Source: Moorella sp. E308F (lineage in GTDB: Bacteria > Bacillota > DSM-521 > Neomoorellales > Neomoorellaceae). Taken from it: a stretch of DNA of 64,000 nucleotides. Shown in pieces: positions 1 through 64,000 of the stretch (position 1 is its first letter; every line of letters starts with the position of its first letter). Location: contig NZ_BJKN01000002.1 of NCBI RefSeq assembly GCF_006538365.1, forward strand, positions 399,119 to 463,118. Direction: 5' to 3'. The notes beneath the pieces were generated by a model, which had not been told where the DNA came from, did not search any database, and saw only the letters and a program-made list of their open reading frames with translations. Both the position numbers and the translations under genes were made by a program.

Positions 1-1
1 A

Positions 2-67
2 TGCTTCCCTACCGTGGGAACCACGGGACGTTACGCCTGTGGAGCTGACCCGTTGGGGTTACGATGA
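2..67 (+). CDS. tnpB: TnpB (IS200/IS605 OrfB) C-terminal tail, partial
   Basis: Only the last 21 codons and the TGA stop (65-67) lie inside the window. They read ...PTVGTTGRYACGADPLGLR, the usual end of TnpB-family proteins (a VGTTG..ACG motif after the last zinc-ribbon cysteine). TnpB is the RNA-guided nuclease carried by IS200/IS605 and IS607 elements. The catalytic region is upstream of the window, so intactness cannot be judged. The IS right end follows directly (88-119). The family call rests on a short but characteristic tail. Confidence 0.72.
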   Translation, partial: CFPTVGTTGRYACGADPLGLR

Positions 68-87
68 AGCAGGAAACCCTACCGAAG

Positions 88-119
88 CCCCTCCCTAACC
101 CGGAGGGGTTAGGGAGGGG
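88..119. mobile_element. IS200/IS605-type right-end hairpin
   Basis: A perfect 13-bp inverted repeat (CCCCTCCCTAACC at 88-100, GGTTAGGGAGGGG at 107-119, six-base loop) starts 20 bp after the tnpB stop. IS200/IS605 elements end in a subterminal hairpin of this kind rather than in terminal inverted repeats. In TnpB elements the same segment is the 3' part of the guide RNA scaffold. The element boundary is probably within about 10 bp after 119, near GTTCAC, and the guide would be the flank that follows. The exact cleavage point cannot be read from one end. Confidence 0.65.
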
Positions 120-122
120 TAG

Positions 123-602
123 TTCACACAGTCGGCCCTTGAAACCGTAGACCAGGCTGTATCCCAGGGCGTGATCAGCCAGGAAAGGGCGGACCAAATC
201 AAGAAGAACATCGAGGATGGTAACTGGAACGGCCCCGGCCTTTTCCTGGGACCGCGCTTCGGCGGGAAACCCGGCGGCAGGATGCCTTTCGGCGGCCCGG
301 CGTCAATCGCTTCCGTCCTGGGCATGAGCCCGGCAGACCTCGCTAACGAACTCAAGAGCGGCAAGACCCTTGCGGACATAGCGCAGGAAAAGGGCATGAC
401 GCTCGACCAGCTCAAAGAGAAGCTGGTGGCCCAGGAAAAGCAAACCCTGGACCAGAAAGTGGCCCAGAGCCAGATGACCCAGGATGCCGAAAATAAAATC
501 CTTTCCCGACTGGAGCAGATGGATTTGAACCGCATTGGCAAATTCGGCGGCTATTCGGGGAAGGTTCGTCCGGCGCCGCCGACGCCTTCCGTCCAGCAAT
601 AA
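123..602 (+). pseudogene. 5'-truncated small protein gene cut by the IS
   Basis: The frame is open from 123, directly after a stop created at the IS end (120-122), to TAA at 600-602. Its first codons (LETVDQAVSQGVISQERAD...) read as ordinary protein upstream of the first possible start, GTG at 171. The original start therefore lay left of the IS. The product has a Gly/Pro/Phe stretch, then a helical segment with the pattern LGMSPADLANELKSGKTLAD and EKGMTLDQLKEKL, a helix-turn pattern seen in small Firmicute proteins of the SHOCT/DUF2680 kind. Function is unknown. A shortened product from GTG 171 is possible. Confidence 0.6.
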
Positions 603-627
603 CATAATTATTTAAAGCAACGTAGAG

Positions 628-667
628 AAAGCCCCGGCTCCTCGTTTAAGAGGGTGCCGGGGCTTTT
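628..667. terminator. bidirectional intrinsic terminator
   Basis: An 11-bp stem AAAGCCCCGGC (628-638) pairs with GCCGGGGCTTT (656-666), with T-rich or A-rich flanks on both sides. It lies between the convergent ends of the truncated plus-strand gene (602) and pilO (689), so it can serve both. Confidence 0.85.
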
Positions 668-688
668 CGTGACCCGGTCGCGCCAGCC

Positions 689-1561
689 TCAGCTTGCGGG
701 CGTCCCGGCCGTTACGCCGCCGCCCTGAAACGCGCCCGGCTGGTCCTGAGGAGAAGGCTGCCGCGGTATCTGACCAGAACCGCCCGGTAGCAACGGTTGC
801 CCCTGCCCGCCTGCCAGCGGCGTCTGGCCCGTCCCGCCGGCCGCTACAGGCTGGCCCTGCGGCGGTAGCGTACCCTGGCCCGGAGTCTGGCCCTGGCCGG
901 CCTGTCGTTGCTGTTGTCGCTGCTGCTGCGCCTCTTCCGCCCCGAGCATGGCCGGGTCGAAGAAGGGGTCGTAGCTACCGGAGCCGCCAGCAACCCGGTT
1001 TTGCCATTCGGGGGGATTAAGCGAATAAAGTACAACCGTCGCCTCGAGGTCCACCACGTCGCCCGCCGCTTTAATGGTCACGGGTTTTATCTCCGCTGGC
1101 GTGCCAGAAGTCTCTATGCCGTTCAACACGTTGTAAACGGCCGGGAAAGGCCCTTTGATCTTTAAAGCGTAGTACCGGGCGTGGAGGTGGCCGCGGTAGA
1201 AGCCGTTGTCTTCCCCGGCGTTGGTGAGGCTTATGTCTTTCACCCCGTTCTCGGCGGTGAGGCGGCCTACGAGGTCGAAAAACGCGCCGCCGTCGACGGA
1301 CGCGGCGTAGCTTGTCTTTACTTCATCCCATCGCTGCCGTGCGGCGGCCAATTGCGACCGGAGCGATGCCAGAGAAGCCGCCGCGGCCACGTTCTGCTCC
1401 ATCACCGCTTTCGCCTGGTTGCACGCCGCGCGGGCGGCGTCCAGGCGGTGCATCCCCTGGACGAATGTCGCCCCGGCCGCCGCCGCGCCTATGATCAAAA
1501 CAGCCGCTGCGCGGGCCGCTGGCTTCCGCAGATCCGGTAAATGTAAGGATAACCTTCGCAT
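689..1561 (-). CDS. pilO: PilO-like type IV pilus assembly protein
   Basis: 290 aa. A short cytoplasmic N-terminus (MRRLSLHLPDLRKP) is followed by one membrane helix (about residues 15-32), an Ala-rich coiled coil (35-75) and a PilO-type domain (about 80-190). The last about 90 residues are a Gln/Gly/Pro-rich disordered tail not usual for PilO. PilO partners PilN in the inner-membrane alignment complex. The ATG at 1561 is two bases past the stop of the prepilin peptidase gene, so translation is probably coupled. A longer in-frame start at 1606 would overlap that gene. Family assignment rests on topology and position in the pil operon. Confidence 0.75.
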   Translation of the reverse strand: MRRLSLHLPDLRKPAARAAAVLIIGAAAAGATFVQGMHRLDAARAACNQAKAVMEQNVAAAASLASLRSQLAAARQRWDEVKTSYAASVDGGAFFDLVGRLTAENGVKDISLTNAGEDNGFYRGHLHARYYALKIKGPFPAVYNVLNGIETSGTPAEIKPVTIKAAGDVVDLEATVVLYSLNPPEWQNRVAGGSGSYDPFFDPAMLGAEEAQQQRQQQRQAGQGQTPGQGTLPPQGQPVAAGGTGQTPLAGGQGQPLLPGGSGQIPRQPSPQDQPGAFQGGGVTAGTPAS

Positions 1562-1563
1562 GT

Positions 1564-2313
1564 TTAAACCCACCACCAGAACAGCCGCCCCGCTATGCCC
1601 GGCCACACCGCCGCGGCGACGCTCCCGGCGGCTAAGAAGGGCACGAAGGGAACTGCTTTTTTCATGTTTTGACTATCTTTGACTAAAAGGGCAACGCCGT
1701 AGAGGCCGCCCATGACCACCGCGATAAAAACGGCCGCGAGCGTTTGCTCCGGTCCCAACGCCAGGGCGATCAACGCCCCGACGGGCGCGTCGCCCCCGCC
1801 CATGAGGCCGCGCCAGGATAAAAAGGCCATAACGGCGAAGACGGCGGCAGCCGCGGCCATGTCGCCGGGGATTTCGCCGCCGCGCCCGTCGGCCAGCTTT
1901 AAGGCCACCCCGGCAACGGCCGCGCCGGCGAGGGGCGCGTAGGGAACGGTCATCTCTTTGAGGTCGGTGACCGTCACGACTATCAGGGCCGCCGCGAAGA
2001 CCGCGAGCCGGAAGAAGTCAAGCGTCAGCCCGTAGCGGGCGAAGAGGGCGGCGAAGACCGCACCCGTCGCTGCCTCGACGGTGGGGTACTGCGGGGAGAT
2101 GCGGCCCCGGCAATAGCTGCACCGCCCCCGCAATGCGATGTAGCTGAAAATGGGGACCAGGTCTAACGCGGCCAACCTGTGCCCGCACGCCGGGCAACGG
2201 GACGGCGGCCAGAGGACGGATTCGCCGGAAAGCGAGCGCAGGGCGACGACGTTTAAGAAACTGCCGATGATTGTTCCGGCCAAAAAGGCCGTTGTCAAAA
2301 CGAAATTCGGCAT
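1564..2313 (-). CDS. pilD: prepilin leader peptidase / N-methyltransferase
   Basis: 249 aa, polytopic membrane protein of peptidase family A24A. The N-terminal cytosolic domain has the two zinc CxxC pairs (CPACGH, CSYCRG) of full-length bifunctional PilD/ComC enzymes, which cut the leader before the +1 Phe and methylate the new N-terminus. The catalytic aspartates are in VTDLKEMTVP and in GGGD. It should process the GFT-type prepilins at 10781-18346. A second, short peptidase (34878-35414) serves the Tad locus. ATG 2313 follows GGAAAGGG at good spacing. Confidence 0.93.
   Translation of the reverse strand: MPNFVLTTAFLAGTIIGSFLNVVALRSLSGESVLWPPSRCPACGHRLAALDLVPIFSYIALRGRCSYCRGRISPQYPTVEAATGAVFAALFARYGLTLDFFRLAVFAAALIVVTVTDLKEMTVPYAPLAGAAVAGVALKLADGRGGEIPGDMAAAAAVFAVMAFLSWRGLMGGGDAPVGALIALALGPEQTLAAVFIAVVMGGLYGVALLVKDSQNMKKAVPFVPFLAAGSVAAAVWPGIAGRLFWWWV
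1668..1684 (-). promoter_or_regulatory. CtsR-box-like direct repeat inside pilD
   Basis: On the minus strand the sequence AGTCAAA-GAT-AGTCAAA matches the CtsR heptamer operator RGTCAAA-NAN-RGTCAAA exactly. It lies in pilD codons about 110 bases upstream of the pilO start. Because the bases also encode protein, it may be chance. It is listed because the same arrangement occurs upstream of the gene at 25507. Confidence 0.2.
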
Positions 2314-2364
2314 GACTGAGCATCCCTTTCCTGGTATTTTTTTAACCTCGAGGTTGGAGAACCG

Positions 2365-3492
2365 TCAGATTTTGGTATACTCCGCCAACCGTCTTTTATC
2401 CACCACTTTTTCCCTGGCGTCTTCCTCGCTTACCATCCCGCGCCGGATGAGCTCCGAGAGAGATTTGTCCATCAACACCATCCCCTCGTCGCGCCCAGTC
2501 TGGATCGCTGTGGGTATCTGGTGCGGCTTGCCCTCGCGGATGAGGTTCCGCACGGCCGGGGTGACGACCAGGATCTCCATGGCCGGCACGCGCCCGCCAG
2601 CCTTTTTGCGCACCAATTGCTGGGAGATGACGCCCTGGAGGGCGTCGGCCAGGTCGAGCCTGGCCATGGCTTGCTGGCCGGGCGGGAACATGCTCACGAC
2701 GCGCTCCACCGTCTCCGCGGCCGACCCGGTGTGCAGGGTCGACAGCACCAGGTGGCCGGTCTTGGCGGCGTGGAGAGCTATCTCCACGGTCTCCAGGTCG
2801 CGCATCTCGCCCACCAGTATTACGTCCGGGTCTTCACGCAGGGCCGCCCGCAAGCCGTCCGCGAACGATATGACGTCGCGGCCCAATTCCCGCTGGTTGA
2901 CTATGCTCTTGCCGTGGGGGTAGGTATATTCAATAGGGTCCTCCAGGGTCACGATGTGCTTGCGGTAGTGCCGGTTGATAAAGTCGACCATAGAGGCCAG
3001 GGTCGTCGATTTGCCCGAGCCGGTCGGTCCGGTGACGAGGACCATGCCGTAAGGCAGCTTGGCGAATCTTTCAATAGTCGCGACGACGCCCGGTAGCATG
3101 CCGAAGAGCTCTTGCATCGACGGTATCCTGGCGGGCAAGACGCGGCACGCTAGTGCCGGGGCGCCGTTGTTGAAATAGGCGTTCACGCGGAAGCGGTCGC
3201 CGGATTCGATATGGTAGGCGAAGTCAGCGTTCTTCCGCATTAGGAATTCGTCATAGCTTACGCCGACGGCCGCCAGCATCGCCCGCGCCACCGCCTCGAC
3301 GTCCCCGGTGTCCAGCGGCCCGTCCAGGCCGGGGTGATCTACAGCCAGCCTGTCGCCCCCGGGCAGCTCGTCCAGCCTGTAGATCTCCCCGTCCACGCGG
3401 TATGCCGGAGGGGCACCGTGGACGATATGCACGTCGGACGCGCTGCGTTCGACGGCGAAAGCGAGCAAGGCGTCGACAACTTTAGTGTTCAC
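2365..3492 (-). CDS. pilT: PilT retraction ATPase
   Basis: 375 aa hexameric secretion ATPase that powers pilus retraction. It has Walker A GPTGSGKST (about residues 154-162), Asp box TLEDPIEYTYPH, Walker B DPDVILVGEMRD and His box GHLVLSTLHT. The PilT-specific C-terminus AVRNLIREGKPHQI is present. GTG at 3492 gives the canonical N-terminus (MNTKVVDALLAFAVERSASD) and overlaps the upstream stop by 11 bases. ATG 3549 would add 19 residues and is the alternative. About 25 extra residues between the N-terminal domain and the core look acquired but are in frame. All key residues are present, unlike the paralogue at 12860-14056. Confidence 0.93.
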   Translation of the reverse strand: MNTKVVDALLAFAVERSASDVHIVHGAPPAYRVDGEIYRLDELPGGDRLAVDHPGLDGPLDTGDVEAVARAMLAAVGVSYDEFLMRKNADFAYHIESGDRFRVNAYFNNGAPALACRVLPARIPSMQELFGMLPGVVATIERFAKLPYGMVLVTGPTGSGKSTTLASMVDFINRHYRKHIVTLEDPIEYTYPHGKSIVNQRELGRDVISFADGLRAALREDPDVILVGEMRDLETVEIALHAAKTGHLVLSTLHTGSAAETVERVVSMFPPGQQAMARLDLADALQGVISQQLVRKKAGGRVPAMEILVVTPAVRNLIREGKPHQIPTAIQTGRDEGMVLMDKSLSELIRRGMVSEEDAREKVVDKRRLAEYTKI

Positions 3493-4588
3493 CGGTGCCG
3501 CCCCCCGTCCCCCGGCCGCCCGGAACGGCTTCCGCTTCTTTGAAGACATGGTATGCCCGCTTGACCGCGGCGACGTAGTTTTGAGTCTCAGGATAAGGCG
3601 GCACTCCATTATACCGCTCCACCACTCCGGGCCCGGCGTTATAAGCTACCAAGGCCAATTCGACGTCTCCACCGTAAGCGTCGAGCAATTCCCGCAGGTA
3701 CCGCGCGCCGCCGTCGATGTTCTGGGCCGGGTCGAAGGGGTCGGAGACGCCGTGAGATTTCGCCGTTTCCGCCATCAGCTGCATAATTCCAATGGCCCCC
3801 TTCGGCGACACGGCTTTCGCGTTGAAACCGCTTTCAACCCACGCCACGGCACGGAGAAAGTCCGGATCGACACCGTATCTCTTCCCTGCCTTTTCAAACA
3901 GAGTGTCCATGCTGGCGGACGAGTGCGCGGCCGTCGTCATATTGCTTCCTCTCAGCGGCGATGATTCAGGAACGCCCGGGCGTTCTTGGCGGCCCTGCCT
4001 AGCCGCTTCTGCCTCTTTGAGTCTAGTGGCGAAAGCTTTCCTTTCGGCCTCCACGCGGGCCGCATCTGCGGTGAACGGCGACTTTTCCGGGAAATACGCC
4101 GCCACAACGTCGAAAGGCAAACCGCCCCGCATCCCCCGCACCCGCACCGTGCCTGCCGTCGCCATCCCGACAGGCGTCCCAGCCCGCAAGCGGTCGCCGG
4201 CCGCGGCCAGGGGCGATATGCCGGAATACGTTATCTCCACCTTGCCGCCGCTCGCCACGGTCACGCTGTCTTCCGCAACGGCGGCCACCACACCGTCCAG
4301 GATGCTCGACACGGGCGTGCCCGGCGCGACCGCGATCTCAGCGTAGTCATGGTAGACGCCGCCGCTGAAGCCGTAATCGGCGGCCACGCTCCCGCCGCTC
4401 GCCGGGAACACGGGCGTCGATTTTGCGGGTGCCGCCGCGGCTGGCGGTGGGGGTAACGGCGGTACGCCCGGGATGTGCCCGACCGCCGGGGGCATCTTCA
4501 TACCTGTCCCTGCTGCGGTTACGGCGATTGCCGTTTGTCCGACCGCTGTGGCGAGGAGTGCCGCGGCAGCAATCCTGTGGAACCGCAA
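3482..4588 (-). CDS. secreted degenerate-M23 + SLT lytic transglycosylase
   Basis: 368 aa. A signal peptide (about 1-25) and Pro-rich linker are followed by a fold resembling an M23/LytM peptidase (about 70-165: GTPV, GDRLRAGTPVG). It has lost the zinc ligands: no HxxxD pair and no final HxH. After a charged linker comes a GH23 SLT domain (about 230-345) with catalytic Glu in AWVESGFN and the motifs GAIGIMQLM and ALVAYNAGPG. It probably opens peptidoglycan for the pilus. The N-terminal part may bind rather than cut the wall. It sits between pilMN and pilT and overlaps the pilT start. Confidence 0.85.
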   Translation of the reverse strand: MRFHRIAAAALLATAVGQTAIAVTAAGTGMKMPPAVGHIPGVPPLPPPPAAAAPAKSTPVFPASGGSVAADYGFSGGVYHDYAEIAVAPGTPVSSILDGVVAAVAEDSVTVASGGKVEITYSGISPLAAAGDRLRAGTPVGMATAGTVRVRGMRGGLPFDVVAAYFPEKSPFTADAARVEAERKAFATRLKEAEAARQGRQERPGVPESSPLRGSNMTTAAHSSASMDTLFEKAGKRYGVDPDFLRAVAWVESGFNAKAVSPKGAIGIMQLMAETAKSHGVSDPFDPAQNIDGGARYLRELLDAYGGDVELALVAYNAGPGVVERYNGVPPYPETQNYVAAVKRAYHVFKEAEAVPGGRGTGGGTGEH

Positions 4589-4629
4589 ATAAAACCACCC
4601 TTTCCGTATTTATTTGCCAAAAAAAAGCT

Positions 4630-4656
4630 GGGCGGACCAAATCGATAAGGTCGCCC
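4630..4656 (-). terminator. intercistronic terminator/attenuator after pilMN
   Basis: Reading the minus strand, GGGCGACC pairs with GGTCCGCCC (one bulge) and is followed by AGC and eight T residues. It lies between the pilMN stop (4669) and the start of the transglycosylase gene (4588), so part of the pil transcripts should end here. Confidence 0.7.
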
Positions 4657-4668
4657 GGCCTCAAATTT

Positions 4669-6327
4669 CTACCTATTCGCTTTCAGCTTCGCCGAAATCC
4701 TGAAAGAGTAAAATACCCCATTATACGACGCATCTTCGACCTTCACGCTCTCAACATAGGGTAGTTGCGACAGGTTGTCCTCTAGAATCCCTATCAACCT
4801 CAAATCCTCCGCCTTCCCGCTCAACCGCATTACCGCGGGCATATAAAGAGCCTTTACGTTCTGGGCGAGCGTGCTCTTCCCCGCCGTAGACGGAGCGTTA
4901 TTACCCCTTGCTGCCTGACCACTACCCGTACCAGTCTTGCCTGCCGGTTCGCTGCCGCTCCCCACCGGCTGTCCGGCATTCATTCCCCCCATCGGGGCGG
5001 CGGGTTGGGCCGCTGCGGGCGTCGCGGTCGTCCTGGCTGCGTTAGCCGCGGCCGCGCCGTTCCCTGCGGCTGGTTGCGCTGGTGCCACGCTCTTCTGATC
5101 CGTCGGGATCGGCTGCCCTGCCCTCAAGGGCGTCCCGGCAACAGGCTGCCCGGCAGCCTGCCCGGACGTCCCCGCGGCCGCGCCGCCCGCGGGCGGTGCG
5201 GGCTGGACGGCCGCTGCCTTGCTACCGGCGGGTGGGGTGGTTGGGCCAGCCGCGGCCACCGTGCCGTCCCCGATCTCCAGATCGTCCAGCATGACGCCCG
5301 GCGGCACGGCGTAACGCACGTCGCTGACCATGGCCGTGTAAGGCGTAATCTTATGCTTGCTCACCACGTCGATCCATTCCTGGTATTTGCTGATCTCGCC
5401 GCGCAGGGACGCCGCTTCCTGCACGGCCGGGGCGTTCCGGGCGGCGGCCGCGCGGTATTCTTTCGCCTGCACGTCGTAGTAGCGCGCCGCCATGTAGGGC
5501 GCCGCGGCGATAACGGCCATCACGATGAGACCGGCTGCGACCAGATCCGGCAGCCGCGGCTTCTTGAATTCCGTCGCCCTCACCCGGCGGTGCCGCTCCG
5601 GCAAGAGGTTAATTTGCTCCGGGTCGAAAGGCGCCAGGGCGTAGCCCGCCGAGACGGCGTAGGCCAATTCCTCTCCCTCCAGATCGACCACCGCCGCGTC
5701 CGGCGCGTCGAAGGCCCGGCGAAAATAGTCGACGGTCCGCATCCGCTCGGAATCCAGGGCGGCCGAGGCGGGCATCTCCCGGACGAACTCGACCGCCGAC
5801 CGGCCGCCCACCACGGTGATCCCTTCGGGCCACCGCGCCGCCAGGACCGTCGGCCCGTCCCCCGGATGCGTAAAGCGGAATCCCCGCCAGAGGGCGAAGG
5901 GCCGGACGTCGAGGCACGTGTAGACGCCGCTGTTTTCCGTGCAGAAGGCTTCAATCATCTTTTTCGGGACGGCCGCGCAGACGACGGTCATATTTCCGTC
6001 GGGGGAAAAGTCGGTGTTTTTATAAACGAATTCGTATTCGGAGGCTTCCACGTCGTAAAACTGCCATTGGATCGCTTCCCCGATCTTTTCGGGCGTTATG
6101 TCACTGGGGAGGACGGCGTTTTTGAAGAGGATTTCCGGCCCGCCGAGGCCGGTGGTCACGCTGTGCGCCCAGCGGACGGCGGGCCCGACCGCCCCCGGCT
6201 CCACCAGCTTCTGGTTGAAGCTTTCGCCTTTGATGGCCGTCACGTAGGCCCCGACCGCGCCGAAATGGACGCCTACCGCGGTCCTGCTCCGGGCGTCCGC
6301 GGCCCGTTTTTTTCGGAATAAGGCCAT
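4669..6327 (-). CDS. PilM-PilN fusion protein
   Basis: 552 aa. Residues 1-235 form an actin-like PilM domain (VGVHFGAVGAYVTAIKG start). At 239-244 is INLLPE, the signature that begins PilN and normally docks into PilM. A membrane helix (about 261-281), coiled coil (286-320), a long Ala/Pro/Gly/Gln-rich stretch (about 375-495) and a final PilN-like ferredoxin domain (500-552) follow. In most bacteria PilM and PilN are separate and bind through this same peptide, so here the interaction is covalent. The frame is continuous and well coded, with AAGGGGTG ahead of ATG 6327. Confidence 0.85.
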   Translation of the reverse strand: MALFRKKRAADARSRTAVGVHFGAVGAYVTAIKGESFNQKLVEPGAVGPAVRWAHSVTTGLGGPEILFKNAVLPSDITPEKIGEAIQWQFYDVEASEYEFVYKNTDFSPDGNMTVVCAAVPKKMIEAFCTENSGVYTCLDVRPFALWRGFRFTHPGDGPTVLAARWPEGITVVGGRSAVEFVREMPASAALDSERMRTVDYFRRAFDAPDAAVVDLEGEELAYAVSAGYALAPFDPEQINLLPERHRRVRATEFKKPRLPDLVAAGLIVMAVIAAAPYMAARYYDVQAKEYRAAAARNAPAVQEAASLRGEISKYQEWIDVVSKHKITPYTAMVSDVRYAVPPGVMLDDLEIGDGTVAAAGPTTPPAGSKAAAVQPAPPAGGAAAGTSGQAAGQPVAGTPLRAGQPIPTDQKSVAPAQPAAGNGAAAANAARTTATPAAAQPAAPMGGMNAGQPVGSGSEPAGKTGTGSGQAARGNNAPSTAGKSTLAQNVKALYMPAVMRLSGKAEDLRLIGILEDNLSQLPYVESVKVEDASYNGVFYSFRISAKLKANR

Positions 6328-6354
6328 TTACGACTGCACCCCTTTTCAAAAAAA

Positions 6355-7572
6355 TCATTTCACCGTCTGGTACATCGAAACAATCGGCAGGAAAAGCGAG
6401 AGCATGACGACCAGCACCCCGACACCGACGGCGATGGTTATGCCCGCTTCCATGAGGGACGGTATTCGTCCGAGAATCATCTCCGCCTCTTTTTCCAGAA
6501 GCCCCGCGGCGTGCTCGACCATCCTGTCCAGGTTCCCCGACCGCTCCCCCACGGCCATCATCTGGCGCTCCACGGGCGGGAGCCACATTGAGCCCTGGAA
6601 CCCCGCCGATAAGGTATCGCCCTTCTCGACCGCGAGCCTGGCCAGGGCGATTTCCCGCTTGAGCGAAGCGTAAGAGGTGGCTCCGGCCAGGATGTCCAGC
6701 GACCGGACAAGGTTCACGCCGGTGCGCAAAAGCGTCGCCAGGGTCCAGAGAATCTGGGAGAGGTTTAAATAGCACACGATCCTGCCGAACACCGGCACGC
6801 GGAGCAACAGGGCTTCCACCCGGGCGGAAACGTTTTCGTTCTTCCGCACCGAGCGCCACGCCGCTGCGGCGCCGGCGGCGATGGCGGCCGCACCTGCAGC
6901 TATCCACACAAAATGACCGGCGACGGCCATCATAAACCGGGTCAACAGGGGTAGCGGGACGTCGTTCGCCGCCAGGAGAGTGGTGAACTTGGGTACCACG
7001 AAAGTAAAAAGCCCGGTGACGACGGCCGCGGCCAGGGAGAGCACGACCAGCGGGTACGCCATGGCTTGCTTCAATTTGCCTTTAAATTCCTGGTCGCGCC
7101 TCAGAACGTCGGCCAGCCGCAGCAGGGTTTCTTCCAGCCGGCCGCTCTCTTCGGCCGTCTCGACCATGCTGCAGAACAGGGGGTTGAAGATGTCCGGGTG
7201 GCCCTTCAACGAAGACGCGAAAGAAAAGCCCGACCGGACGTTGGCGGCGATGTCGTTAAGGGCGTGCTTCAGCTTCCGGCTGGCCGTCTGCTCTTCGAGC
7301 GTCTTGAGGGATTCTAAGAGCGTCATGCCCGCCGAAAGCATAGCCTGCAATTGGCGGCAGAAAAGCTCCAATTCCTTCGGCCCTACCCGGCCGCGGCGGA
7401 GCCGAGCCGCGGCGGCGTGCCTGGCCGCCCGGACCGGGGTCACGCTTAAAATAGTGGTCCGGCCCGCCCCCGTCCGCTCGAACAAAAGCTCCGGCACCTC
7501 TTTGGCGTTTTCGGCCTCAATGGTGAACGTCTGGCGGCGGTTGTTGACGTAGGCTTCTACGAGGAAGACCAT
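6355..7572 (-). CDS. pilC: PilC inner-membrane platform protein (GspF family)
   Basis: 405 aa with the double GspF/T2SF layout. A short N-terminal domain is followed by two repeats of a helical cytoplasmic domain and membrane helices: FCRQLQAMLSAGMTLLESL and LNLSQILWTLATLLRTGVNL mark the two repeats. Membrane segments lie near residues 175-195, 225-245 and 380-400. PilC is the platform on which PilB and PilT act. It sits between pilB and pilMN with short gaps, in operon. Confidence 0.95.
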   Translation of the reverse strand: MVFLVEAYVNNRRQTFTIEAENAKEVPELLFERTGAGRTTILSVTPVRAARHAAAARLRRGRVGPKELELFCRQLQAMLSAGMTLLESLKTLEEQTASRKLKHALNDIAANVRSGFSFASSLKGHPDIFNPLFCSMVETAEESGRLEETLLRLADVLRRDQEFKGKLKQAMAYPLVVLSLAAAVVTGLFTFVVPKFTTLLAANDVPLPLLTRFMMAVAGHFVWIAAGAAAIAAGAAAAWRSVRKNENVSARVEALLLRVPVFGRIVCYLNLSQILWTLATLLRTGVNLVRSLDILAGATSYASLKREIALARLAVEKGDTLSAGFQGSMWLPPVERQMMAVGERSGNLDRMVEHAAGLLEKEAEMILGRIPSLMEAGITIAVGVGVLVVMLSLFLPIVSMYQTVK

Positions 7573-7615
7573 TAAAAATTACCCCCAGTATCAAAAAAAA
7601 ATACCGCAAAGACTA

Positions 7616-9250
7616 TCAATCCCATCCCGAATATACCACTTTCATCGCATCCTCCACCGTCGTCACCCCGGACGCCACTTTGGCCCGCGCCGTCTCGGCC
7701 AGCGGCGTCATGCCTTCCCTCATGGCGGCGTCCCTTATCTCGTCCGCGGCGGCGTTGCGGCGGATGAGCTCGCGGATGGTTCGCGTGACCCGCATGACTT
7801 CCGCCACGGCCGTCCGCCCCACGTAGCCCGTATAACCGCACCGGGGGCACCCGATGCCCCGCCACGCCGTCTGCCCGAAGCCTTCCATGAACGCGCCGGC
7901 CGGGCTGTCCGGGGGCAAGGAGTATTCCTCGCGGCAGCGGGGGCACACGGTCCGGACGAGCCGCTGGGCGACCACGCAGAGGAGCGACGACGCCACCAGG
8001 TATGGCTCCACGCCCATATCTACGAGCCGCACCGGGGCCGAGGCGGCGTCGTTCGTGTGCAGGGTCGAGAGGACCAGGTGGCCGGTGAGGGCCGCCTGGA
8101 CGGCCACTCGGGCCGTCTCGCTGTCGCGGATCTCGCCCACCAGGATCACGTCCGGGTCCTGTCGCAGGATGGAACGCAGCGCCGCGGCGAAATCGAGGCC
8201 GGCCCTGGCGTTGACCGCCACGTGGTTGACGCCCGGCAATTCGTATTCGGGCGGGTCTTCGACCGTGACGATGTTGACCCTGTCCGAAATAAGCTCGTTC
8301 AGGGCGGCGTAAAGGCTGGTGGTCTTGCCGGAGCCGGTGGGGCCGGTGACGAGGATCATGCCATAGGGTGCTTTGTACGCTTCCCGAAGCTTCGCGAGGG
8401 CATCGCCTTCGTAGCCCAGGGCTTCCAGCCGCGGCGCAGCTTGCGAGCGGTCGAAAATCCTGAGAACCGCTTTCTCGCCGTGGACGGTGGGCAGGATGGA
8501 CACGCGCAGGTCGGCGTCCCGCGGCTCGACGATCCGTGCCCGCCCATCCTGGGGCAAGCGCCGCTCCGCTATGTTGAGGCCGGACATGACCTTGATCCGC
8601 GAGATGACGGATTGGTGCAATTGCTTCGGGTATTCGGCTTTTTTGACCAATACACCGTTGACCCGCAGCCGCACGACGAATTTTCCCCGCCGCGGCTCGA
8701 TGTGGACGTCGCTGGCCCCCTCGGATAACGCCCCCTCGATTATTTCGCGCACCAGCCTGACGGCCGGCGAATCGCGGATCTCGGCGGCGAACTCGTCCGG
8801 GTTCACGTCTTCTTCCTCGGCGGCCACGTTCTCCTGGCCGCCGTACCATTTCTGGATAGCCCGGTCGAGCTCCCTCGCCGTACACACCACCGGTACGACG
8901 TTCATGCCCGTAGCGACCCGCAGCGCGTCCGTGGTCCCGACGTCTGTGGGGTCGTCGGTGGCGACGTAGAGGTTGTCCCCCTCGACCTTCACCGGGAACA
9001 CCCTGTGCTTCCTGGCCAGTTCAGCTGGCAAAACCTGCGCGGGCCGCGTCTCCCCCAGGCGGGCCGCCCTTTCGAGGCCGTAATATTCAGCCACCGCGTC
9101 CGCCGCCTCTTCGGGCGAGATCTTTTTCAGCGAGATGAGAGCGTCAAGCAGGCTTATCTTAGCATTGCGCCGGGCGGATTCGGCCTCGCGGATGTCGTCG
9201 GGGGTTATGAGGTTTTTGGACAGGAGGAGGTCGATAACGCCGTCGTGCAT
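7616..9250 (-). CDS. pilB: PilB extension ATPase
   Basis: 544 aa GspE/PilB ATPase that drives pilus assembly. An N-terminal MshEN-type domain (about 1-140), which in relatives can bind c-di-GMP, precedes the N2D and ATPase domains. Walker A is GPTGSGKTT (303-311), Walker B DPDVILVGEIRDSET, with the His box in GHLVLSTLHTND. A tetracysteine zinc site (CPRC...CPRC) lies near the C-terminus. It is the first gene of the machinery operon. AAGGGG precedes ATG 9250. Confidence 0.95.
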   Translation of the reverse strand: MHDGVIDLLLSKNLITPDDIREAESARRNAKISLLDALISLKKISPEEAADAVAEYYGLERAARLGETRPAQVLPAELARKHRVFPVKVEGDNLYVATDDPTDVGTTDALRVATGMNVVPVVCTARELDRAIQKWYGGQENVAAEEEDVNPDEFAAEIRDSPAVRLVREIIEGALSEGASDVHIEPRRGKFVVRLRVNGVLVKKAEYPKQLHQSVISRIKVMSGLNIAERRLPQDGRARIVEPRDADLRVSILPTVHGEKAVLRIFDRSQAAPRLEALGYEGDALAKLREAYKAPYGMILVTGPTGSGKTTSLYAALNELISDRVNIVTVEDPPEYELPGVNHVAVNARAGLDFAAALRSILRQDPDVILVGEIRDSETARVAVQAALTGHLVLSTLHTNDAASAPVRLVDMGVEPYLVASSLLCVVAQRLVRTVCPRCREEYSLPPDSPAGAFMEGFGQTAWRGIGCPRCGYTGYVGRTAVAEVMRVTRTIRELIRRNAAADEIRDAAMREGMTPLAETARAKVASGVTTVEDAMKVVYSGWD

Positions 9251-9290
9251 AAAAGTTTCGCCCCTTGTGTGGTTTTGGGTTGCTTAAAAA

Positions 9291-9315
9291 AAGCAGGCAG
9301 AAAAACTGCCTGCTT
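9291..9315 (-). terminator. intrinsic terminator
   Basis: AAGCAGGCAG pairs with CTGCCTGCTT across a five-A loop. On the minus strand the stem is followed by a T run. It ends transcripts of the secreted protein gene at 9515-10723, just before pilB. Confidence 0.85.
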
Positions 9316-9357
9316 GATTTGGTCTGTAAATCTGTGTAGTGTTATTTTATTATTGTG

Positions 9358-9507
9358 GCTTTAACCCTGTTGTCAATGTATATCCTCCAGGGTTACCACC
9401 ATTGCAACAGCAGATTTGTATAAATAGGCGCCTGTGCCTATTCCATAGTATTATTCGGTTCATTTTCGCTTATATTGCTTCCAGAAAATATCACATTACA
9501 TTTAGCC
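9358..9507 (-). pseudogene. decayed copy of a PPC-domain segment
   Basis: Starting about 15 bases after the stop of the upstream gene, the minus strand reads AKCNVIFSGSNISENEPNNT and then a stop. After a deletion and frame change it reads GNPGGYTLTTGL. Both pieces match parts of the preceding protein (ECDVVFLASNISEVEPNDS and GNPAGYTLTTGL). This is a remnant of a duplicated 3' end of that gene with an internal deletion. Confidence 0.6.
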
Positions 9508-9514
9508 GCAACTA

Positions 9515-10723
9515 TTAGTTGCAGGGCACATTAAAGTTAGTGCTAAAACTATTAGTAATACTTTTCCAGTAAGTATAAACCCCATTGGAATATAAATAAG
9601 AATCATAACTATAGTCAATGCAAAGCTTTCCATTTGCATCGCGCAAAGTATATGCAGTTACTATAGTGCCACTTGTAAAAGCTAGCTGATACTTACGAAC
9701 GCCATCCTGATAAATCCTAAGATATTTAGTCGCTGGCAATACGTTATTTCCTTCCAGCCTAAGTTCATAACATCCCAAATAAACCGAAACCTGATGAGAT
9801 GGTGTTAACCCTGTTGTTAGCGTATATCCCGCCGGGTTACCACTGTTATAGTAGACTTGTATATAGTATGTGCCTGCCGCTAGGTCAGACATGATAGGTG
9901 CGGATTTGGAGACTCCCGAGCTTGTAATGTAATTGCCGTTACTGTTATATAAAGACAGTTCTGCATAAGCACTATCGCTATTGTAGTTTATCTCCAACCT
10001 ACCGTCAACCGGAATGGTTATCTTATACCAGTCGTAGCTATCTCTATACCCTGATGATGGGTCAGTATATCCTATATACCCTTCGACAGTCTGCCCTATG
10101 GTAATCTCTTGGGCTTGGTTCATACTATCATTTGGTTCGACTTCGCTTATGTTACTTGCCAAAAATACCACATCGCATTCAGCTGACAAATTACCGACAC
10201 TTGCTCTGACCTTTGCTGTTCCCGCAGTTGAAGAAGACAGCACGGTTTTAGCTGTGCCGTTTTGATCCGTTGTCGCTTCCTGCGGGTTTATCACCCCCAG
10301 GGTCGTTTCAAAACGCACCGTTACACCGCTCACCGCTTGCCCGCTGCTGTCTTCAACTGTTGCGGTTAAAGTGACCGCCGTCGCACCGTCCGCCGGGGCA
10401 CTAGCTTTATCAGACATAAGGACTATGGAAGCAGGAACAAAAGCGGTATCTCCCTGTGCGGGTGCTTCACCGCTGGAAGGTATCAAATCACCTTGGGTAA
10501 GCCCTAAAGCGGCGAGGTCAACCTTTCCCTTCACCACTTCTCTATTTCCCGTGACGTAGATGTCGTCGTCCGTCCCGATTACCCCGTCCCTACCGGCGGA
10601 GAGAAGGATGAAACCCACGGCCTGCGGAACGGAAGCCCTGGCCGAACTGCCGGGGAGAGCGGCGAGGAGCAGAAACAAAAGAACGAAATAAGCGACCGTT
10701 TTAAGATACCGTTTGTGAAACAT
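9515..10723 (-). CDS. secreted protein: pilin C-terminal loop + Big_1 + PPC domain
   Basis: 402 aa. A signal peptide (about 1-31) is followed by GFILLSAGRDGVIGTDDDIY, which matches the C-terminal calcium-loop part of GspG-like pilins. Next come an invasin-type bacterial Ig domain (about 95-185) and a pre-peptidase C-terminal (PPC) domain (EVEPNDSMNQAQEI ... GTYYIQVYYNSG), then an unassigned C-terminus. The homologue at 16391-18346 has the same loop and Ig domain fused to a pilin N-terminus. Here that N-terminus is the separate gene just upstream (10781-11134). AGGAGG precedes ATG 10723. The C-terminal half is AT-richer than its surroundings. It is probably an exported adhesin-like protein. 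Confidence 0.7.
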   Translation of the reverse strand: MFHKRYLKTVAYFVLLFLLLAALPGSSARASVPQAVGFILLSAGRDGVIGTDDDIYVTGNREVVKGKVDLAALGLTQGDLIPSSGEAPAQGDTAFVPASIVLMSDKASAPADGATAVTLTATVEDSSGQAVSGVTVRFETTLGVINPQEATTDQNGTAKTVLSSSTAGTAKVRASVGNLSAECDVVFLASNISEVEPNDSMNQAQEITIGQTVEGYIGYTDPSSGYRDSYDWYKITIPVDGRLEINYNSDSAYAELSLYNSNGNYITSSGVSKSAPIMSDLAAGTYYIQVYYNSGNPAGYTLTTGLTPSHQVSVYLGCYELRLEGNNVLPATKYLRIYQDGVRKYQLAFTSGTIVTAYTLRDANGKLCIDYSYDSYLYSNGVYTYWKSITNSFSTNFNVPCN

Positions 10724-10780
10724 GATGCATTTCGCCTCCTATCTGTGAACCTTCCAAACAAAAAAGTCCTCACACGGGCT

Positions 10781-11134
10781 TTATGGGGACGTCACCACTT
10801 GAGCGTAATAGTATGGCCGCCCCCACGGGTCGACGATACCGCTGGAATCGCCCGTCCATTTGACGCCGTGCCTCTGCATCACCGCCGCGATGGAATTCGG
10901 GACGGCCGTGTCGTTGCTGTTGGTCGGGTAATGCCCCTGCCCTTCGTCGGCCACATAGGCCTGCACTATTGTAGACATGGTGCTGATGTCTTGGGCGGCC
11001 CTCGCCTGGCGCGCCCGCTCGGTGTAGCTCATGAAGCGAGGCAAGAGGACCACAGCCAGAACGGCGATTATAGCCACGACGACCAGCAATTCGGTCATGG
11101 TGAAGCCGCGAAATGCGCGGCGTTTTTTTAACAT
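10781..11134 (-). CDS. short type IV prepilin (N-terminal half of a split pilin-adhesin)
   Basis: 117 aa. The leader MLKKRRAFRG is followed by mature FTMTELLVVVAIIAVLAVVL with Glu at +5, the class III signal cut by PilD. The body follows GspG-like pilins up to DPWGRPYYYAQVV and then stops after TSP, before the calcium-binding loop present in relatives. That loop is found in the next gene downstream (9515-10723) behind a new signal peptide. GGAGGG precedes the ATG. Whether the shortened pilin folds is uncertain. Confidence 0.85.
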   Translation of the reverse strand: MLKKRRAFRGFTMTELLVVVAIIAVLAVVLLPRFMSYTERARQARAAQDISTMSTIVQAYVADEGQGHYPTNSNDTAVPNSIAAVMQRHGVKWTGDSSGIVDPWGRPYYYAQVVTSP

Positions 11135-11171
11135 TGCATTCTCCCTCCACGTTCGGCAGATTAATTTATTT

Positions 11172-11200
11172 AAAAGGCCAGGGTTTAGCCCTGGCCTTTT
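11172..11200 (-). terminator. terminator after pilA
   Basis: AAAAGGCCAGGG pairs with CCCTGGCCTTTT over a short loop, with T residues on the minus side. It lies between the major pilin and the short prepilin, so the downstream gene probably receives only read-through. Confidence 0.88.
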
Positions 11201-11234
11201 AATAATGCGGGGTCACGCCTTCAACCCCCAGCGA

Positions 11235-11753
11235 TTACTGGGCCGCGTAGGAAACGGCGGCCGTGGGCGGGGTGGCGGTCAGATCCGGGAACGCCGTGGT
11301 GTCGGCAGCCCCGATGCTGGGTTGCAGGTTATCGGTGGTCACTACGTCGTCCGCAGTGCCGATATTACCATCGAGGCCGGGCGACACGATGATGTAGCGG
11401 GTGACGTTGGTGGTGGTATCAATGGTCCGGTCATAGTAGTAGGGGTTGCCCCAGGGATCCTTGATACCCTTGTCGTCACCCGTCCAGGCGATGCCGTTGT
11501 TCTGCATCACGGTGGCGACGCTACTGTTGTCAGGGTACAAGCCGTTGCCCTGATCCGCGGCGTACACTTCGACGATGGTCTTCATGGAGCCGAGGTCGGC
11601 CAGAGCCCGGGCTTGACGTGCCCTCTCGGTGTAGCCGAGGAGCTTGGGCATGAGCACCGCGGCAAGGATGGCGATGATGGCGACTACCACCAGAAGCTCT
11701 ACCAGGGTAAACCCTTTGCCCTTCTTGCGCATCTTGTTAAAAAGCTTGAACAT
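11235..11753 (-). CDS. pilA: major type IV pilin, GspG-like
   Basis: 172 aa. The leader MFKLFNKMRKKGKG ends in Gly before FTLVELLVVVAIIAILAAVL (Glu +5). The globular part has DPWGNPYYY and SPGLDGNIGTADDV, the calcium loop of GspG/type II-like pilins. The family is complete here, unlike the neighbouring split copy. A strong ribosome site (AGGAGG seven bases before ATG), its own terminator and a long structured leader fit an abundantly made major pilin. Calling it major is inference from these signals. Confidence 0.9.
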   Translation of the reverse strand: MFKLFNKMRKKGKGFTLVELLVVVAIIAILAAVLMPKLLGYTERARQARALADLGSMKTIVEVYAADQGNGLYPDNSSVATVMQNNGIAWTGDDKGIKDPWGNPYYYDRTIDTTTNVTRYIIVSPGLDGNIGTADDVVTTDNLQPSIGAADTTAFPDLTATPPTAAVSYAAQ

Positions 11754-11996
11754 GGAATTCCTCCTCGTCTTCTTAGTCTTATTTCAATCCCTGCCCCTCC
11801 AAATACCGGGGCATTTTTGCCGGGGCGCATAGCCCCGCTCCCGCATCACGTTAAAACTTTAAGTGCTACTTGCTATGTCTTTTTCCGGCGTGACCCCCGA
11901 CCGCTAATTCAGGCCTCCTTTCCCGTTTTAGTCGTTTAACCTCCCGCGACGCCCGGCGCCGGGGCCGCCCTCCGGGTATATTCGCCGGCGCAAAAT
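11754..11996 (-). other. structured leader region upstream of pilA
   Basis: No coding sequence is supported. The minus strand holds two GC-rich hairpins close to the gene: GGGGC-TATGC-GCCCC, then TGCCCC...GGGGCA. The GCCCC of the first could pair with the GGGGC of the second, so alternative folds are possible. An AT-rich stretch farther up (AAGTAGCACTTAAAGTTTTA) may hold the promoter. The fold does not match a c-di-GMP riboswitch consensus. Confidence 0.35.
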
Positions 11997-12051
11997 AAAA
12001 ACCGCACCGTCCTCCGGCGCCGATGCCGCTGGAGGAAATCGGTGCGGTTTT
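11997..12051 (-). terminator. long intrinsic terminator
   Basis: AAAACCGCACCG (from 11997) pairs with CGGTGCGGTTTT (to 12051), with a second inner stem TCCTCC/GGAGGA. T runs flank both ends. It closes the minor-pilin transcript coming from 12183 and separates it from pilA. Confidence 0.88.
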
Positions 12052-12182
12052 CCCGCCCCCACAAAGGATATTTCTTTTACAATACACTCAACTCAAGTTT
12101 GATTTTAGGAGATATTAGCAAGGATGTCAATAGTTTTATTTATCCCATTAATTTCCTTCTCAAAGGCTATACTTCCGCCGCT

Positions 12183-12749
12183 TCATCGATCGGCCGCCGC
12201 AGAGCCGTCCCGTAGCTCGGCCCGGCGGACGGCGAAGCGGACCTTCAAGCCGTGCTTTTCGGCCACCGCCACGAGCCGCTTCCCTGCGGCCGCTGCGTCC
12301 CGGCACCCGGCGAGCGTCACCGCAGCCGACCGCCCGGACCACTCGATTCTGTCGGACGCACGGAGTGCCGCCTGCATCTCGTCACGGCATTCCGGGGGTA
12401 CGGTCGCGTCGAATTCCAAGATGAACGTCGCGTCGTCCGGCGTGTCGCCGCTGTAGCCGCCCTCAGCCAGCAGCCCGGCCAGCGTGCCGCCCACCCTGGC
12501 CATAAAGGTGTCCGCCTCGTTCGGCCGCACCAGAAATTCGACGCTGGCCGGACCGCCGTCCGGGCCTGCCGCCACGTTGCAGAACGGCCATGCCCGTAGC
12601 AAAGCGGCCAGCCTCCCGTCGTCGAGCCACCTGGCCGGGAAAACGTAGGTCACGTTGAAATGCTTGACGCTCCCCTGAGACCGCACGGCGTTTACCCGAG
12701 AAACGCCCGGCAGCCGCAGGAGCGAGGCGAAGATGCACTCTTCCTTCAC
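12183..12749 (-). CDS. hypothetical protein in the minor-pilin operon
   Basis: 188 aa, soluble, no signal peptide or membrane helix. I do not recognise the family. It looks like two alpha/beta repeats of about 90 residues (N-terminal VKHFNVTYVFPARWLDDGRL; C-terminal ATFILEFDATVPPECRDEM...). Coding quality is high. GTG 12749 follows AAAGGCGGG. It is the last gene after the PilT paralogue and minor pilins, so a T4P accessory role is plausible but not shown. Confidence 0.6.
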   Translation of the reverse strand: MKEECIFASLLRLPGVSRVNAVRSQGSVKHFNVTYVFPARWLDDGRLAALLRAWPFCNVAAGPDGGPASVEFLVRPNEADTFMARVGGTLAGLLAEGGYSGDTPDDATFILEFDATVPPECRDEMQAALRASDRIEWSGRSAAVTLAGCRDAAAAGKRLVAVAEKHGLKVRFAVRRAELRDGSAAADR

Positions 12750-12859
12750 TCGCTTGTACCCGCCTTTCTTTTTGATTTTTTTATAGATCCGCTGCGGGAA
12801 GACCCGCCTAGTTCAGGGGGTAGAAGAATTTCAGATCAAATTAACTCTTAATTTAACTC

Positions 12860-14056
12860 TTAATAGAGCTTTAAAAACCGCCAGAATAGATCTGCGTCCC
12901 CAGCACGACATTCCGCTTTAGCACGGTCGATTATATCGGTTGCCGCCAGCTTCGCGAGCGCCCGTTCCAGGGGGAAAGCACCGTCAACCGAGCCGGAATG
13001 CAAAATAGCGGCCATCCTGGTGACATCACCGGCCAGGAGCACGTCTTTCAGCGGCGGCACGGCGGGCAAAACGCCAGCGGCCACTACCCGACCGCCGTCG
13101 GCGCCGCAGATGGCTTTTTGAACGACCACCCCGTGTAATACCGCTGCGAGGCGGCACACAGGACCGCCGCTCTCCTGTGCCGGGATCAGCCTGGCCACTC
13201 GCGCCACCGTTTCTTCGGCCGAGGCCGCCCGCACGGCACACACCGTCAGCCTGCCTGTCTCGGCGGCTACTACCACCGCGTCGGCCGTCCCGGCGTCCGG
13301 CACGTCCCCGGCGACTATAACGTCCGCGTCGCTGTACAAGGCGGACTTTACGCCGTTTTCGAAGTTATCCACGTCCTCACCGACCTCGCGCTGGTTGACG
13401 ACGCCGCGGGCATGGCGGTGCAAATAGCGGATAGGATTCTCAACTGTAATCACGTGCCGCGGCGATGTGCGGTTGATAAAATCGACCATGGCGGCTAAAG
13501 TGGCCGCCTTGCCGCTTCCGGTCGGACCGCCCACCAGGATCAGCCCTTCCCCGGTCGCGAGCATCCGCTCCACCGCTTCCTTCACTTCCGGCAGATGGCG
13601 GAACACGTCTTCCAACGAAGGCACGCTCCGGCCCAGGGCACGGCACACCACGGCCGGGTTGCCCCGCTGCCGGAAGACGCTTACGAGGAACCTTGTCATC
13701 CCCGGCAGCGATTTAACGAAGCGAACGGTTCCCGTCTGTTCGAACCGCTCGCGGAGCTCCGGTCGGGCGAAAAGCTCGGCAGCCACCCGCCTCGCTATAG
13801 CTGGGGTTACGACCATTTCCCAAAACGAATTGGTAGCAATGAAGTCGGCGGCCTGTTGTCCTCTGTCGTCTCCCGGGACGGCGAGATCTCTGATTGGGCA
13901 CAGATCACCGTCCACCCTTAAGAGCGGTGGGGCGCCGACCGTGATATGAATGGACGTGGCGCCGATCCCAGCGGCGAACCGTAGCAATGCTTCCACAGGT
14001 TGGCATCCGCTGGCGGCGGGGTCAAGAGTTTGGTTGTTAAGGTTAGATGAGTTCAC
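12860..14056 (-). CDS. PilT-like ATPase paralogue with degraded active site
   Basis: 398 aa, aligning with PilT over its length: N-terminal GATSIHITVGAPPLLRVDG, Walker A region GPTGSGKAA, and VVNQREVG. Key residues differ from PilT. The Ser/Thr after the Walker A lysine is Ala. The Asp box is TVENPIRYLHRH. The Walker B Glu region reads DVIVAGDVPD instead of DVILVGEMRD. The His box GHLVLSTLHT is GRLTVCAVRAA, with both histidines lost. It is likely a non-hydrolysing or slow subunit that modulates PilT or PilB. The GTG start at 14056 follows AGGGGGTG. Confidence 0.8.
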   Translation of the reverse strand: MNSSNLNNQTLDPAASGCQPVEALLRFAAGIGATSIHITVGAPPLLRVDGDLCPIRDLAVPGDDRGQQAADFIATNSFWEMVVTPAIARRVAAELFARPELRERFEQTGTVRFVKSLPGMTRFLVSVFRQRGNPAVVCRALGRSVPSLEDVFRHLPEVKEAVERMLATGEGLILVGGPTGSGKAATLAAMVDFINRTSPRHVITVENPIRYLHRHARGVVNQREVGEDVDNFENGVKSALYSDADVIVAGDVPDAGTADAVVVAAETGRLTVCAVRAASAEETVARVARLIPAQESGGPVCRLAAVLHGVVVQKAICGADGGRVVAAGVLPAVPPLKDVLLAGDVTRMAAILHSGSVDGAFPLERALAKLAATDIIDRAKAECRAGDADLFWRFLKLY

Positions 14057-14182
14057 GACGCAATTCGCACCCCCTGAAATTGGGTTTTCAAAAGAACGGG
14101 CTGGAAGCACAACAGGTTAACCTAATCTATGAACCTGTCAACTTCTTCAATGTGGCACCCAAACTTAATGTCGTAGGTAGCG

Positions 14183-15394
14183 TCAAACATCGCTTCGTGC
14201 CACGACAGCCGCCGTGTGGACGGGTGCGGCCAGGACGTTGAAATCGACGGCTGTGTTCTGCTCAAGGACGACGCTTCCCCGCAGGGAACCGCCGTTGACC
14301 GTCCCCGCCACCAGGGCGCCGTACCGGAGCGACCAGTAGGCGTTTCCCCCACCCGTGCCGCCCCACCCGGCGTCGCCGCCCGCGATGGCCATGGCGACGG
14401 ACGTGCCGGAGGCGTTTTTCAGATTAATGTCCTGGCCCGCTATCAGGGAAAGGTTTTCGGCCGTCAGAGAGCCAGCGACACGGATGCTCCCGGCGGCCGC
14501 TATGGTCGCCCGGGCAGCCGTCGCGCCGCCCGGGACGGTCGCGTCGCCCTCGACGAAATAGACCCCGGCCAATTGGACCATCTCGCCGACGGTGAAGGTT
14601 TTGTCGCCGGGGAAATAGTGCTGGAGCCCCGTGGCCGCCTCAAGGCTTTGGGCGGTGCATCGGGCCAGGCTGACCACCCGGACGACATCCTCAATTCCGG
14701 GGAAAGGCAGCGGCGGCCGCCAGTATGGCACGGCCGACCCCGTGGCCGCCCCGGGGCTGACGCCGCCCGTGGCGTAGACGTCGCCGTGAATGCTCCCGGG
14801 CTTCTGTGCCGTTATGTCACCGTCGGCGTACACCGCCCGCCGTTCTCCGGGCAGCCCTACGGCGGCGCTACCGCCCACGGAAAAACTGCTGTCGACCAAT
14901 ATGTCCGATTTTACGAGAGCGGCCCCTCCCAGGCTCAAAGGCCTCCCGGCGGCCAATTGCTTGACGCCGCCGCCGTAACAGGCCACCAGAGGCGTCTGCC
15001 CCAGCTTCACTACCACCCGCACGGTGACCCGGGCGTTCCCGCAGCGGCCGGTGGACGTGACCACCGCCATCTGCGTGCCGTCGGGGGCGGCGAAATGCTC
15101 GATGGTAACGCTCTCCACCGCCGACGTGGCGTCGACCGGGCCTACGGCGACGCTCCCGTCCGACCAGAGCGGGTCGGACCGCAGGAAAACCTTCACCCGC
15201 TCGAACCCGGTGTCCGCCGCGCACCGCGCCTGGGCGACCGTCCGGTCGTTCGCCGCCGACCTCGCCGATTGGGCGGCCAGGGCGGCCGCCGCCATCCCTG
15301 TAAAAAGCACGCCGGCGGCTATGACGAGGAGGGCCAGCGCGGCGAACCCCCGGCCCCGGCCGCCGTTCAGCCGCCGCTGCACACGTAAACGCAT
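14183..15394 (-). CDS. PilX-like minor pilus assembly protein
   Basis: 403 aa. A basic N-terminus (MRLRVQRRLNGGRGRG) precedes a hydrophobic helix FAALALLVIAAGVLFTGMAA without the +5 Glu, as in PilX/GspK-type minor pilins. The rest is a Gly/Ala/Val-rich series of short beta repeats (for example YADGDITA, ARATIAAAGSIRVAGSLTAE) like a right-handed beta-helix or polymer-forming domain. It overlaps the PilW-like gene by 28 bases. It is probably part of the minor-pilin priming complex. Confidence 0.7.
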   Translation of the reverse strand: MRLRVQRRLNGGRGRGFAALALLVIAAGVLFTGMAAAALAAQSARSAANDRTVAQARCAADTGFERVKVFLRSDPLWSDGSVAVGPVDATSAVESVTIEHFAAPDGTQMAVVTSTGRCGNARVTVRVVVKLGQTPLVACYGGGVKQLAAGRPLSLGGAALVKSDILVDSSFSVGGSAAVGLPGERRAVYADGDITAQKPGSIHGDVYATGGVSPGAATGSAVPYWRPPLPFPGIEDVVRVVSLARCTAQSLEAATGLQHYFPGDKTFTVGEMVQLAGVYFVEGDATVPGGATAARATIAAAGSIRVAGSLTAENLSLIAGQDINLKNASGTSVAMAIAGGDAGWGGTGGGNAYWSLRYGALVAGTVNGGSLRGSVVLEQNTAVDFNVLAAPVHTAAVVARSDV

Positions 15395-15834
15395 ATCCGC
15401 GTCTTCCCTCCCCCGGCCGCGGTGAACTCGGCGGTCGCCAGGCTACCGCCCGTCACGGTGACAACAGAAAAATCCGCCCCGGTTATCCCGGCCGCCACCA
15501 CGCGGGCGCCGGAGCCGTCGTCCCGCGTGAGCCCGCCGTTGGCGAGGGCGTAGACAACCGTCCCGCCGCCCGACGTCGTCACGACCAGCGTCCCTGGCCC
15601 GGCGGCGGCCGCGCTGGCCGCCCGGTAGAGGTCGTGGGATACCCACGCCGCGGCCGCCCGCAGCGTGTTTGCGGCTTCGGCTTCTCTGCGAATTTTCGCC
15701 GCGATTGCCCACGCCCGCCAAGAGATGTCCATGGCGGCGGCAAACGTTAAAAACACCAGCCCGGCGGCCACCACGAATTCCGCCAGCGTGAACCCGCGGC
15801 GGCCGCAGCGAAAAAGATCGCCCGCCCACCGCAT
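15367..15834 (-). CDS. PilW/GspJ-like minor prepilin
   Basis: 155 aa. The leader MRWAGDLFRCGRRG is followed by FTLAEFVVAAGLVFLTFAA with Glu at +5, a prepilin signal. The rest is a short globular domain with an ISWRAWAIAAKI helix and Gly-rich beta strands. It overlaps the PilV-like gene by one base and the PilX-like gene by 28, giving the usual V-W-X minor-pilin order. It is expected to be cut by PilD and to act in pilus initiation or tip formation. Confidence 0.78.
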   Translation of the reverse strand: MRWAGDLFRCGRRGFTLAEFVVAAGLVFLTFAAAMDISWRAWAIAAKIRREAEAANTLRAAAAWVSHDLYRAASAAAAGPGTLVVTTSGGGTVVYALANGGLTRDDGSGARVVAAGITGADFSVVTVTGGSLATAEFTAAGGGKTRICVYVCSGG

Positions 15835-16244
15835 CAGAGGTCTGCCGTCCTTTCAAACACCAAAACCTGGGCCGCCGCGCCAGGAGCCGGGCACGTGACG
15901 CGCACCGTGACCCGCTTGGTGTAGGCGTCAACCTGCTCCACCGTCACGGACCGCTTGAAGCCGGGGTAGCCCGGCACGTCCGCTTCCGGCTCGGACGATA
16001 TCTGGTCGAAAGGCACAGGCTTCAATTGCTCGACTTTTTCTTGGGCCAGGCACACGGCCCGGAAGCTGTCGCCCGCCGCCCTCTGCCCCCGGACGGCCCC
16101 GGCCATGACGCCCCCGAGGACGACCGCCGCCACCGCGAGGACGGCGGCTATGATGACGGCCTCTACCAGGGTGAAGCCTTTTGCCGCAGATCCGGTTGGA
16201 GTGGCCGAAACGGGAAGCAAGCACTTTTTGTGTTTTCGTTCCAT
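15834..16244 (-). CDS. PilV/GspI-like minor prepilin
   Basis: 136 aa. The leader ends SAAKG before FTLVEAVIIAAVLAVAAVVL (Glu +5). The globular part carries AQEKVEQLKPVPFDQI and PGYPGFKRSVTVEQV, patterns common in PilV-like proteins. It is the first gene of the minor-pilin group that runs to the PilT paralogue and the hypothetical gene at 12183. Confidence 0.8.
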   Translation of the reverse strand: MERKHKKCLLPVSATPTGSAAKGFTLVEAVIIAAVLAVAAVVLGGVMAGAVRGQRAAGDSFRAVCLAQEKVEQLKPVPFDQISSEPEADVPGYPGFKRSVTVEQVDAYTKRVTVRVTCPAPGAAAQVLVFERTADL

Positions 16245-16337
16245 AAAAAATCGCCGCCTAGCACCCTGCCCCGAGTGAGGAAGGGAGGAAAAGCGGCTAC
16301 ATTACCTCCTTCCGTTGTAATAACGATCAAAAAATCC

Positions 16338-16370
16338 CCGGCCGTTTAGGGTTCAAAGCCTAACGGCCGG
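16338..16370 (-). terminator. terminator after the pilin-RCC1 gene
   Basis: CCGGCCGTTTAGG pairs with CCTAACGGCCGG (one-base bulge). The minus strand continues with GGGGATTTTTT. It separates the pilin-RCC1 gene from the minor-pilin operon. Confidence 0.85.
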
Positions 16371-16390
16371 AGATTTGAGTTTAGTAGTTA

Positions 16391-18346
16391 TTATTGAAAT
16401 TCCGATACTTGGACCGGTGTGTAACGGTCGGTCGTCGTGCCATCGCCTAATTCACCATAACCATTGTACCCCCACGTCCAGACCGTGCCGTCAGCCTTCA
16501 GGGCGAGGGAATGATAACCCCCACCCGCCACGGCCACCACGTCGGTGAGGTTTGCAACCTGGACCGGTGTGTAACGGTCGGTCGTCGTGCCATCACCCAG
16601 CTGACCTGTGTAGTTTGCCCCCCACGCCCACACTATACCATCGGACTTCAGGGCAAAGGAATACTCCGCACCAGCCATTATTGCTACTACACCGGAGAGA
16701 TTTTTAACTTGGATTGGGGTGGTGTGCCTGTTCGTCGTGCCATCACCAAGCTGACCGTAAAAGTTGTCTCCCCACGCCCAGACTGTCCCGTCGGACTTCA
16801 GGGCGAGAGAATGATTGGCTCCGGCCGCTACGGCCACGACACCGGAGAGGTTCGCTACCTGAACTGGGGTGGTGTGACTATTCGTCGTTCCATCACCCAG
16901 CTGGCCGGTGTAGTTATGTCCCCACGCCCAGACTGTACCGTCTGATTTGAGGGCGAGGGAATGACCACCACTAGCCGCCACAGCCACCACGTCGGTGAGG
17001 TTTGCAACCTGGACCGGGGTATTGCGATTGGTTATTGTGCCATCGCCCAGCTGGCCGAATTCGTTATCCCCCCACGCCCACACCGTCCCATCGGATTTCA
17101 AGGCGAGGGAATGGTGATCCCCGGCCGCTACGGCCACAACATCGAAGAGGTCCGCTACCTGAACTGGGGTATAGCGGTCGGCCCAAGTACCGTCACCCAG
17201 CTGGCCATAGATGTTCGATCCCCATGCCCACACCGTCCTGTCGGATTTCAGGGCGAGGGAATGGTACCCTCCCGCCGTCACTGCCACCACGTCGGTAAGG
17301 TTTGCAACCTGAACTGGGAATTTGCTGAGTCTGGTGAACATGCCGTTACCTAACTCGCCGGAGTAGTTGTACCCCCACGCCCAAACCGTTCCGTCGGACA
17401 TCAGGGCGAGGGAATGGTACATACCCCCGGCAACTTTCAATCCTCCAGACGGCGAATTGAACGTTACCGTAACGCTGGCCGTTACCTCCCCGCTCGATGC
17501 GATAATCGTAGCCTCGCCAGGCTGGGAAGACGTAAGGGTTACGATGGCTACACCGTTTACCGTCGTAGCCGCCGCGGCGCTCAAAACGCCTAAATTAGTT
17601 GAGAAGTTTACCACCGTCCCATCCGGAGCCAGCTTACCGTCCGCTCTCCTTACTTCGGCGGTCAGGGTGATTGCCGTCTTCCCGTCCGCCGGAACTGCAG
17701 ACTTGTCGGCCATTAAAATTAGCGAACCGGGAACAAAACTAGCGGCGCCCCCTTGACGCTTGGAAGGCACTAAGTCGCTCTCCGTGAGACCGAGGGCACT
17801 CAAAGCAACCTTACCTCTGGTTACTTCTCCGCCGCCTATAGCGTAAATGTCGTCATCGGTCCCGATGATACCATCTTTTCCAGCTGAAAGGAGGATATAA
17901 CCCGTTGGCAACCCTGTTTCTTGCGAAACCAATTGGGAATAGTAGTATGGCCTTTCCCAAGGATCAGCTACGCCCGTCTCGTCCCCCGTCCACTTGATGC
18001 CGTGTTTTTGCATAACAGATGCGATGGAGTTTGGTATAGAGGGGTCATTGCTATTGACGGGGTATCGCCCCTGGCCTTCATCCGCAGCGTAGGCCTCCAC
18101 AACGGTTCTCATGTTGCTGATATCTTCGATTGCACGGACTACACGTGTTCTCTCCGCATAAGCTACAAATCTCAAGTACAGCACAGCGGCTAGGATAATG
18201 ATTATGGCTACTACTATCAACCGTTCGACCAGAGTAAAGCCAAATTCTTTTTTAAGAAACCGAAATAACTTGCGTATACCCCGCGGACATTCGGTGTTGA
18301 ATGGTGACGCTACGTGCTTAAGATAATAGTTGTTAATGAAATTCAT
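16391..18346 (-). CDS. type IV pilin fused to Big_1 Ig domain and seven RCC1 repeats
   Basis: 651 aa. A 36-residue leader ends KKEFG before FTLVERLIVVAIIIILAAVL (Glu +5). A GspG-like pilin domain with DPWERPYYYSQ and SAGKDGIIGTDDDIY follows (to about 165), then an invasin-type Ig domain (about 205-295). Seven 50-residue RCC1 repeats (about 303-651; SLALKSDGTVWAWG signature) should close as a seven-bladed propeller. After PilD cleavage the protein could enter the pilus with a propeller on its surface or tip. AAGGGGGTG precedes ATG 18346. A terminator follows and a terminator precedes, so the gene is probably a single unit. Confidence 0.85.
   Translation of the reverse strand: MNFINNYYLKHVASPFNTECPRGIRKLFRFLKKEFGFTLVERLIVVAIIIILAAVLYLRFVAYAERTRVVRAIEDISNMRTVVEAYAADEGQGRYPVNSNDPSIPNSIASVMQKHGIKWTGDETGVADPWERPYYYSQLVSQETGLPTGYILLSAGKDGIIGTDDDIYAIGGGEVTRGKVALSALGLTESDLVPSKRQGGAASFVPGSLILMADKSAVPADGKTAITLTAEVRRADGKLAPDGTVVNFSTNLGVLSAAAATTVNGVAIVTLTSSQPGEATIIASSGEVTASVTVTFNSPSGGLKVAGGMYHSLALMSDGTVWAWGYNYSGELGNGMFTRLSKFPVQVANLTDVVAVTAGGYHSLALKSDRTVWAWGSNIYGQLGDGTWADRYTPVQVADLFDVVAVAAGDHHSLALKSDGTVWAWGDNEFGQLGDGTITNRNTPVQVANLTDVVAVAASGGHSLALKSDGTVWAWGHNYTGQLGDGTTNSHTTPVQVANLSGVVAVAAGANHSLALKSDGTVWAWGDNFYGQLGDGTTNRHTTPIQVKNLSGVVAIMAGAEYSFALKSDGIVWAWGANYTGQLGDGTTTDRYTPVQVANLTDVVAVAGGGYHSLALKADGTVWTWGYNGYGELGDGTTTDRYTPVQVSEFQ
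16405..17445 (-). repeat. seven tandem 150-bp RCC1-encoding repeats
   Basis: Units repeat every 150 bp; for example the block beginning GGACCGGTGTGTAACGG occurs at 16411 and again at 16561. Neighbouring units are similar but not identical, and each encodes one propeller blade. The array can change blade number by slippage or recombination. Confidence 0.85.
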
Positions 18347-18392
18347 GATTCTGGTTCACCCCCTTTTCTTCGTAACCTTAAAAAACAAGAAA

Positions 18393-18424
18393 GACCGGAC
18401 ACCCTTTAATAAGGATATCCGGTC
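18393..18424 (-). terminator. terminator downstream of the Asp-box/CAO protein gene
   Basis: GACCGGA (18393-18399) pairs with TCCGGTC (18418-18424). T-rich sequence follows on the minus strand. The 18425-18550 stretch before it holds another hairpin (GAAGGGCC...GGCCCTTC) and no gene. Confidence 0.7.
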
Positions 18425-18550
18425 ATTTTTTGGCTCGACTTTGCCATTTATAGAAGGGCCGCGTGAAAACTGGCCCTTCAGGGTGGAAGCGGCCGTTAAG
18501 CCCGGCTTCTCGCCGGAAAATGATCGCCGTTTAGTTTCTTTTTGCTGTGA

Positions 18551-20110
18551 TCATTCAAGAATTACCACACTCTGAGTGGACGGTTCCCAGTTCACCTCGT
18601 ACCCAAACGCCTCGGCCACGAACCTCGCGGGAAGGAACACCCGGTCGTTCCTCAAAAGCGGTGTCACGTCCATCTGTTTGGCCTGGCCGTTAGCATAAAG
18701 TGTATTGCTGTTCACCTTTAACTCAACCGTGGTCTCACCTTTGCGCAGGGTGACCGTCTCCGTGGACGGATCCCATCTTACCCCACTCTCCGGCACGCCC
18801 AGGGCATAGGCCAGAAAACGTATTGGTACGAAGGTGCGCCCGCCTTCGACAAACGGCGCAACGTCCATTTCAAAAACTTGCTCGCCTACAGCATAAAATC
18901 TATTCTCCACCCTAAATTTCCCTACCGTCTTTATTTCCCGCGGCTGTTCAGGCGGTTGGGACGATTCCTCCCGGAACATATTCCGAGGGATCTCTGCCCG
19001 TCTCAACTCCTTCCCGACCAGGGCGAAGGCCACCACGCCACCCCCGGTCGCCGCGAGCTTAATGTCACCGACTTCGCCCGACACGCCCTCCGTCATCGGC
19101 TTCCAGGTGCGGCCGTAGTCGCCGCTCACGAACACGCAGCCGTCCGGCGTGCCCACCGCTAAAATCCCTCCGGGAACCGCGGAAACACAGGTCGCCCTGC
19201 TGGCGGCACGCTTCGGTCCCACCGCGAATTGAGCCTGGTCAATGCGTTCCCAGGCTGTTAAGCTGCGCGAAACGAAGACCTGCCCGGTCGAGCCGGGGCC
19301 GCAAGCCACCGCAACTATCGTCCCGTCCGGCTCAACGCATCCCGCGATCTTTCCCCAGATCATGTCGACCGGTTCCCCGGGCCTGCGCGGCCCCGCTGGT
19401 ATCCCAGAAAGCCTCACGCCGGTATCCTGCCACGTCCTGCCCCCGTCCAGCGTGACCTCGACCTTGCCGCCCTCCAGAACGGCAACCCAGGCGTCCGGAC
19501 TTACGGCCGCCACGCCACCGTCGTGGGCAGCCACGCCAGAGCACACGTCGCCCCAGGTCCTTCCGCCGTCGCGGGAGACTTTGAGCATCGTCAAGTTCTG
19601 CTGCGGCAGTTTGAAAACGCCGAGAAGAGCGTCGCCCGCAGCCTCTAGATTTGACGGGGCACCGGAAGCGCCGACCTCAACCGTCTCCCACCTCTGGCCT
19701 TTGTCTGTACTCTTGCAGAGGAAACTGGTGCCTGACTTGAAAGTGCCGGACAGAAACACCGTACCATCCGGGAGAAAAACCATGTCGCTGACGGACGCTA
19801 TTTCCCCCGGCTCATGGAAAGTGTTATCGATGAGCCACCTTACCTCGGCCCACGTCCTGCCGCCGTCCGTGCTGCGGTACAGGATGTAGCCTTCGGGGTT
19901 GTTTCCTGATACCGGCCACGACTCGGCTAAGGCAAAGGCCGTGCTGTCCCGGGCAAAATCAGGTGATACCCAGACTTTCACGATATCTCCTTTTAATACA
20001 CGCTGAAAAGCCACCTCCTCCGCGGCATAAGCGGGTCTAGCGGGAATACCCTCAAATGCCAAACAGAGCAACAGTGCCGCGATTAAAACCGCTACTTTCC
20101 GCAGAAGCAA
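18551..20110 (-). CDS. secreted Asp-box repeat protein with copper-amine-oxidase-N domain
   Basis: 519 aa. A signal peptide (about 1-30) is followed by a predicted propeller with at least five Asp-box/BNR motifs (STDGGRTW, STDKGQRW, SRDGGRTW, TLDGGRTW, SGDYGRTW). A C-terminal copper-amine-oxidase-N (stalk) domain has two repeats (GGRTFVPIRFLAYALGVP and RVFLPARFVAEAFGY). No enzyme activity is implied. Such stalk domains occur on exported Clostridia proteins. The same domain alone makes up the protein at 25507. TTG 20110 follows GGAGGGA. Confidence 0.85.
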   Translation of the reverse strand: MLLRKVAVLIAALLLCLAFEGIPARPAYAAEEVAFQRVLKGDIVKVWVSPDFARDSTAFALAESWPVSGNNPEGYILYRSTDGGRTWAEVRWLIDNTFHEPGEIASVSDMVFLPDGTVFLSGTFKSGTSFLCKSTDKGQRWETVEVGASGAPSNLEAAGDALLGVFKLPQQNLTMLKVSRDGGRTWGDVCSGVAAHDGGVAAVSPDAWVAVLEGGKVEVTLDGGRTWQDTGVRLSGIPAGPRRPGEPVDMIWGKIAGCVEPDGTIVAVACGPGSTGQVFVSRSLTAWERIDQAQFAVGPKRAASRATCVSAVPGGILAVGTPDGCVFVSGDYGRTWKPMTEGVSGEVGDIKLAATGGGVVAFALVGKELRRAEIPRNMFREESSQPPEQPREIKTVGKFRVENRFYAVGEQVFEMDVAPFVEGGRTFVPIRFLAYALGVPESGVRWDPSTETVTLRKGETTVELKVNSNTLYANGQAKQMDVTPLLRNDRVFLPARFVAEAFGYEVNWEPSTQSVVILE

Positions 20111-20680
20111 GCAAATCCCTCCTTCGTTTTCCTTTTTTGTTAGCTGTATTCGACAGAAAACATATTTTTCCTCCTTAAACTTTTTTCACTAGCTGTTTGC
20201 CATCCTGTTTCAATTTTGCTATCAACTTCTATCAACCAATCATAAAGTTGACAGCAAAAGCAGTTTACGCTCTCCGAGAGGCTGGCTTTGAACCCGGCTT
20301 TCCGGCTGGCGGAAAAGCGGAGCCGAGCGTCTGGAGTCCCGCCCGAAACAGTCACGCCGCAAAGTCGAGGAGCGTCATCCGGCAGCCGGAGGCCACCGTC
20401 TTCTTCCAGATCCACGACGCTGCCAAACGGCGGGGTGGTGCTAACGTCGTTCCAGGCTCCCACCTGAAGGATAGGAACGGTTTGGCCAGCCGAAATGCCG
20501 TTTGCCGCACATCTCAGCCCTGGCTACCCGGCGGCGCTCGGCTTCCCGGAAGGGAAACCTCATCGTCAAAGCCCGCTTCGCGTGCAGCTCAAAAACCAGC
20601 CGGCCGCACGTTCCGCCGGAGCTTTCTTCCACCCGGGCCAATCCCTGTCTTTTACCGGGAACATCCCGGGAATCGGTAAA
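20111..20680. other. 570-bp region without a convincing gene
   Basis: Two overlapping minus-strand frames show coding-like codon use but lack good starts. One covers roughly 20640-20441 (ending GKRHFGWPNRSYPSGGSLERR minus its last residues) and the other roughly 20510-20270 (includes WNDVSTTPPFGSVVDLEEDG). Together they could be one frameshifted, decayed gene. A hairpin TTTACCG...CGGTAAA lies at about 20651-20679. No RNA family is recognised. Confidence 0.3.
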
Positions 20681-20716
20681 GTGAACCTCCGCCGGGACAA
20701 GCCCGGCGGAGGTTCA
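20681..20716 (-). terminator. very strong hairpin terminator
   Basis: A perfect 16-bp stem GTGAACCTCCGCCGGG / CCCGGCGGAGGTTCAC has a short loop. It lies 16 bases after the stop of the large surface protein gene. The T tract is weak (TTTACC), so it may also protect the 3' end. Confidence 0.75.
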
Positions 20717-20731
20717 CCAAAATCAAACACC

Positions 20732-23479
20732 TCAATCTTCGGGGTAAGGCGGTGGGTATATTTGCCCATTATAGTAAAAACGCCATTGCCTCTGGGTGTT
20801 GGGAACGCCGTAGTAGAACGGGATCTCGTTCCACCGCCGCGATAGCAGCGTCCCGAGGTACTCATCCCCGCCCTTCACCACTAGACCATCGGTCGGGGAC
20901 GTGCTGGTAATATAAGAGCAGAGGGTAACGTCCGCGCCGGGAAAACCGATCACGTGCTTGGTGATGTGATCCCAGACGTACCAATCGTCCCTGCTGTCCC
21001 ACGTATAGCGCATGTGGACCAAATACTTCTGCGCGCCGCAGACGATGCCGCCTTCTCCGGTTTTAAACGTCGGCGTCATGACGAACCGCCCGCCACCGTC
21101 GAAGACGGCTTCTTCCTGGGATGATAGTATCGGCTGAACGATCCCTGATACTATTTCATTTAACACCCTGTTTTCAAATTTTGTCCATGATTCGTAATAG
21201 TGTTTGTTGCGGACAGGTGACTTGTAGAACCGTGTGCTGGCGGTCTTTTCGTAAGAGACCAACCACTTTGACTCCCTCGGGCCTAGGGATGGTACGCCGG
21301 GGAGAGAAATCGTCGAATCGACGTTTATATAATCCACCCTCGGGTAACTTTCGGTTTTCTTTTTTCCATTATATGAATAACGGGTGTGCTTTACTAAATC
21401 AGCCATACTATTAATCTTCGCCCGTAGAGCATCCGCGCCCGTCCAATATAGCGACGGCACGCCGCCCCACTTACCTGTCCAGGACGCGGGGAAATCTTCA
21501 GGGTTGCTACCGCTTACGATTTGGTTGTACTTGAACGAAATCTCCCATATGGCAGTGTCGGAGCTGCATTCTCTCCGGTTGGGCAACGTCTCGCCCAAGT
21601 ACCGCCACCCTGTCGACGGCGTCCATACCCATTCGTGCCATACATCCACGTAACCGTAATACGGCCTGCCGTATTTGTATGTCTTGCGCCATTCAGCATA
21701 GCCGCACCGTGCCCGGATTTCGACCGGCTGTGTGACGACGTTCAGCACCGGCCGGTCTTTGGTATCAGATTCCAGCAGGTAGCCTGGAACAACGTCTTTT
21801 TTCAGGTAGCCGAAATTGCCGTCGGTCGCCACGAAGGTATATTTTTCCACAAACATCGGCGTCGCTTCGATGACCGGGATGACGTCCATCCAATCGGTAT
21901 CGTAATAGCGTGGGTCAGCGTGTCTTTTGTAAACGCCCGTACCGTCAGGCACGTAGACGTCGTCGGTGTCTCCGTCTCTTTCCCGCACAGAATAGCGCCG
22001 GTAATTCCCTTCCCAGATCGGGTTATTCCACCTGTACCCGTAGCTGGTCAACACCGGCGCGGGCAGCTCGTACCCATTACTCCAGGAGCCGGACATCTGG
22101 TAAAGCCAGCCCCCGTACCGGACGTTAGCCAGCCACCACCATGGGCCGTAGATCTCCGCGAGCGATTTCGCCCCGGGCGGCAGGGTGGACGGCGGAACGG
22201 GTTCGAGATATTCAAAGCTTACGGTAAGCGATGGGCGGCCTGAAGGCCACTCTGCCTTGTAAGACGGGGTGTAATAACCGGTGTCTGCGTCGACTAACAG
22301 AGAGTCGTCCCACCAGGCACACCAGAATGGCACCTTCGGGTACCACCGGGCGAACAGGGCCGTCAGCGTCTTTCCGGCGTTGTTTCTGACGGCGGCCAGA
22401 TATGCCTGCCATTCTTGGTCCGTCCAATACCACGGTTTTTCATGGTGGTAAGATACACCCACAGACCAGAGGCCGGTATCCGGGTTATATTCGACGTGCC
22501 CGGATACTCGCGGCCATCCCCTGCTCCTCCGGGGGTCGCTGCCGTGATTTCTTTCGTAAGCATAGCAGCTGAAGTCAAACGCCAGCCGCATAGGGATGAG
22601 CGGAACGACGGTCGGATCCGTCCCGTCCCACCGGACGTAGGGGACGAAAAATCCCTGCCGGTCGCCTGATTTTAAAATGTCCGGATAATCCGGGTCGTTT
22701 ACAGAGGAAATTCCGGCGGAATAGTACGCTTCAGAATAACCTGGTTCCGGCCAGTCGACCCATAATTCCTCAGCAAGGAAATAATTTTTCTGCCCCCGGT
22801 TTAATAGCAAATACTTCGTCTCGTTCGGGCCGAGCGGTATTTGCCCGTTATATCCTATAGTACCGCCCACGCTGTAAAAACTCTGCCAGTCCCGGATGTT
22901 GAGATTGGCGTTTACAGTGATAGGGTACGGGTTGGGGTTTTGCAGCGTCGCGACGATGAGCCAGTAATCCGGGTCGGACCCCGGAACCATCCGGGCAAAA
23001 GAGTAGCTCATAGGCCAGCCAAACTGATTGATCGTCTTTTTGACGATCTTTCCGGTAGTTTTATAATAGTCCCAATCGTATTGGGTGCTTGTGGGAATGT
23101 TAGGCATCATCAAAGCTACCCCGGGCGGGTTCACCTGCTTCGGGTGATCCCAGTCGAGGTCCTTTCTTCTATTGTAACCTACGAGCTTCTGCACCTTTCT
23201 GTCCCCTATCTTCGCGCCGGGGACGTACGCCTCGCCCGTCTCCTTCCCGGTCGCGGGATCGCAGACGACAAAGGCCTCGCCGACCCCCTCTATATCGGCG
23301 TAATACCCGTAAAGGTGCGACGTAACAATGTTGCCGTTGGCGTCCACGCCCGTCACCAGGTCGGCCCACTGGGGCTTCGGCTCTGCCAACGCCGGCATCG
23401 GCGGCAGCGTCAGTGAGATCAAGAGCAAGGCCGCGACAAGGTCAGCGAGCGCTCGCTTCAGCGCCCTTGATTTGAACAC
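20732..23479 (-). CDS. large secreted aromatic-rich surface protein
   Basis: 915 aa from GTG 23479 (AAGGGG upstream). Signal peptide MFKSRALKRALADLVAALLL...ALAEP. An upstream frame extension to 23791 overlaps the previous gene and is unlikely to be used. The mature protein is rich in Trp, Tyr, Pro and Asp (for example WWDDSLLVDADTGYY, WWWLANVRYGGWLY), with no domain I can name. It has few cysteines and no membrane anchor or sortase signal. It follows a second exported protein, and both lie beside the T4P locus. A pilus-linked or substrate-binding surface role is inference from context. Confidence 0.72.
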   Translation of the reverse strand: MFKSRALKRALADLVAALLLISLTLPPMPALAEPKPQWADLVTGVDANGNIVTSHLYGYYADIEGVGEAFVVCDPATGKETGEAYVPGAKIGDRKVQKLVGYNRRKDLDWDHPKQVNPPGVALMMPNIPTSTQYDWDYYKTTGKIVKKTINQFGWPMSYSFARMVPGSDPDYWLIVATLQNPNPYPITVNANLNIRDWQSFYSVGGTIGYNGQIPLGPNETKYLLLNRGQKNYFLAEELWVDWPEPGYSEAYYSAGISSVNDPDYPDILKSGDRQGFFVPYVRWDGTDPTVVPLIPMRLAFDFSCYAYERNHGSDPRRSRGWPRVSGHVEYNPDTGLWSVGVSYHHEKPWYWTDQEWQAYLAAVRNNAGKTLTALFARWYPKVPFWCAWWDDSLLVDADTGYYTPSYKAEWPSGRPSLTVSFEYLEPVPPSTLPPGAKSLAEIYGPWWWLANVRYGGWLYQMSGSWSNGYELPAPVLTSYGYRWNNPIWEGNYRRYSVRERDGDTDDVYVPDGTGVYKRHADPRYYDTDWMDVIPVIEATPMFVEKYTFVATDGNFGYLKKDVVPGYLLESDTKDRPVLNVVTQPVEIRARCGYAEWRKTYKYGRPYYGYVDVWHEWVWTPSTGWRYLGETLPNRRECSSDTAIWEISFKYNQIVSGSNPEDFPASWTGKWGGVPSLYWTGADALRAKINSMADLVKHTRYSYNGKKKTESYPRVDYINVDSTISLPGVPSLGPRESKWLVSYEKTASTRFYKSPVRNKHYYESWTKFENRVLNEIVSGIVQPILSSQEEAVFDGGGRFVMTPTFKTGEGGIVCGAQKYLVHMRYTWDSRDDWYVWDHITKHVIGFPGADVTLCSYITSTSPTDGLVVKGGDEYLGTLLSRRWNEIPFYYGVPNTQRQWRFYYNGQIYPPPYPED

Positions 23480-23529
23480 GCTCTCAACGCCCCTTTCGTC
23501 GGTAAATTTTTTAGAAAGGTCCGGGCTAC

Positions 23530-25392
23530 CTATTGTACAAGGCGCACCCGGACCTTGCCGTTGGCTTCTTCTTTGATAAAAGTCACTTTTTTCCACCCAT
23601 AAATCGGCTCGGTGAATTCCTGATAAATAGGCGTTTCTTTCCACACCACCGGTGGGTACCACACGGGCTGGCTGACTTGCCTGGGTTCCGGACGCCGCGG
23701 CGGTTGTTCCGTGCCGGTGAGGTCGGCTTCTTTTTTGTTGTTGTCGTAGGTCTTCTCGTCGTATTTTCCGTCGAACTTTTCTGCTTTCCACCCAGTGGAC
23801 GGATCGTTGCTGTTATTGTAATAATCGATAGAAACGACAAACTTGTATTGGCCGACGCCAACCGTGTAATTGCCCCACTCTTTGGTGTAAGTCCCGTGCG
23901 GTTCGAAATAGACGTTCACGCTGTCCACCAGGTCGAGCCGCTTGTACTCGGCCTGGTATTTGTAAAGGCGAATCTTCGCCCAACCGCCGACGTTAAAAGT
24001 GGACGTGAAATTCGCTTTTACCTTCAACGGCTGGTTGGCCTGCGGCGAGGAAACCGGCTGTCCCGTCTGCGCGTCAAGGACCTGGACGCCCGTCACCGCC
24101 AGGTCGTCAGGTCCGGTGTTGCCGCCGGTATCGGGCGGCTGCCATCCCTGCTGCAGACCGGTCGTCGTCACGTTGTTGCTGTAGTAAGGTTCGGTTATTG
24201 CCGCACCCAGGCCCGGCGGCGTCCGGCCTTCGAATGTAGGGCGGTAGAAATCGCCGCTCCACCGGCCTGGGACGCCGGGAACCGATATGATGCCGGACGG
24301 ATTGTAGTAAGCGTTGATCGTGGCGATCAGCTTATAGTTTTTACCCGGGGCCGGGTATTTGCCGTAGACAGTCCTCGAGCCAGGCACGCCGCTGGCTACC
24401 TGTGCGCGGTCGAGGTTCAGCTCTTGCTGGAAGACCAGGGTCGGCTGCTGGTCGCCGTCCGGCCACGTGTAGAGGCGGAAGACAGCCTCTTCGCAATTGA
24501 ACGGGGAGAGGTTTTTGACTACCGCCCCGAAAGTCGCCTCGCCGGAAGCGTCCGGCGCCGTGGTCGTCAATTGCTCCACGCTGAGGTCGACGGTGAAGGC
24601 GACTTTTTTGAGCTCGCAGCCGATTTCGGCGATGCGGACGGATTTGCCGAAATTGCCTTGGGATATCGTGTATACCCGGTGTAAAAAGCCGATGGCGGCG
24701 TCGCGGGTGAAGTTGAAGAAATACATATACATCATATTTCCAATTTCGGGAAGACTAGAATCATATTGCATTGCATAAAAACTATATTGGCCATTATTAA
24801 TCACATCATATATTGTAGATGGGCCATCATGAACCGCTTGTTCTTTTAATAAAGGATTAAGATTAGAAGCATTTGTAGGATCTGGATATGCATAAAAATC
24901 AGTACCAAACAGCATGTGATAAAAAATCTTTCTTACCGCCGTGCTCCCCTGCTTCTGCCCGGCGTCGGTGACGTTATAATAGTTTCCCGTCATGGGCCAT
25001 TCCAGGGCTTTCAGCCAATAAATCAAGTCCGACGGCGGCGGGGCGGTCCGATTGTTCGGGTCAACGAAGCCGTAGCCGTCGCCGATCACGAGATGGCCGT
25101 TGACGCGGTTGTTCGGCGCAAACAAAAGGTCGGCGGCGAAGCGGCTCTCCGGCGGAAATTGACCGGGTGAAATGATATCAGCGTCATTCCAGTAATTCTG
25201 GTTGTACTTTTCCAATTCAAACGGGTTCGTTAAATAAAACTGGAAAAAAGCGCCCTCATTATAAGCATAGATCAAATTGTTATAACCCGGCGGGGGGCTT
25301 ATCGGCGGCGCCCAATCCGCTGCCAAAGCCGTGCGTATCTGGAAGACTATGATTAAAAATGAGAGCAACATAATAAAAACAAGTTTGCGCAT
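23530..25392 (-). CDS. secreted surface protein with CARDB-like segments
   Basis: 620 aa. Signal peptide MRKLVFIMLLSFLIIVFQIR...ALA. The N-terminal half is unassigned and Tyr/Asn-rich. The C-terminal half has two beta-rich segments resembling CARDB/Ig-like modules (LSVEQLTTTAPDASGEATFG; DDLAVTGVQVLDAQTGQPV), then a Pro-rich stretch with PRRPEPRQVSQPVWYPP. About 24725-24935 is strikingly AT-rich relative to the rest of the gene. AAGGAGGTAA precedes ATG 25392. It is probably co-transcribed with the gene at 20732. Confidence 0.7.
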   Translation of the reverse strand: MRKLVFIMLLSFLIIVFQIRTALAADWAPPISPPPGYNNLIYAYNEGAFFQFYLTNPFELEKYNQNYWNDADIISPGQFPPESRFAADLLFAPNNRVNGHLVIGDGYGFVDPNNRTAPPPSDLIYWLKALEWPMTGNYYNVTDAGQKQGSTAVRKIFYHMLFGTDFYAYPDPTNASNLNPLLKEQAVHDGPSTIYDVINNGQYSFYAMQYDSSLPEIGNMMYMYFFNFTRDAAIGFLHRVYTISQGNFGKSVRIAEIGCELKKVAFTVDLSVEQLTTTAPDASGEATFGAVVKNLSPFNCEEAVFRLYTWPDGDQQPTLVFQQELNLDRAQVASGVPGSRTVYGKYPAPGKNYKLIATINAYYNPSGIISVPGVPGRWSGDFYRPTFEGRTPPGLGAAITEPYYSNNVTTTGLQQGWQPPDTGGNTGPDDLAVTGVQVLDAQTGQPVSSPQANQPLKVKANFTSTFNVGGWAKIRLYKYQAEYKRLDLVDSVNVYFEPHGTYTKEWGNYTVGVGQYKFVVSIDYYNNSNDPSTGWKAEKFDGKYDEKTYDNNKKEADLTGTEQPPRRPEPRQVSQPVWYPPVVWKETPIYQEFTEPIYGWKKVTFIKEEANGKVRVRLVQ

Positions 25393-25430
25393 TTTGCGTT
25401 ACCTCCTTCGTTGTATTTTCTATAATAAAA

Positions 25431-25461
25431 AAAGGGAGATCAAAAAATCCGATCTCCCTTT
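25431..25461 (-). terminator. intrinsic terminator
   Basis: AAAGGGAGATC pairs with GATCTCCCTTT over a nine-base loop. The minus strand runs on into seven T residues. It ends the small copper-amine-oxidase-N gene at 25507. Confidence 0.9.
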
Positions 25462-25506
25462 GTATTGAATTGTAGTTAAGAATTTGGGTTTATATATCTT
25501 TTTTCA

Positions 25507-25995
25507 TTATGACAAATATATTTTTATATGTTGCATAATGTCATTCCACAGTACGTGATACCCGAACGCCTCGGCCACAAACCTGGCGGGCAGGAACACA
25601 CGGCCGTCCCTGAGAAGCGGGGTCACGTCCATCACCTGGGGCTTGCCGTCGACGTAGAGGGTCTTGTCGCCTACCTTCAGCTCCAGCGTGGTACCGTCCA
25701 TTCTCAGAGTCACGGTCTGGGTCTCGTCGTCCCAGGCGACGTCCTTCTCCGCCACGCCCAGGGCGTAGGCCAGGTAGCGCACCGGGACGTAGGCACGGTC
25801 ATTTTCGATAAAAGGAACGACATCCATTGTAGGATTATTTCCTTGTACTTCCCCTGTGCTGTCAGTAAAAACATAGAAATCTCTTCCTACCCAAAAAGTA
25901 GCATTTATGCTCTTCGCCTCCGCCACGCCCCCGGCCGCCAAGGCCAGCGTCACGGCCAGGAGGAAAGCGGCGATAAAGTTAAGTTTGCGGGTCAT
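25507..25995 (-). CDS. secreted copper-amine-oxidase-N domain protein
   Basis: 162 aa. Signal peptide to about residue 27, then two copper-amine-oxidase-N repeats (DRAYVPVRYLAYALGVAEKD and GRVFLPARFVAEAFGYHV), nearly the same as the C-terminal domain of the protein at 18551. No catalytic domain is attached. It may be a free wall-associated module. ATG 25995 is ten bases after AAGGAG. The gene has its own terminator and a promoter with four phased TTTGAC repeats, so it is probably regulated independently of its neighbours. Confidence 0.85.
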   Translation of the reverse strand: MTRKLNFIAAFLLAVTLALAAGGVAEAKSINATFWVGRDFYVFTDSTGEVQGNNPTMDVVPFIENDRAYVPVRYLAYALGVAEKDVAWDDETQTVTLRMDGTTLELKVGDKTLYVDGKPQVMDVTPLLRDGRVFLPARFVAEAFGYHVLWNDIMQHIKIYLS

Positions 25996-26069
25996 GAAAA
26001 CCACACTCCTTCTTTAAGGTTGATCTTGGTATCCTGAAGTTTTTCTATGATTTCCCTGGTTTTTCCTCT

Positions 26070-26157
26070 TTTGACCTTGTTTGACTATTCCGAGTAACCT
26101 CACCCTTCCTTTGACTTTCTTTGACATTATTTTAACATCTTTTGCCTGCTCTGCCAA
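26070..26157 (-). promoter_or_regulatory. promoter with paired CtsR-like direct-repeat operators
   Basis: On the minus strand, TTGGCA (26152-26157), a 17-bp spacer and TAAAAT (26129-26134) form a good sigma-A-type promoter for the gene at 25507. Just downstream are TGTCAAA-GAA-AGTCAAA (26110-26126) and AGTCAAA-CAA-GGTCAAA (26070-26086), centres 40 bp apart. The second is an exact fit to the CtsR consensus RGTCAAA-NAN-RGTCAAA; the first has one mismatch. Position over the start of transcription suggests repression. A direct-repeat-binding response regulator is the alternative. The remaining gap 26160-26319 holds nothing I recognise. Confidence 0.5.
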
Positions 26158-26319
26158 ATCCAACTTACCTTATTTTGTAACAATCTGGCAGTATTGGTTA
26201 ATGATAGTATGAAAAAATGATTTTATCGCTAATCCTCACGGCGTTTTTCTTCAGATTTCGCCATTTTTCGCCAATCCCCCTTCCTATAACATCACCCCGG
26301 CAGCCGACCCTGGCGTCTT

Positions 26320-27660
26320 TCAAAATTTTGTCGCCAGCCAGCAGATGGCAACGGCAGCAACGCCCATCATGTACGCTTCAGCCAGCCAAGATGCGGCCCA
26401 TCCTGCGAAAGATAAAACGACGAAGATTTTTGATTTGTCTTTACGGGTATTCTTATCAGCCCACCAATCAAGCCTGGAACGAAATGCGGTGGGAAGCAGG
26501 AAAAATGAGTAAATCGGCAAAAGAGTAATATACCAGATTTTAAGGAGGGCGTCGTCTTGCTCGAAATAATCTGCTCTTTCATTTTCCGTATTTTTGACGG
26601 GCTGCTTTTTAGCTTCTTGGAAAAGCTTCAAACTGCTTCTGGTACCGACCGAATCCCCCCGCTGTTCCTCTGGTTTGTCGCCGGGGCCGAGCTCGCCTTC
26701 TGCTATCTTTGCTGCTATTTGCACACGTTTTTCCACGAAACCGGTCATTACTTCGTTTGCAAGTTGCTCGGAATCACCCCCCGCGTCGTGCAGATCTGTG
26801 TCAAAGAATACCGCTTCCGACGCCTCGGAGAAACGAGGTTCCTTTTCGGACTCACGCCCATCCCTTCGGGATTCGTCGGAGACCCGGAAAGGCCCCGCCT
26901 TCTCCAGCCCACCCCGGCCAAACAAATCGCCGTCTCCCTCGGCGGGATAGGCACTACCGCCGTGCTTTCCGCACTTACCCTCGCGGTCGCCGCACGCTCG
27001 GGCGGCTTGCTCAAATGGCACATCGGGCTTTTCGGGGCATTCGGGGTAGCCTGCGTGGTCGCCAATTCCGCCGGAGACAACACGGACGGAGAAAGGATTC
27101 TTTTCGCGGTCCGCCACCAAGGGAGAGGTTTCTGGCCAGAAGAATTGCCAAAAACTACACGGCAAAAGTACCTCTTCGCGGTGTCGCAGGCTGGTGCAAT
27201 CTTGGCGTTCTTTTTGACCCTTTTCCTTTTCGCCCGTTGATGTACACAACCCGCAAACGGCGGTGCGGGCGGCGTTTCTGGCCAAAACGAACATTGCGAT
27301 CGGAAGAAGGAGGCACGCAATCAATAAGAGTTTCGCTTCGTTCGGCGGCAAAGCCCCGTCAATCCGTGCGAACAGAGTCTCCCATATCCCTTTGGACAGG
27401 AAAACCGTGCACAGGCACGCCGACACACCCCACAAGATAAGTGGGATACCGTCGGGCACGTGGGCCAACAGCAAAAGCGAAAACTTCGTGCGCGAAGGCC
27501 CCGCCGCCAGTTTCCCCAACCGGGCGTAGAGAGCGGCTATATGCCCTCCGACCCACCTTTCCCAAGAGATATAATGTCCCATTCCAGACTGCCACGGCAA
27601 CAAAAAAGCATAGATGAAAGCGTAGCCAATGATTGCCCAAGAAAACGCTTTTATGAGCAA
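26320..27660 (-). CDS. putative membrane protein overlapping the M50 gene antisense
   Basis: 446 aa from TTG 27660, which has AAGGGGTG upstream and overlaps the HerA gene stop by ten bases. The first about 150 residues carry three or four convincing membrane helices (AFSWAIIGYAFIYAFLLPW; LLLIACLLLPIAMFVLA). The last about 80 carry two more (YITLLPIYSFFLLPTAF; SWLAEAYMMGVAAVAICWLA). The middle (about 150-365) is charged, low-order sequence lying exactly opposite the M50 gene and may be open by chance. This may be one long gene, or two fragments of a membrane protein gene interrupted by the protease gene. Confidence 0.45.
   Translation of the reverse strand: MLIKAFSWAIIGYAFIYAFLLPWQSGMGHYISWERWVGGHIAALYARLGKLAAGPSRTKFSLLLLAHVPDGIPLILWGVSACLCTVFLSKGIWETLFARIDGALPPNEAKLLLIACLLLPIAMFVLARNAARTAVCGLCTSTGEKEKGQKERQDCTSLRHREEVLLPCSFWQFFWPETSPLVADREKNPFSVRVVSGGIGDHAGYPECPEKPDVPFEQAARACGDREGKCGKHGGSAYPAEGDGDLFGRGGLEKAGPFRVSDESRRDGRESEKEPRFSEASEAVFFDTDLHDAGGDSEQLANEVMTGFVEKRVQIAAKIAEGELGPGDKPEEQRGDSVGTRSSLKLFQEAKKQPVKNTENERADYFEQDDALLKIWYITLLPIYSFFLLPTAFRSRLDWWADKNTRKDKSKIFVVLSFAGWAASWLAEAYMMGVAAVAICWLATKF
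26557..27240 (+). CDS. M50-type intramembrane/membrane metallopeptidase
   Basis: 227 aa. HETGH (residues 60-64) within a membrane helix is the HExxH zinc site, and NSAGDNTDGERI (170-181) supplies the distal Asp-Gly motif of the site-2-protease family. Between them, LTPIPSGFVGD and AKQIAVSLGG fit the M50 pattern. Four or so membrane segments are seen. AAGGAGG lies eight bases before TTG 26557. It is the only plus-strand gene among the surface and pilus genes and lies entirely within a minus-strand open frame. A regulatory protease releasing a membrane-bound factor is plausible but the substrate is unknown. Confidence 0.75.
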   Translation: MLEIICSFIFRIFDGLLFSFLEKLQTASGTDRIPPLFLWFVAGAELAFCYLCCYLHTFFHETGHYFVCKLLGITPRVVQICVKEYRFRRLGETRFLFGLTPIPSGFVGDPERPRLLQPTPAKQIAVSLGGIGTTAVLSALTLAVAARSGGLLKWHIGLFGAFGVACVVANSAGDNTDGERILFAVRHQGRGFWPEELPKTTRQKYLFAVSQAGAILAFFLTLFLFAR

Positions 27661-29012
27661 GGAAAAACACCCCTTCCCGCGAAAAACCTTTCCCTCACCC
27701 TCACCACCACCGCGTGCCTGACCGTCTCGTAGGTCCCGGTCAAAAGGCACGTCCCGCGGGGAAATTTAGGCAAACCCCGCAGCACCGATGGGGCGGCGTC
27801 CGCTTTAATGCCGCGCAAGACCGCCAATTGGTCCGGCTCCAGGGCGAAGATCGCCCGCGTGTTGCATTGGGCTATGGTCTTCCGGTCGACGTCCATCGGG
27901 TTCTGTGTTATCAATACGACGCCTATCCCGTAGTGCCGCCCGACGCGGACGCATTCCCTGATCACCTGTTTGCACGGGGCGTCGCCTTCCGCGGGCACTA
28001 AAAGGTGTGCTTCGTCTAAAAAAAGGACGAACGGCGGCACTTTCCCCGCCGCCCGCAGCCGCTGTAGCTCCCGCATGGTCGCGCCCACGACCAGCTGGAG
28101 CTGGAGCATGTCCAGGCTGGAGCAATCGACGGCCGCAGGCTTCCCAGACTTGAGCAGGACCGCCCAATCGAGATTAAATTCCTTCGCGCCCAGGAAGCGG
28201 TGACGTTTGATCGATGCCTCCACGCGGGCCATCGCCACCCGCAATTCGTAGCCATCCATCCGCAGCGCGTGCAAGCCTTCCTGTTCCATACGCCTCAATA
28301 GATCTTTCAGCCCGAACCCCGACCGTCGGCCCGCCGTAATTTCCGCTTGCAAAGCGGAGAAGGAAAACATGAAGAGGTCGCGGGCTGCCGCGCTTTCCAG
28401 GGCGGCCACCATCCGGGCGGCCTCTTCCGTTGTCAGGGAAGACAGCGGCACGGCGTAGTCGCGCCCCGGCTCAACCGCCTTGCCGCCCAACGACCTGGCG
28501 AGGTCCAGGTATTCCGCCTGGGAATCTATGACGACGGCGGGGAGATGCAGCTTCGCCAATTCCTCCACGAGCACGCCGGCGAAATGCGATTTCCCGCTCC
28601 CGGTGGTGCCTCCGACGAAGACGTGCCGGAACAGGCTTTCCGGGCGCAGGCAGACGTCCAGGTCCCCGGCGCGGCCTACGAACAGCGATTTGGCAGGGTC
28701 GGCGTCCAGCCCGAGGGCCGCGGCCGCGGCTTTCAGCGGCGGCGCGTAAACCTCCGCGCCCGGGTCGGCGAGCTCGTCGGGGGCGGAAAAGTCGAAACCG
28801 CCGTCCTTCCCCGGCCCGCCGCGCCGGAGGATATCGGCCTCGTAAATCGTAGCGTCTAACCTCGAAGCCTTCGCTTCCGTCACGCGGCCGAGCAGGAAAG
28901 CATCGTCTCCCAGCGGCGTTGCGACGAAAGTGCCGGCCGGGACTTTTTTGTCGGATTGGAAAGAGAAAGTGTCGTAGGTCGAGGTCAAAACCGTGCCGAG
29001 AATGGCGGTCAA
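27651..29012 (-). CDS. HerA-type ATPase (DUF87 helicase/translocase family)
   Basis: 453 aa. An N-terminal HAS-barrel-like domain (about 1-120) precedes a FtsK/HerA P-loop: Walker A GTTGSGKS (135-142), Walker B FVLFLDEAH, then QNPMDVDRKTIAQCNTRAIF. HerA relatives are hexameric DNA pumps; others drive conjugation or defence systems. No NurA nuclease is adjacent. The neighbours are membrane proteins and the Tad locus, so the substrate is unclear. TTG 29012 follows AAAGGA. The gene is coupled to the membrane protein downstream. Confidence 0.85.
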   Translation of the reverse strand: MTAILGTVLTSTYDTFSFQSDKKVPAGTFVATPLGDDAFLLGRVTEAKASRLDATIYEADILRRGGPGKDGGFDFSAPDELADPGAEVYAPPLKAAAAALGLDADPAKSLFVGRAGDLDVCLRPESLFRHVFVGGTTGSGKSHFAGVLVEELAKLHLPAVVIDSQAEYLDLARSLGGKAVEPGRDYAVPLSSLTTEEAARMVAALESAAARDLFMFSFSALQAEITAGRRSGFGLKDLLRRMEQEGLHALRMDGYELRVAMARVEASIKRHRFLGAKEFNLDWAVLLKSGKPAAVDCSSLDMLQLQLVVGATMRELQRLRAAGKVPPFVLFLDEAHLLVPAEGDAPCKQVIRECVRVGRHYGIGVVLITQNPMDVDRKTIAQCNTRAIFALEPDQLAVLRGIKADAAPSVLRGLPKFPRGTCLLTGTYETVRHAVVVRVRERFFAGRGVFPCS

Positions 29013-29072
29013 AAAGAATCATTCCTTTCGTGCCGCGAATTTTTTTTTTCGAAGCCGTTCAAACAAAAAAGA

Positions 29073-29093
29073 ACGCCGGGGTCTTTCCGGCGT
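29073..29093 (-). terminator. intrinsic terminator
   Basis: ACGCCGG pairs with CCGGCGT over seven bases. On the minus strand it is followed by TCTTTTTTGTTT. It ends the small membrane-anchored protein gene at 29244. Confidence 0.78.
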
Positions 29094-29243
29094 AGAAATA
29101 GAACCAGCTTCAGACCACCATGAAAAAATGTCTTTTTGTAGGGTGGGTTTTCCCGCGGCGGATCTATAAATCACCCAAAAAAACCGGGACGAGGAAAGCC
29201 CTCGCTCACCCGCCCCGTGCCTCTTTTCCACGGCGTGCCGCTG

Positions 29244-29774
29244 TTATTGCTGCCCCTGCCCCGGCGTGGGCTGCTGCGGCTGCTGCCCCTGCGCCGGCGG
29301 CTCTTGCGGCGTCGCCTCCTGTTGTACAGGGGCTACCGGGGCCGGCGGCTGCGGCTGCTGTTCGCCGGGCCGCAATTCCCGGTGCAGCGCCAACGCCTGG
29401 CCGTCTTTGTAGAGGACGTCCACCTGGTCGCCAGCCTTGAACCATTTCGTCAGGTCCAGCTTCTCGCCCGGGCGGTTCACGAAGCCCATCCCGATCTGGA
29501 CCGAGGTGTATTCGTTCGTCCTCGCCGTGACGGTCTGGCCGACGTCGCCGCCGCCTTTTTCGACCTTGACGGTGATCTTGTCCGGCTCTACGGCCACGGC
29601 CTCGCCGCTGCGGACCATCTTCTGCAATTCTTCTTGCTGTTTCCTGGCCGTCTCCACGGCTTGCTTCTTCGGGAGGGAAACGTATTTGTAATACCCCCCG
29701 CTGAAGCCTGCCGCTACGCCGACTAACAAGGAGAGGACGATTGACAGGGCTAAAACGCTTTTGCGGATATACAT
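29244..29774 (-). CDS. membrane-anchored SAF/CpaB-like small protein
   Basis: 176 aa. One N-terminal helix (VLALSIVLSLLVGVAAGFSG), a short coiled coil (KKQAVETARKQQEELQKM), a compact beta domain (about 58-135: DKITVKVEKGGGDVG, FKAGDQVDVLYKDGQAL) and a Gln/Pro-rich tail. I do not recognise the family for certain. Its Pro/Gln tail resembles those of PilO and CpaB here. AAAGGAG precedes ATG 29774. It lies at the downstream end of the Tad gene run, so a pilus-assembly accessory is possible. Confidence 0.55.
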   Translation of the reverse strand: MYIRKSVLALSIVLSLLVGVAAGFSGGYYKYVSLPKKQAVETARKQQEELQKMVRSGEAVAVEPDKITVKVEKGGGDVGQTVTARTNEYTSVQIGMGFVNRPGEKLDLTKWFKAGDQVDVLYKDGQALALHRELRPGEQQPQPPAPVAPVQQEATPQEPPAQGQQPQQPTPGQGQQ

Positions 29775-29825
29775 GAGACCACTCCTTTTAATGGTTTTTT
29801 GGCTTGCCTTAAAGTTTGCGTCCGG

Positions 29826-30323
29826 CTATTCAGAATCCGTGCCGTCTCGGACCGTTTCCCCGCACGCGGCCGCCAGGACGTCCAATTTTTCCGCGAGCAG
29901 CACGGCCAAACGGCGGGCTTCGTCGGCCGTCCGGGCCGCCTCTTCCAGCCGCTTTCGCCGCCGCTCGTTTTCCCGCCCGACAACAGAGGCCGCCCGTTCC
30001 GCCAATTCCTTCAGCCCGGCGAGCAATCTCTGTGCGTCCGGCAGGGCCACGGCCGGCGAAGAAGCGGCCGCCGCTTCGGCGAACGCCCGCGAAACCTGCC
30101 GCGCCCCGGAGCGGCCTACCGCCGCGCCGATTGCGGCGGCAGCGGCCCCCGCCGCCAGGACCGAAGCAGCGGTTTGCCATCCAGCCGCCCCCGCCGGGAG
30201 CAGCCGGACCGCCGCGGCCCCGGCCGCCGCGGCCAGCAGCGGCAGCGAGGCGGCCGCCGCGGCTATCCTGCCGGCCGCCTTGACCCCTTTTCGCGCCGCC
30301 GCGTCGAAGCCTTCTTCGGGCAT
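29826..30323 (-). CDS. Ala-rich membrane protein with coiled coil
   Basis: 165 aa from ATG 30323 (GGGGGAAA upstream). Two hydrophobic Ala-rich segments (about 20-40 and 50-72) are followed by a long charged helix (about 95-155; ENERRRKRLEEAARTADEAR). No known family is recognised. The topology suggests a membrane-anchored cytoplasmic or external coiled coil. It immediately follows a TadE-like gene in the same direction. Confidence 0.55.
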   Translation of the reverse strand: MPEEGFDAAARKGVKAAGRIAAAAASLPLLAAAAGAAAVRLLPAGAAGWQTAASVLAAGAAAAAIGAAVGRSGARQVSRAFAEAAAASSPAVALPDAQRLLAGLKELAERAASVVGRENERRRKRLEEAARTADEARRLAVLLAEKLDVLAAACGETVRDGTDSE

Positions 30324-30372
30324 ACACGTTTCCCCCTTTTTTCGGTTTTTGGAAAATTCGATTAAATAAACT

Positions 30373-30888
30373 CTATTGGTTATACCGGTATTCCTTCTTA
30401 GCCGCGGCCGCCACCTTGAACACAAAATGGCCGCCCGAGCGCCACCACGGCCCGTCGGACGGGCGCGCTATGCCCGGCAAAAGCTTCGGCAGGCCGGGCA
30501 GCGGGCATGGCAGATAGTAGGTCACGGCACAATTCACCCACTCGCCGTAGTCTGCGAGCTCCACGCTCGCCCCCCGTTTGCCGTTTGGCGGCGGCTGGTT
30601 CGGCGGCAGGAGGCTGTCGGAAGAATCGAGAAGCCCCTCTTCCGCCAAAACCTTTTTCACCTTGATGGTGGCCCAGGCCGACGCCGCCGCCGGGTCGAAT
30701 TGTCCGAGAAGCACGCCGTATTCCCTGACCCCCGCCCTGGCGGCCATCGCTGCGCCCGACCTGGCGGCGTCCAAGTACAAATAGGTCGCGCCGAAGAAGA
30801 AGACGAAGAAGATCAGGGGGAGCACGAGAAGCCACGGCACCACCTCCCCCCGGCTGCCGGAAACGAAATCCCGCGCCCTCAAACGCAT
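30373..30888 (-). CDS. TadE/TadG-like pseudopilin
   Basis: 171 aa. A basic N-terminus with GSRGEVVPWLLVLPLIFFVF and a following DAARSGAAMAARAGVREYG match TadE-type proteins: one N-terminal helix and a secreted domain. The C-terminus has VNCAVTYYLPCPLPGLPKLL, closely echoed at the end of the 1075-aa protein upstream. TadE-like proteins are minor components of Flp pili. ATG 30888 is very close to AAAAGGGG; TTG 30882 has better spacing and matches the start arrangement of the upstream gene. Confidence 0.72.
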   Translation of the reverse strand: MRLRARDFVSGSRGEVVPWLLVLPLIFFVFFFGATYLYLDAARSGAAMAARAGVREYGVLLGQFDPAAASAWATIKVKKVLAEEGLLDSSDSLLPPNQPPPNGKRGASVELADYGEWVNCAVTYYLPCPLPGLPKLLPGIARPSDGPWWRSGGHFVFKVAAAAKKEYRYNQ

Positions 30889-30937
30889 CACCCCTTTTAA
30901 AAAAACAGGGCGGTCGAACTACCGCCCAAGTCGCTCG

Positions 30938-33900
30938 CTATTTCCCGGCCTCGCCGGACACGAAATACGCCTCTCCTACCACTCTGCGGGAGGGCGGCTC
31001 CTCGCCGCGCCACGCCGGCACGCCCGTATGTGACAACATCTTCCACAAACCCTGCAGCGGAACCGGGTAGTGGTACGTCACCCGGCAATAAGCGAAGTTG
31101 TCGGTCCTCGGCTTGCTCACCGGGTCGCCGGCCTGGGCCTGGGGATCGCCCCTGTTCGGGTCGTTGCAGAGGACGTCCTTGTCCGGGTCGAACGTCACCA
31201 GGGCTGACCAATCGTCCGGCGCGTATTCCTGGATCGATTTCACGCGGAAGAACCGCTCCACTTGGCCCGTGTTCTGGCCCCAGAGTACGGCGTTCATGCC
31301 GGCGAACCGGGAGAGGTCGGGTCCGGCAGACCTCACGATGGTGTTCCCCACCCAGTAGTCCTCGCCGTCAAAGGTGAGGGGGCCTTTGAGGACGTCGCCC
31401 TGGGGAACCTCCACGTCTGCCCGCAAGACCGGGCAGCCCTTGTCTTTGAACCAGGTCACGCCTTCCTGCACCATGTCGATTTCCAGGGTGTACGTGCCGG
31501 GCTTCGACGGCGCCTTCACGGGCAGGTTGAACGTGTAAGACTGGCCCGGGGCCACGGCGTAGTCCACGTAGTCCCGCGAGCCGTCCCAGACGACGACCCT
31601 GCCGGTATTTTTGTCGTACCAATGGTACGAGAGGCCGAACCGCCCCTGGGGAGTCCAGGTCAAGCCCCCGTCGTTCCGGGCCGTAATCTGGAGGTTATAA
31701 GTTTTGCCCGCTTCCATGTATTTCGGCGCCCAAGCGGGGTTGTAGGAGACGGCGTAGTCTATACCCCCCACGTCGATCCACGCCTCCAGCGTCGGCCAGT
31801 TGACCCCCTGCAGCGGGCCGAACCAGGCGCAGTATTCCTGGACGCCGTCGACGACCAGCCTGTATTTGCCGGGTTGAGGAGGAGCCTTCACTTTCAGGTC
31901 GAGGTTCGCCGACCCGCCGGGCTGCACGGTCTGCGGCAGGCCCGTCCTCAAGCCGTCCTGGACGACGAGATTCCCTTTGTCGTCGTACCAGTGGTACGAA
32001 AAATTCGTCCGCCAGGAATCGGGGCTGTTCCAATTGCCGGGCCACCAGGAAGGCCTGGAAGCGAACCATTCCTTCCGGGCGAGGTTGGTAGCGCTGATCT
32101 TCACGGTGAATTCCCCTCCGGGCACGACCCTCTGCGGCAGGGTCGCCGCGCCGTAGGCCACGCCGTCGACAGGAGTGTATGTCCACGAAGAGTCGGAATG
32201 AAGGACGACCCCACCGTCGAGATTTACGGTGACGTCATAACCCTGCCCTGACTGGGCTTCTACCTCCACCACGGGCACGTCCACGTAGGTCGGGCTGTAC
32301 AGCACGCTCCTGTCTGTGGTCAGCCTTGTCTTTATCCGGGTGACGTTATAACTGGAAACATCTATCCATTCGTCGTATTCCTGGTTATATCCGGGACTGC
32401 ACCTTTGGGCCAGCAGCACCCACGACGACCCGTTCCACCCGTAAACGTAGCCGTAGTCGTAGTTCCTTTCGCTCTTCCCTTTGACGTGAATCCTCTTTAT
32501 CTTCCCCCCGCCGGGCGGCGACCAGGGGTTGCTCCACACATCGGCCCTGTGGGAGCTCACCTGTACCCGGAGGGCACCGCCGGTAGACTGAGTATCGCCA
32601 TTCCCTGTACCCACGCACACAAAATACTTCGTGTTAGGGTAGGCGTAAAATTGAACCGTGCCGTTTCCGGTCGCTACCCACCCCGACGCTTCCGTTTCCA
32701 CCACGGGCACGTCCACGTAGGTCGGGCTGTACAGCACGCTCCTGTCTGTGGTCAGCCTTGTCTTTATCCGGGTGACGTTATAACTGGAAACATCTATCCA
32801 TTCGTCGTATTCCTGGTTATATCCGGGACTGCACCTTTGGGCCAGCAGCACCCACGACGACCCGTTCCACCCGTAAACGTAGCCGTAGTCGTAGTTCCTT
32901 TCGCTCTTCCCTTTGACGTAGATCCTCTTTATCTTCCTCCCGCCGGGCGGTGACCAGGGGTTGCTCCACACATCTGCCCTGTGGGAGCTCACCTGCAACC
33001 GGAGGGCATTGCTGGTGGAGATGTTTTGGGGACTCCCCGCGTTACCCGTTCCAACGTAAACTGGAGCCGCCCGGCCGTACCGGTCTTTCGCTGTGACGGT
33101 CACCCACTGCGCGTAGGGGACCGTCCACTCGGGGTATTTTACTAAGCCGTTTGAGAGTGATTGTGGCGGATACGATACGGGCCAGTGCCACCCCGTCTGC
33201 TTCACCGTGCATAAGAACCCCGTCGGCCCGTAGTCGTTCCGGGCCGTTACCACGAACTGAACGGGGCGTCTGGGGCCCGGCTCCCAGTCCCAAGTCTTCA
33301 CGCCCTGGCCTGAACCCTGAAGGACATCGGTCGAGTCCACCCGCACGTTGAACCAATCGTCCGCCACAGCATATAATCGGTACTTGTCATAGCCAGCGGT
33401 CCACCAGACCGGCGACGTCAGCGTCACTTCCTGGCCGTTCAGTGCGCATTCCCCGGCCCCGGGTTGGCCCCATATCCACCAGGCGTTGGGGTCAGGCCAC
33501 CCCTGAGCCCACCCCGTTCCCCAGATTCCCTGCCCGTATTTCGCCAAAACGGCCGCCGGGAACGGGCCCGGGCGGCGCGTTTGGTTTACCGTTTGACTGC
33601 CCTGGGTGCCGGATTGGCTGCCGGAAATCCCTCCCACCTGCTGCATCGCTTGCGTCTCCGGCGGGTCGGTCGTGGCGACTTTCGCCAGGAACACGTTCGC
33701 TTCGGCCCAATCGCCGTCCGCCACCACCACTTTGCCTGCCAGGGCGTCCATCTGGCTTTTGACGCCCGGGCTGGCGGGCTTCACCTTCACCGGCCCCCGC
33801 GTGCGGTCGTTGATGACGTAGCCGTTGCCCGTCTTGATCAGCCTGCCGACCAATACGTTGTTAAGGGAATCTTGCGAAATTGCCCCGCCGGGGATGAACG

Positions 33901-34165
33901 ATTTGCCCTGATTGAGGGCGGCGAGGACCACGTCCGCCGCGCGGGATTTCGCGCCCTCAATGTCTCCGGGGTGGGAGGCCAGCCACCTGGCCCCCGAACG
34001 GGCGGCTTCCTCAACAACGTTTTTGGCGTCGGCCATGTGGCCGAACCACGCGAACCCCCAGGCGACGGCCATCAGGAGGGGTAGCAGGATGACCGCCGTC
34101 ACCACGGGGGAAGAGGCACGGGAATGGCGTAAGAAGCCGCTGAGGTGTAAAAAACGTTTACGCAA
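30938..34165 (-). CDS. TadE-like pseudopilin with giant Ig/repeat insertion
   Basis: 1075 aa. The N-terminal helix (SPVVTAVILLPLLMAVAWGF) and DAKNVVEEAARSGARWLA are TadE/TadG-like. The last 60 residues (YCRVTYHYPVPLQGLWKMLS) match the C-terminus of the plain TadE-like protein downstream. About 800 residues of Trp/Tyr-rich modules are inserted between. Among them are two nearly identical about 103-residue repeats (SSHRADVWSNPWSPPGG... WIDVSSYNVTRIKTRL) and two Ig-like domains of the NBR1/FW type (APPQPGKYRLVVDGVQEY; APSKPGTYTLEIDMVQEG). It is likely an adhesin displayed by the Flp pilus. TTG 34165 is eight bases after AAAGGGG. Confidence 0.78.
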   Translation of the reverse strand: MRKRFLHLSGFLRHSRASSPVVTAVILLPLLMAVAWGFAWFGHMADAKNVVEEAARSGARWLASHPGDIEGAKSRAADVVLAALNQGKSFIPGGAISQDSLNNVLVGRLIKTGNGYVINDRTRGPVKVKPASPGVKSQMDALAGKVVVADGDWAEANVFLAKVATTDPPETQAMQQVGGISGSQSGTQGSQTVNQTRRPGPFPAAVLAKYGQGIWGTGWAQGWPDPNAWWIWGQPGAGECALNGQEVTLTSPVWWTAGYDKYRLYAVADDWFNVRVDSTDVLQGSGQGVKTWDWEPGPRRPVQFVVTARNDYGPTGFLCTVKQTGWHWPVSYPPQSLSNGLVKYPEWTVPYAQWVTVTAKDRYGRAAPVYVGTGNAGSPQNISTSNALRLQVSSHRADVWSNPWSPPGGRKIKRIYVKGKSERNYDYGYVYGWNGSSWVLLAQRCSPGYNQEYDEWIDVSSYNVTRIKTRLTTDRSVLYSPTYVDVPVVETEASGWVATGNGTVQFYAYPNTKYFVCVGTGNGDTQSTGGALRVQVSSHRADVWSNPWSPPGGGKIKRIHVKGKSERNYDYGYVYGWNGSSWVLLAQRCSPGYNQEYDEWIDVSSYNVTRIKTRLTTDRSVLYSPTYVDVPVVEVEAQSGQGYDVTVNLDGGVVLHSDSSWTYTPVDGVAYGAATLPQRVVPGGEFTVKISATNLARKEWFASRPSWWPGNWNSPDSWRTNFSYHWYDDKGNLVVQDGLRTGLPQTVQPGGSANLDLKVKAPPQPGKYRLVVDGVQEYCAWFGPLQGVNWPTLEAWIDVGGIDYAVSYNPAWAPKYMEAGKTYNLQITARNDGGLTWTPQGRFGLSYHWYDKNTGRVVVWDGSRDYVDYAVAPGQSYTFNLPVKAPSKPGTYTLEIDMVQEGVTWFKDKGCPVLRADVEVPQGDVLKGPLTFDGEDYWVGNTIVRSAGPDLSRFAGMNAVLWGQNTGQVERFFRVKSIQEYAPDDWSALVTFDPDKDVLCNDPNRGDPQAQAGDPVSKPRTDNFAYCRVTYHYPVPLQGLWKMLSHTGVPAWRGEEPPSRRVVGEAYFVSGEAGK
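32266..33007 (-). repeat. near-identical 310-bp direct repeat pair, 432 bp apart
   Basis: The blocks 32266-32575 and 32698-33007 differ at only a few bases (for example near 32487, 32517, 32542 and 32563 against their partners). Homogenised coding repeats of this sort allow unequal recombination, so repeat number can vary. Confidence 0.85.
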
Positions 34166-34170
34166 GCGGG

Positions 34171-34875
34171 TCACCCCTTTCTTTTTTTAAGTCGTTTCCA
34201 GCATATCAAAACTTCGTTGCGCGGCGGCACCGGAGGAAACCGCTTTACCTTCACTTCCGGGAACGCCGCCTTAAAAGCCGCAACTGCGGCGGCCTGCTTC
34301 CGGTCGAAAGGGTGGATTCTGGTCGTGTTCACCGCCGCAGTCCCGCCGGGCACCACGGCATGTCTCACTAAGGGGGCCAATTCCCCTAGCCAGAATGGCG
34401 TATGCCCGCGGTCGAAAATGTCTATAAAAACAAAGGCGAACCGACCTTCCGCCGCTTGGCGCAGGTACGCCAGGGCGTCTTCCCGGACCACCTCGACATG
34501 CGGCGGCAGGGCGAAATACCGCCGGGCGGCCTCTTCCGCCGCCGGGTCGGGGTCCACGGCGACCACATTGACTCCCGGCCGCAAAGAGAGGGCGACGTGG
34601 GCGAACGCCCCGCCGCCAAGGCCGAGGATCAGCACGTCGCCGGAGGGGGGGCATTCGGCTAAAGCCTCCGCCGCCGCTTTCAGCGGGAAAGTGCGGGGCG
34701 TGGACGGATCGCGGCGGTCGAGCACGGTCTGCACGGTAAAGAGGCTGGAACGGAGGTGCCGCCGCGGCGCCCACACGGCGTCCGTCACATAGAGGGAACC
34801 GAAAACTTCGCTGGAAATTTCGGCCACCGACTTTTCGCCCACCAGCGCGAAGCAGACACGCTTCAAAAGCTCCAA
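34171..34875 (-). CDS. spermidine-synthase-like SAM-dependent methyltransferase fold protein
   Basis: 234 aa from TTG 34875 (GGGGGTGG upstream, just past the peptidase stop). It has a short N-terminal beta domain (VFGSLYVTDAVWAPRRHLRS) and a Rossmann core with DVLILGLGGGAFAHV, NVVAVDPDP and FVFIDIFDRG. This layout is shared by spermidine synthases and related methyl- or aminopropyl-transferases. The polyamine synthase motif is not complete, so substrate is open. Its place between the Tad peptidase and TadE-like genes suggests modification linked to the pilus. Confidence 0.7.
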   Translation of the reverse strand: MELLKRVCFALVGEKSVAEISSEVFGSLYVTDAVWAPRRHLRSSLFTVQTVLDRRDPSTPRTFPLKAAAEALAECPPSGDVLILGLGGGAFAHVALSLRPGVNVVAVDPDPAAEEAARRYFALPPHVEVVREDALAYLRQAAEGRFAFVFIDIFDRGHTPFWLGELAPLVRHAVVPGGTAAVNTTRIHPFDRKQAAAVAAFKAAFPEVKVKRFPPVPPRNEVLICWKRLKKRKG

Positions 34876-34877
34876 AG

Positions 34878-35414
34878 TTAAACCACCCCCAAACCAAGAA
34901 GGACTGACGCCGCGACGAACCCCGCACACAGGAACGGCCCGAAAGGAACAGGGTCGAACCCGGAGGGAACGTCTTCCTGCCTCAGCCTGCCGCCCAATAA
35001 GATAAAGAACAGAGCCTTCTTTTCCTCCGCCAGCCACCGCCGGAGCCCGGCGCGGCGGACCCGCATAGGCACCACGGCGGCCAAGAGCAGCCCGCACCCC
35101 AGGGCCAGCCCGAGGAAAGCCGCGTCCGCCCCGCCCAGCGGGCCGAGGGCGGCGAACAGCTTCGCGTCCCCTTCGGCGAAGACCCCGAGCGTCCAGAGGA
35201 AAAAGCCCGCAAAAAAGCATACCCCCAGCGTTTCGGCGGCAGGAACCGCCCGTCCCGAGGCGGCCCCCAGCAAAAGGCCCAAAAGCATCGCCGGGTAGGT
35301 GAGCCAATTCGGGATGGTCATGGTGCGGGCGTCCCAAACCGCCGCGACGGCGGCGACGGCGGCCGCCGCCAGCGCCCCGGCGAAACTAACGGTCGAAACG
35401 GTCAAGACGTTCAA
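34878..35414 (-). CDS. tadV: short prepilin peptidase (CpaA/TadV)
   Basis: 178 aa, six or so membrane helices, A24A family without the zinc-binding N-terminal domain. The catalytic aspartates are in VWDARTMTIPNWLT and AEGDAKL (GxGD-like). CpaA/TadV enzymes cleave Flp and TadE-type prepilins. Its substrates here would be the genes at 36754-37485 and the TadE/TadG-like proteins. The gene overlaps the end of the methyltransferase gene upstream. Confidence 0.88.
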   Translation of the reverse strand: MNVLTVSTVSFAGALAAAAVAAVAAVWDARTMTIPNWLTYPAMLLGLLLGAASGRAVPAAETLGVCFFAGFFLWTLGVFAEGDAKLFAALGPLGGADAAFLGLALGCGLLLAAVVPMRVRRAGLRRWLAEEKKALFFILLGGRLRQEDVPSGFDPVPFGPFLCAGFVAASVLLGLGVV

Positions 35415-36108
35415 AAACCGCCACCTCGCTCAAGCCGAAAGGGAGCCGCAGCCTGGCGTCGAGCGAGAGCGCCCTCTCGGCCAAAATGTCCAGGAAACCC
35501 GGCAGCCTCGATGGGCCGCCGCCCCCGGCCGCCCGTGCCAGCGCGGCCGCCGGAAGGAACAAAGAGACGAAGAACCGCCGCTCTGCGAGGACGAACCCGT
35601 GCCGTCTCGCGGCACGCTCCAATTCCCCTTTCCGGTACCTCCGGTAATGCCCGCAAGCCTCATCGTGGGCCGACCACAGCCGCGGGTGCAAGGGTACGGA
35701 GGCGAAGAGCAGCCCGCCGGGCCTCAATACGCGCCTTGCTTCCGCCAGGGCCGTGCCATCGTCAGGTAGATGCTCCAGCACGTCGAACATGCACACAGCA
35801 TCGAAATGCCCGTCCGGGTAAGGCAATTCTTCCGCCCTTCCGGACACGGCCCGCACGCCGTTCGCCATGGCGGACTTCCGCAGCGCCGGGTCGGGCTCGA
35901 CCCCGTGCCATTCGTATTGCGGAAAGTACCCCGCCAGCCACCCGTCCCCGCAGCCCACGTCCATCACCCGGCTTCCCGCCGCGGGCAGGTGTCGGGCGAC
36001 GACGCTGGACAGGAAACGCCGCCTGGCGCGGAAATACCAGGAATGGCCGGAGAAAAGCTCCCGGCGAACTTTCGCCGGATCTCCAGCAATTCCCGGAACA
36101 TCCTCCAC
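35386..36108 (-). CDS. class I SAM methyltransferase
   Basis: About 240 aa from GTG 36108; ATG 36153 is the alternative, and both lie inside the 3' end of the glycosyltransferase gene. Motif I is MDVGCGDGWLAGYF, with the acidic residue in HGVEPDP and motif III in MFDVLEHLPDD, as in UbiE/Methyltransf_11 proteins often found with glycosyltransferases. The N-terminus GHSWYFRARRRFL is typical of that group. The about 145-bp overlap with the upstream gene is unusually long. Substrate unknown; glycan or lipid-carrier modification is plausible. Confidence 0.78.
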   Translation of the reverse strand: MEDVPGIAGDPAKVRRELFSGHSWYFRARRRFLSSVVARHLPAAGSRVMDVGCGDGWLAGYFPQYEWHGVEPDPALRKSAMANGVRAVSGRAEELPYPDGHFDAVCMFDVLEHLPDDGTALAEARRVLRPGGLLFASVPLHPRLWSAHDEACGHYRRYRKGELERAARRHGFVLAERRFFVSLFLPAAALARAAGGGGPSRLPGFLDILAERALSLDARLRLPFGLSEVAVFERLDRFDR

Positions 36109-36737
36109 CCGTCCCGCAACAGCCTCACTTTCGAGCCCGGCCTGTCGCGCCATTCCACACCCACCTCTTTTACGACCAGCCCCAGCCGCCGGGCCAGGAG
36201 CAGGATTTCTACGTCGAAACAGTATCCACGGCATCCGGCGCGGGAAAAAAGCGCCCTCGCGGCGTACCCCTTAAACAGCTTGAAGCCGCACTGGGTGTCG
36301 CGGTAGGGTAGCCCGGTCATGAGCCGCGCCAGAAGGTTGAACGCTCTCCCCGCCGCTTTCCGCTTGAAAGAAGCCCTCCATACCTTCGCCCCCGTCGCCT
36401 CGCGGGAGCCGACGGCTACATCCGCCCCACCCGCAAGCGCCGCTTCTAGTTTCGGTAATTCCGTAATCGGCGCCGCCAAGTCGGCGTCCGTAACCAGCAC
36501 CATGTCGCCCCTGGAAGCGAGGACGCCGGATTTCACCGCCGCGCCTTTTCCCATGTTGGCCGGGTGGCGGACCACCCGGCAGCCGTGACGCCCCGCGACA
36601 TCAGCCGTGCGGTCGGAAGAGCCATCGTCGACCACAACAATTTCATATTCCTGCCCCGCGAGGTGTCCCCGCAAAACCTTAAGGACGTCCGGCAAACGGT
36701 CCTCTTCGTCGTACGCGGGTATTACTACGCTCAACAT
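35964..36737 (-). CDS. GT2 glycosyltransferase, dolichyl/undecaprenyl-phosphate sugar type
   Basis: 257 aa. MLSVVIPAYDEEDRLP, VVVDDGSSD and LVTDADLAAP are the nucleotide-sugar and metal sites of GT2 enzymes. GLPYRDTQCGFKLFKG is the signature of the Dpm1/Alg5-like group that load a sugar onto a polyprenyl phosphate. The last about 35 residues run out of the family homology into the overlapping methyltransferase gene. With the GT-C protein at 37585 it could supply sugar for pilin glycosylation. AAAGGACGG precedes ATG 36737. Confidence 0.85.
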   Translation of the reverse strand: MLSVVIPAYDEEDRLPDVLKVLRGHLAGQEYEIVVVDDGSSDRTADVAGRHGCRVVRHPANMGKGAAVKSGVLASRGDMVLVTDADLAAPITELPKLEAALAGGADVAVGSREATGAKVWRASFKRKAAGRAFNLLARLMTGLPYRDTQCGFKLFKGYAARALFSRAGCRGYCFDVEILLLARRLGLVVKEVGVEWRDRPGSKVRLLRDGWRMFRELLEIRRKFAGSFSPAIPGISAPGGVSCPASSPDTCPRREAG

Positions 36738-36753
36738 GATGCTAGCCGTCCTT

Positions 36754-36918
36754 TCACTGGCCCGCCAGGGAATTGCCCATCTTCTGGGCGGCTGTTTTCA
36801 AACCGGGGCCTATATATTTCCATACCGTCACAGCCATGATGACCCCGATGATCAGCACCACCATCCAGGGTACGGCTTCCCCCCGGTCGCTCCGCAGAAA
36901 ACGCAAAATTTTAGACAT
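36754..36918 (-). CDS. small Flp-pilin-like protein
   Basis: 54 aa: MSKILRFLRSDRGEAVPWMV then VLIIGVIMAVTVWKYIG and a short amphipathic tail. GEAVPWMVVLIIG resembles the GEAVTWIVLVIIG core of the two Flp pilins just upstream, but the rest differs. It could be a minor pilin or an assembly peptide. GGGGGGATAAGCG precedes ATG 36918. A terminator lies between it and the Flp genes. Confidence 0.75.
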   Translation of the reverse strand: MSKILRFLRSDRGEAVPWMVVLIIGVIMAVTVWKYIGPGLKTAAQKMGNSLAGQ

Positions 36919-36955
36919 CGCTTATCCCCCCGGAAAAATGATTTTGAAAAAAAAA

Positions 36956-36980
36956 GCCCGGTCTCACGAAAAGACCGGGC
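36956..36980 (-). terminator. terminator after the Flp pilin pair
   Basis: GCCCGGTCT pairs with AGACCGGGC over seven bases, with nine T residues following on the minus strand. Strong termination here would keep Flp pilin transcripts abundant relative to the genes downstream. Confidence 0.92.
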
Positions 36981-36999
36981 CGTTCCGGGTACGCCGACG

Positions 37000-37197
37000 C
37001 TATTGAATGCGTACAGTGTTAAGGCCGCTCGCAGCGTTGTTCGCAGCGCCGCTTATCTCGTTGCCCACGTTACCGGGCGAGGACTTGAATTTCAGGAACG
37101 CCGCCACCGCGAGGATCACGCCGATGATGACCAGCACGATCCACGTGACGGCCTCGCCCCTGTCGCCCTTGAGGAAGTGTTTCAGCAGATTGAACAC
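37000..37197 (-). CDS. flp: Flp pilin 1
   Basis: 65 aa from GTG 37197 with AGGAGGTGA upstream. Leader MFNLLKHFLKGDRG is followed by EAVTWIVLVIIGVILAVAAF, a Flp-type prepilin with Glu right after the Gly, then KFKSSPGNVGNEISGAANNA. Nearly identical to the copy at 37288. It should be cut by TadV and polymerised by TadA/B/C. Confidence 0.88.
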   Translation of the reverse strand: MFNLLKHFLKGDRGEAVTWIVLVIIGVILAVAAFLKFKSSPGNVGNEISGAANNAASGLNTVRIQ

Positions 37198-37287
37198 TTG
37201 GGTTCACCTCCTGTAAAATGTTTTAAATAAAAAAACCAGGGTGATCAGATTTTTTTGTGTGCGGTTGTTTAAAATAAACTGAACCAA

Positions 37288-37485
37288 CTATTGAATTTTT
37301 ACTGCGTTCAAACCTTGGGCAGCGTTGCTTGCCGCGCCGCTTATCTCGTTGCCCACGTTGCCAGGTGAGGACTTGAATTTCAAGAACGCGGCCACCGCGA
37401 GGATCACGCCGATGATGACCAGCACGATCCACGTGACGGCTTCGCCCCTGTCGCCCTTGAGGAAATGCTTCAGCAGATTGAACAC
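37288..37485 (-). CDS. flp: Flp pilin 2
   Basis: 65 aa from GTG 37485 with GGAGGCGA upstream. Same leader and helix as Flp 1; they differ only in the last about 15 residues (GAASNAAQGLNAVKIQ against GAANNAASGLNTVRIQ). A recent tandem duplication with 288-bp period. The two may vary the pilus surface or simply raise dosage. Confidence 0.88.
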   Translation of the reverse strand: MFNLLKHFLKGDRGEAVTWIVLVIIGVILAVAAFLKFKSSPGNVGNEISGAASNAAQGLNAVKIQ

Positions 37486-37520
37486 TTGAGTTCGCCTCCT
37501 TTCCATATATTTCAAAAAAG

Positions 37521-37543
37521 AAAGGCCAGATTGCCTGGCTTTT
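37521..37543 (-). terminator. terminator after the GT-C gene
   Basis: AAAGGCCAG pairs with CTGGCTTTT (one wobble). The minus strand continues with TCTTTTTTG. It separates the Tad machinery transcript from the Flp pilins, which then need their own promoter. Confidence 0.75.
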
Positions 37544-37584
37544 CTTTTTTTTTTTGCGCCGCCGTTTTAGAAAAACTCAAGTGG

Positions 37585-39021
37585 CTATTGAATATTGGCC
37601 GCATTCAAACCTTTGCTTCCCGGCCCGACCGTGCGGGCGAACACCACCGCCGCATTGTCCCTGTAGACTTCCCGCCAATCAGGATTACGGGATAGGTACA
37701 GGGCCATCCAGGAATCGGACGGCATCAGCACCGTTTTAACCCCCCACTTGGCGAACACCGCGTCCGGCTCCGGCGGCCGGAGGATCCCTTCGGCCCGGTC
37801 GTAGTCGTCCATCACGCCCGATCCGGAAAGCACGTACATATCCGCCCGGCCGTCGATGAACGGCTCGACCCCCCGCCAGATCAGATACCCTCCCCAGGTA
37901 TAGTAGTTGAACACCCGGCCCGTCAAACCTTCCCTTACCATATAGGACACAGCGGCCTCGGGAAAACCGCTACCGGGCCATGCGGGCGGCGGGGAAGAGA
38001 CGGTGGCCGTAAGCCCCAACGCCGTCAGGACGAGTGCCGTCGCAGCCGCGATTTTCATGCCCGGACCGGAGAAACGCGCCGCCAGCGCCGGGGCAGCCGC
38101 GGCGGGCCAGAGCACGGCGAAAACGGCAAGGTGCCGCATGGAGACGAGGCCCGCCAGGAACGCCCCGGCGGCCAGGAGGCGGAACGCGGCGTCGCCGCGC
38201 GGCAGGAGGAACAGCAATATCGCCGCCGCCAATACAGGGAGCATAAAAGGCGAGTGGAAATCCGGCGACAGCCACTCGTTTATGGTGTTGATCATTTCCG
38301 GGTGCGAACCGACCTTTAAGGCGAACCCCCACACGCCGAAGCCCCATGGGTTCAGTCCCGTGGCCAGAAAACTTGCGGCCGCGCCCGCGAATTGGCGGGC
38401 AACGACGCCCTGCTTTTTCGCAAGGGCGTCGGCGGACAGCATGACGATCCCCATCAGGGGACCCAGCGGCGCGGAAGCGTGGACGTTCGCCCAGACGGCC
38501 GCCAGGACGGGTAAACACGCGGCGGCCCAACGTTTTTCCCGCGCCAGGTCCAGGAGCCAGAGCCATGCCGTAAGAAAACTCAGGGCGAGCACGTGCGGCC
38601 TCGCGCTTATAAAAGCCGCGAGGGACGCGAGGGAAACGGGGGCACACGCCAGCGACCATGCCGGACTGCCGGACCGCCGCGCCGCTAAAAGGAAAGAAAA
38701 CGCCGCCGCCAGGGCCACCCCAGCGGCCGTTAAGACCCACAAGCCGCGCGTGCCGCAGACGCGCCACAAGACGGCGGCAAGGATTTCCCACAGCCACTCG
38801 TGGGCGTGCCAGGGGGCGCCGGGGGCCGTCCAGGAGAACGGGTCGGCTTTCGGGATTTCCTTGAGGGAGAGGACCCATTCCCCGACTTTCAAGTGCCAGA
38901 AGGTGTCGCCCTGTACCAGCGAACCGCCGCAAGCCGCCGTCGCGGCCATCGCAAGGGCTGCGACGGCCAGCAGGCATAAGGCGGTGATTATTTTGTCTTT
39001 CAGAAAACCGCTTTTTATCAT
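37585..39021 (-). CDS. GT-C type membrane glycosyltransferase-like protein
   Basis: 478 aa, about ten membrane helices. The first loop has GDTFWHLKVGEWVL and PWHAHEWLWEIL, and a C-terminal domain has VFNYYTWGGYLIWRG and FIDGRADMY. This arrangement is typical of GT-C relatives in Gram-positive envelopes. It overlaps the TadG-like gene at its start (ATGA) and precedes the Flp pilins. A role in pilin glycosylation with the GT2 enzyme is inference. Its last residues, KGLNAANIQ, resemble the Flp pilin tail QGLNAVKIQ. Confidence 0.75.
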   Translation of the reverse strand: MIKSGFLKDKIITALCLLAVAALAMAATAACGGSLVQGDTFWHLKVGEWVLSLKEIPKADPFSWTAPGAPWHAHEWLWEILAAVLWRVCGTRGLWVLTAAGVALAAAFSFLLAARRSGSPAWSLACAPVSLASLAAFISARPHVLALSFLTAWLWLLDLAREKRWAAACLPVLAAVWANVHASAPLGPLMGIVMLSADALAKKQGVVARQFAGAAASFLATGLNPWGFGVWGFALKVGSHPEMINTINEWLSPDFHSPFMLPVLAAAILLFLLPRGDAAFRLLAAGAFLAGLVSMRHLAVFAVLWPAAAAPALAARFSGPGMKIAAATALVLTALGLTATVSSPPPAWPGSGFPEAAVSYMVREGLTGRVFNYYTWGGYLIWRGVEPFIDGRADMYVLSGSGVMDDYDRAEGILRPPEPDAVFAKWGVKTVLMPSDSWMALYLSRNPDWREVYRDNAAVVFARTVGPGSKGLNAANIQ

Positions 39022-39704
39022 TGCGCCGGGATAGCCTGGGCCACCCCCTTACCGGCCACCTTCACCGCCCCGCTCCATCCTGCGGGCCTGGGGGCGGAAG
39101 CGAGGGATTGGAAAACGTCCTGCCCGCTTATCATCCTGAAGAGCGGCACGAGCAGGTACGACCTCGCCCCGGCTTCCGCGCGGGATACCTTGTATTGGTC
39201 GTAGTAGACCGACCCGTCGCGGGCGTATTTTGGCGCGGACCAATCCACGTCCGCCTCGAAAGCGTAGCCGGCGGTCGGGTTGGGCACAGCCCCGGCAACC
39301 GGCGGACAAGCGATGTCCTGTACGGGCACCTTTTCGCCCGTCAGGTTCCGCCGGAAAGCTGCCGCGGCGGCGTTCCACGCTTGTACGGCTTTTTGCCGTA
39401 GGTCGCAGTGATACCCGACGACTTTCGCTTCCACCTTCACGGCCCTGTCGGGGTCGGTGGTCACGTTGCCGTTTCCGTCGTACATCACGTATTCGTATTC
39501 CGGCACGATCTCCGCTTGCATCGCCCCGGCTAGGGCAGCGGCGTCGGCAGCCGTCTGCAGTCTGGCCTGGACGGCGTGCGCCCTGGCGTAGTCGAACCCC
39601 AGCACGCCGATTACGCACGAAAGTACGATGAGGAGCAGGATCAATACGGCCGTGCCGCGCTCGCCGGAAAAGAAATACCTGATCCGTCCGGACACCTTTA
39701 TCAT
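39018..39704 (-). CDS. TadG-like protein
   Basis: 228 aa from ATG 39704, overlapping the upstream stop as ATGA behind GGAGGTGG. ERGTAVLILLLIVLSCVIGV and DYARAHAVQARLQTAADAAALAGAM are the TadE/TadG_N signature. No von Willebrand A domain is present, so it is shorter than classical TadG. The secreted part has YEYVMYDGNGNVTTDPDRA and ends QAIPAQ. It is probably a minor Flp pilus component. Confidence 0.8.
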   Translation of the reverse strand: MIKVSGRIRYFFSGERGTAVLILLLIVLSCVIGVLGFDYARAHAVQARLQTAADAAALAGAMQAEIVPEYEYVMYDGNGNVTTDPDRAVKVEAKVVGYHCDLRQKAVQAWNAAAAAFRRNLTGEKVPVQDIACPPVAGAVPNPTAGYAFEADVDWSAPKYARDGSVYYDQYKVSRAEAGARSYLLVPLFRMISGQDVFQSLASAPRPAGWSGAVKVAGKGVAQAIPAQ

Positions 39705-40048
39705 TTTCCACCTCCGACCTTCCTGATCGCCGAGAACAATTCCAACGACGCCGCGCCCGCGGCGTTCGCCGCCCACGCCACCAACGCCCACGCCAGGACA
39801 GGCTGGTGGACGGCCCTGACCGAAAATGCACCCACGGCCAGGGAAACGACGGACAGGGCCACCAGGCTCGCCCCGGCCCGCCCCAGGACCGGGGTGAGAA
39901 AGCAGCGCAACACGGCGTGTCCCGCCGTCACAAGCAGGAAGAGAAAAGGAACGCCCTGTACGGCGACCAGCGTCCAATTGCTGAATTCGGCGACTTTCTG
40001 GGCCAGGTAGAAATCGCCGCCGTTTTGCAATGCGGAAAAAGGGTCCAC
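39701..40048 (-). CDS. small polytopic membrane protein of the Tad locus
   Basis: 115 aa with three hydrophobic segments (VQGVPFLFLLVTAGHAVL; ASLVALSVVSLAVGAF; AWALVAWAANAAGAASL). I do not recognise the family. It lies between tadC and the TadG-like gene with a four-base overlap, so it is translated with the pilus genes. GTG 40048 is close to GGGGTGAGAG. Confidence 0.65.
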   Translation of the reverse strand: MDPFSALQNGGDFYLAQKVAEFSNWTLVAVQGVPFLFLLVTAGHAVLRCFLTPVLGRAGASLVALSVVSLAVGAFSVRAVHQPVLAWALVAWAANAAGAASLELFSAIRKVGGGK

Positions 40049-40074
40049 CTTCTCTCACCCCACAATGCTTGCGT

Positions 40075-40932
40075 TCAATGGAACGGGTTCTGCTGGGCCA
40101 AAGAGATGAGCATAGGGGCGAGGGTGCAGATTATCGTCGGCAGCGCCATGACGAACACGGCAAGATACAGCTTTTGTTCCGCGCTTTTGGCCTGGCCCAC
40201 TATTTCGGCCTTGCGGCGTTCCCTGGCGTCTTTCACCGCTTCCGAAAGTTTCCCCGCCACCGAAGCGCCGTAGCGCTGGGCCTGGATGACCGTTGTGGCC
40301 AACCTCTGCGCGTCCAGAAGGCCCGTCCGGGCGGCGAAATTTTTCAGCACTTCTTCCAGGGGCGCGTTGTACCTGGCCTCCTCGACCGCGCGCCGCAATT
40401 CTTCGCGCAAAGCCGAACGCTTCTCGGTGATCCCGCCGGACGCCCATTCCAGGGCGGCCCTCAATTCAAGTCCGGCCGACAGGGCCGTGGCCAGCCTGGA
40501 CGCCACCATGATAAATTCCCTCTTCATCGCTTTACGCCGTTCGCTGATCAGAAAAGAAAGCCACCAGTCCGGCAATTTGATGAAGACCACAGGGATAAAG
40601 GCTAACATATTCGAGGAAAAGACGCCCAGCAGGGCGGACGCGGCCGCCAGCCCTATCAGGCCGAAACGCAGGGTGTCGAACGCTTCCGGGCTGAAGCCGT
40701 AGGGGTTTCCTGCCAGGGCGAGCTTTTCTTCCACGTCCGGCGGGCCGGCGAGCTTCTGCAGCCACGGGTGGTATATCAACAGCCTGGTGAAAAACCGGGA
40801 AGCCGTCTCAGAAAACGGCGGCGAATGCGCGGCCAGGTCGAAAGCCGTGACGGAGACGCGGAGCCCGGCCGCGACCGCAAGGCAGAAGACGAACGCCGCC
40901 GCGAAAAAAGGTACGGAAACAGGGACGTTCAT
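40075..40932 (-). CDS. tadC: TadC platform protein
   Basis: 285 aa of the GspF/T2SSF family. A membrane pair lies near residues 85-120, a cytoplasmic helical domain (MKREFIMVASRLATALSAGL; YGASVAGKLSEAVKDARERR) follows, and a final helix (LYLAVFVMALPTIICTLAPM) ends the protein. TadB and TadC form the inner-membrane base of the Flp pilus. ATG 40932 follows AAAGGCGG; an upstream start at 40965 would overlap tadB. Confidence 0.9.
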   Translation of the reverse strand: MNVPVSVPFFAAAFVFCLAVAAGLRVSVTAFDLAAHSPPFSETASRFFTRLLIYHPWLQKLAGPPDVEEKLALAGNPYGFSPEAFDTLRFGLIGLAAASALLGVFSSNMLAFIPVVFIKLPDWWLSFLISERRKAMKREFIMVASRLATALSAGLELRAALEWASGGITEKRSALREELRRAVEEARYNAPLEEVLKNFAARTGLLDAQRLATTVIQAQRYGASVAGKLSEAVKDARERRKAEIVGQAKSAEQKLYLAVFVMALPTIICTLAPMLISLAQQNPFH

Positions 40933-40951
40933 AAAAACCGCCGCCTTTCTT

Positions 40952-41839
40952 TCAAAAATCTTCAATCGAACGCAGGATGTTCATCACCAGCCAGAGGCCG
41001 AAGCAGAAAACGAGAAAAGCCACAAAAGCCGCCGTGCGGCCCATCTGGGTGTCCACGAGCGGCCGGAAGAGGTCCGGCGCCAGGACGAGCATGCCGAAAA
41101 TGTACGCCACAGGGATGAACGTTACCAGGATGGCTGATGTCTTGGCCCCTTTCGTGTGCTGGTGTACCTGGTAGCGCGTGCTGATGCCGTCCCGCAGGCT
41201 GGTCAGCACTTCCCGCAAGAGGTTCAGCGACCGCGGGCCGCCCACTTTGCTGTAAAGCTCCACCGCGTCGCACAGCTCTTCGGCTTCGACGCAGGGGATG
41301 CGGGCCGCCAGGCCCCGGAACGCTTCCGGTTCCGGCAAACCGCCGGCGATTTCTTCCGCCAGGCGTAAAAATTCCGACTTGATAGGCTCCGGAGAATGCA
41401 TGGACGCCTCACGTAACGCTTTCTCCATAGACATACCGATGTGCAGCGCGGTCATCAGGGTGTCCAGCCCGAATTCTATGTTGCTCCGGAAAGCCTTTAT
41501 CCTGCGCCGGAAAAGGTAGAGGTTCAACGCCCGCGGGCCGAGCAGAAAGCCGCCCGCCGCCAGCGGAACAGCGAACACCGGGTCGGCCAGCAAAGAGGTC
41601 AAAAAGAACGTCCCCACCCCTATGGCCGCCCCGGCGAGTGCCCCGGACTCGAGCGTCAGAGGGGAATCCCCCCGCAGGTTCCAGAGGCGCACGAAAAAAG
41701 TTTCGCCCTTCCCCCGGTTCCTGTAAGCCGCCGCGCCGCCGCTGGGCAGCAGCGGGTTGCTGCGTTTCCATCCGGCGAAAGCGCAGAACAGCGAAAATAC
41801 GGCGAAAAATGTCGCCAGACCGATGAATGGCGTCAACAA
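40952..41839 (-). CDS. tadB: TadB platform protein
   Basis: 295 aa, partner of TadC. N-terminal helices, a cytoplasmic domain with FRSNIEFGLDTLMTALHIG and STRYQVHQHTKGAKTSAILV, and C-terminal helices (FVAFLVFCFGLWLVMNILRS). TTG 41839 lies eight bases after GAGAGGG and overlaps the tadA stop. GTG 41848 is also in frame but too close to that site. Confidence 0.9.
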   Translation of the reverse strand: MLTPFIGLATFFAVFSLFCAFAGWKRSNPLLPSGGAAAYRNRGKGETFFVRLWNLRGDSPLTLESGALAGAAIGVGTFFLTSLLADPVFAVPLAAGGFLLGPRALNLYLFRRRIKAFRSNIEFGLDTLMTALHIGMSMEKALREASMHSPEPIKSEFLRLAEEIAGGLPEPEAFRGLAARIPCVEAEELCDAVELYSKVGGPRSLNLLREVLTSLRDGISTRYQVHQHTKGAKTSAILVTFIPVAYIFGMLVLAPDLFRPLVDTQMGRTAAFVAFLVFCFGLWLVMNILRSIEDF

Positions 41840-43194
41840 CCGAACCACCCTCTCAATTCGTCCATTTCTTCAGGGGTAAGGTAAAGCGCCAGCTTGCGTT
41901 TGCCGAGGAACGCGGGGATTTCGCCGGTGGGCCGCAGCTTTCCCAAAGGAGCGCCGTCTTCCGCGAAGCCCTCAACGCGGAAAGTGTAGAGGGGCACCAC
42001 TTCCGGCAGGGAATCCGCGTCCCGGCGCCGGATCTCGGCGACGTCCAGAAGCCTCCTGTGGCCATTTATCTGCCCGAGGAAAAACACGACCTCAGCAGCG
42101 GCCACTTTCCCTGCCCGCGACGCCGGGGTGCTGTACGCCCCTCCCCGGTACGCCGCCAGCATGTCCGAAAGCCGCAGGGGCACCTCTTCCGGGCCGTCGG
42201 CGTGGACTGTGGACATTGACCCCGGGTGACCGATGTTCATGGCCTGGAGGGTCCAATAGGTGGTGATTTCATTACGGCATTCCGAGCAGATGACTCTCGC
42301 CGGTTTGGTGCGGAGGACTTTTTCGAACAGCAGGTCGGGCGGCACGGCGCCCTCCCCTTCCACTCCGGCCCGACGCGGCTCCAGCACAACGGTCCACGGT
42401 GTGGGGAGGTCCGGCCGGCGCGGGTCCGGCAAGCCGACCCGCGTCTCCGCCGGGTCCTCGATGAATACCAGCCTCTCGTCCGGCCCTACGCGGAGCAGGA
42501 GTGCGTTCAAAAAAGTGTTTTTGCCGGAGCCCATGCCCCCGGCGGCGAACACGTTCAGCCTCGCCTTGACCATCAGATCGAACATCCTCACGAGTTCCGG
42601 CGGGAACAAATTCCTTTCAGCCAGCTCATCGAGCGTGAACAGGCGCGAAAACCGGCGGATGATCATGCTCGTACCCCGTACAGAAGGGCCGTCAAGGAAG
42701 ACCACCGCCCGCGACCCGTCGGGCAGCCGGAAGTCCTCGACCGGCCGCGCTTCGTCAACCTTGCGGCCCACCGTGGCTGCAAGGCGCACGGCAAACCGCC
42801 GCAAGTGCTCTTCGGAAGCGAAAGTCTTGTTCCATTTACGGATGCGGCCGTCCTTTTCGTAACGGATGAAATTGTAGCGGTCGATCCAGATGTCGGTCAC
42901 GCCTGGATCTTCCATCAGATCCGTAATAGGCCCGAAGCCATAGATGTCTTTCATGAGCTCTTCGATAAGGTTTACTGGCATGCCCTCGCGGGCCACGATT
43001 TCCCGGAGCAGCGAGCGCGCCTTTTCTTTGTCGCGCATCGTCCCTAAATCCGAAGCCCACGCTTCCTGGATGAGCTTCAGCCGCAATTCGTCGAGGGCGT
43101 CGCGCCCGCTTGCGTCGTCGCCGGGAAGAGACTGGGGTCTTTCTTCTTCTTTCCTGAAGAAGAGTTCGGCGTATAAGGAATCGCAATCGTTCAC
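41833..43194 (-). CDS. tadA: TadA/CpaF pilus ATPase with unusual Walker A
   Basis: 453 aa from GTG 43194 (AAAGGCGGTGG upstream). Core features: PVEDFRLPDGSRAVVFLDGP, Walker A GGMGSGKNT (about residues 219-227), FIEDPAETRVG, and LQAMNIGHPGSMSTVHADGP with the catalytic histidine. The residue after the Walker A lysine is Asn in place of Thr, and the Walker B region reads RVICSECRNE rather than the usual GEVRG. The conserved Glu is kept. It is the only CpaF ATPase in the locus, so it is presumably active. Confidence 0.9.
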   Translation of the reverse strand: MNDCDSLYAELFFRKEEERPQSLPGDDASGRDALDELRLKLIQEAWASDLGTMRDKEKARSLLREIVAREGMPVNLIEELMKDIYGFGPITDLMEDPGVTDIWIDRYNFIRYEKDGRIRKWNKTFASEEHLRRFAVRLAATVGRKVDEARPVEDFRLPDGSRAVVFLDGPSVRGTSMIIRRFSRLFTLDELAERNLFPPELVRMFDLMVKARLNVFAAGGMGSGKNTFLNALLLRVGPDERLVFIEDPAETRVGLPDPRRPDLPTPWTVVLEPRRAGVEGEGAVPPDLLFEKVLRTKPARVICSECRNEITTYWTLQAMNIGHPGSMSTVHADGPEEVPLRLSDMLAAYRGGAYSTPASRAGKVAAAEVVFFLGQINGHRRLLDVAEIRRRDADSLPEVVPLYTFRVEGFAEDGAPLGKLRPTGEIPAFLGKRKLALYLTPEEMDELRGWFGC

Positions 43195-43214
43195 AGGAAC
43201 CACCGCCTTTAAAT

Positions 43215-44510
43215 TCAACGTTTTTGCCGATTTTTGCTGAAAAGAGCCCTTACCTTTTCCATCAGTCCCGTCTTAGGCCGCGCCGTTATCCCGATGTCCA
43301 CCCCCAGGATGTTCCGCGCCAGCAGGCACATGGACCGGGTGAAGGGCGAATCGGGGCGGACGCACACGAAGGGCTGCCCGCTCACCTGGCTCTCCTTGTC
43401 TCCGAGGGCCGCCTCTTCCGGCAATTCGCCTTTAAGGGGCACGGCCGCGCCAGCTTCCCGTGAAAAAGCCGCCACGAAATCGCTGACCGTGAACCATGTC
43501 GGCCTCACGCGGTTCAAAACCATGCCCGTCCGGGCGGGGTCGAGGATGCGCCCCAGCTCCTGGCGGTACGCGGAAGCCAAAAGCCTCATGTCTTTGTACT
43601 CGAACCGGCAGACAAGCAAGACGTCCGTGGCTTTAGCGAGGGCCACGAGGATGGGGTCGCGGTCTTTGAGGGCAACGCCGGTGTCCACTATCACGAAATG
43701 GAAAAATTTCTGGCAGCCCTCGACGATCCGGCTCGCCAGGTCGCGGCCGAACCGGACTTTTTCGTCGGCCGTCTGCGGCGGGGCCAGGTAATACACGTTC
43801 GCCCCCTCGTGGTAGTTCATCGCCCCCGCGACGGCGCTCCACTGCAGCGTGTCTTCCGTAAAGTCCTCCCACAGTATCGCCGTTTTGGGCCTGCGGTCGT
43901 CGCCGAGGGCAAACCATGTATAAAGCCCCGTCGACCCGTCGAGGTTGAAATCCAGCAGGGCTACCCTGCACGGCGTCCCTGCGGCACGCTCCTGCTCCCG
44001 CGCCCACATGCCCATCAGGGCGGCCAGGTTTTCGGCCACCGTCGTTTTGCCCGCCCCGCCTTTGTCGGAATACACCACCAGCGTCCGCGCGGTCACAGGC
44101 ACGGCCCGCTGGGTGGAAGCGACCTCCGGGGGCTTCACCTCTATGTCGTCCAGCCGGAACCGCTGGGGGTTGAGACGGCCCAAAGCCGTGACGCACGCTT
44201 TCACCGCCTGTTCCGGGTCCGCCGGGACGGAATAGATCCGCGCCTCGCTCATGCGTGCCCACGTCGAGGCGTTCACCGGCCCGGAAACGAAGATCAGAGT
44301 GTTGGGCCGCACGCGGGCGAGGTCGATGGCCACGTTCGTCCATTCGGGGTGGGAAGGTAACAGCACCCCGTCAGGTTTGACCTTGTCCACCAGGATGTAA
44401 ACGTCGTAGGGAGAGGCCGCCTCGCCCCCTACCTTCGCCCCGTGTCTGGCCGCCGCGGCTTTGCATTCCCGGACGAATTCCGGGGAGCCTCCTACGAAAA
44501 GCAGAGACAC
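43215..44510 (-). CDS. tadZ: TadZ/CpaE pilus-localising ATPase
   Basis: 431 aa. A receiver-like N-terminal domain (about 1-115, lacking an obvious phosphorylation triad) is followed by a MinD/ParA ATPase with deviant Walker A SDKGGAGKTT (148-157), DFNLDGSTGL and a switch region FVIVDTGVALKDRDP. TadZ proteins place the Tad machine at a cell pole. GTG 44510 follows AAAGGGG and is three bases after the cpaB stop. Confidence 0.9.
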   Translation of the reverse strand: MSLLFVGGSPEFVRECKAAAARHGAKVGGEAASPYDVYILVDKVKPDGVLLPSHPEWTNVAIDLARVRPNTLIFVSGPVNASTWARMSEARIYSVPADPEQAVKACVTALGRLNPQRFRLDDIEVKPPEVASTQRAVPVTARTLVVYSDKGGAGKTTVAENLAALMGMWAREQERAAGTPCRVALLDFNLDGSTGLYTWFALGDDRRPKTAILWEDFTEDTLQWSAVAGAMNYHEGANVYYLAPPQTADEKVRFGRDLASRIVEGCQKFFHFVIVDTGVALKDRDPILVALAKATDVLLVCRFEYKDMRLLASAYRQELGRILDPARTGMVLNRVRPTWFTVSDFVAAFSREAGAAVPLKGELPEEAALGDKESQVSGQPFVCVRPDSPFTRSMCLLARNILGVDIGITARPKTGLMEKVRALFSKNRQKR

Positions 44511-44512
44511 TC

Positions 44513-45340
44513 TTATTCAGCCCCTTTCTTTTCAGCCGGCGTTTGTCCTGGACCGGCCTGCTGGGACGAACCGGACGGCTGCTGCGCGGGTACGGCCGGC
44601 GGCGTTACGCCGGTCTGCTGGGAAATGCCGGGCCGCTGTTGCGTGGAGACGTCCGGCTGCGGCAGTGCCGGGCCGTTCGGCTGTCCGGCGTTAGCTTGCT
44701 GCGCGGCGCCGACCAGGGGTTTCAGGACGAAAGTCAAAGAATTTTCCTTGCCGCCCGTGAAATAGGGCAGCACTTTGTCCAGGTCCTTAGCCGACAGGGC
44801 CAGGATCACGCCCTGGGTGGGCTGTGCCCCCTGGGGCGTCTGCACCGTTCCCGCTTGCAGCACCAGCACATCCGATGCCACTTTCACCGGCGGCTCCTTG
44901 TCGCTCGCCCGGGAGTATATGTCCACCCGGTTGCCGGCCGCCAGCGTGCCCGCCACCGTGGTGCCCAGCGTGTTCGGCACGGCCACGGCCACGTAATCGC
45001 CCCCCAGGGCGGCAACGCTGCCGGCTACGCCGGCCTGCTGCGGCGGCATGAGCATAGAGCGGCGCAGCACGGTGCCCGCCGGTATGAAGCCCCGGGCGAC
45101 CATCCCGGCGGCGTCCCGCGGGGCCGCCACCACGTCCGGGTAGAGCGAGCCTTTCGCTTGCTCCACCAGCGTCACGTCGTTGGCCGTGAGCATTTCGTTC
45201 GCGGCGACGTCCCGCTTTACCGCCACCACTTGCACGACGCCGGCGAACGACCGCACGGTCTGGACGGCGGCCGCCGCCGCCAATACGGCGAAGACGGTCG
45301 CCGCCAGCAGCCAATACCTGTAATTCTTGAACACGTTCAC
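44513..45340 (-). CDS. cpaB: CpaB/RcpC pilus assembly protein
   Basis: 275 aa. An N-terminal helix (YWLLAATVFAVLAAAAAV) is followed by a SAF domain (VVAVKRDVAANEMLTANDV; RGFIPAGTVLRRSML) and a second beta domain (LAAGNRVDIYSRASDKE). A long Gln/Pro-rich tail completes it. CpaB proteins are periplasmic or wall-side factors for Flp pili. GTG 45340 follows AAAGGGGTG and overlaps the preceding stop. Confidence 0.9.
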   Translation of the reverse strand: MNVFKNYRYWLLAATVFAVLAAAAAVQTVRSFAGVVQVVAVKRDVAANEMLTANDVTLVEQAKGSLYPDVVAAPRDAAGMVARGFIPAGTVLRRSMLMPPQQAGVAGSVAALGGDYVAVAVPNTLGTTVAGTLAAGNRVDIYSRASDKEPPVKVASDVLVLQAGTVQTPQGAQPTQGVILALSAKDLDKVLPYFTGGKENSLTFVLKPLVGAAQQANAGQPNGPALPQPDVSTQQRPGISQQTGVTPPAVPAQQPSGSSQQAGPGQTPAEKKGAE

Positions 45341-46545
45341 TGGACAGCACCCCTTTCAAGTTTTTCCAATACCATCCTGGCCAAAAGTCCAATCGCGCCG
45401 TCGAAATCGGGGCTCTTGCCCAGGGGCAGACGTCCGCTCTGGAGCGCCTGGTTCACCGCCGCTTCCTCTTCGTAACCGCCGGGCACACCGACCACTTTTT
45501 GGATCCCGTATTCGCCGGCGTACACCTCGGGCGGGTAGCCCGCCCCGGAAAGCGTGCGGTTCACTACCAGCACGTCCAGCCGCCAGCCGCCTTTCACCCA
45601 ATTGCCGACCCGCTCGAAAGACACGGGCGAGCCGTCGGTCACGAGCACGACGCATCCCGCTTTCTGGTAGGCAGTGTCGACGGCGCCGCCCTGCTCCCAC
45701 TGCGTGTTGAAAGCGACGTCGGCCACCAGTATCCCGCAGGGACGCGGGCCGCTCCCGCTTATACCGTCCCTGCTTACGCACGCGTAGCGGTCCGGGTTTT
45801 CAGCGAAATACCTGTGCCCGACCGGCGAGGGCGACACTTCCAGGAACAACGGGTCGTAATCCTCCAAAACGCCGGCCAGGCATGCGGCGACCGTCGTCGC
45901 CCCCACGTTGCCCTTTATGCCGAACACGGCCACCGAAGCGCGGGCCGAATCGAAGAAAACGCCGACCGGGTCCGGCTTTGGCGACCCCTTGGGAGACTCT
46001 GCCGGGCCGCCCACGCCGCCGTCGAACTTTTCCGCCGCATCTTCCTGCGTGCCGTCTTCCCGGGGAGTTTCCCAAAATGCCGGTTCTGCGCTGTCCTCTT
46101 CGCTTTCTTCCCAGAACGCTGGCTCGGGCACGAGGCCTTCTTTGAGCGCCCTCTCGGCCGCCCGCACTACCACGCCGACGCCTATGCCTTTCCCCCGTAA
46201 CGCTTCGCCGGCTGCCGAGCCTGCGGCATCCACCACTTTGCCGTCTTCTACGAAAAGGACGCACTCGGGGGGTACGCCGCATAGCCTGGCTTCGCGGAAG
46301 AGCGTTTTCCCCGCTTCGTCTTTCGCCCCGGCTATCACCACTACCGGCACGCCGAGGCTCGCGGCTGTGGCCACGGAAGATAACGTCTCGCTCAAGAGAC
46401 GGGCGTCGCGCGGGCGGGCGAGCACCACTACCGAACCCGGCCCAGCGGCGGCCCCGTCCAGCGGCAGGCATTCCACGCCGGAAAACCTCGATATGCGGCC
46501 GCGGGTTTGAGCGTCGGCGTTCGTCAGCATCCGCTGCAGCAACAT
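45337..46545 (-). CDS. CpaE-like pseudo-ATPase
   Basis: 402 aa. The N-terminal half is an alpha/beta domain (VVVLARPRDARLL; GVPVVVIAGAKDEAG). An acidic linker carries the repeat EPAFWEE...EPAFWET. The C-terminal half is MinD/ParA-like, but the P-loop reads GIKGNVGATT. The signature lysine near the start is kept, while the GKT lysine that contacts the phosphates is Ala. VADVAFNTQW and VVLVTDGSPVSFERVGNWVK continue the fold. It is probably a non-hydrolysing partner of TadZ. Confidence 0.75.
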   Translation of the reverse strand: MLLQRMLTNADAQTRGRISRFSGVECLPLDGAAAGPGSVVVLARPRDARLLSETLSSVATAASLGVPVVVIAGAKDEAGKTLFREARLCGVPPECVLFVEDGKVVDAAGSAAGEALRGKGIGVGVVVRAAERALKEGLVPEPAFWEESEEDSAEPAFWETPREDGTQEDAAEKFDGGVGGPAESPKGSPKPDPVGVFFDSARASVAVFGIKGNVGATTVAACLAGVLEDYDPLFLEVSPSPVGHRYFAENPDRYACVSRDGISGSGPRPCGILVADVAFNTQWEQGGAVDTAYQKAGCVVLVTDGSPVSFERVGNWVKGGWRLDVLVVNRTLSGAGYPPEVYAGEYGIQKVVGVPGGYEEEAAVNQALQSGRLPLGKSPDFDGAIGLLARMVLEKLERGAVQ

Positions 46546-46578
46546 CGAATAAATTCCCCCTCAACCAAAAAATCTTCT

Positions 46579-47268
46579 CTAAGAAACAAAATTGGAAAAA
46601 GCGGACGGGCGGGCCATCACGAACCCCTGTATGCCAACGTCCCACCCCGTCTCTGCCAGCCACGCCATGTCTTCTTCTTTTTCCACGCCTTCCAGGATAG
46701 GGTAGGCCCCAGAGCCGGCGATGCCTTCCACCAAACCGGCCAGGAGCTTCTGCTTCTGCCTGTCGCACGCCACCCCTTCCACCAGGGCGCGGTCGATTTT
46801 CACGTAATCCAGATGCGCGCTGAGTACCAGGTCGAGGTTCGCCCTCTGCATCCCGAAATCGTCCAGGGCTATGAAAAACCCCCGGTCGACCCATTCCTGG
46901 AGGGAACGGACGAATTCTTTTAACGTGTACACCCCCTGCTCGGATATCTCCACGCACACCCTCGCGGTGGTCGCCCCCCTGGATTCCACCAGGCGGGCGG
47001 CCCGCAAAGGAAAAGCCATATCCGCGAACGCTTCCGGAGTGAGGTTGAAAAAAAGCGTGCTCGAAGACGCCGCCAGAACCTCTTCGACCGCCCTCTCCAG
47101 CACCCGCAGTTCCCACACGGGGATAGCCCCGGCACGGCGCGCCTCCCGCAGCAGGTCGAACGGCGACCACCCTGCCGGGTGCCGCAGGAGGGCTTCGTAG
47201 CCTATCGCCTGGGCAGGGTCCTGGAGGTAGAAAATGGGCTGGTAATGCATGTAAAAGCCGTCCAGCAT
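46579..47268 (-). CDS. EAL-domain c-di-GMP phosphodiesterase
   Basis: 229 aa, a stand-alone EAL domain. Present: YEALLR (EAL and Arg), NLTPEAF, CVEISEQ, IALDDFG (DDFG), VKIDRALV (Lys), LEGVEKEED and GIQGFVMARP (Gln). All metal and catalytic residues appear kept. Loop 6, normally DDFGTGYSSL, reads DDFGMQRANL. Its place in the Tad operon suggests local breakdown or sensing of c-di-GMP to control pilus output. The ATG at 47268 is favoured; ATG 47274 overlaps the upstream stop but sits on its own ribosome site. Confidence 0.88.
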   Translation of the reverse strand: MLDGFYMHYQPIFYLQDPAQAIGYEALLRHPAGWSPFDLLREARRAGAIPVWELRVLERAVEEVLAASSSTLFFNLTPEAFADMAFPLRAARLVESRGATTARVCVEISEQGVYTLKEFVRSLQEWVDRGFFIALDDFGMQRANLDLVLSAHLDYVKIDRALVEGVACDRQKQKLLAGLVEGIAGSGAYPILEGVEKEEDMAWLAETGWDVGIQGFVMARPSAFSNFVS

Positions 47269-47270
47269 AA

Positions 47271-49646
47271 TCATCCTTCCTTCGCCGCCCGGCCTATAAT
47301 GCAGGCTGATTCCAAGATATAGAGGAGCGCCCGCCGGACGGGGTTCTTTTTCTTGAGTGAGGGAGGGTCGTAAGGCTTTCCGCGGGCCGCCCCGTCTTCG
47401 GCCGCCGCCACGGCCGGGTCGTCGGGGATTTCGAAAAACTCCTCGCGGCCTAAAAGCTGGGCGACGTTCCTGGGAGATATGTTGCTGTCCCGGTACCCCA
47501 CGCGGTTGACGATAACCGCCACCCGTTCGCCGCCGATTTCGGCCAGCCATTGCCCGCGCAAGCGCGCCACCGTCGACGCCGCCGTCCGGTGCGGCAGGGC
47601 CACTATAAAGATGCGGTCGCATTGCCGCAGCGCCGCCTTGACGGACGGCGAGATCAACCTGGCCCCGAAATCGAGCACCACCGCGTCGTACCTGGCCGCC
47701 AGGTCCGCCACCAGCCGTCCGGCCTGGGCGGGGTCGGGGAACCATTCCCTCTCCGGCAGCGGCGCGGCCACCAGAGACGTGCCCGCGGGCCCGCGCGCCG
47801 GCGTAGACCTTTCAAAAAAAGTCGCCAGGTCGCAGCCGGGAGGGTCGTCCTCGTTGTACCCGCAGAGGCGCGTCAGGCCGGCTTTTCCGGTGTCGAAATC
47901 CACCAGGCAGACCGTCATGCCTTTTTCCGCCATGAGCGCCGCCGCGTTTATCGCGAGGGAAGTCTTGCCCTGCTGGGCCTGGGTGCCCGAATAAAACGCT
48001 ATCACCACGCCCCTGCGGGGAGGCGGCGGAACTGCGGCGCCCGCGTAAGGGGCGGCCGCACGCCCGGCGGACCCGACCGCCGGAGGTGAGACATCTGGGG
48101 GTTTCCGTTCGTCCCCCCGGCTATCGCTGCCTATGCCGCACGCCTTGGCGGCGAATTCCAAGGCGGCCTCGCCGTTAAGTGCCACGGCGGCCTTTTCGGA
48201 CGAAACGAGCAGGTCGCTCAACTTTCCCGAACTGAGCCCTATCACCGGGCATCCGGGGTCGCCCAGCGACGGCAGAAGCTCCACGTCCGCTATGACGGCG
48301 GCGGGCCGCACGTCCCTGCCCGGCGCGCCCGTAACAGGCCGGAAACCCCGCCCGGCGGCGGCCCCGGCCAGGGACTCCGACCGCCGCCCGAATAAACAGA
48401 CGACCAGCGGTCGCGCAGCGGCGGCTCCAGTTTCGCCTGTTGCTGTTTCCGGGGCGGGCATCCCGCCGGGCGCCGAATCCCCCCGGCCGCCGGCGGGCCG
48501 TCCGGGTCCCCGGAACGGCGACCCGTCCGCGCGGAGGGCTGCTTCGAAAGCCGACCCCGTTTTCCTGGCCGCAATTTGTCCCGCTTTCAGCGTGCTGGCT
48601 TTCTGATTTCCGGCCGCGTCGCCGCGTTTGAACAATTTTCTCCAAAACGCCACATTTTTGCCCTCCTTTCCGCTGTAGACAGGACGTGCCGGGCCCGCGC
48701 CGGACAGTGCCAGCCCTCCCTCCGGAGCTCCCGGCACGCCGGGCACCGCGGGGCGCCCCTGCGGGGCGTCGCGGTCTGCCTCCGGCGCCGCTGCGTATCC
48801 CGGCCCGCCGGCGGAATTGGCGGCCGCACGTCCCTCCACGCCGCCAGCGTTTTCACGCTCCGGGGGAGCCACCGCCCGCAGTTTCCCGAACCGGGAAAAG
48901 ACGGGAAGCCGTCTTTCGTGGACAGGCGTGTCGCCGGGAACGAAGCCGAACGCCGCGGCCGCGAGGCCGCGCACCGCTTTCCCGGCGGCGCTTTTCGGGT
49001 CGGGGGACGGCAGGCCGCCCCGGCGGACGCCCGGATCGAACGGGATTTCCGAGACGCCCTTGAACGCCATGCCTGTCGAGCGCAGGATACGCTCCATGTC
49101 CCGCGGCGAATACCGGGACGCCGCTTCCCGGCGGTTCACCACCAGCCTGCACTTGCCGGTGACGGCCGGGCCGTATTTCGCCAGAAATTGTTTGACCCTG
49201 AAGACGGCTTTCTCGTCGCAATCGGTTACGAGCAACACTTCGTCTGCCGCGGCAGTCAGGACTCCCCAGCATTCCGAGCCTACGTCCGCCCCCGCATCGA
49301 CCACGACCGCTTCGAAGGAATTAGCGAGGTAGTTTAAAAACGCTTCCACGTCCCTACGTGAAACGCTTTCGAACGGGTTCTCCGGCCTGGGGAAGACGGC
49401 CACGCCGCCCGGCCCTTTCAAAGCGGCCGCCGCCGGGTCGCGGTAGTCTTTCCACGAGGCGACCGTCGGGTGGGGGCGGCGTGCCTCTTCCTCCAGCCCC
49501 AGCACCCGCACCATGTCCCCGACGGCCAGGTCGAAATCGAGGAGGGCCGTCGCGACGCCCCGTTCCGCGGCGGCCGCGGCCAGATGGCAGGCTATGAAGG
49601 TCTTGCCGGCGTCCGTAGCGGGGGAGGTGATGACGATAGTCTTCAA
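47271..49646 (-). CDS. double ParA/MinD-type ATPase
   Basis: 791 aa from TTG 49646 (GAGGGGG upstream). Domain 1 (about 1-230) has P-loop TSPATDAGKTF and LLDFDLAVGD. A long Gly/Pro/Ala-rich linker (about 250-545) contains WRKLFKRGDAAGNQ. Domain 2 (about 550-790) has SGTQAQQGKTS, VCLVDFDTGKAG and VVLDFGARLI. Both lack the signature N-terminal lysine of ParA but keep GKT/GKTS. It is first in the Tad transcript, ahead of the EAL and CpaE-like genes. It probably positions or gates the pilus machine. A two-headed single chain is unusual. Confidence 0.8.
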   Translation of the reverse strand: MKTIVITSPATDAGKTFIACHLAAAAAERGVATALLDFDLAVGDMVRVLGLEEEARRPHPTVASWKDYRDPAAAALKGPGGVAVFPRPENPFESVSRRDVEAFLNYLANSFEAVVVDAGADVGSECWGVLTAAADEVLLVTDCDEKAVFRVKQFLAKYGPAVTGKCRLVVNRREAASRYSPRDMERILRSTGMAFKGVSEIPFDPGVRRGGLPSPDPKSAAGKAVRGLAAAAFGFVPGDTPVHERRLPVFSRFGKLRAVAPPERENAGGVEGRAAANSAGGPGYAAAPEADRDAPQGRPAVPGVPGAPEGGLALSGAGPARPVYSGKEGKNVAFWRKLFKRGDAAGNQKASTLKAGQIAARKTGSAFEAALRADGSPFRGPGRPAGGRGDSAPGGMPAPETATGETGAAAARPLVVCLFGRRSESLAGAAAGRGFRPVTGAPGRDVRPAAVIADVELLPSLGDPGCPVIGLSSGKLSDLLVSSEKAAVALNGEAALEFAAKACGIGSDSRGDERKPPDVSPPAVGSAGRAAAPYAGAAVPPPPRRGVVIAFYSGTQAQQGKTSLAINAAALMAEKGMTVCLVDFDTGKAGLTRLCGYNEDDPPGCDLATFFERSTPARGPAGTSLVAAPLPEREWFPDPAQAGRLVADLAARYDAVVLDFGARLISPSVKAALRQCDRIFIVALPHRTAASTVARLRGQWLAEIGGERVAVIVNRVGYRDSNISPRNVAQLLGREEFFEIPDDPAVAAAEDGAARGKPYDPPSLKKKNPVRRALLYILESACIIGRAAKEG

Positions 49647-49711
49647 TATTAAATTCCCCCTCAAAAATTGATGTAATGATTTGATACTAATTGATTTTTG
49701 ATCATAAAATA

Positions 49712-49730
49712 TGGTAATATAATGTTACCA
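49712..49730 (+). promoter_or_regulatory. promoter -10 embedded in palindromic operator
   Basis: TGGTAA (49712-49717) and TTACCA (49725-49730) are perfect inverted arms around TATAATG, so the -10 box TATAAT (49718-49723) sits inside the palindrome. No clear -35 is seen at 17 bp. The gene that follows encodes an XRE repressor, so autoregulation at this site is likely. Confidence 0.65.
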
Positions 49731-49744
49731 AAGGAGGAATGCTT

Positions 49745-50107
49745 GTGCGCGCGCCATCTTTTTCGGAAATTGGACAAAGAATAAAAGATCTTCGGGAAAA
49801 AAAAGGGGTATCGCAGAAAGATTTAGCAAAAGTTTTACAGGTAAGCAGGCCTGTGGTAACTAAAATTGAATCTGGCAAAAAAGCTATTACCAGCGTTGAG
49901 CTAAGGATCATAGCGGATTATCTTGGTACGACCACTGATATTCTTACGGAACCAGTTCAAGAAGAAAATCTTATTGCACGTTTTAGGGCAACTGGTTCAG
50001 AAGAAGATCCGGAGTTTTTAGGTGCTGTGAATAAAATAGAAAACCTTATTCGGGAAATTATAGGACAACTCAAGCTCCGGAGGGTACAAGATGGCCAAAA
50101 TTGGTAG
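49745..50107 (+). CDS. XRE-family HTH regulator
   Basis: 120 aa from GTG 49745, seven bases after AAGGAGG; the ATG at 49739 is too close to it. The HTH covers about residues 5-62 (IGQRIKDLREKKGVSQKDLA; VSRPVVTKIESGKKAITSVE). The C-terminal part is a short helical domain (FLGAVNKIENLIREIIGQL). It overlaps the ImmA gene. Composition is clearly AT-richer than the pilus genes around it. It likely represses its own operon and is removed by the ImmA protease. Confidence 0.9.
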   Translation: MRAPSFSEIGQRIKDLREKKGVSQKDLAKVLQVSRPVVTKIESGKKAITSVELRIIADYLGTTTDILTEPVQEENLIARFRATGSEEDPEFLGAVNKIENLIREIIGQLKLRRVQDGQNW

Positions 50108-50879
50108 GCAAGAAAAAAAAGAACTAGAACAAGAAGGTAAAGATTTGGCTTCTCGTTGCCGGAGAGAATTAGGCTTAGGGATAGAACCTATTAGTGATAT
50201 ATTTGGGTTGATTGAAAGATTTAATGTTATTCTTTTAAGATATCCTAGCGATAATCCAAAACTTTCAGCATTTATCACTAAAAACTTGGAAGGTTACACT
50301 TTTATTTATTTAAACACAAAAAGAACATTGGGACATCAAATTTTTTCCGCCGCCCATGAATTTAAGCATTTATTATACGATAAGGATCTCAATGCCAGAA
50401 TATGTAATCCTGAACAAGACCAAAATGACCCTAGTGAGATTGTAGCGGACGCATTTGCTGGAGCCTTTTTAATGCCCCTTGACGGCGTAAGAAGCATTTG
50501 GCGGGAATGTTTTGGAAATGATAAGTGTCAATTCATAACCCCAAAACATGTAATTAAGATGCAACAAATTTTTCATGTTAGTTATAGCGCTATTCTAAAT
50601 GCCTTATTGCAGGCGGAAATTATATCTAGACCCATTTATGGCAAACTCCGTAAGATGGCTTCTCCAGAGCATGCAGATGCGTTAAAAACTCTTACCCGAA
50701 AAATGGGATATTCAACTAGTTTAATTGAGGAAACATCTCCTGAAATACCACGAATTCTAATTGAAAGTCTCCATGATAACTACGAGAAAGGTCTAGTCAG
50801 TTTCGGTAAAGTAAAATATCTGCTGTCCCTATGGAACAAAACACCGAATGAATTGGGGTTTGAACCATACTATGACTAA
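50091..50879 (+). CDS. ImmA/IrrE family metallopeptidase
   Basis: 262 aa. AAHEFKHLLY carries HEFKH (residues 89-93), the zinc-protease HExxH, followed by EIVADAFAGAFLMPLDGV with the third-ligand helix. This is COG2856. Relatives cleave an adjacent XRE repressor on a signal (ImmA-ImmR, IrrE-DdrO). The C-terminal extension (about 180-262) is helical and unassigned. It overlaps both neighbours by a few bases, so the three genes are one operon. Confidence 0.92.
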   Translation: MAKIGRQEKKELEQEGKDLASRCRRELGLGIEPISDIFGLIERFNVILLRYPSDNPKLSAFITKNLEGYTFIYLNTKRTLGHQIFSAAHEFKHLLYDKDLNARICNPEQDQNDPSEIVADAFAGAFLMPLDGVRSIWRECFGNDKCQFITPKHVIKMQQIFHVSYSAILNALLQAEIISRPIYGKLRKMASPEHADALKTLTRKMGYSTSLIEETSPEIPRILIESLHDNYEKGLVSFGKVKYLLSLWNKTPNELGFEPYYD

Positions 50880-51504
50880 ACCTTTCAGGATTTGCGTAAG
50901 TGACGCGGATATTCTAGTGAAATTTTGCAAAGCAGGTTTTTTAAGTTTATTGGGACAGCTATTTAATCAAGTTATTGTTCCTAAAAAGGTCTTTGAAGAA
51001 GCTGAGCTAAAAATCGGATTACAAGCAAGAGGACTTAGTCTTCATGCTGCTCAACAAGAGGGCTGGCTTAAAAGTATCGATATTTCCAACCCACAAAACG
51101 ATTTAACCCGTGAACAAAAACATAGCATCCTCTCTTACATAGAAACTTATCGGTATAGTCTCGATCCTGGTGAACTTGAAGCTTCCGCTATTGCACATGA
51201 ATTAGGTATTCAGATCCTGCTTACTGATGATCGGACAGCTAAACGATTGATTCAAGAATGGAGCGAACTTATTTGTATTGCCCACTGGGAAATACTTTGG
51301 TTATGCATCAACGTAAACTTATTAAAGATGAGTGAAGCGGAAAAAATATTTCAAGCCCTTCAAACTGTAGTGGAATATCCTGTTAAAATACCTTTTAAAG
51401 AGTTAATGAAACGTAGTTCCAATAGGCTTAACTATTTATTAGAAACAGCGTCTACATTATCATTTTCAAGTCAAAGCAAACCTAAGATAGCGAAAAAAAA
51501 ATAA
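50872..51504 (+). CDS. PIN-like nuclease (DUF3368-type)
   Basis: 210 aa from ATG 50872, overlapping the immA stop (ATGACTAA). VSDADILVKFCKAGFLSLLG supplies the first acid, VPKKVFEEAE the second, LDPGELEASAIAHELG the central Glu and LLTDDRTAKRL the last acids of PIN ribonucleases. The C-terminal third (about 145-210) is an extra helical region. PIN proteins next to XRE/ImmA pairs are candidates for toxin or effector, with the repressor and protease as switch. No separate antitoxin is seen. Confidence 0.82.
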   Translation: MTKPFRICVSDADILVKFCKAGFLSLLGQLFNQVIVPKKVFEEAELKIGLQARGLSLHAAQQEGWLKSIDISNPQNDLTREQKHSILSYIETYRYSLDPGELEASAIAHELGIQILLTDDRTAKRLIQEWSELICIAHWEILWLCINVNLLKMSEAEKIFQALQTVVEYPVKIPFKELMKRSSNRLNYLLETASTLSFSSQSKPKIAKKK

Positions 51505-51508
51505 TAAA

Positions 51509-52099
51509 TCAATTTGCGGTAGTTAAAACCGCCGCTTCCATCCCCGCCTGCTGTTGATCTCCGATCCCGATTTCAATCGCTTCCACTATAACTTCTGCCA
51601 TCCGCCACACCAGGTACAACCGGGTGTTTTGAAGCGTGAGAAGATCCAGAGCGGTTCCTGTCCCGACATTGATGACGCCTGTCAGGTAGGCGTCCCCTAC
51701 CGGGGGCAAATTTTTGTTCAACCCCGAACCCGGCTGGCAGCTTCCTTTGCGAATACAAATATCCCCCACGCTGGTGAAAGTTTCGCCAAATGCCGAATCT
51801 ACGGCGATAACAGGCTTCCCAGCGTGCCTGGTACGGATAATTTCCAGCGTTTCCGGCAGGTTAAGGGCGTGAAGCGGTTCGGCAAGGGTGCCGAATATCG
51901 GCCATTCAGGATGTTTTTTCTTTAAAAAGGTGCCGACCAGCGGCCCTAGACAGTCACCCATCGCCCGATCCGTACCGATACAGGCGACCACCGGCGGGAA
52001 AGAAAGGCCGGGGGCCGTTTCCAGCAAAATCCGGCGCAAGACCCGGCCCAGGTCCTGGGCCGCCCGGGGGTCGCCGCAAAAACGCCTGGCTTCGTGCAT
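51509..52099 (-). CDS. yyaC: YyaC-type spore protease homologue
   Basis: 196 aa. VACIGTDRAMGDCLGPLVG and AVDSAFGETFTSVGDICIRKG are signatures of the YyaC (DUF1256) family, related in fold to the germination protease GPR. It marks the host as an endospore former. It ends convergently with the PIN gene, four bases away. ATG 52099 has AGAGGTTGG upstream; a longer frame to 52135 has no better start. It is a chromosomal housekeeping gene between the Tad and conjugation-type regions. Confidence 0.85.
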   Translation of the reverse strand: MHEARRFCGDPRAAQDLGRVLRRILLETAPGLSFPPVVACIGTDRAMGDCLGPLVGTFLKKKHPEWPIFGTLAEPLHALNLPETLEIIRTRHAGKPVIAVDSAFGETFTSVGDICIRKGSCQPGSGLNKNLPPVGDAYLTGVINVGTGTALDLLTLQNTRLYLVWRMAEVIVEAIEIGIGDQQQAGMEAAVLTTAN

Positions 52100-52318
52100 C
52101 GAACACCAACCTCTGCCATAAAGTCTTTTTCCCACAACTTTGCCCCACTCAAAGATAAGACGTCAACGGTGGGCGTTGCTTTCTTTTAAGTGGTTTTTCG
52201 CCCAACCTACGACCGCGTCCCACACCGCTTCCTGGAGAGGGGTCAACAGCGGCTTGTTCAACCGCTCGCGTATCTCACAGGAACCACTCCTTTTTTGAAA
52301 TTTGGAACATAAAAAAAG
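52100..52318. other. intergenic region with a possible tiny ORF
   Basis: A minus-strand segment (about 52290-52163) with AAAGGAG reads in frame RERLNKPLLTPLQEAVWDAV and ends KESNAHR. No ATG or GTG lies in the right frame; TTG 52249 has no ribosome site. It may be a remnant or a very small protein. Confidence 0.25.
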
Positions 52319-52337
52319 CCTTCCCGTTGCGGGAAGG
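52319..52337 (-). terminator. intrinsic terminator after the CHAP gene
   Basis: CCTTCCCG pairs with CGGGAAGG over a TTG loop, with seven T residues following on the minus strand. Confidence 0.9.
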
Positions 52338-52395
52338 TGTGATATTACGGTGTTTGTAATAAAATATTGCAAAAACCTAATATTAAAATATGGTT

Positions 52396-52994
52396 TCAAT
52401 AGTTTACGCCTACTTCTATCGCCCCCAGGCCGCCGTTCGTTCCGGCGGCGGCCAACCGTAAAAATTTCACGCCGTCCATTCCCCAGGGTGGCCAGAGGTA
52501 AACCTGTCGCCGATAGGCACAACCGCGCCAGGTGTCCCAACCTTCCGGCGGCCATATACTAGATTCCCGCACGTGGATAATCTTCCACCCAGGCAAAAAT
52601 AGGTAGTGCTGTCAGCAAATATCTTCAAACTTGAAACTGAATCTACCCAGGCAACATGCCCGTAAATATTGTTAGGATATGGTTTGTTGCCGTTAAGCAT
52701 GTCGAGCGTTTTTGGCTGAAGTACCATGATAGAACTAGCGGAAGGTTCGTCAACCGCTTCAACACGATAAATTCGGCCATCCTTAGAAATCATCGTACCG
52801 TCGAGGTTCGTCCAATTGCGGGCATCGCCTACCCACGGAAGATAGACGCCCCAATTTTCTTTCGCCATTTCCCAAACGTACCAGCAACAATTACCGCCGT
52901 CCCACAGCGTATAGGGGTTGGCCGAAGCTGGCGAGGGGACGAGAAATAAAAGAACAATACAAAAAAGTGCCGCCGATGTTTTCAATGAACGCAC
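52396..52994 (-). pseudogene. secreted CHAP-domain protein with frameshift
   Basis: From GTG 52994 (AAAGAGGTG upstream) the frame gives a signal peptide and a CHAP amidase N-terminal half: DGGNCCWYVWEMAKENWG with the catalytic Cys, and YGHVAWVDSV with the His. Near a T5 run (about 52595-52600) the homologous C-terminal half, PGWKIIHVRESSIWPPEGWD and RGCAYRRQVYLWP, moves to the -1 frame and ends at 52396. The original frame ends at 52467 with unlike sequence. Either a real frameshift, a sequencing error, or slippage at TATTTTT. Related hydrolases serve conjugation. Confidence 0.6.
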
Positions 52995-53009
52995 TAAAAT
53001 CACCTCTTT

Positions 53010-54047
53010 TTAATAATTCCCAGCCCCGCCCGGCCCGGCCGCCCCGCCGCTTCCGCCGGGCGCGGCGCCCAGCCATTCCAAGGGGTCGCACGGCCGGCCG
53101 TTGACCTCGACTTGCAAGTGCAGATGCGGCCCGGTGGACCACCCCGTGTTGCCGGTGTAGGCCACCGTCTGCCCGGCCGCCACCTGGTCCCCGGCAGCCG
53201 CCGCGAACGCGGACAGGTGGCCGTACATGACCCGCACCCCGCCGGGGGAAGACACCACCAGGCAGTTTCCCAAAGCGTTGTCCCACCCGGCGAAAGTCAC
53301 TGTCCCGCCTAAAACGGCGTAGACCGGCGTGCCTTCCGGCGCGGCGATGTCGGCCCCTTCGTGGAACGAAAGTTTCCCCGTCACCGGGTTGATTCGTTCA
53401 CCGAAAGGCGAGGTAATCTCCCGGTATTGCGATGGCAAGGGCCACACGCCGTTGGCGGCCGGTAACATGGACGAAGAATATTCCGCCGCTTGCTCAAAGA
53501 CTTTCCGCACGTACCACCAGGCATGGTTGTAGGCGTAGACGGCCCCCTGGGGGTCGCTGTCGAACCCGTCGGCTTTGAGCATGTTGGCCGCCGAGAAGAC
53601 GGCGTCCCAGGGGTCGTAGGGGTCGCACCGGCCGTCCCCGTCGCCGTCTTGCTTGTACGCTTCCCAGGTCGCCGGCATAAACTGCATGTAGCCTATGGCC
53701 CCGGCACTCGAAGTGTTCATGTTGCGTCCGAAGTCCGATTCGATCTTGGCTATGGCGGCCAGGACGGCCCACGAAACGCCGTATTTTTCCTGGGCTTTCA
53801 GGAATATGGGCAGGTGGTCCGCCGGTATGTCCGCCAGGGCGGCCCCCGTTGGGGCGCCGGAGCGGAAGCCGGAGGTTATGTTCGGCCCCAGGGCGGCGAT
53901 GGGGGCGAAAACGATCATCAAAAGCGCCGCCGCAAGAACGAGCGGGATTGCGAGTGCCGCGACGGCGAGGGCGGCCGCCCGGCCGGGGTTTTCGGCGGCG
54001 TAAGCCGCGGCTTTTTTAACGGCGTATGCCGCTGCGGGCGCAGGCAT
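53010..54047 (-). CDS. SLT transglycosylase + M23 peptidase wall hydrolase
   Basis: 345 aa. One membrane helix (about 24-52), then a GH23 SLT domain with AAIAKIESDFGRNMNT (catalytic Glu) and GAIGYMQFMPATWEAY, then an M23 peptidase with intact zinc ligands (HEGADIAAPEGTPVYAVLGG and GPHLHLQVEVNG). Two-domain wall hydrolases are standard in Gram-positive conjugation (CwlT-type, VirB1-like), opening a hole for the channel. Position after the VirB6 and VirB4 genes fits. The SLT-M23 order is the reverse of the T4P enzyme at 3482. Confidence 0.9.
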   Translation of the reverse strand: MPAPAAAYAVKKAAAYAAENPGRAAALAVAALAIPLVLAAALLMIVFAPIAALGPNITSGFRSGAPTGAALADIPADHLPIFLKAQEKYGVSWAVLAAIAKIESDFGRNMNTSSAGAIGYMQFMPATWEAYKQDGDGDGRCDPYDPWDAVFSAANMLKADGFDSDPQGAVYAYNHAWWYVRKVFEQAAEYSSSMLPAANGVWPLPSQYREITSPFGERINPVTGKLSFHEGADIAAPEGTPVYAVLGGTVTFAGWDNALGNCLVVSSPGGVRVMYGHLSAFAAAAGDQVAAGQTVAYTGNTGWSTGPHLHLQVEVNGRPCDPLEWLGAAPGGSGGAAGPGGAGNY

Positions 54048-54061
54048 GGTGGGTCAATCCC

Positions 54062-54472
54062 CTAAAAATTGCTGAGTCGTTTGGCGATTTTTATAAGTTC
54101 TTCCGCGAGTTCACGTTGCATCTTCATATAGTTCTCCCGCTCTTCCCAAGATGGCATCGATTCTTTGAACGTTTTTAAGATCGCCAGATTGGAAGCCGCG
54201 ATGCCTTTAGTCGTCGCCGCCCGATCTTTGCCAACCGCTATTAAAAAACCTGATTCTGGATCTAAACAGTATACTCCCCGGTATCCCCAAACAGAGTGGC
54301 CCATTTTTCTAAGAGTTCTGGCTAATCTTTGCACGCGGATTCGGTTTTCCAAGGAATCATTTCCGAACAGACGTATAGCGATGCTACGTGTAGTCACACC
54401 TTCAGGATACTTTTCTTCCAGTATGGCAAGAAAGGTTTCAGCCAAGGTTCTTCCGGTCGATTTCTGTTTCAT
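54062..54472 (-). CDS. small wHTH-like protein
   Basis: 136 aa from ATG 54472 with GGGAGGTAA upstream. The N-terminal 70 residues look like a winged helix (EGVTTRSIAIRLFGNDSLEN; VQRLARTLRKMGHSVWGYRG). The C-terminus is a charged helix (YMKMQRELAEELIKIAKRLS). No family is named with confidence. It lies between the ParB-like gene, overlapping its end by 35 bases, and the wall hydrolase. DNA-binding accessory is a guess. Confidence 0.55.
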   Translation of the reverse strand: MKQKSTGRTLAETFLAILEEKYPEGVTTRSIAIRLFGNDSLENRIRVQRLARTLRKMGHSVWGYRGVYCLDPESGFLIAVGKDRAATTKGIAASNLAILKTFKESMPSWEERENYMKMQRELAEELIKIAKRLSNF

Positions 54473-55862
54473 GTTTTTTACCTCCCTCAAGAACTTTGAG
54501 CTGTTTTTTCCCCGTTAAACCTTCGTTTAATAAATCTAAAAGTTCTGTAGCTCGCACAGCGAGCAATTGTAATCCAAGCACATGAAGGCGGGCTCCAAAC
54601 AAAACTTCTATATCCCGAACTAATTTGCCGAGGGCTTTTTCAGCATCGCTACTTTCCACAATTCCTGCGGATTTCATCATTCTTACATATTCCTTCACTT
54701 TATCCGGGGCACGCATTATTTTTTCTGTTACCAGTAAAAACTCCGTTGTCAAAGAAGTGACGCGGTCAAATTCCGCTTTCAAAGGAATCTCAGGCAGTTT
54801 TTCTTTAAAACTCTTTTCCTGTATCAAACTTTTTTTGACAGTTTCATAGTGCCGCTCTAAAGTTTCTTTTTCCTTTTTAATCCGTTCTATTTTCGTCAGC
54901 AATTCTTGTCGCTGTTGGGCTAAAAATTCGGCGTGAGACCGAACCGACGCTAATTCGTCAGCAAACTCTTGCAGCTTGACACGTGCGGCATTAAGTTCAA
55001 TCTCCATTTTAGGATCGGTTTTATAAACTACCTTTTCTACAACCTTTTCCACTATTTCCGGCTGCCGTGCCTTCAGCTCCCCGTTCTCTTTCCGCAAGGC
55101 GTCTATTTCGGCTTTCAGCCTCGCGGCCTCGTCGGAACCCTCTTTAGCGTCCGCCAGGGCTTTCTCGCTCTCGGCCAGCTTTCGGGCGAGCTCTTCCGCC
55201 CGTTTACGTTCAGCTTCAATCTCACGACGGAGGTTCTGGGCCTCTTTGACGGAGAGGCCGCAGACGCCAGATTCGCCTAAAATATCGAGGAGTTGCCTTT
55301 GCTCCCCGGGCGGCAGAAAGGCCAACGAATAGGCCGCAATCTGGGAAAGCTTGCCTTGGGAGACAAACTGCTGAAATTCAGGAATAAGGTCATTGAGTTT
55401 AAGAAGCTTTTTTAAGTTTTCACGATTCTCGCCAATAGCATTAGCAACATCATCAAGTGTCTTAAAAACTGGGTAATTTTTACCCAGTTTTTCAGGACGA
55501 CCTTCCCGTATACCCCAATACCGCTTCAAAAATTCTGCCCGCTTTGCCTTTTTGATAGGATCATTGCAAATGCGGCGCTCTTCATTATCCGCCACCAACA
55601 AATACTCCGCCTCTTCCGGCGAGACGTCCCAGACCTCGACCGGGACTTTCTCGATCCCCAATTCCTTCGCGATTTCCAGCCGCACGTGCCCGGCAATTAC
55701 GGTGTAGTCCGGCAGAACTTTAAGCGGGTCGCGTATCCCCTGAGCTTGTATGCTCCGCTTGATCGCTTCCCGCTCTTCCGGAGACGGGGCCGAAAAGTAT
55801 TCGCCGTTTTTGGGGTGCGGTTTTAAAAGAGAGGTAGAAACAAGATTTGACAATGCGATCAT
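54438..55862 (-). CDS. ParB/KorB-like protein with long coiled coil
   Basis: 474 aa. N-terminal ParB/Spo0J nuclease-like domain (about 10-130: SIQAQGIRDPLKVLPD, VIAGHVRLEIAKELG, VADNEERR), an HTH-like segment (TLDDVANAIGENRENLKKLL), then a coiled coil (about 205-365: AERKRAEELARKLAESEKAL) and a helical C-terminus. ParB domains in mobile elements act in partition or as transcription or transfer regulators. Here it takes a slot between VirB6-region genes and the wall hydrolase, which is not usual for the Con/Tcp order. The start is one of several close choices (55871 GTG, 55862 ATG, 55853 TTG). Confidence 0.8.
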   Translation of the reverse strand: MIALSNLVSTSLLKPHPKNGEYFSAPSPEEREAIKRSIQAQGIRDPLKVLPDYTVIAGHVRLEIAKELGIEKVPVEVWDVSPEEAEYLLVADNEERRICNDPIKKAKRAEFLKRYWGIREGRPEKLGKNYPVFKTLDDVANAIGENRENLKKLLKLNDLIPEFQQFVSQGKLSQIAAYSLAFLPPGEQRQLLDILGESGVCGLSVKEAQNLRREIEAERKRAEELARKLAESEKALADAKEGSDEAARLKAEIDALRKENGELKARQPEIVEKVVEKVVYKTDPKMEIELNAARVKLQEFADELASVRSHAEFLAQQRQELLTKIERIKKEKETLERHYETVKKSLIQEKSFKEKLPEIPLKAEFDRVTSLTTEFLLVTEKIMRAPDKVKEYVRMMKSAGIVESSDAEKALGKLVRDIEVLFGARLHVLGLQLLAVRATELLDLLNEGLTGKKQLKVLEGGKKHETEIDRKNLG

Positions 55863-55925
55863 CCTTTCCACACAAAAATCGGCCTTAGATTAAAGCTGTC
55901 TCCCCAAAACAAAGCGGCGGGAAAC

Positions 55926-57218
55926 CTACGCATCCCCGCCGCTATCAGACCCAGGCGTGCTGCTGCCCGGTGCCGCTGGCGTCTCCGGATTCGCCGCCGT
56001 GCTGGCCCCGAAGCCCCGGCCGTGCGGCATAGCTTCAGGAGAAAAATTCCTAACCGGCGCGGCACCGCCAGACGGCACGCCGCCGACCGCCGGCCCCGGC
56101 CGCCCCGCCGGGGGATTCACGCCGCCGGGGCGGTCACCTCGGCCCGCCGCGCCAGCGTCCGCACGGCCGACCGCCGGGCCGGGCACCGCGCTACCCGCTC
56201 CGCTGTCGTCCCGCGTCCCCACGCCGTCCCCGGAAACCGCGGGCGTCTCCGGCCGGGTTCCAGAAACGGGCCGCGTATCCTGCCGGGTTTCGGAAGACGC
56301 CGGGGCTTCCGGTCGCGCCGCCGGGTTAACGCCGGGACGCTGCGGAACCGCCGCTTCGAAGGGCGGCGCGGCCGTCCGCGGCGGCCGCACCTGCATCACG
56401 TTTGGCCGTTGCGTGCCTTTCCCTGTTACGCCCGACTCAATCCGCGCCCTTTCTTCCGGCGCCCCCACGCCTTCACCCGGAGCCGCAGTATCTACACCGT
56501 GCCCGCTGACTCCCGCGGCCTCTCCCGGGCGCGTATAACCCTCCAGCGGGCTTCCGCGGTCGGCCGCGGCGCCGCCGTCCGGTACATCTTCGTCATAGAC
56601 CGGTCGGCCGCCGTACCCGCCCAGCAGGGCGTCGGCCCTGTCGCCGTCGCCGCCGTCAGCCCACGGCGGCCGGACCTCGACGCCGGGCGCCAGCCTTGCC
56701 CTGCTGCGGGCGCTCGTGCCGGGCGTTTTTTCGCCGGAAACCACCTCAATGCCGGGGTAGGCCCAGGTGTCGGGGCCGATCTGCGCGAGCCGCACGGGCT
56801 CGCGGCTGCCGCCCGTACCCTCGCCGAGCAGCCTCCCGGATCTGCCGTCCGCCGTCTCCCCTTCGACAAACACGAAAGTCGGGGCCGACGACGCCTGGGC
56901 GGATGCTATGTCCTCGCGGGTCTGGCGCAGCTCTGATTCGACCTCGTCAAACTCGTTGCGGACGTCCCGATGCATGCGGTAGTTCTGCCAGAGCAAACCG
57001 AGCCCTTCCCCGAGAGGACCCCATTCCTTTAACAGCCCAAGGATGCCCCGCGAGCCCATCCGGCCGGCGTAGCGGTAGACAGGGTTCCGCTGGATATTCT
57101 GATGTACCCTTTCGCTCCCGCGCTGGACGGCGCCCATCAGCATCGACCTGTATTTAAATGAAAAAAACGTGCCGCCGGCGAACAGGACCGTCAATATCAA
57201 CATGGCCAGCCCGATCAT
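55926..57218 (-). CDS. membrane-anchored disordered protein of the conjugation module
   Basis: 430 aa. An N-terminal helix (GLAMLILTVLFAGGTFFSF) is followed by a folded or helical section to about residue 115 (RMHRDVRNEFDEVESELRQT). The rest is a long Gly/Pro/Ala/Asp/Thr-rich, low-complexity tail. No family is recognised. Start overlaps the VirB6-like stop as ATGA. Its position just after VirB6 suggests an extended wall-spanning component. Confidence 0.6.
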   Translation of the reverse strand: MIGLAMLILTVLFAGGTFFSFKYRSMLMGAVQRGSERVHQNIQRNPVYRYAGRMGSRGILGLLKEWGPLGEGLGLLWQNYRMHRDVRNEFDEVESELRQTREDIASAQASSAPTFVFVEGETADGRSGRLLGEGTGGSREPVRLAQIGPDTWAYPGIEVVSGEKTPGTSARSRARLAPGVEVRPPWADGGDGDRADALLGGYGGRPVYDEDVPDGGAAADRGSPLEGYTRPGEAAGVSGHGVDTAAPGEGVGAPEERARIESGVTGKGTQRPNVMQVRPPRTAAPPFEAAVPQRPGVNPAARPEAPASSETRQDTRPVSGTRPETPAVSGDGVGTRDDSGAGSAVPGPAVGRADAGAAGRGDRPGGVNPPAGRPGPAVGGVPSGGAAPVRNFSPEAMPHGRGFGASTAANPETPAAPGSSTPGSDSGGDA

Positions 57219-58783
57219 CCCAAAATCCCCCTCACGACGCCCGTGGCGACGGCCAGCAGCCCGCCCAGGTAAATCCCGAAGATCAGCTTGTTGACCAGGA
57301 AAGCGGCCATGGTCTTAAAATAGCGGGCCGCCAGCGCCCACCCGGCGTCCGGCACCATGGCGGCGAAAAGCGCCGCCGGGGCGAAGATGAGCAGGAGGAC
57401 GAGCACGATCTGGCTGAAGATGATCATCCCGCCCACTATGAGGACCAGCAGGAGGAACGCCGCGGCGGGGATTACCGTCATCACCGCCACGCCCATGTGC
57501 TGTAAGACGCTCCCCGTCGACGGCGCGAAGCCTACGACCGACCCGGGGTGCTGCCCGTGGTTGATTGGACTGCTTTGATAAAGGCCAGTCTTATTCCCTA
57601 TCTCCTTACCTATTTTTTCTAACGTGCCGCCCGTGGTCAAGGTGGACACCTGGCCCAGCATCTCGGCCACGGCGTCGCGGGATTTGTCGTCGCCGCACGC
57701 CAGGAAAAGGGTGTCGGCGTACAGGGTGCCGTCCTGGACCTTTTTGTCGAGTTCAGCGATTTTGTTTTTGTCCTGAAATACGCTCTTATCCATAATGGAC
57801 CATTCTTCATCAGTGATTTTCAGTTTATTTGGGTCAGACGTACCGAACATGGCCGCCGCCCAAGGCTGGGCCACGCACGCCTGCCACACGGCCGTCCCGG
57901 CGTTGGCCAGCCCCCTGTCGAGGTCACTTTTGAATTGGTCCGGGTTCTGTTCCTGCCAGAAGAAATGGGCCGAAGAGCTTAAAGCGACGCCCGCCACGCC
58001 GTCCGTCAAAGATATCGCTCCCCGGATTATTCGGGGTGCTTCGAGGGTGTACAGGAAAACCGCCGTCAACGACAGCATGGCCACGATCAGGGATTTGACC
58101 GTGCCGGCCAATTGGCCGGCCAGCAGCTTTTGCATGGCCAGGACGAAGAAAAGGATGAGCGATAGTTTCAAGGCCACGTCTGCGAACGACTTGCCGTTGA
58201 ACGAGAAGATGTCGCGGGCCGCCGCGCCGACCCAGTCGGCCACCCCCGCGAGCCAATTGGTGTCAAACGCGAAAAACATGACGTTTATCCCGACCGTGAC
58301 CAGATATTTGGTTATCGAAAAGATGCCGTTGGCGATTGTATCCATCACCCAGAGGGTAATGCCGCTCATCTGCGGTAAAAAGCCCAGCATTTTGTCCGGC
58401 GGGTAGTGCCAGAAGAGGTACCGCCCCATTGGCCAGTTCTGCCACGGGAGACCTTTATAGTTACCCAAAGCGGACAGGGTCAATAAAAGCGGCCCCGCCA
58501 TGATCCCTGCCGGACCGCTTCCGACCATCAGAGCTTCCCCCGTCAGCCCACCGGCCACCGCTACGCTGTTGGGGTTGAGTGGAAGCAGGAAGTATTCCAT
58601 CTGCCGCTCGGCCGCCACGTCGCCCGTCAGGTTGTTCTGGTCGGCCGGCTCGTCGCCGATAAACTGCCGCTGGGCCGCCCACGCCGGCGCGGCGGCCGCC
58701 AGCGTGACGGCGACCAGCAAAAGGGCGGCGACGAGACGTTTAAAATTGCGGCTATTCTTCGTCGATAATTTCGCCAACAACAT
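57215..58783 (-). CDS. VirB6/TrbL-like channel protein
   Basis: 522 aa. A signal-like first helix is followed by several more (for example ITLWVMDTIANGIFSITKYL; ALKLSLILFFVLAMQKLLAG; LVLIVGGMIIFSQIVLVLLL; FLVNKLIFGIYLGGLLAVAT) with a soluble loop in the middle (about 280-380). This is the TrbL/VirB6/ConG layout for the inner-membrane channel. AGAGGTGG precedes ATG 58783. It overlaps the small gene upstream. Confidence 0.85.
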   Translation of the reverse strand: MLLAKLSTKNSRNFKRLVAALLLVAVTLAAAAPAWAAQRQFIGDEPADQNNLTGDVAAERQMEYFLLPLNPNSVAVAGGLTGEALMVGSGPAGIMAGPLLLTLSALGNYKGLPWQNWPMGRYLFWHYPPDKMLGFLPQMSGITLWVMDTIANGIFSITKYLVTVGINVMFFAFDTNWLAGVADWVGAAARDIFSFNGKSFADVALKLSLILFFVLAMQKLLAGQLAGTVKSLIVAMLSLTAVFLYTLEAPRIIRGAISLTDGVAGVALSSSAHFFWQEQNPDQFKSDLDRGLANAGTAVWQACVAQPWAAAMFGTSDPNKLKITDEEWSIMDKSVFQDKNKIAELDKKVQDGTLYADTLFLACGDDKSRDAVAEMLGQVSTLTTGGTLEKIGKEIGNKTGLYQSSPINHGQHPGSVVGFAPSTGSVLQHMGVAVMTVIPAAAFLLLVLIVGGMIIFSQIVLVLLLIFAPAALFAAMVPDAGWALAARYFKTMAAFLVNKLIFGIYLGGLLAVATGVVRGILG

Positions 58784-58979
58784 AGTCGTCCACCTCTATC
58801 TCGATGTCGGCCGCCGGGTTGAGCTTCCGGTCCAGCATTTCCAGCACCGCCATGACCCGCGGGTCATCAGTCTCCGCGACCATCACCGGCACGCGCCGCC
58901 GCCGGACTACCCTCCACACGCCGTCAGGGCCGCGTTCGCAGTCGTTGATGACGCGGGTCAATCTATGGATGGAAAACAT
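58752..58979 (-). CDS. small hypothetical protein
   Basis: 75 aa from ATG 58979 (GAAGGTG upstream; GTG 58991 also possible). Mostly charged, with RRRRVPVMVAETDDPRVM and an acidic C-terminus (DIEIEVDDYVVGEIIDEE). No family is recognised. It overlaps the VirB6-like start by 32 bases, so it is translated with it. It takes the slot of ConF in ICEBs1, without evident homology. Confidence 0.6.
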   Translation of the reverse strand: MFSIHRLTRVINDCERGPDGVWRVVRRRRVPVMVAETDDPRVMAVLEMLDRKLNPAADIEIEVDDYVVGEIIDEE

Positions 58980-59021
58980 GAGGGTATGCACCTTCTTTCT
59001 TCATTGTGTTTAAAAATTAAA

Positions 59022-59045
59022 AAGCCGGGATCAAAAACCCGGCTT
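59022..59045 (-). terminator. intercistronic terminator after VirB4
   Basis: AAGCCGGG pairs with CCCGGCTT over eight bases. The minus strand continues TTTAATTTTTAAA. It lies between the virB4 gene and the small protein gene, so it divides the conjugation operon. Confidence 0.82.
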
Positions 59046-59133
59046 GAAACATTAATCTAAAATCAATTTTTCTTTAAGAATCAAGGCTTAATCGCATTGT
59101 TATAAATGCAACAAAAGTTTTGTTTCAAGTGTT

Positions 59134-61533
59134 TCAATTCGCCCCGCCCTTCGGCCTCGTGTCGAACAGCTCCAGCAGGTACGGCGGCTGCGGGTCGATG
59201 CGGACCACCCCGATGCGGTCCTCCGCGTCCCGGAAGACCGCCGTCCCGGATTCCATCCCGGCGAAGAACCGCACGTCCAGAGCTTCCGGGTCGGCCCCTA
59301 AGAAACGTAAATCCGCTTCCACCTCTTCCGCGTCCGAAGCCCGGAAGCAGAAGACGTTGCTCACGTTGTTGACGATGACTTTAGACTCTAAAAAATCGCT
59401 GGCGTTCTGGGAGATCAAGACGGGGACCACGTTGAACGACCGCCCCACGCGCACGATCTCTTCCAGGAGCCTCTGACCTTCAGGCACGGCGAAAAGCATC
59501 CACGCCTCGTCAAAGATGAGGCACTTTAAAACGGTCGGCGGCAGGCCGAACGCCATCTCACGCACCATAGCCGCCGCCAGGTACATCAGGGCCAAACCCT
59601 GCCGCTCGCTCTCGGTCATGCGGGCGGCAGAAGCGCCGCGGCGCGGCAGCGGCAATTCCTTCAGGTTGACTGTAGTGAACACGACCGACCCCGCGGCGGG
59701 CCCGGCCGCCGCCGCGCCGGACGCGCGGCCGAAGACGAGGGACCCCACGTCCGACGCCCGCAGATACTCGATAAGCAAGGCGCACTGCCCGGCCTCTTCC
59801 TTGACGGCCTGGTGGGGGCTCTGGTCGGCAATCATGCGGAAGACGCCCAGGGCGGCGTCCATGTCCCGCTTCTCCGGCGGGAGCGAGAAGACCATCTCCA
59901 CGGCCTGGGCCACGGCCACGCGGCGGGCTTCGTTGTCCCCGACGTTCAGCGCCATAGCCAGGTAGTCGAGGGCGACGGCCCTGGCCCTCTGCTCGTCGGC
60001 AGAAAGCATGAACGGGTTTAACCGAGTTCCGCCGCGGGGGCTCAAATCTAGGCGGCGGGTGGGGAAAATCCGCTCGAAGACGTAGTACTCGTTCTTCGGG
60101 TCGACGGCGAAGCCGACGCCGCCGGCGAGGATCGCATAATAGGCCAGCGTCTTAGAGACCACGCTTTTACCGCCGCCCAAGCTCCCGGTGACGAGCGCGG
60201 CGTTGGTCTTGTTGAGCTCCAGGGCCGGGCGGCCGGGCGACCAGAACACGGGCGCCGGTCCGCTCCACCCCAGGAAGAAGCCCTTCGGGTCGCCCAGCTC
60301 CGCCGCGGCCATCGGCCCGGCGGCGGCCACGTAGCCGGGGTCGCATTCCACCATCGGGGCGCCGGACGGCGCGCCGGGCAGAAAGGAGTAAAAACATTTG
60401 AGCTGCACGCCGGACGGCCGGACGGCCCGGAAGCCGCGGGAGGAAAAGCGCTGCACGAGCCTGTTGGCCGCCACGGCGGCCGCCCTGGCGTCCGGGCCGG
60501 ACGCCGCAAAGCATATCCCCACACGGGCCAGCGGCTGGCCGGATTCCACCTTGGCTTCCAGGGCACGGCTGTCGTGGAGGCCCAGCTCTTCGGTCTCCGT
60601 CGGCTCGCCGCCGCCGGAATAAGCTTCGTTCATCTGCCCTTTTAGGAACGCCCTCTTGCCCCTCACCTTGGCCGCCGCTTTGTACGGTTGGATGATTTCG
60701 AAATGTATGGCCGCGTCTACAGGGTCGCCGAGAAAGTCGAGCACGGACAGAAACTCGTCTTCCGTCTCTTTAAGCCGTTTCGGCATATCCGCGAACGTCA
60801 CGAAGGCCTGGGCGTGGCTGCGGCCCGTCCCGTCCCGCACGATGACACAATCTATTTTCTCTTCCACGTAAGCCCCCTCGGCGAACGCGGCGACCATGCC
60901 CGGCGTGAACCTGCCCTCGTCGCGGGAAGGGAGCGGCAGCGGCAGCAAGCCGTAGCGGCGCGCCGCACGGCGGATGATGAAATCGACATCCGCGAATTCG
61001 GCCCTCTTCAACCCGTACCCCCGCAGGCGGCGGGCCAGCTCGTCTTCCGCCGTCACGGCCATCTCCACCTTTTTCGGCGAGACGTATTCCGGCCGCAGGC
61101 CCGTTAAGAGCGACAGGGCCGCGTCGCCGACCTCGCGGGCGGCCTCGGCCAGCGACCCCCACCCTTCTTCGCGGCGCAGCGGCAATTGGACGGCTAAATA
61201 GCGCCGCCGGATGCGCGCCCCGCGGTTCAAAGCGGCCCGGGCGGCCCGGGCGTGCCGGGCGGCTTCCTCTTTCCGCCACGGCGGGGCGGCCGCGAGGTCC
61301 GGCGCGGCAGCCGCCAAGTACCCGCCCTCGTCAACGTCTTTTTCTTCCCACAAAAGGAGGATCTGGCCCTTTCCTTCCAGCCCGAACAGCAATTCCTCGA
61401 AGCGGGCCACGGCGGCTCGGCGGTGGTCCAGGGGCAGAAAATGGTACGGCTGGCCGGGCATGCGGTAGAGGGCGTAGGCCTCGCCCTGGGCGGTGAAAAG
61501 AATGTTTTTGCGGAAAGCGATAAGGGGGAACAT
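59134..61533 (-). CDS. VirB4/ConE-type conjugation ATPase
   Basis: 799 aa. N-terminal domain (about 1-400) and a C-terminal ATPase: Walker A GSLGGGKS (450-457), FAVDPKNEYYVFERIF, and Walker B KCLIFDEAWMLF near 685, followed by VVPVLISQNASDFLESKVI. This is the energy motor of type IV secretion, matching TcpF/ConE/TraE relatives. GAAGGTG precedes ATG 61533. It is followed by small and VirB6-like genes as in Tn916/ICEBs1. Confidence 0.92.
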   Translation of the reverse strand: MFPLIAFRKNILFTAQGEAYALYRMPGQPYHFLPLDHRRAAVARFEELLFGLEGKGQILLLWEEKDVDEGGYLAAAAPDLAAAPPWRKEEAARHARAARAALNRGARIRRRYLAVQLPLRREEGWGSLAEAAREVGDAALSLLTGLRPEYVSPKKVEMAVTAEDELARRLRGYGLKRAEFADVDFIIRRAARRYGLLPLPLPSRDEGRFTPGMVAAFAEGAYVEEKIDCVIVRDGTGRSHAQAFVTFADMPKRLKETEDEFLSVLDFLGDPVDAAIHFEIIQPYKAAAKVRGKRAFLKGQMNEAYSGGGEPTETEELGLHDSRALEAKVESGQPLARVGICFAASGPDARAAAVAANRLVQRFSSRGFRAVRPSGVQLKCFYSFLPGAPSGAPMVECDPGYVAAAGPMAAAELGDPKGFFLGWSGPAPVFWSPGRPALELNKTNAALVTGSLGGGKSVVSKTLAYYAILAGGVGFAVDPKNEYYVFERIFPTRRLDLSPRGGTRLNPFMLSADEQRARAVALDYLAMALNVGDNEARRVAVAQAVEMVFSLPPEKRDMDAALGVFRMIADQSPHQAVKEEAGQCALLIEYLRASDVGSLVFGRASGAAAAGPAAGSVVFTTVNLKELPLPRRGASAARMTESERQGLALMYLAAAMVREMAFGLPPTVLKCLIFDEAWMLFAVPEGQRLLEEIVRVGRSFNVVPVLISQNASDFLESKVIVNNVSNVFCFRASDAEEVEADLRFLGADPEALDVRFFAGMESGTAVFRDAEDRIGVVRIDPQPPYLLELFDTRPKGGAN

Positions 61534-61559
61534 GGAAACACCTTCTTTTCAATCATGTG

Positions 61560-61589
61560 TTGACAGTATTGTTATCAAAAACGTATACT
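61560..61589 (+). promoter_or_regulatory. mazEF promoter
   Basis: TTGACA (61560-61565), an 18-bp spacer and TATACT (61584-61589), close to the sigma-A consensus, with the antitoxin start at 61610 behind GGAGGTGA. It diverges from the virB4 start (61533). Palindrome CAGTATTGTTATC does not repeat clearly, so no operator is called. Confidence 0.85.
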
Positions 61590-61609
61590 TAAGACTGGAG
61601 GTGAGATCT

Positions 61610-61852
61610 ATGCCGATGACGCGAATCTCAGAACAAGCCTTGGAAATACTTAAAGAAATCGCCATTTTTACCGGCGAATCACGGCAAGAAATCCTCTTGA
61701 AAGCGTTGGAAGCGTATAAACGCCAGCGCTTTCTCGAAAAAGCCAACGAAGCTTTTGCGGCTTTAAAATCTAACCCTGACGAGTGGAAAGCGGAGCAAGA
61801 AGAAAGAGAAGCTTGGAGTTTCACGTTGGGTGACGGGCTGGATAAGGAGTGA
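61610..61852 (+). CDS. mazE: MazE-like antitoxin
   Basis: 80 aa from ATG 61610. The N-terminal segment MTRISEQALEILKEIAIFTG and ESRQEILLKALEAYKRQRFL looks like a ribbon-helix-helix DNA-binding domain. The acidic tail (SNPDEWKAEQEEREAWSFTL) resembles toxin-wrapping tails of MazE/PemI partners. It ends seven bases before the toxin start. It should neutralise MazF and repress the operon. Confidence 0.82.
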   Translation: MPMTRISEQALEILKEIAIFTGESRQEILLKALEAYKRQRFLEKANEAFAALKSNPDEWKAEQEEREAWSFTLGDGLDKE

Positions 61853-61858
61853 TCTTGG

Positions 61859-62203
61859 ATGGAAATCGAACCTTGCCGGGGCGAAATCTGGCTAGTGGAT
61901 CTCAATCCTGGTCGCGGGCACGAACAAATCGGCACTCGCCCCGCTCTAATCATTTCGGTAGATCTCTTTAACCACGGACCCGCAGGGCTGGTAGTCGTCG
62001 TTCCTTTAACTACGCGACAAAAAGGCATACCTTTCCATGTCAAAATCGAACCCCCGGAAGGCGGGGTTAAAAATGTAAGTTTCATTAAATGTGAAGATGT
62101 ACGGTCAATCACCAAAGAAAGGTTAATTGAAAAATGGGGCGTCGTCACGCCCGCTACCTTATCAGGCGTAGAAGCAAGATTAAAGATATTGCTAGGTCTC
62201 TGA
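61859..62203 (+). CDS. mazF: MazF/PemK mRNA interferase toxin
   Basis: 114 aa. CRGEIWLVDLNPGRGHEQIG, TRPALIISVD, VVVVPLTTRQKG and SFIKCEDVRSITKERL follow the MazF/PemK family closely. The conserved Arg/Thr of the active site (the TRPALI and PLTTR segments) are present. It cleaves mRNA at specific sites when MazE is degraded. AAGGAGTG precedes ATG 61859. It lies in opposite orientation between two conjugation genes. Confidence 0.93.
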   Translation: MEIEPCRGEIWLVDLNPGRGHEQIGTRPALIISVDLFNHGPAGLVVVVPLTTRQKGIPFHVKIEPPEGGVKNVSFIKCEDVRSITKERLIEKWGVVTPATLSGVEARLKILLGL

Positions 62204-62230
62204 TGCTTCCCACGGCTAAAGAGGCGGGGA

Positions 62231-62449
62231 TCAATAAACTCGTTCCCTCGGCACTAAGCCTTTAAATACGCTCCAGTCGTAGTCGTGGGAAAACAGACGG
62301 AACCGGGCGTCAGGATGTTTTTTCAAAATCTCTTCCACCGTACCGCGTAGGCTTTTATCGTTGACCGGGCGGTAGATCTTCGTGCCGTCCCCGGCCACGG
62401 CCACGATTAGGGCATAGGTGTTTTCCCGGAAAAGTTCTTCATGCCACAT
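62231..62449 (-). CDS. small hypothetical protein of the conjugation module
   Basis: 72 aa from ATG 62449 (AAGGAAGG upstream). MWHEELFRENTYALIVAVAG, VNDKSLRGTVEEILKKHPDA and RLFSHDYDWSVFKGL are well-formed, acidic/aromatic. I do not recognise the family. It sits after TcpE in the same direction, ending just before mazF convergently. Confidence 0.65.
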   Translation of the reverse strand: MWHEELFRENTYALIVAVAGDGTKIYRPVNDKSLRGTVEEILKKHPDARFRLFSHDYDWSVFKGLVPRERVY

Positions 62450-62472
62450 GATGATCAAATCCTTCCTTATTT

Positions 62473-62862
62473 TTAACTAATATCTTCCATCTCCCATTTC
62501 ACCCTCTCTTTCTTCAACCACAGCACGCCCCCGCCGAACGCCCGCTTTTTGGGCCGGACGAAAAACGCCAGGACCTCGGCCAGGAAAACGGGCAGCATCT
62601 TGCCCTGGGGGTCCCACTGCATGAGCAGATAGGTGAGTGCTACGTCGAGCGCCAGGGCGGCCGCCAGGGTCGGCATGCCCAGCAGGAAAGCTAACGGCTT
62701 GGCGACAAACCCCGCGGGGACGATAAGGGCGGAAAAGACGACCAGGGCGTCGAGGGGCATGGGAAACGGCAGCGTCCAATCGCCCAGGTTGTAAATCTTA
62801 TATTTAATGTTGAACAGCGAGCGATAACTGCTGAAGACGCGGGCGTCGTCCACCGGCGACAC
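62473..62862 (-). CDS. TcpE/ConD-like membrane protein
   Basis: 129 aa. YRSLFNIKYKIYNLGDWTLP then FPMPLDALVVFSALIVPAGF, and LAFLLGMPTLAAALALDVAL. A short basic C-terminus follows. This is the TcpE family (VirB3-like role), found just before VirB4 in Gram-positive conjugation operons (ConD of ICEBs1). GTG 62862 is ten bases after AAAGGAG. Confidence 0.85.
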   Translation of the reverse strand: MSPVDDARVFSSYRSLFNIKYKIYNLGDWTLPFPMPLDALVVFSALIVPAGFVAKPLAFLLGMPTLAAALALDVALTYLLMQWDPQGKMLPVFLAEVLAFFVRPKKRAFGGGVLWLKKERVKWEMEDIS

Positions 62863-62898
62863 GGCGCATCAGCTCCTTTCCTGGCCTTTAAAAAAAAA

Positions 62899-62943
62899 CG
62901 GGCGCGGCCTCGTCCCCGGCGAAGAGGGGACTTGCCGTACCCG
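62899..62943 (-). terminator. intercistronic terminator
   Basis: On the minus strand CGGGTACGGC pairs with GCCGCGCCCG around an inner stem GTCCCC/GGGGAC, then nine T residues follow. It lies between the small membrane gene and the tcpE-like gene. A second hairpin (GGGGGCC-ATC-GGCCCCC) lies closer to the upstream gene. Confidence 0.78.
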
Positions 62944-62971
62944 CACAGCATGGGGGCCGATGGCCCCCGCG

Positions 62972-63262
62972 TTATTTCGCCCCGATGAAATGCAGTATGC
63001 CGTTGCCGATTGCTGTCAATACGGTCTGGTCCAGCGCGGCGTAGACGATACCGCCGATTAAGACGAGCAAGATGGCTTGCACCAGGGCGTGCCGGAAAAA
63101 CTTGTAAATGGCGGCCACCAAGAGCACGAGGACAAAAGCCTTCTGGACCGTCCCGATGCCTTTGGTGAGGGTAGCGTCGATGTCGACGTCCGCATAGGCG
63201 GGCAGGGCGGTGGCGGCGAACAGCGCCACCGTGGCGATGAGGGTGGAAAGACGTTTGAACAC
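62972..63262 (-). CDS. small membrane protein, TcpD/VirB2-like slot
   Basis: 96 aa. Signal-like N-terminus (STLIATVALFAATALPAYAD), then two helices (KAFVLVLLVAAIYKFFRHAL and AILLVLIGGIVYAALDQTV). Topology fits a VirB2-like or TcpD/ConC-like component next to TcpC and TcpE. GTG 63262 follows AAGGAGGTG. Family assignment is by size, topology and position. Confidence 0.65.
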   Translation of the reverse strand: MFKRLSTLIATVALFAATALPAYADVDIDATLTKGIGTVQKAFVLVLLVAAIYKFFRHALVQAILLVLIGGIVYAALDQTVLTAIGNGILHFIGAK

Positions 63263-63297
63263 GGCCTAAAGGCACCTCCTTTCAATTTAAAAAAAAG

Positions 63298-63318
63298 CCG
63301 GGCGCTATTTTCCCGGCA
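63298..63318 (-). terminator. terminator after the TcpC-like gene
   Basis: GCCGGG pairs with CCCGGC over nine bases, with eight T residues following on the minus strand. It sits inside what looks like a single conjugation operon. Confidence 0.8.
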
Positions 63319-63346
63319 ATAAAGATACGGCTCGACGGTTTTAACC

Positions 63347-64000
63347 TTACTGGCTGGCCGCCTTCAGCCCCTTCACCAAGAACCGCCCCCCGGAGACTGC
63401 CAGGTCGAGCACGAGCCTCTGCTTCACCGCCGTGACGCCAGGGGCCGACACCTCACACTCCACCAGGGCCTTCGACGGGTTTTCCCTGCTGTCCACCCTG
63501 ATCTGCCCCACACTCTGGAGCTTCCACCCGCCGAGCGGCACGACGCCGGAGCCGTCCGCGACGAAATTCTGCACGTTGCCGCCGGAATAGTAGAGGTCGA
63601 GAAACTGGTTCACGAACGCCGCCAGGTTGTCCGGGGCGGCGTCGCCGAAGCCCTGGGGCGCGGAGGCTTTCCCCTGCCCCCGGGCGAGCGGGACGACGGC
63701 CGGGAGCCCGGCTACGGCGGCTTTGCCCCCAACCGTCCGGACGGGTATTTCAACCTGCATAACGGCGGCGCGCCACACCGGAACTTCAGCCTGCTGCTGC
63801 GGCTGTCCTTGGGCGGCCTGGGGCTGCGGCGCCGAGGCGGGCGCTTCGGCTGCCCGCAGGGCGGGCGGCACGCTGTAGGCGTCGGCCTGCGGCAGCTTGA
63901 CCAGCCTTTCCACGTGGAGGACGACATTGACGCGCCACGCGTCCGGGCTTTCTTGCCGCACGGAGACGGCGGACGCCGCGACCGCCCGCTGGACGCCCTG
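63347..64000 (-). CDS. TcpC/ConB-like (VirB8-role) conjugation protein, partial
   Basis: The frame is open to the window edge, so the N-terminus is missing; at least 217 residues are visible. A Gln/Pro/Ala-rich linker divides two NTF2-like domains (DAWRVNVVLHVERLVKLPQA... and NLAAFVNQFLDLYYSGGNVQ... GGRFLVKGLKAA), the arrangement of TcpC. TcpC/VirB8 relatives link the channel to the membrane. GTG 63961 is an internal possible start but the coding continues beyond it. Confidence 0.8.
   Translation of the reverse strand, partial: QGVQRAVAASAVSVRQESPDAWRVNVVLHVERLVKLPQADAYSVPPALRAAEAPASAPQPQAAQGQPQQQAEVPVWRAAVMQVEIPVRTVGGKAAVAGLPAVVPLARGQGKASAPQGFGDAAPDNLAAFVNQFLDLYYSGGNVQNFVADGSGVVPLGGWKLQSVGQIRVDSRENPSKALVECEVSAPGVTAVKQRLVLDLAVSGGRFLVKGLKAASQ

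Follow-up and report, generated by a model that had tools for sequence, protein, structure and literature searches.

The targets of Tad pili are largely unknown, and minor pilins have only recently been proposed as exchangeable tips of these filaments. Modular pilins and tip complexes as such are already known. For the Tad pili of Myxococcus, TadEFG-like tip complexes with variable domains have been reported (PMC12075869); these Kil Tips of Myxococcus xanthus comprise minor pilins of the TadE, TadE/F, and TadG types, variable domains greatly enlarge one of the three, and their largest extra domain is C-terminal and carried by the TadG-type KilN. Insertion of a large domain within the pilin fold, and not at its end, is known from ComZ of Thermus thermophilus and from GspK (PMC6561018, PMC8179133), which carry one domain (beta-solenoid or alpha) in a type IVa/T2SS-type pilin and have been proposed to occupy the tip together with a plain partner. 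In Streptococcus sanguinis, PilB and PilC are pilin units bearing binding modules, which are C-terminal and follow a pilin with the N_methyl motif (PMC8179133). Because the survey in PMC8179133 used this motif only (IPR012902/PF07963), TadE-type cases fall outside it.

Here, we describe a giant TadE-type minor pilin encoded in the window, by which we mean the whole 64,000-nucleotide stretch of Moorella sp. E308F DNA that was analysed. Similarly to the Kil Tips, the locus combines TadE- and TadG-type minor pilins of which one is much enlarged, but the added sequence lies inside a loop of the TadE-type protein and is built of repeated modules. By analogy to ComZ and GspK, it may be regarded as an insertion within the pilin fold, and it is likewise proposed to sit at the tip beside a plain partner; the likeness is architectural, and many domains are inserted in a TadE-type pilin instead of one in a type IVa/T2SS-type pilin. 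With PilB and PilC it has in common a pilin unit bearing putative binding modules. In the literature searched, we found no TadE-type pilin with an insert this large and a shuffling set of modules.

The giant gene in its Tad locus

The giant gene lies alongside genes for TadA, TadB/TadC, a CpaB-like protein, and a prepilin peptidase (Table 1), and three different minor pilins are co-encoded: the giant TadE, a plain TadE-like companion, and a TadG-like protein that matches PF13400 with 35.0 bits (cut-off 22.3). A plain TadE-like gene also adjoins or lies near the giant gene in the loci L002, L003, L038, and L039. In the preliminary description, the giant gene spanned 30938-34165 and the plain neighbour had 171 aa; the open reading frames give 34174 and 172 aa instead. 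The three Flp-like pilin frames had no Pfam match.

Pfam TadE matched residues 28-63 of the giant protein with 29.5 bits (cut-off 22.9). NCBIfam had no match for this protein or its orthologs, and PF07963 (N_methyl) was absent among its matches up to E 1, in a search where HMMER filters can drop weak ones. The leader reads SRA/SSPVV (slash, presumed cleavage site) and departs from the class III pattern, in which Gly precedes the cut and Glu occupies position +5; it has Ala at the former position and no Glu at the latter. The Gly is present in the giant orthologs L002 and L003. Glu +5 is missing in all six giant homologs and in the companion TadEs and is found in nearly all plain TadEs compared; the Flp-like pilins of the window locus are likewise without it. 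The missing Glu is a trait of the whole pilus system and not peculiar to the giant pilin, and we call the protein TadE-type, of an atypical branch, and not a canonical TadE.

Several neighbouring features were recorded. Two of the Flp-like frames share 85% DNA identity across 236 nt (36754-37613, minus strand). Upstream of them lies a gene for a 478-aa membrane protein (37585-39021), the 3' end of which falls within a 67-nt repeat; the final residues of this protein, GLNAANIQ, resemble the ends of the Flp-like pilins. Between the prepilin peptidase and giant pilin genes lies a gene for a spermidine-synthase-like methyltransferase (34171-34935, minus strand) that also occurs in L003 and L039, not in L038, and its product could modify pilins. 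Downstream of the companion TadE, two small function-unassigned proteins are encoded (29244-29774 and 29826-30425, minus strand); the 176-aa one, with a GFxGGYY...GMGFVN motif, has counterparts adjoining pilin genes in L002, L038, and L039. Farther away, the window encodes a second decorated pilin (16391-18346, minus strand), a 651-aa pilin-like protein with N_methyl, T2SSG, Big_1, and seven RCC1 repeats, in a region that also holds T2SSE (12860-14110) and T2SSF (6355-7572) proteins. The earlier suggestion of two unrelated pilus systems, both with decorated subunits, holds for the decoration, given this pilin-RCC1 protein, but not for the lack of relationship, because the T2SSE, T2SSF, and N_methyl pilin signatures of the second system make both of them type IV filaments.

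Table 1. Coordinates in the window of the giant pilin, its parts, and the Tad genes around it
Feature	Coordinates	Strand	Basis
Giant modular TadE-type minor pilin, 1078 aa, GTG start	30938..34174	-	Open reading frame; Pfam TadE and N_BRCA1_IG; orthologs L002 and L003
Pilin N-terminal part, residues 1-96 (leader, hydrophobic helix, next helix)	33887..34174	-	hhalign to companion TadE family
b1, small beta domain, residues 104-156, first in insert	33707..33865	-	hhalign to b2; shuffle control
Trp-rich beta region, residues 226-376, ahead of module B	33047..33499	-	Alignment of long orthologs
Module B, 105 aa, beta-sandwich	32693..33007	-	Orthologous module modelled; XepA match
Module C, 105 aa, A/B type	32261..32575	-	Identity to module B; tree
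FW1, divergent FW-type Ig domain, residues 670-803	31766..32167	-	Identity to FW2; Trp check
FW2, FW (NBR1/ILRUN) domain, residues 804-925	31400..31765	-	PF16158; structure
b2, small beta domain, residues 926-985, copy of b1	31220..31399	-	hhalign
Pilin C-terminal part, residues 993-1078 (strand-helix-strand)	30941..31198	-	blastp and profile match to TadE2
Plain companion TadE-like minor pilin (TadE2), 172 aa	30373..30891	-	Open reading frame; blastp; profiles
Prepilin peptidase (Peptidase_A24)	34878..35414	-	Pfam
Three tandem short Flp-like pilin ORFs	36754-36918, 37000-37197, 37288-37515	-	RGEAV(P/T)W motif; repeats
TadG-like minor pilin	39018..39710	-	PF13400; probable internal start near 39710 in ORF 39018-40058
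TadB/TadC platform proteins (two T2SSF)	40075..41848	-	Pfam
TadA ATPase (T2SSE)	41833..43218	-	Domain match
CpaB/RcpC-like (SAF, RcpC)	44513..45340	-	Domain match

Pilin ends and the interior between them

By blastp, residues 1-79 of the giant protein match the companion TadE with 30% identity and residues 1006-1056 match it with 35% identity (E 4e-6). When profiles of the orthologous sets were compared, giant residues 10-96 aligned with residues 4-90 of TadE2 (hhalign, E 5e-10), and the giant C-terminal profile aligned with TadE2 residues ~105-140 with a score of 32.3, compared to a maximum of 19.7 in 100 column shuffles; single matches of the C-terminal profile to plain TadEs were weak by themselves (E 0.01-0.14). 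The gap between the two matched stretches is ~13 residues in the plain TadE versus ~900 in the giant, which points to an insertion at one loop. A large insertion in one pilin-like domain whose ends match the plain neighbour had been proposed before, and both ends and the single loop withstood the analysis. The extents did not: the N-terminal match covers only ~96 residues and not the first 150 or so, because residues 104-156 form a separate small domain that recurs at 926-985, and the insert has ~900 and not ~800 residues, because this domain already belongs to it.

Orthologs were sought in one genome per species, and a phylum search and a class search then added further relatives. Intact long orthologs were found in two thermophiles, Desulfofundulus thermosubterraneus (1171 aa, 78% identical) and Desulfovirgula thermocuniculi (about 1190 aa, 76% identical). 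Two short forms occur: one of 455 aa in genome G332, in which b1, an FW domain, and b2 lie between the N- and C-terminal pilin parts, and one of 509 aa in G406, in which b1, a module, and an FW domain do so. Every intact ortholog retains the two pilin ends around a different interior; this is the strongest evidence that the ends make up one unit with a tolerant loop, and it is independent of any structure model. An insertion into a single pilin is best supported by the short forms, which have the same ends and fewer domains. Altogether, that orthologs of 455, 509, 1078, 1171, and ~1190 aa keep their ends and change their interior, and that the companion TadE has only ~13 residues at this place, supports the view that a single large insertion splits a TadE pilin; constant ends with a variable interior are also the mark of insertional pilins of the ComZ/GspK kind.

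It is unlikely, in our estimate, that the pilin helix is a mere membrane anchor and the C-terminal 80 residues an independent domain, in which case nothing would be split. This explanation would account for the helix alone reaching Pfam and for the structure models giving no direct evidence that the ends pack together, neither the poor full-length AlphaFold model (mean pLDDT 53.9, pTM 0.28) nor that of the 509-aa ortholog, which was built on 29 aligned rows (mean pLDDT 78.3, pTM 0.43). However, every homolog has kept the C-terminal end, no matter what its interior contains, whereas an independent domain need not stay terminal, and its profile matches the C-terminal end of the companion TadE well above shuffles.

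No giant gene turned up in 10 further genomes of the same genus or in 21 others of the order, and a horizontal origin is therefore likely. When 398 genomes were searched for TadE, the best-scoring matches listed had open frames of up to 387 aa, but giant forms score low and may rank below those matches. In G406, a gene for a TnpB-like protein (L079:2995-4059) lies close to the 509-aa ortholog. In G089, the giant copy (L039:6348-9514) is split over several frames and resembles a decayed gene.

Domains and modules of the insert

The 904 residues of the insert include 116 F/W/Y, 45 of them W, and such an aromatic-rich composition would suit carbohydrate or surface binding. Its bounding domains b1 and b2 are paralogous (hhalign E 3.7e-7), and the b1/b2 domain scores 15-18 in two homologs, whereas none of 1200 shuffled sequences scored above 7.3. 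The Trp-rich region is kept in the long orthologs and has pLDDT values of 25-54 in the full-length model.

Two FW domains of the NBR1 type, as recognised in the preliminary description, are borne out by sequence, by four Trp residues in FW2 (W840, W852, W863, and W908), and by the structure match of FW2. PF16158 matched residues 820-903 with 27.1 bits, slightly below the cut-off of 28, and scored 28.4 bits in the ortholog L002. FW1 is 35% identical to FW2 (E 4e-18) and retains three of the four Trp. FW2 is well modelled within the full-length protein and resembles the FW domains of ILRUN (6vhi; Z 10.3, rmsd 2.7, 104 residues) and NBR1 (4ole; Z 9.1), as does the FW domain of the 509-aa ortholog (Z 10.4 and 9.9, respectively). 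The fold and the four Trp of FW2 are thus common to NBR1/ILRUN, whereas the giant pilin has its FW domains in tandem, in an extracellular-type bacterial context, and with one Trp fewer in FW1. FW domains function in protein binding in Nbr1 and are present in other bacterial proteins too (PMC9233695). An apparent Desulfovirgula genome encodes a 1256-aa protein (L080:807-4577) with an M6 peptidase followed by six FW domains, suggesting that FW domains serve in other secreted-type proteins of that genome.

The two near-identical modules noted at the outset were confirmed, with ~105 aa each, 96% protein and 96.5% DNA identity, and a run of 73 successive identical codons. In the model of the 509-aa ortholog, in which module and FW domain are mostly above pLDDT 90, the module (pLDDT 86-97) matches the PBSX exported protein XepA (6i56; Z 9.9, rmsd 3.2, 104 residues). 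This match of a single module displaced a reading of the module pair as two CUB domains (Z 7-8, rmsd 14-25) that came from the poor full-length model. Neither the module nor the full profile had a convincing match among PDB sequences, a PHROGs search gave weak matches alone (E 0.02 or more), a plasmid search gave none, and viral fold matches were unspecific. The same module recurs in G352, in a 1780-aa protein that is different in other respects and has PKD-like sequence on both sides of the module.

Relatives carry 0, 1, 2, or 3 module copies at differing sites: the long orthologs have a ~105-aa module at each of three sites (A, B, and C), the window giant has two at B and C, the broken G089 copy has a tandem pair at A and leaves B and C empty, and the 509-aa form has one. 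Module C of the window is of the A/B sequence type, unlike the site-C modules of the orthologs, and is without a 5-residue deletion common to the site-C modules of the other two species with long forms. These two modules (F_C and V_C) group together with support of 88/79, the sole group in a module tree that is too short for firm forks. Because of its A/B type, the missing deletion, and the grouping of the other site-C modules, module C of the window has been overwritten by, or exchanged for, a copy of module B, either as a duplicate or by gene conversion. Because relatives hold different sets in this loop, the pilus tip seems to be re-equipped by swapping modules.

Proposed role of the giant pilin

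We consider it probable that the giant protein is a minor Tad pilin in which the N-terminal helix and the C-terminal end make up one TadE unit, with a recombining, loop-borne insert that sits at the tip and touches the target surface. In this model, the prepilin peptidase would remove the leader, the N-terminal helix and the C-terminal ~65-85 residues would form one TadE-type pilin unit, and the loop that joins the helix region to the final strands would hold ~900 residues of beta-rich binding domains, namely b1, the Trp-rich region, two ~105-aa beta-sandwich modules, two FW domains, and b2. Through its helix, the protein would join the filament alongside its TadG-like and plain TadE partners, with the bulky insert at the tip as the part contacting the target surface. 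Across species, the loop would gain, lose, and homogenise modules via recombination while the pilin ends would be unchanged. Of this model, the analysis shows the gene, its domains, its Tad locus, the constant ends around a changing interior, and the duplicate or converted module. We infer that the giant pilin is exported, placed at the tip, and engaged in binding, and its domain types make it plausible that the insert is adhesive.

That the giant pilin is instead a shaft subunit, many copies of which would decorate the filament to give a thick adhesive pilus, strikes us as quite improbable. For modular pilins with a flexible linker, PMC8179133 leaves room for a shaft position, but the three tandem Flp-like pilins are the obvious major subunits, the set of giant, plain TadE, and TadG-like genes resembles three-gene tip sets (PMC12075869), and a 900-aa insert would be expected to crowd a helical shaft. 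An assembly error or a chance fusion of separate genes, which the G089 copy split over frames might recall, is refuted by the intact orthologs, as three long and two short independent copies have an uninterrupted frame.

Returning to the tip pilin that we favour, it is tempting to speculate, although we hold this to be doubtful, that the TadE loop is a docking site for recombining binding modules, whose number and place, and hence tip specificity, are altered by duplication and gene conversion. If so, Tad pili would change their tip specificity with the assembly machinery unaltered. The favoured reading of one split pilin would itself extend insertional pilins, so far ComZ and GspK, to the TadE branch. 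Finally, one pilin occurs here in a natural series from 455 to ~1190 aa with the same ends and different sets of domains, which makes Tad tip specialisation directly testable in thermophilic Bacillota.
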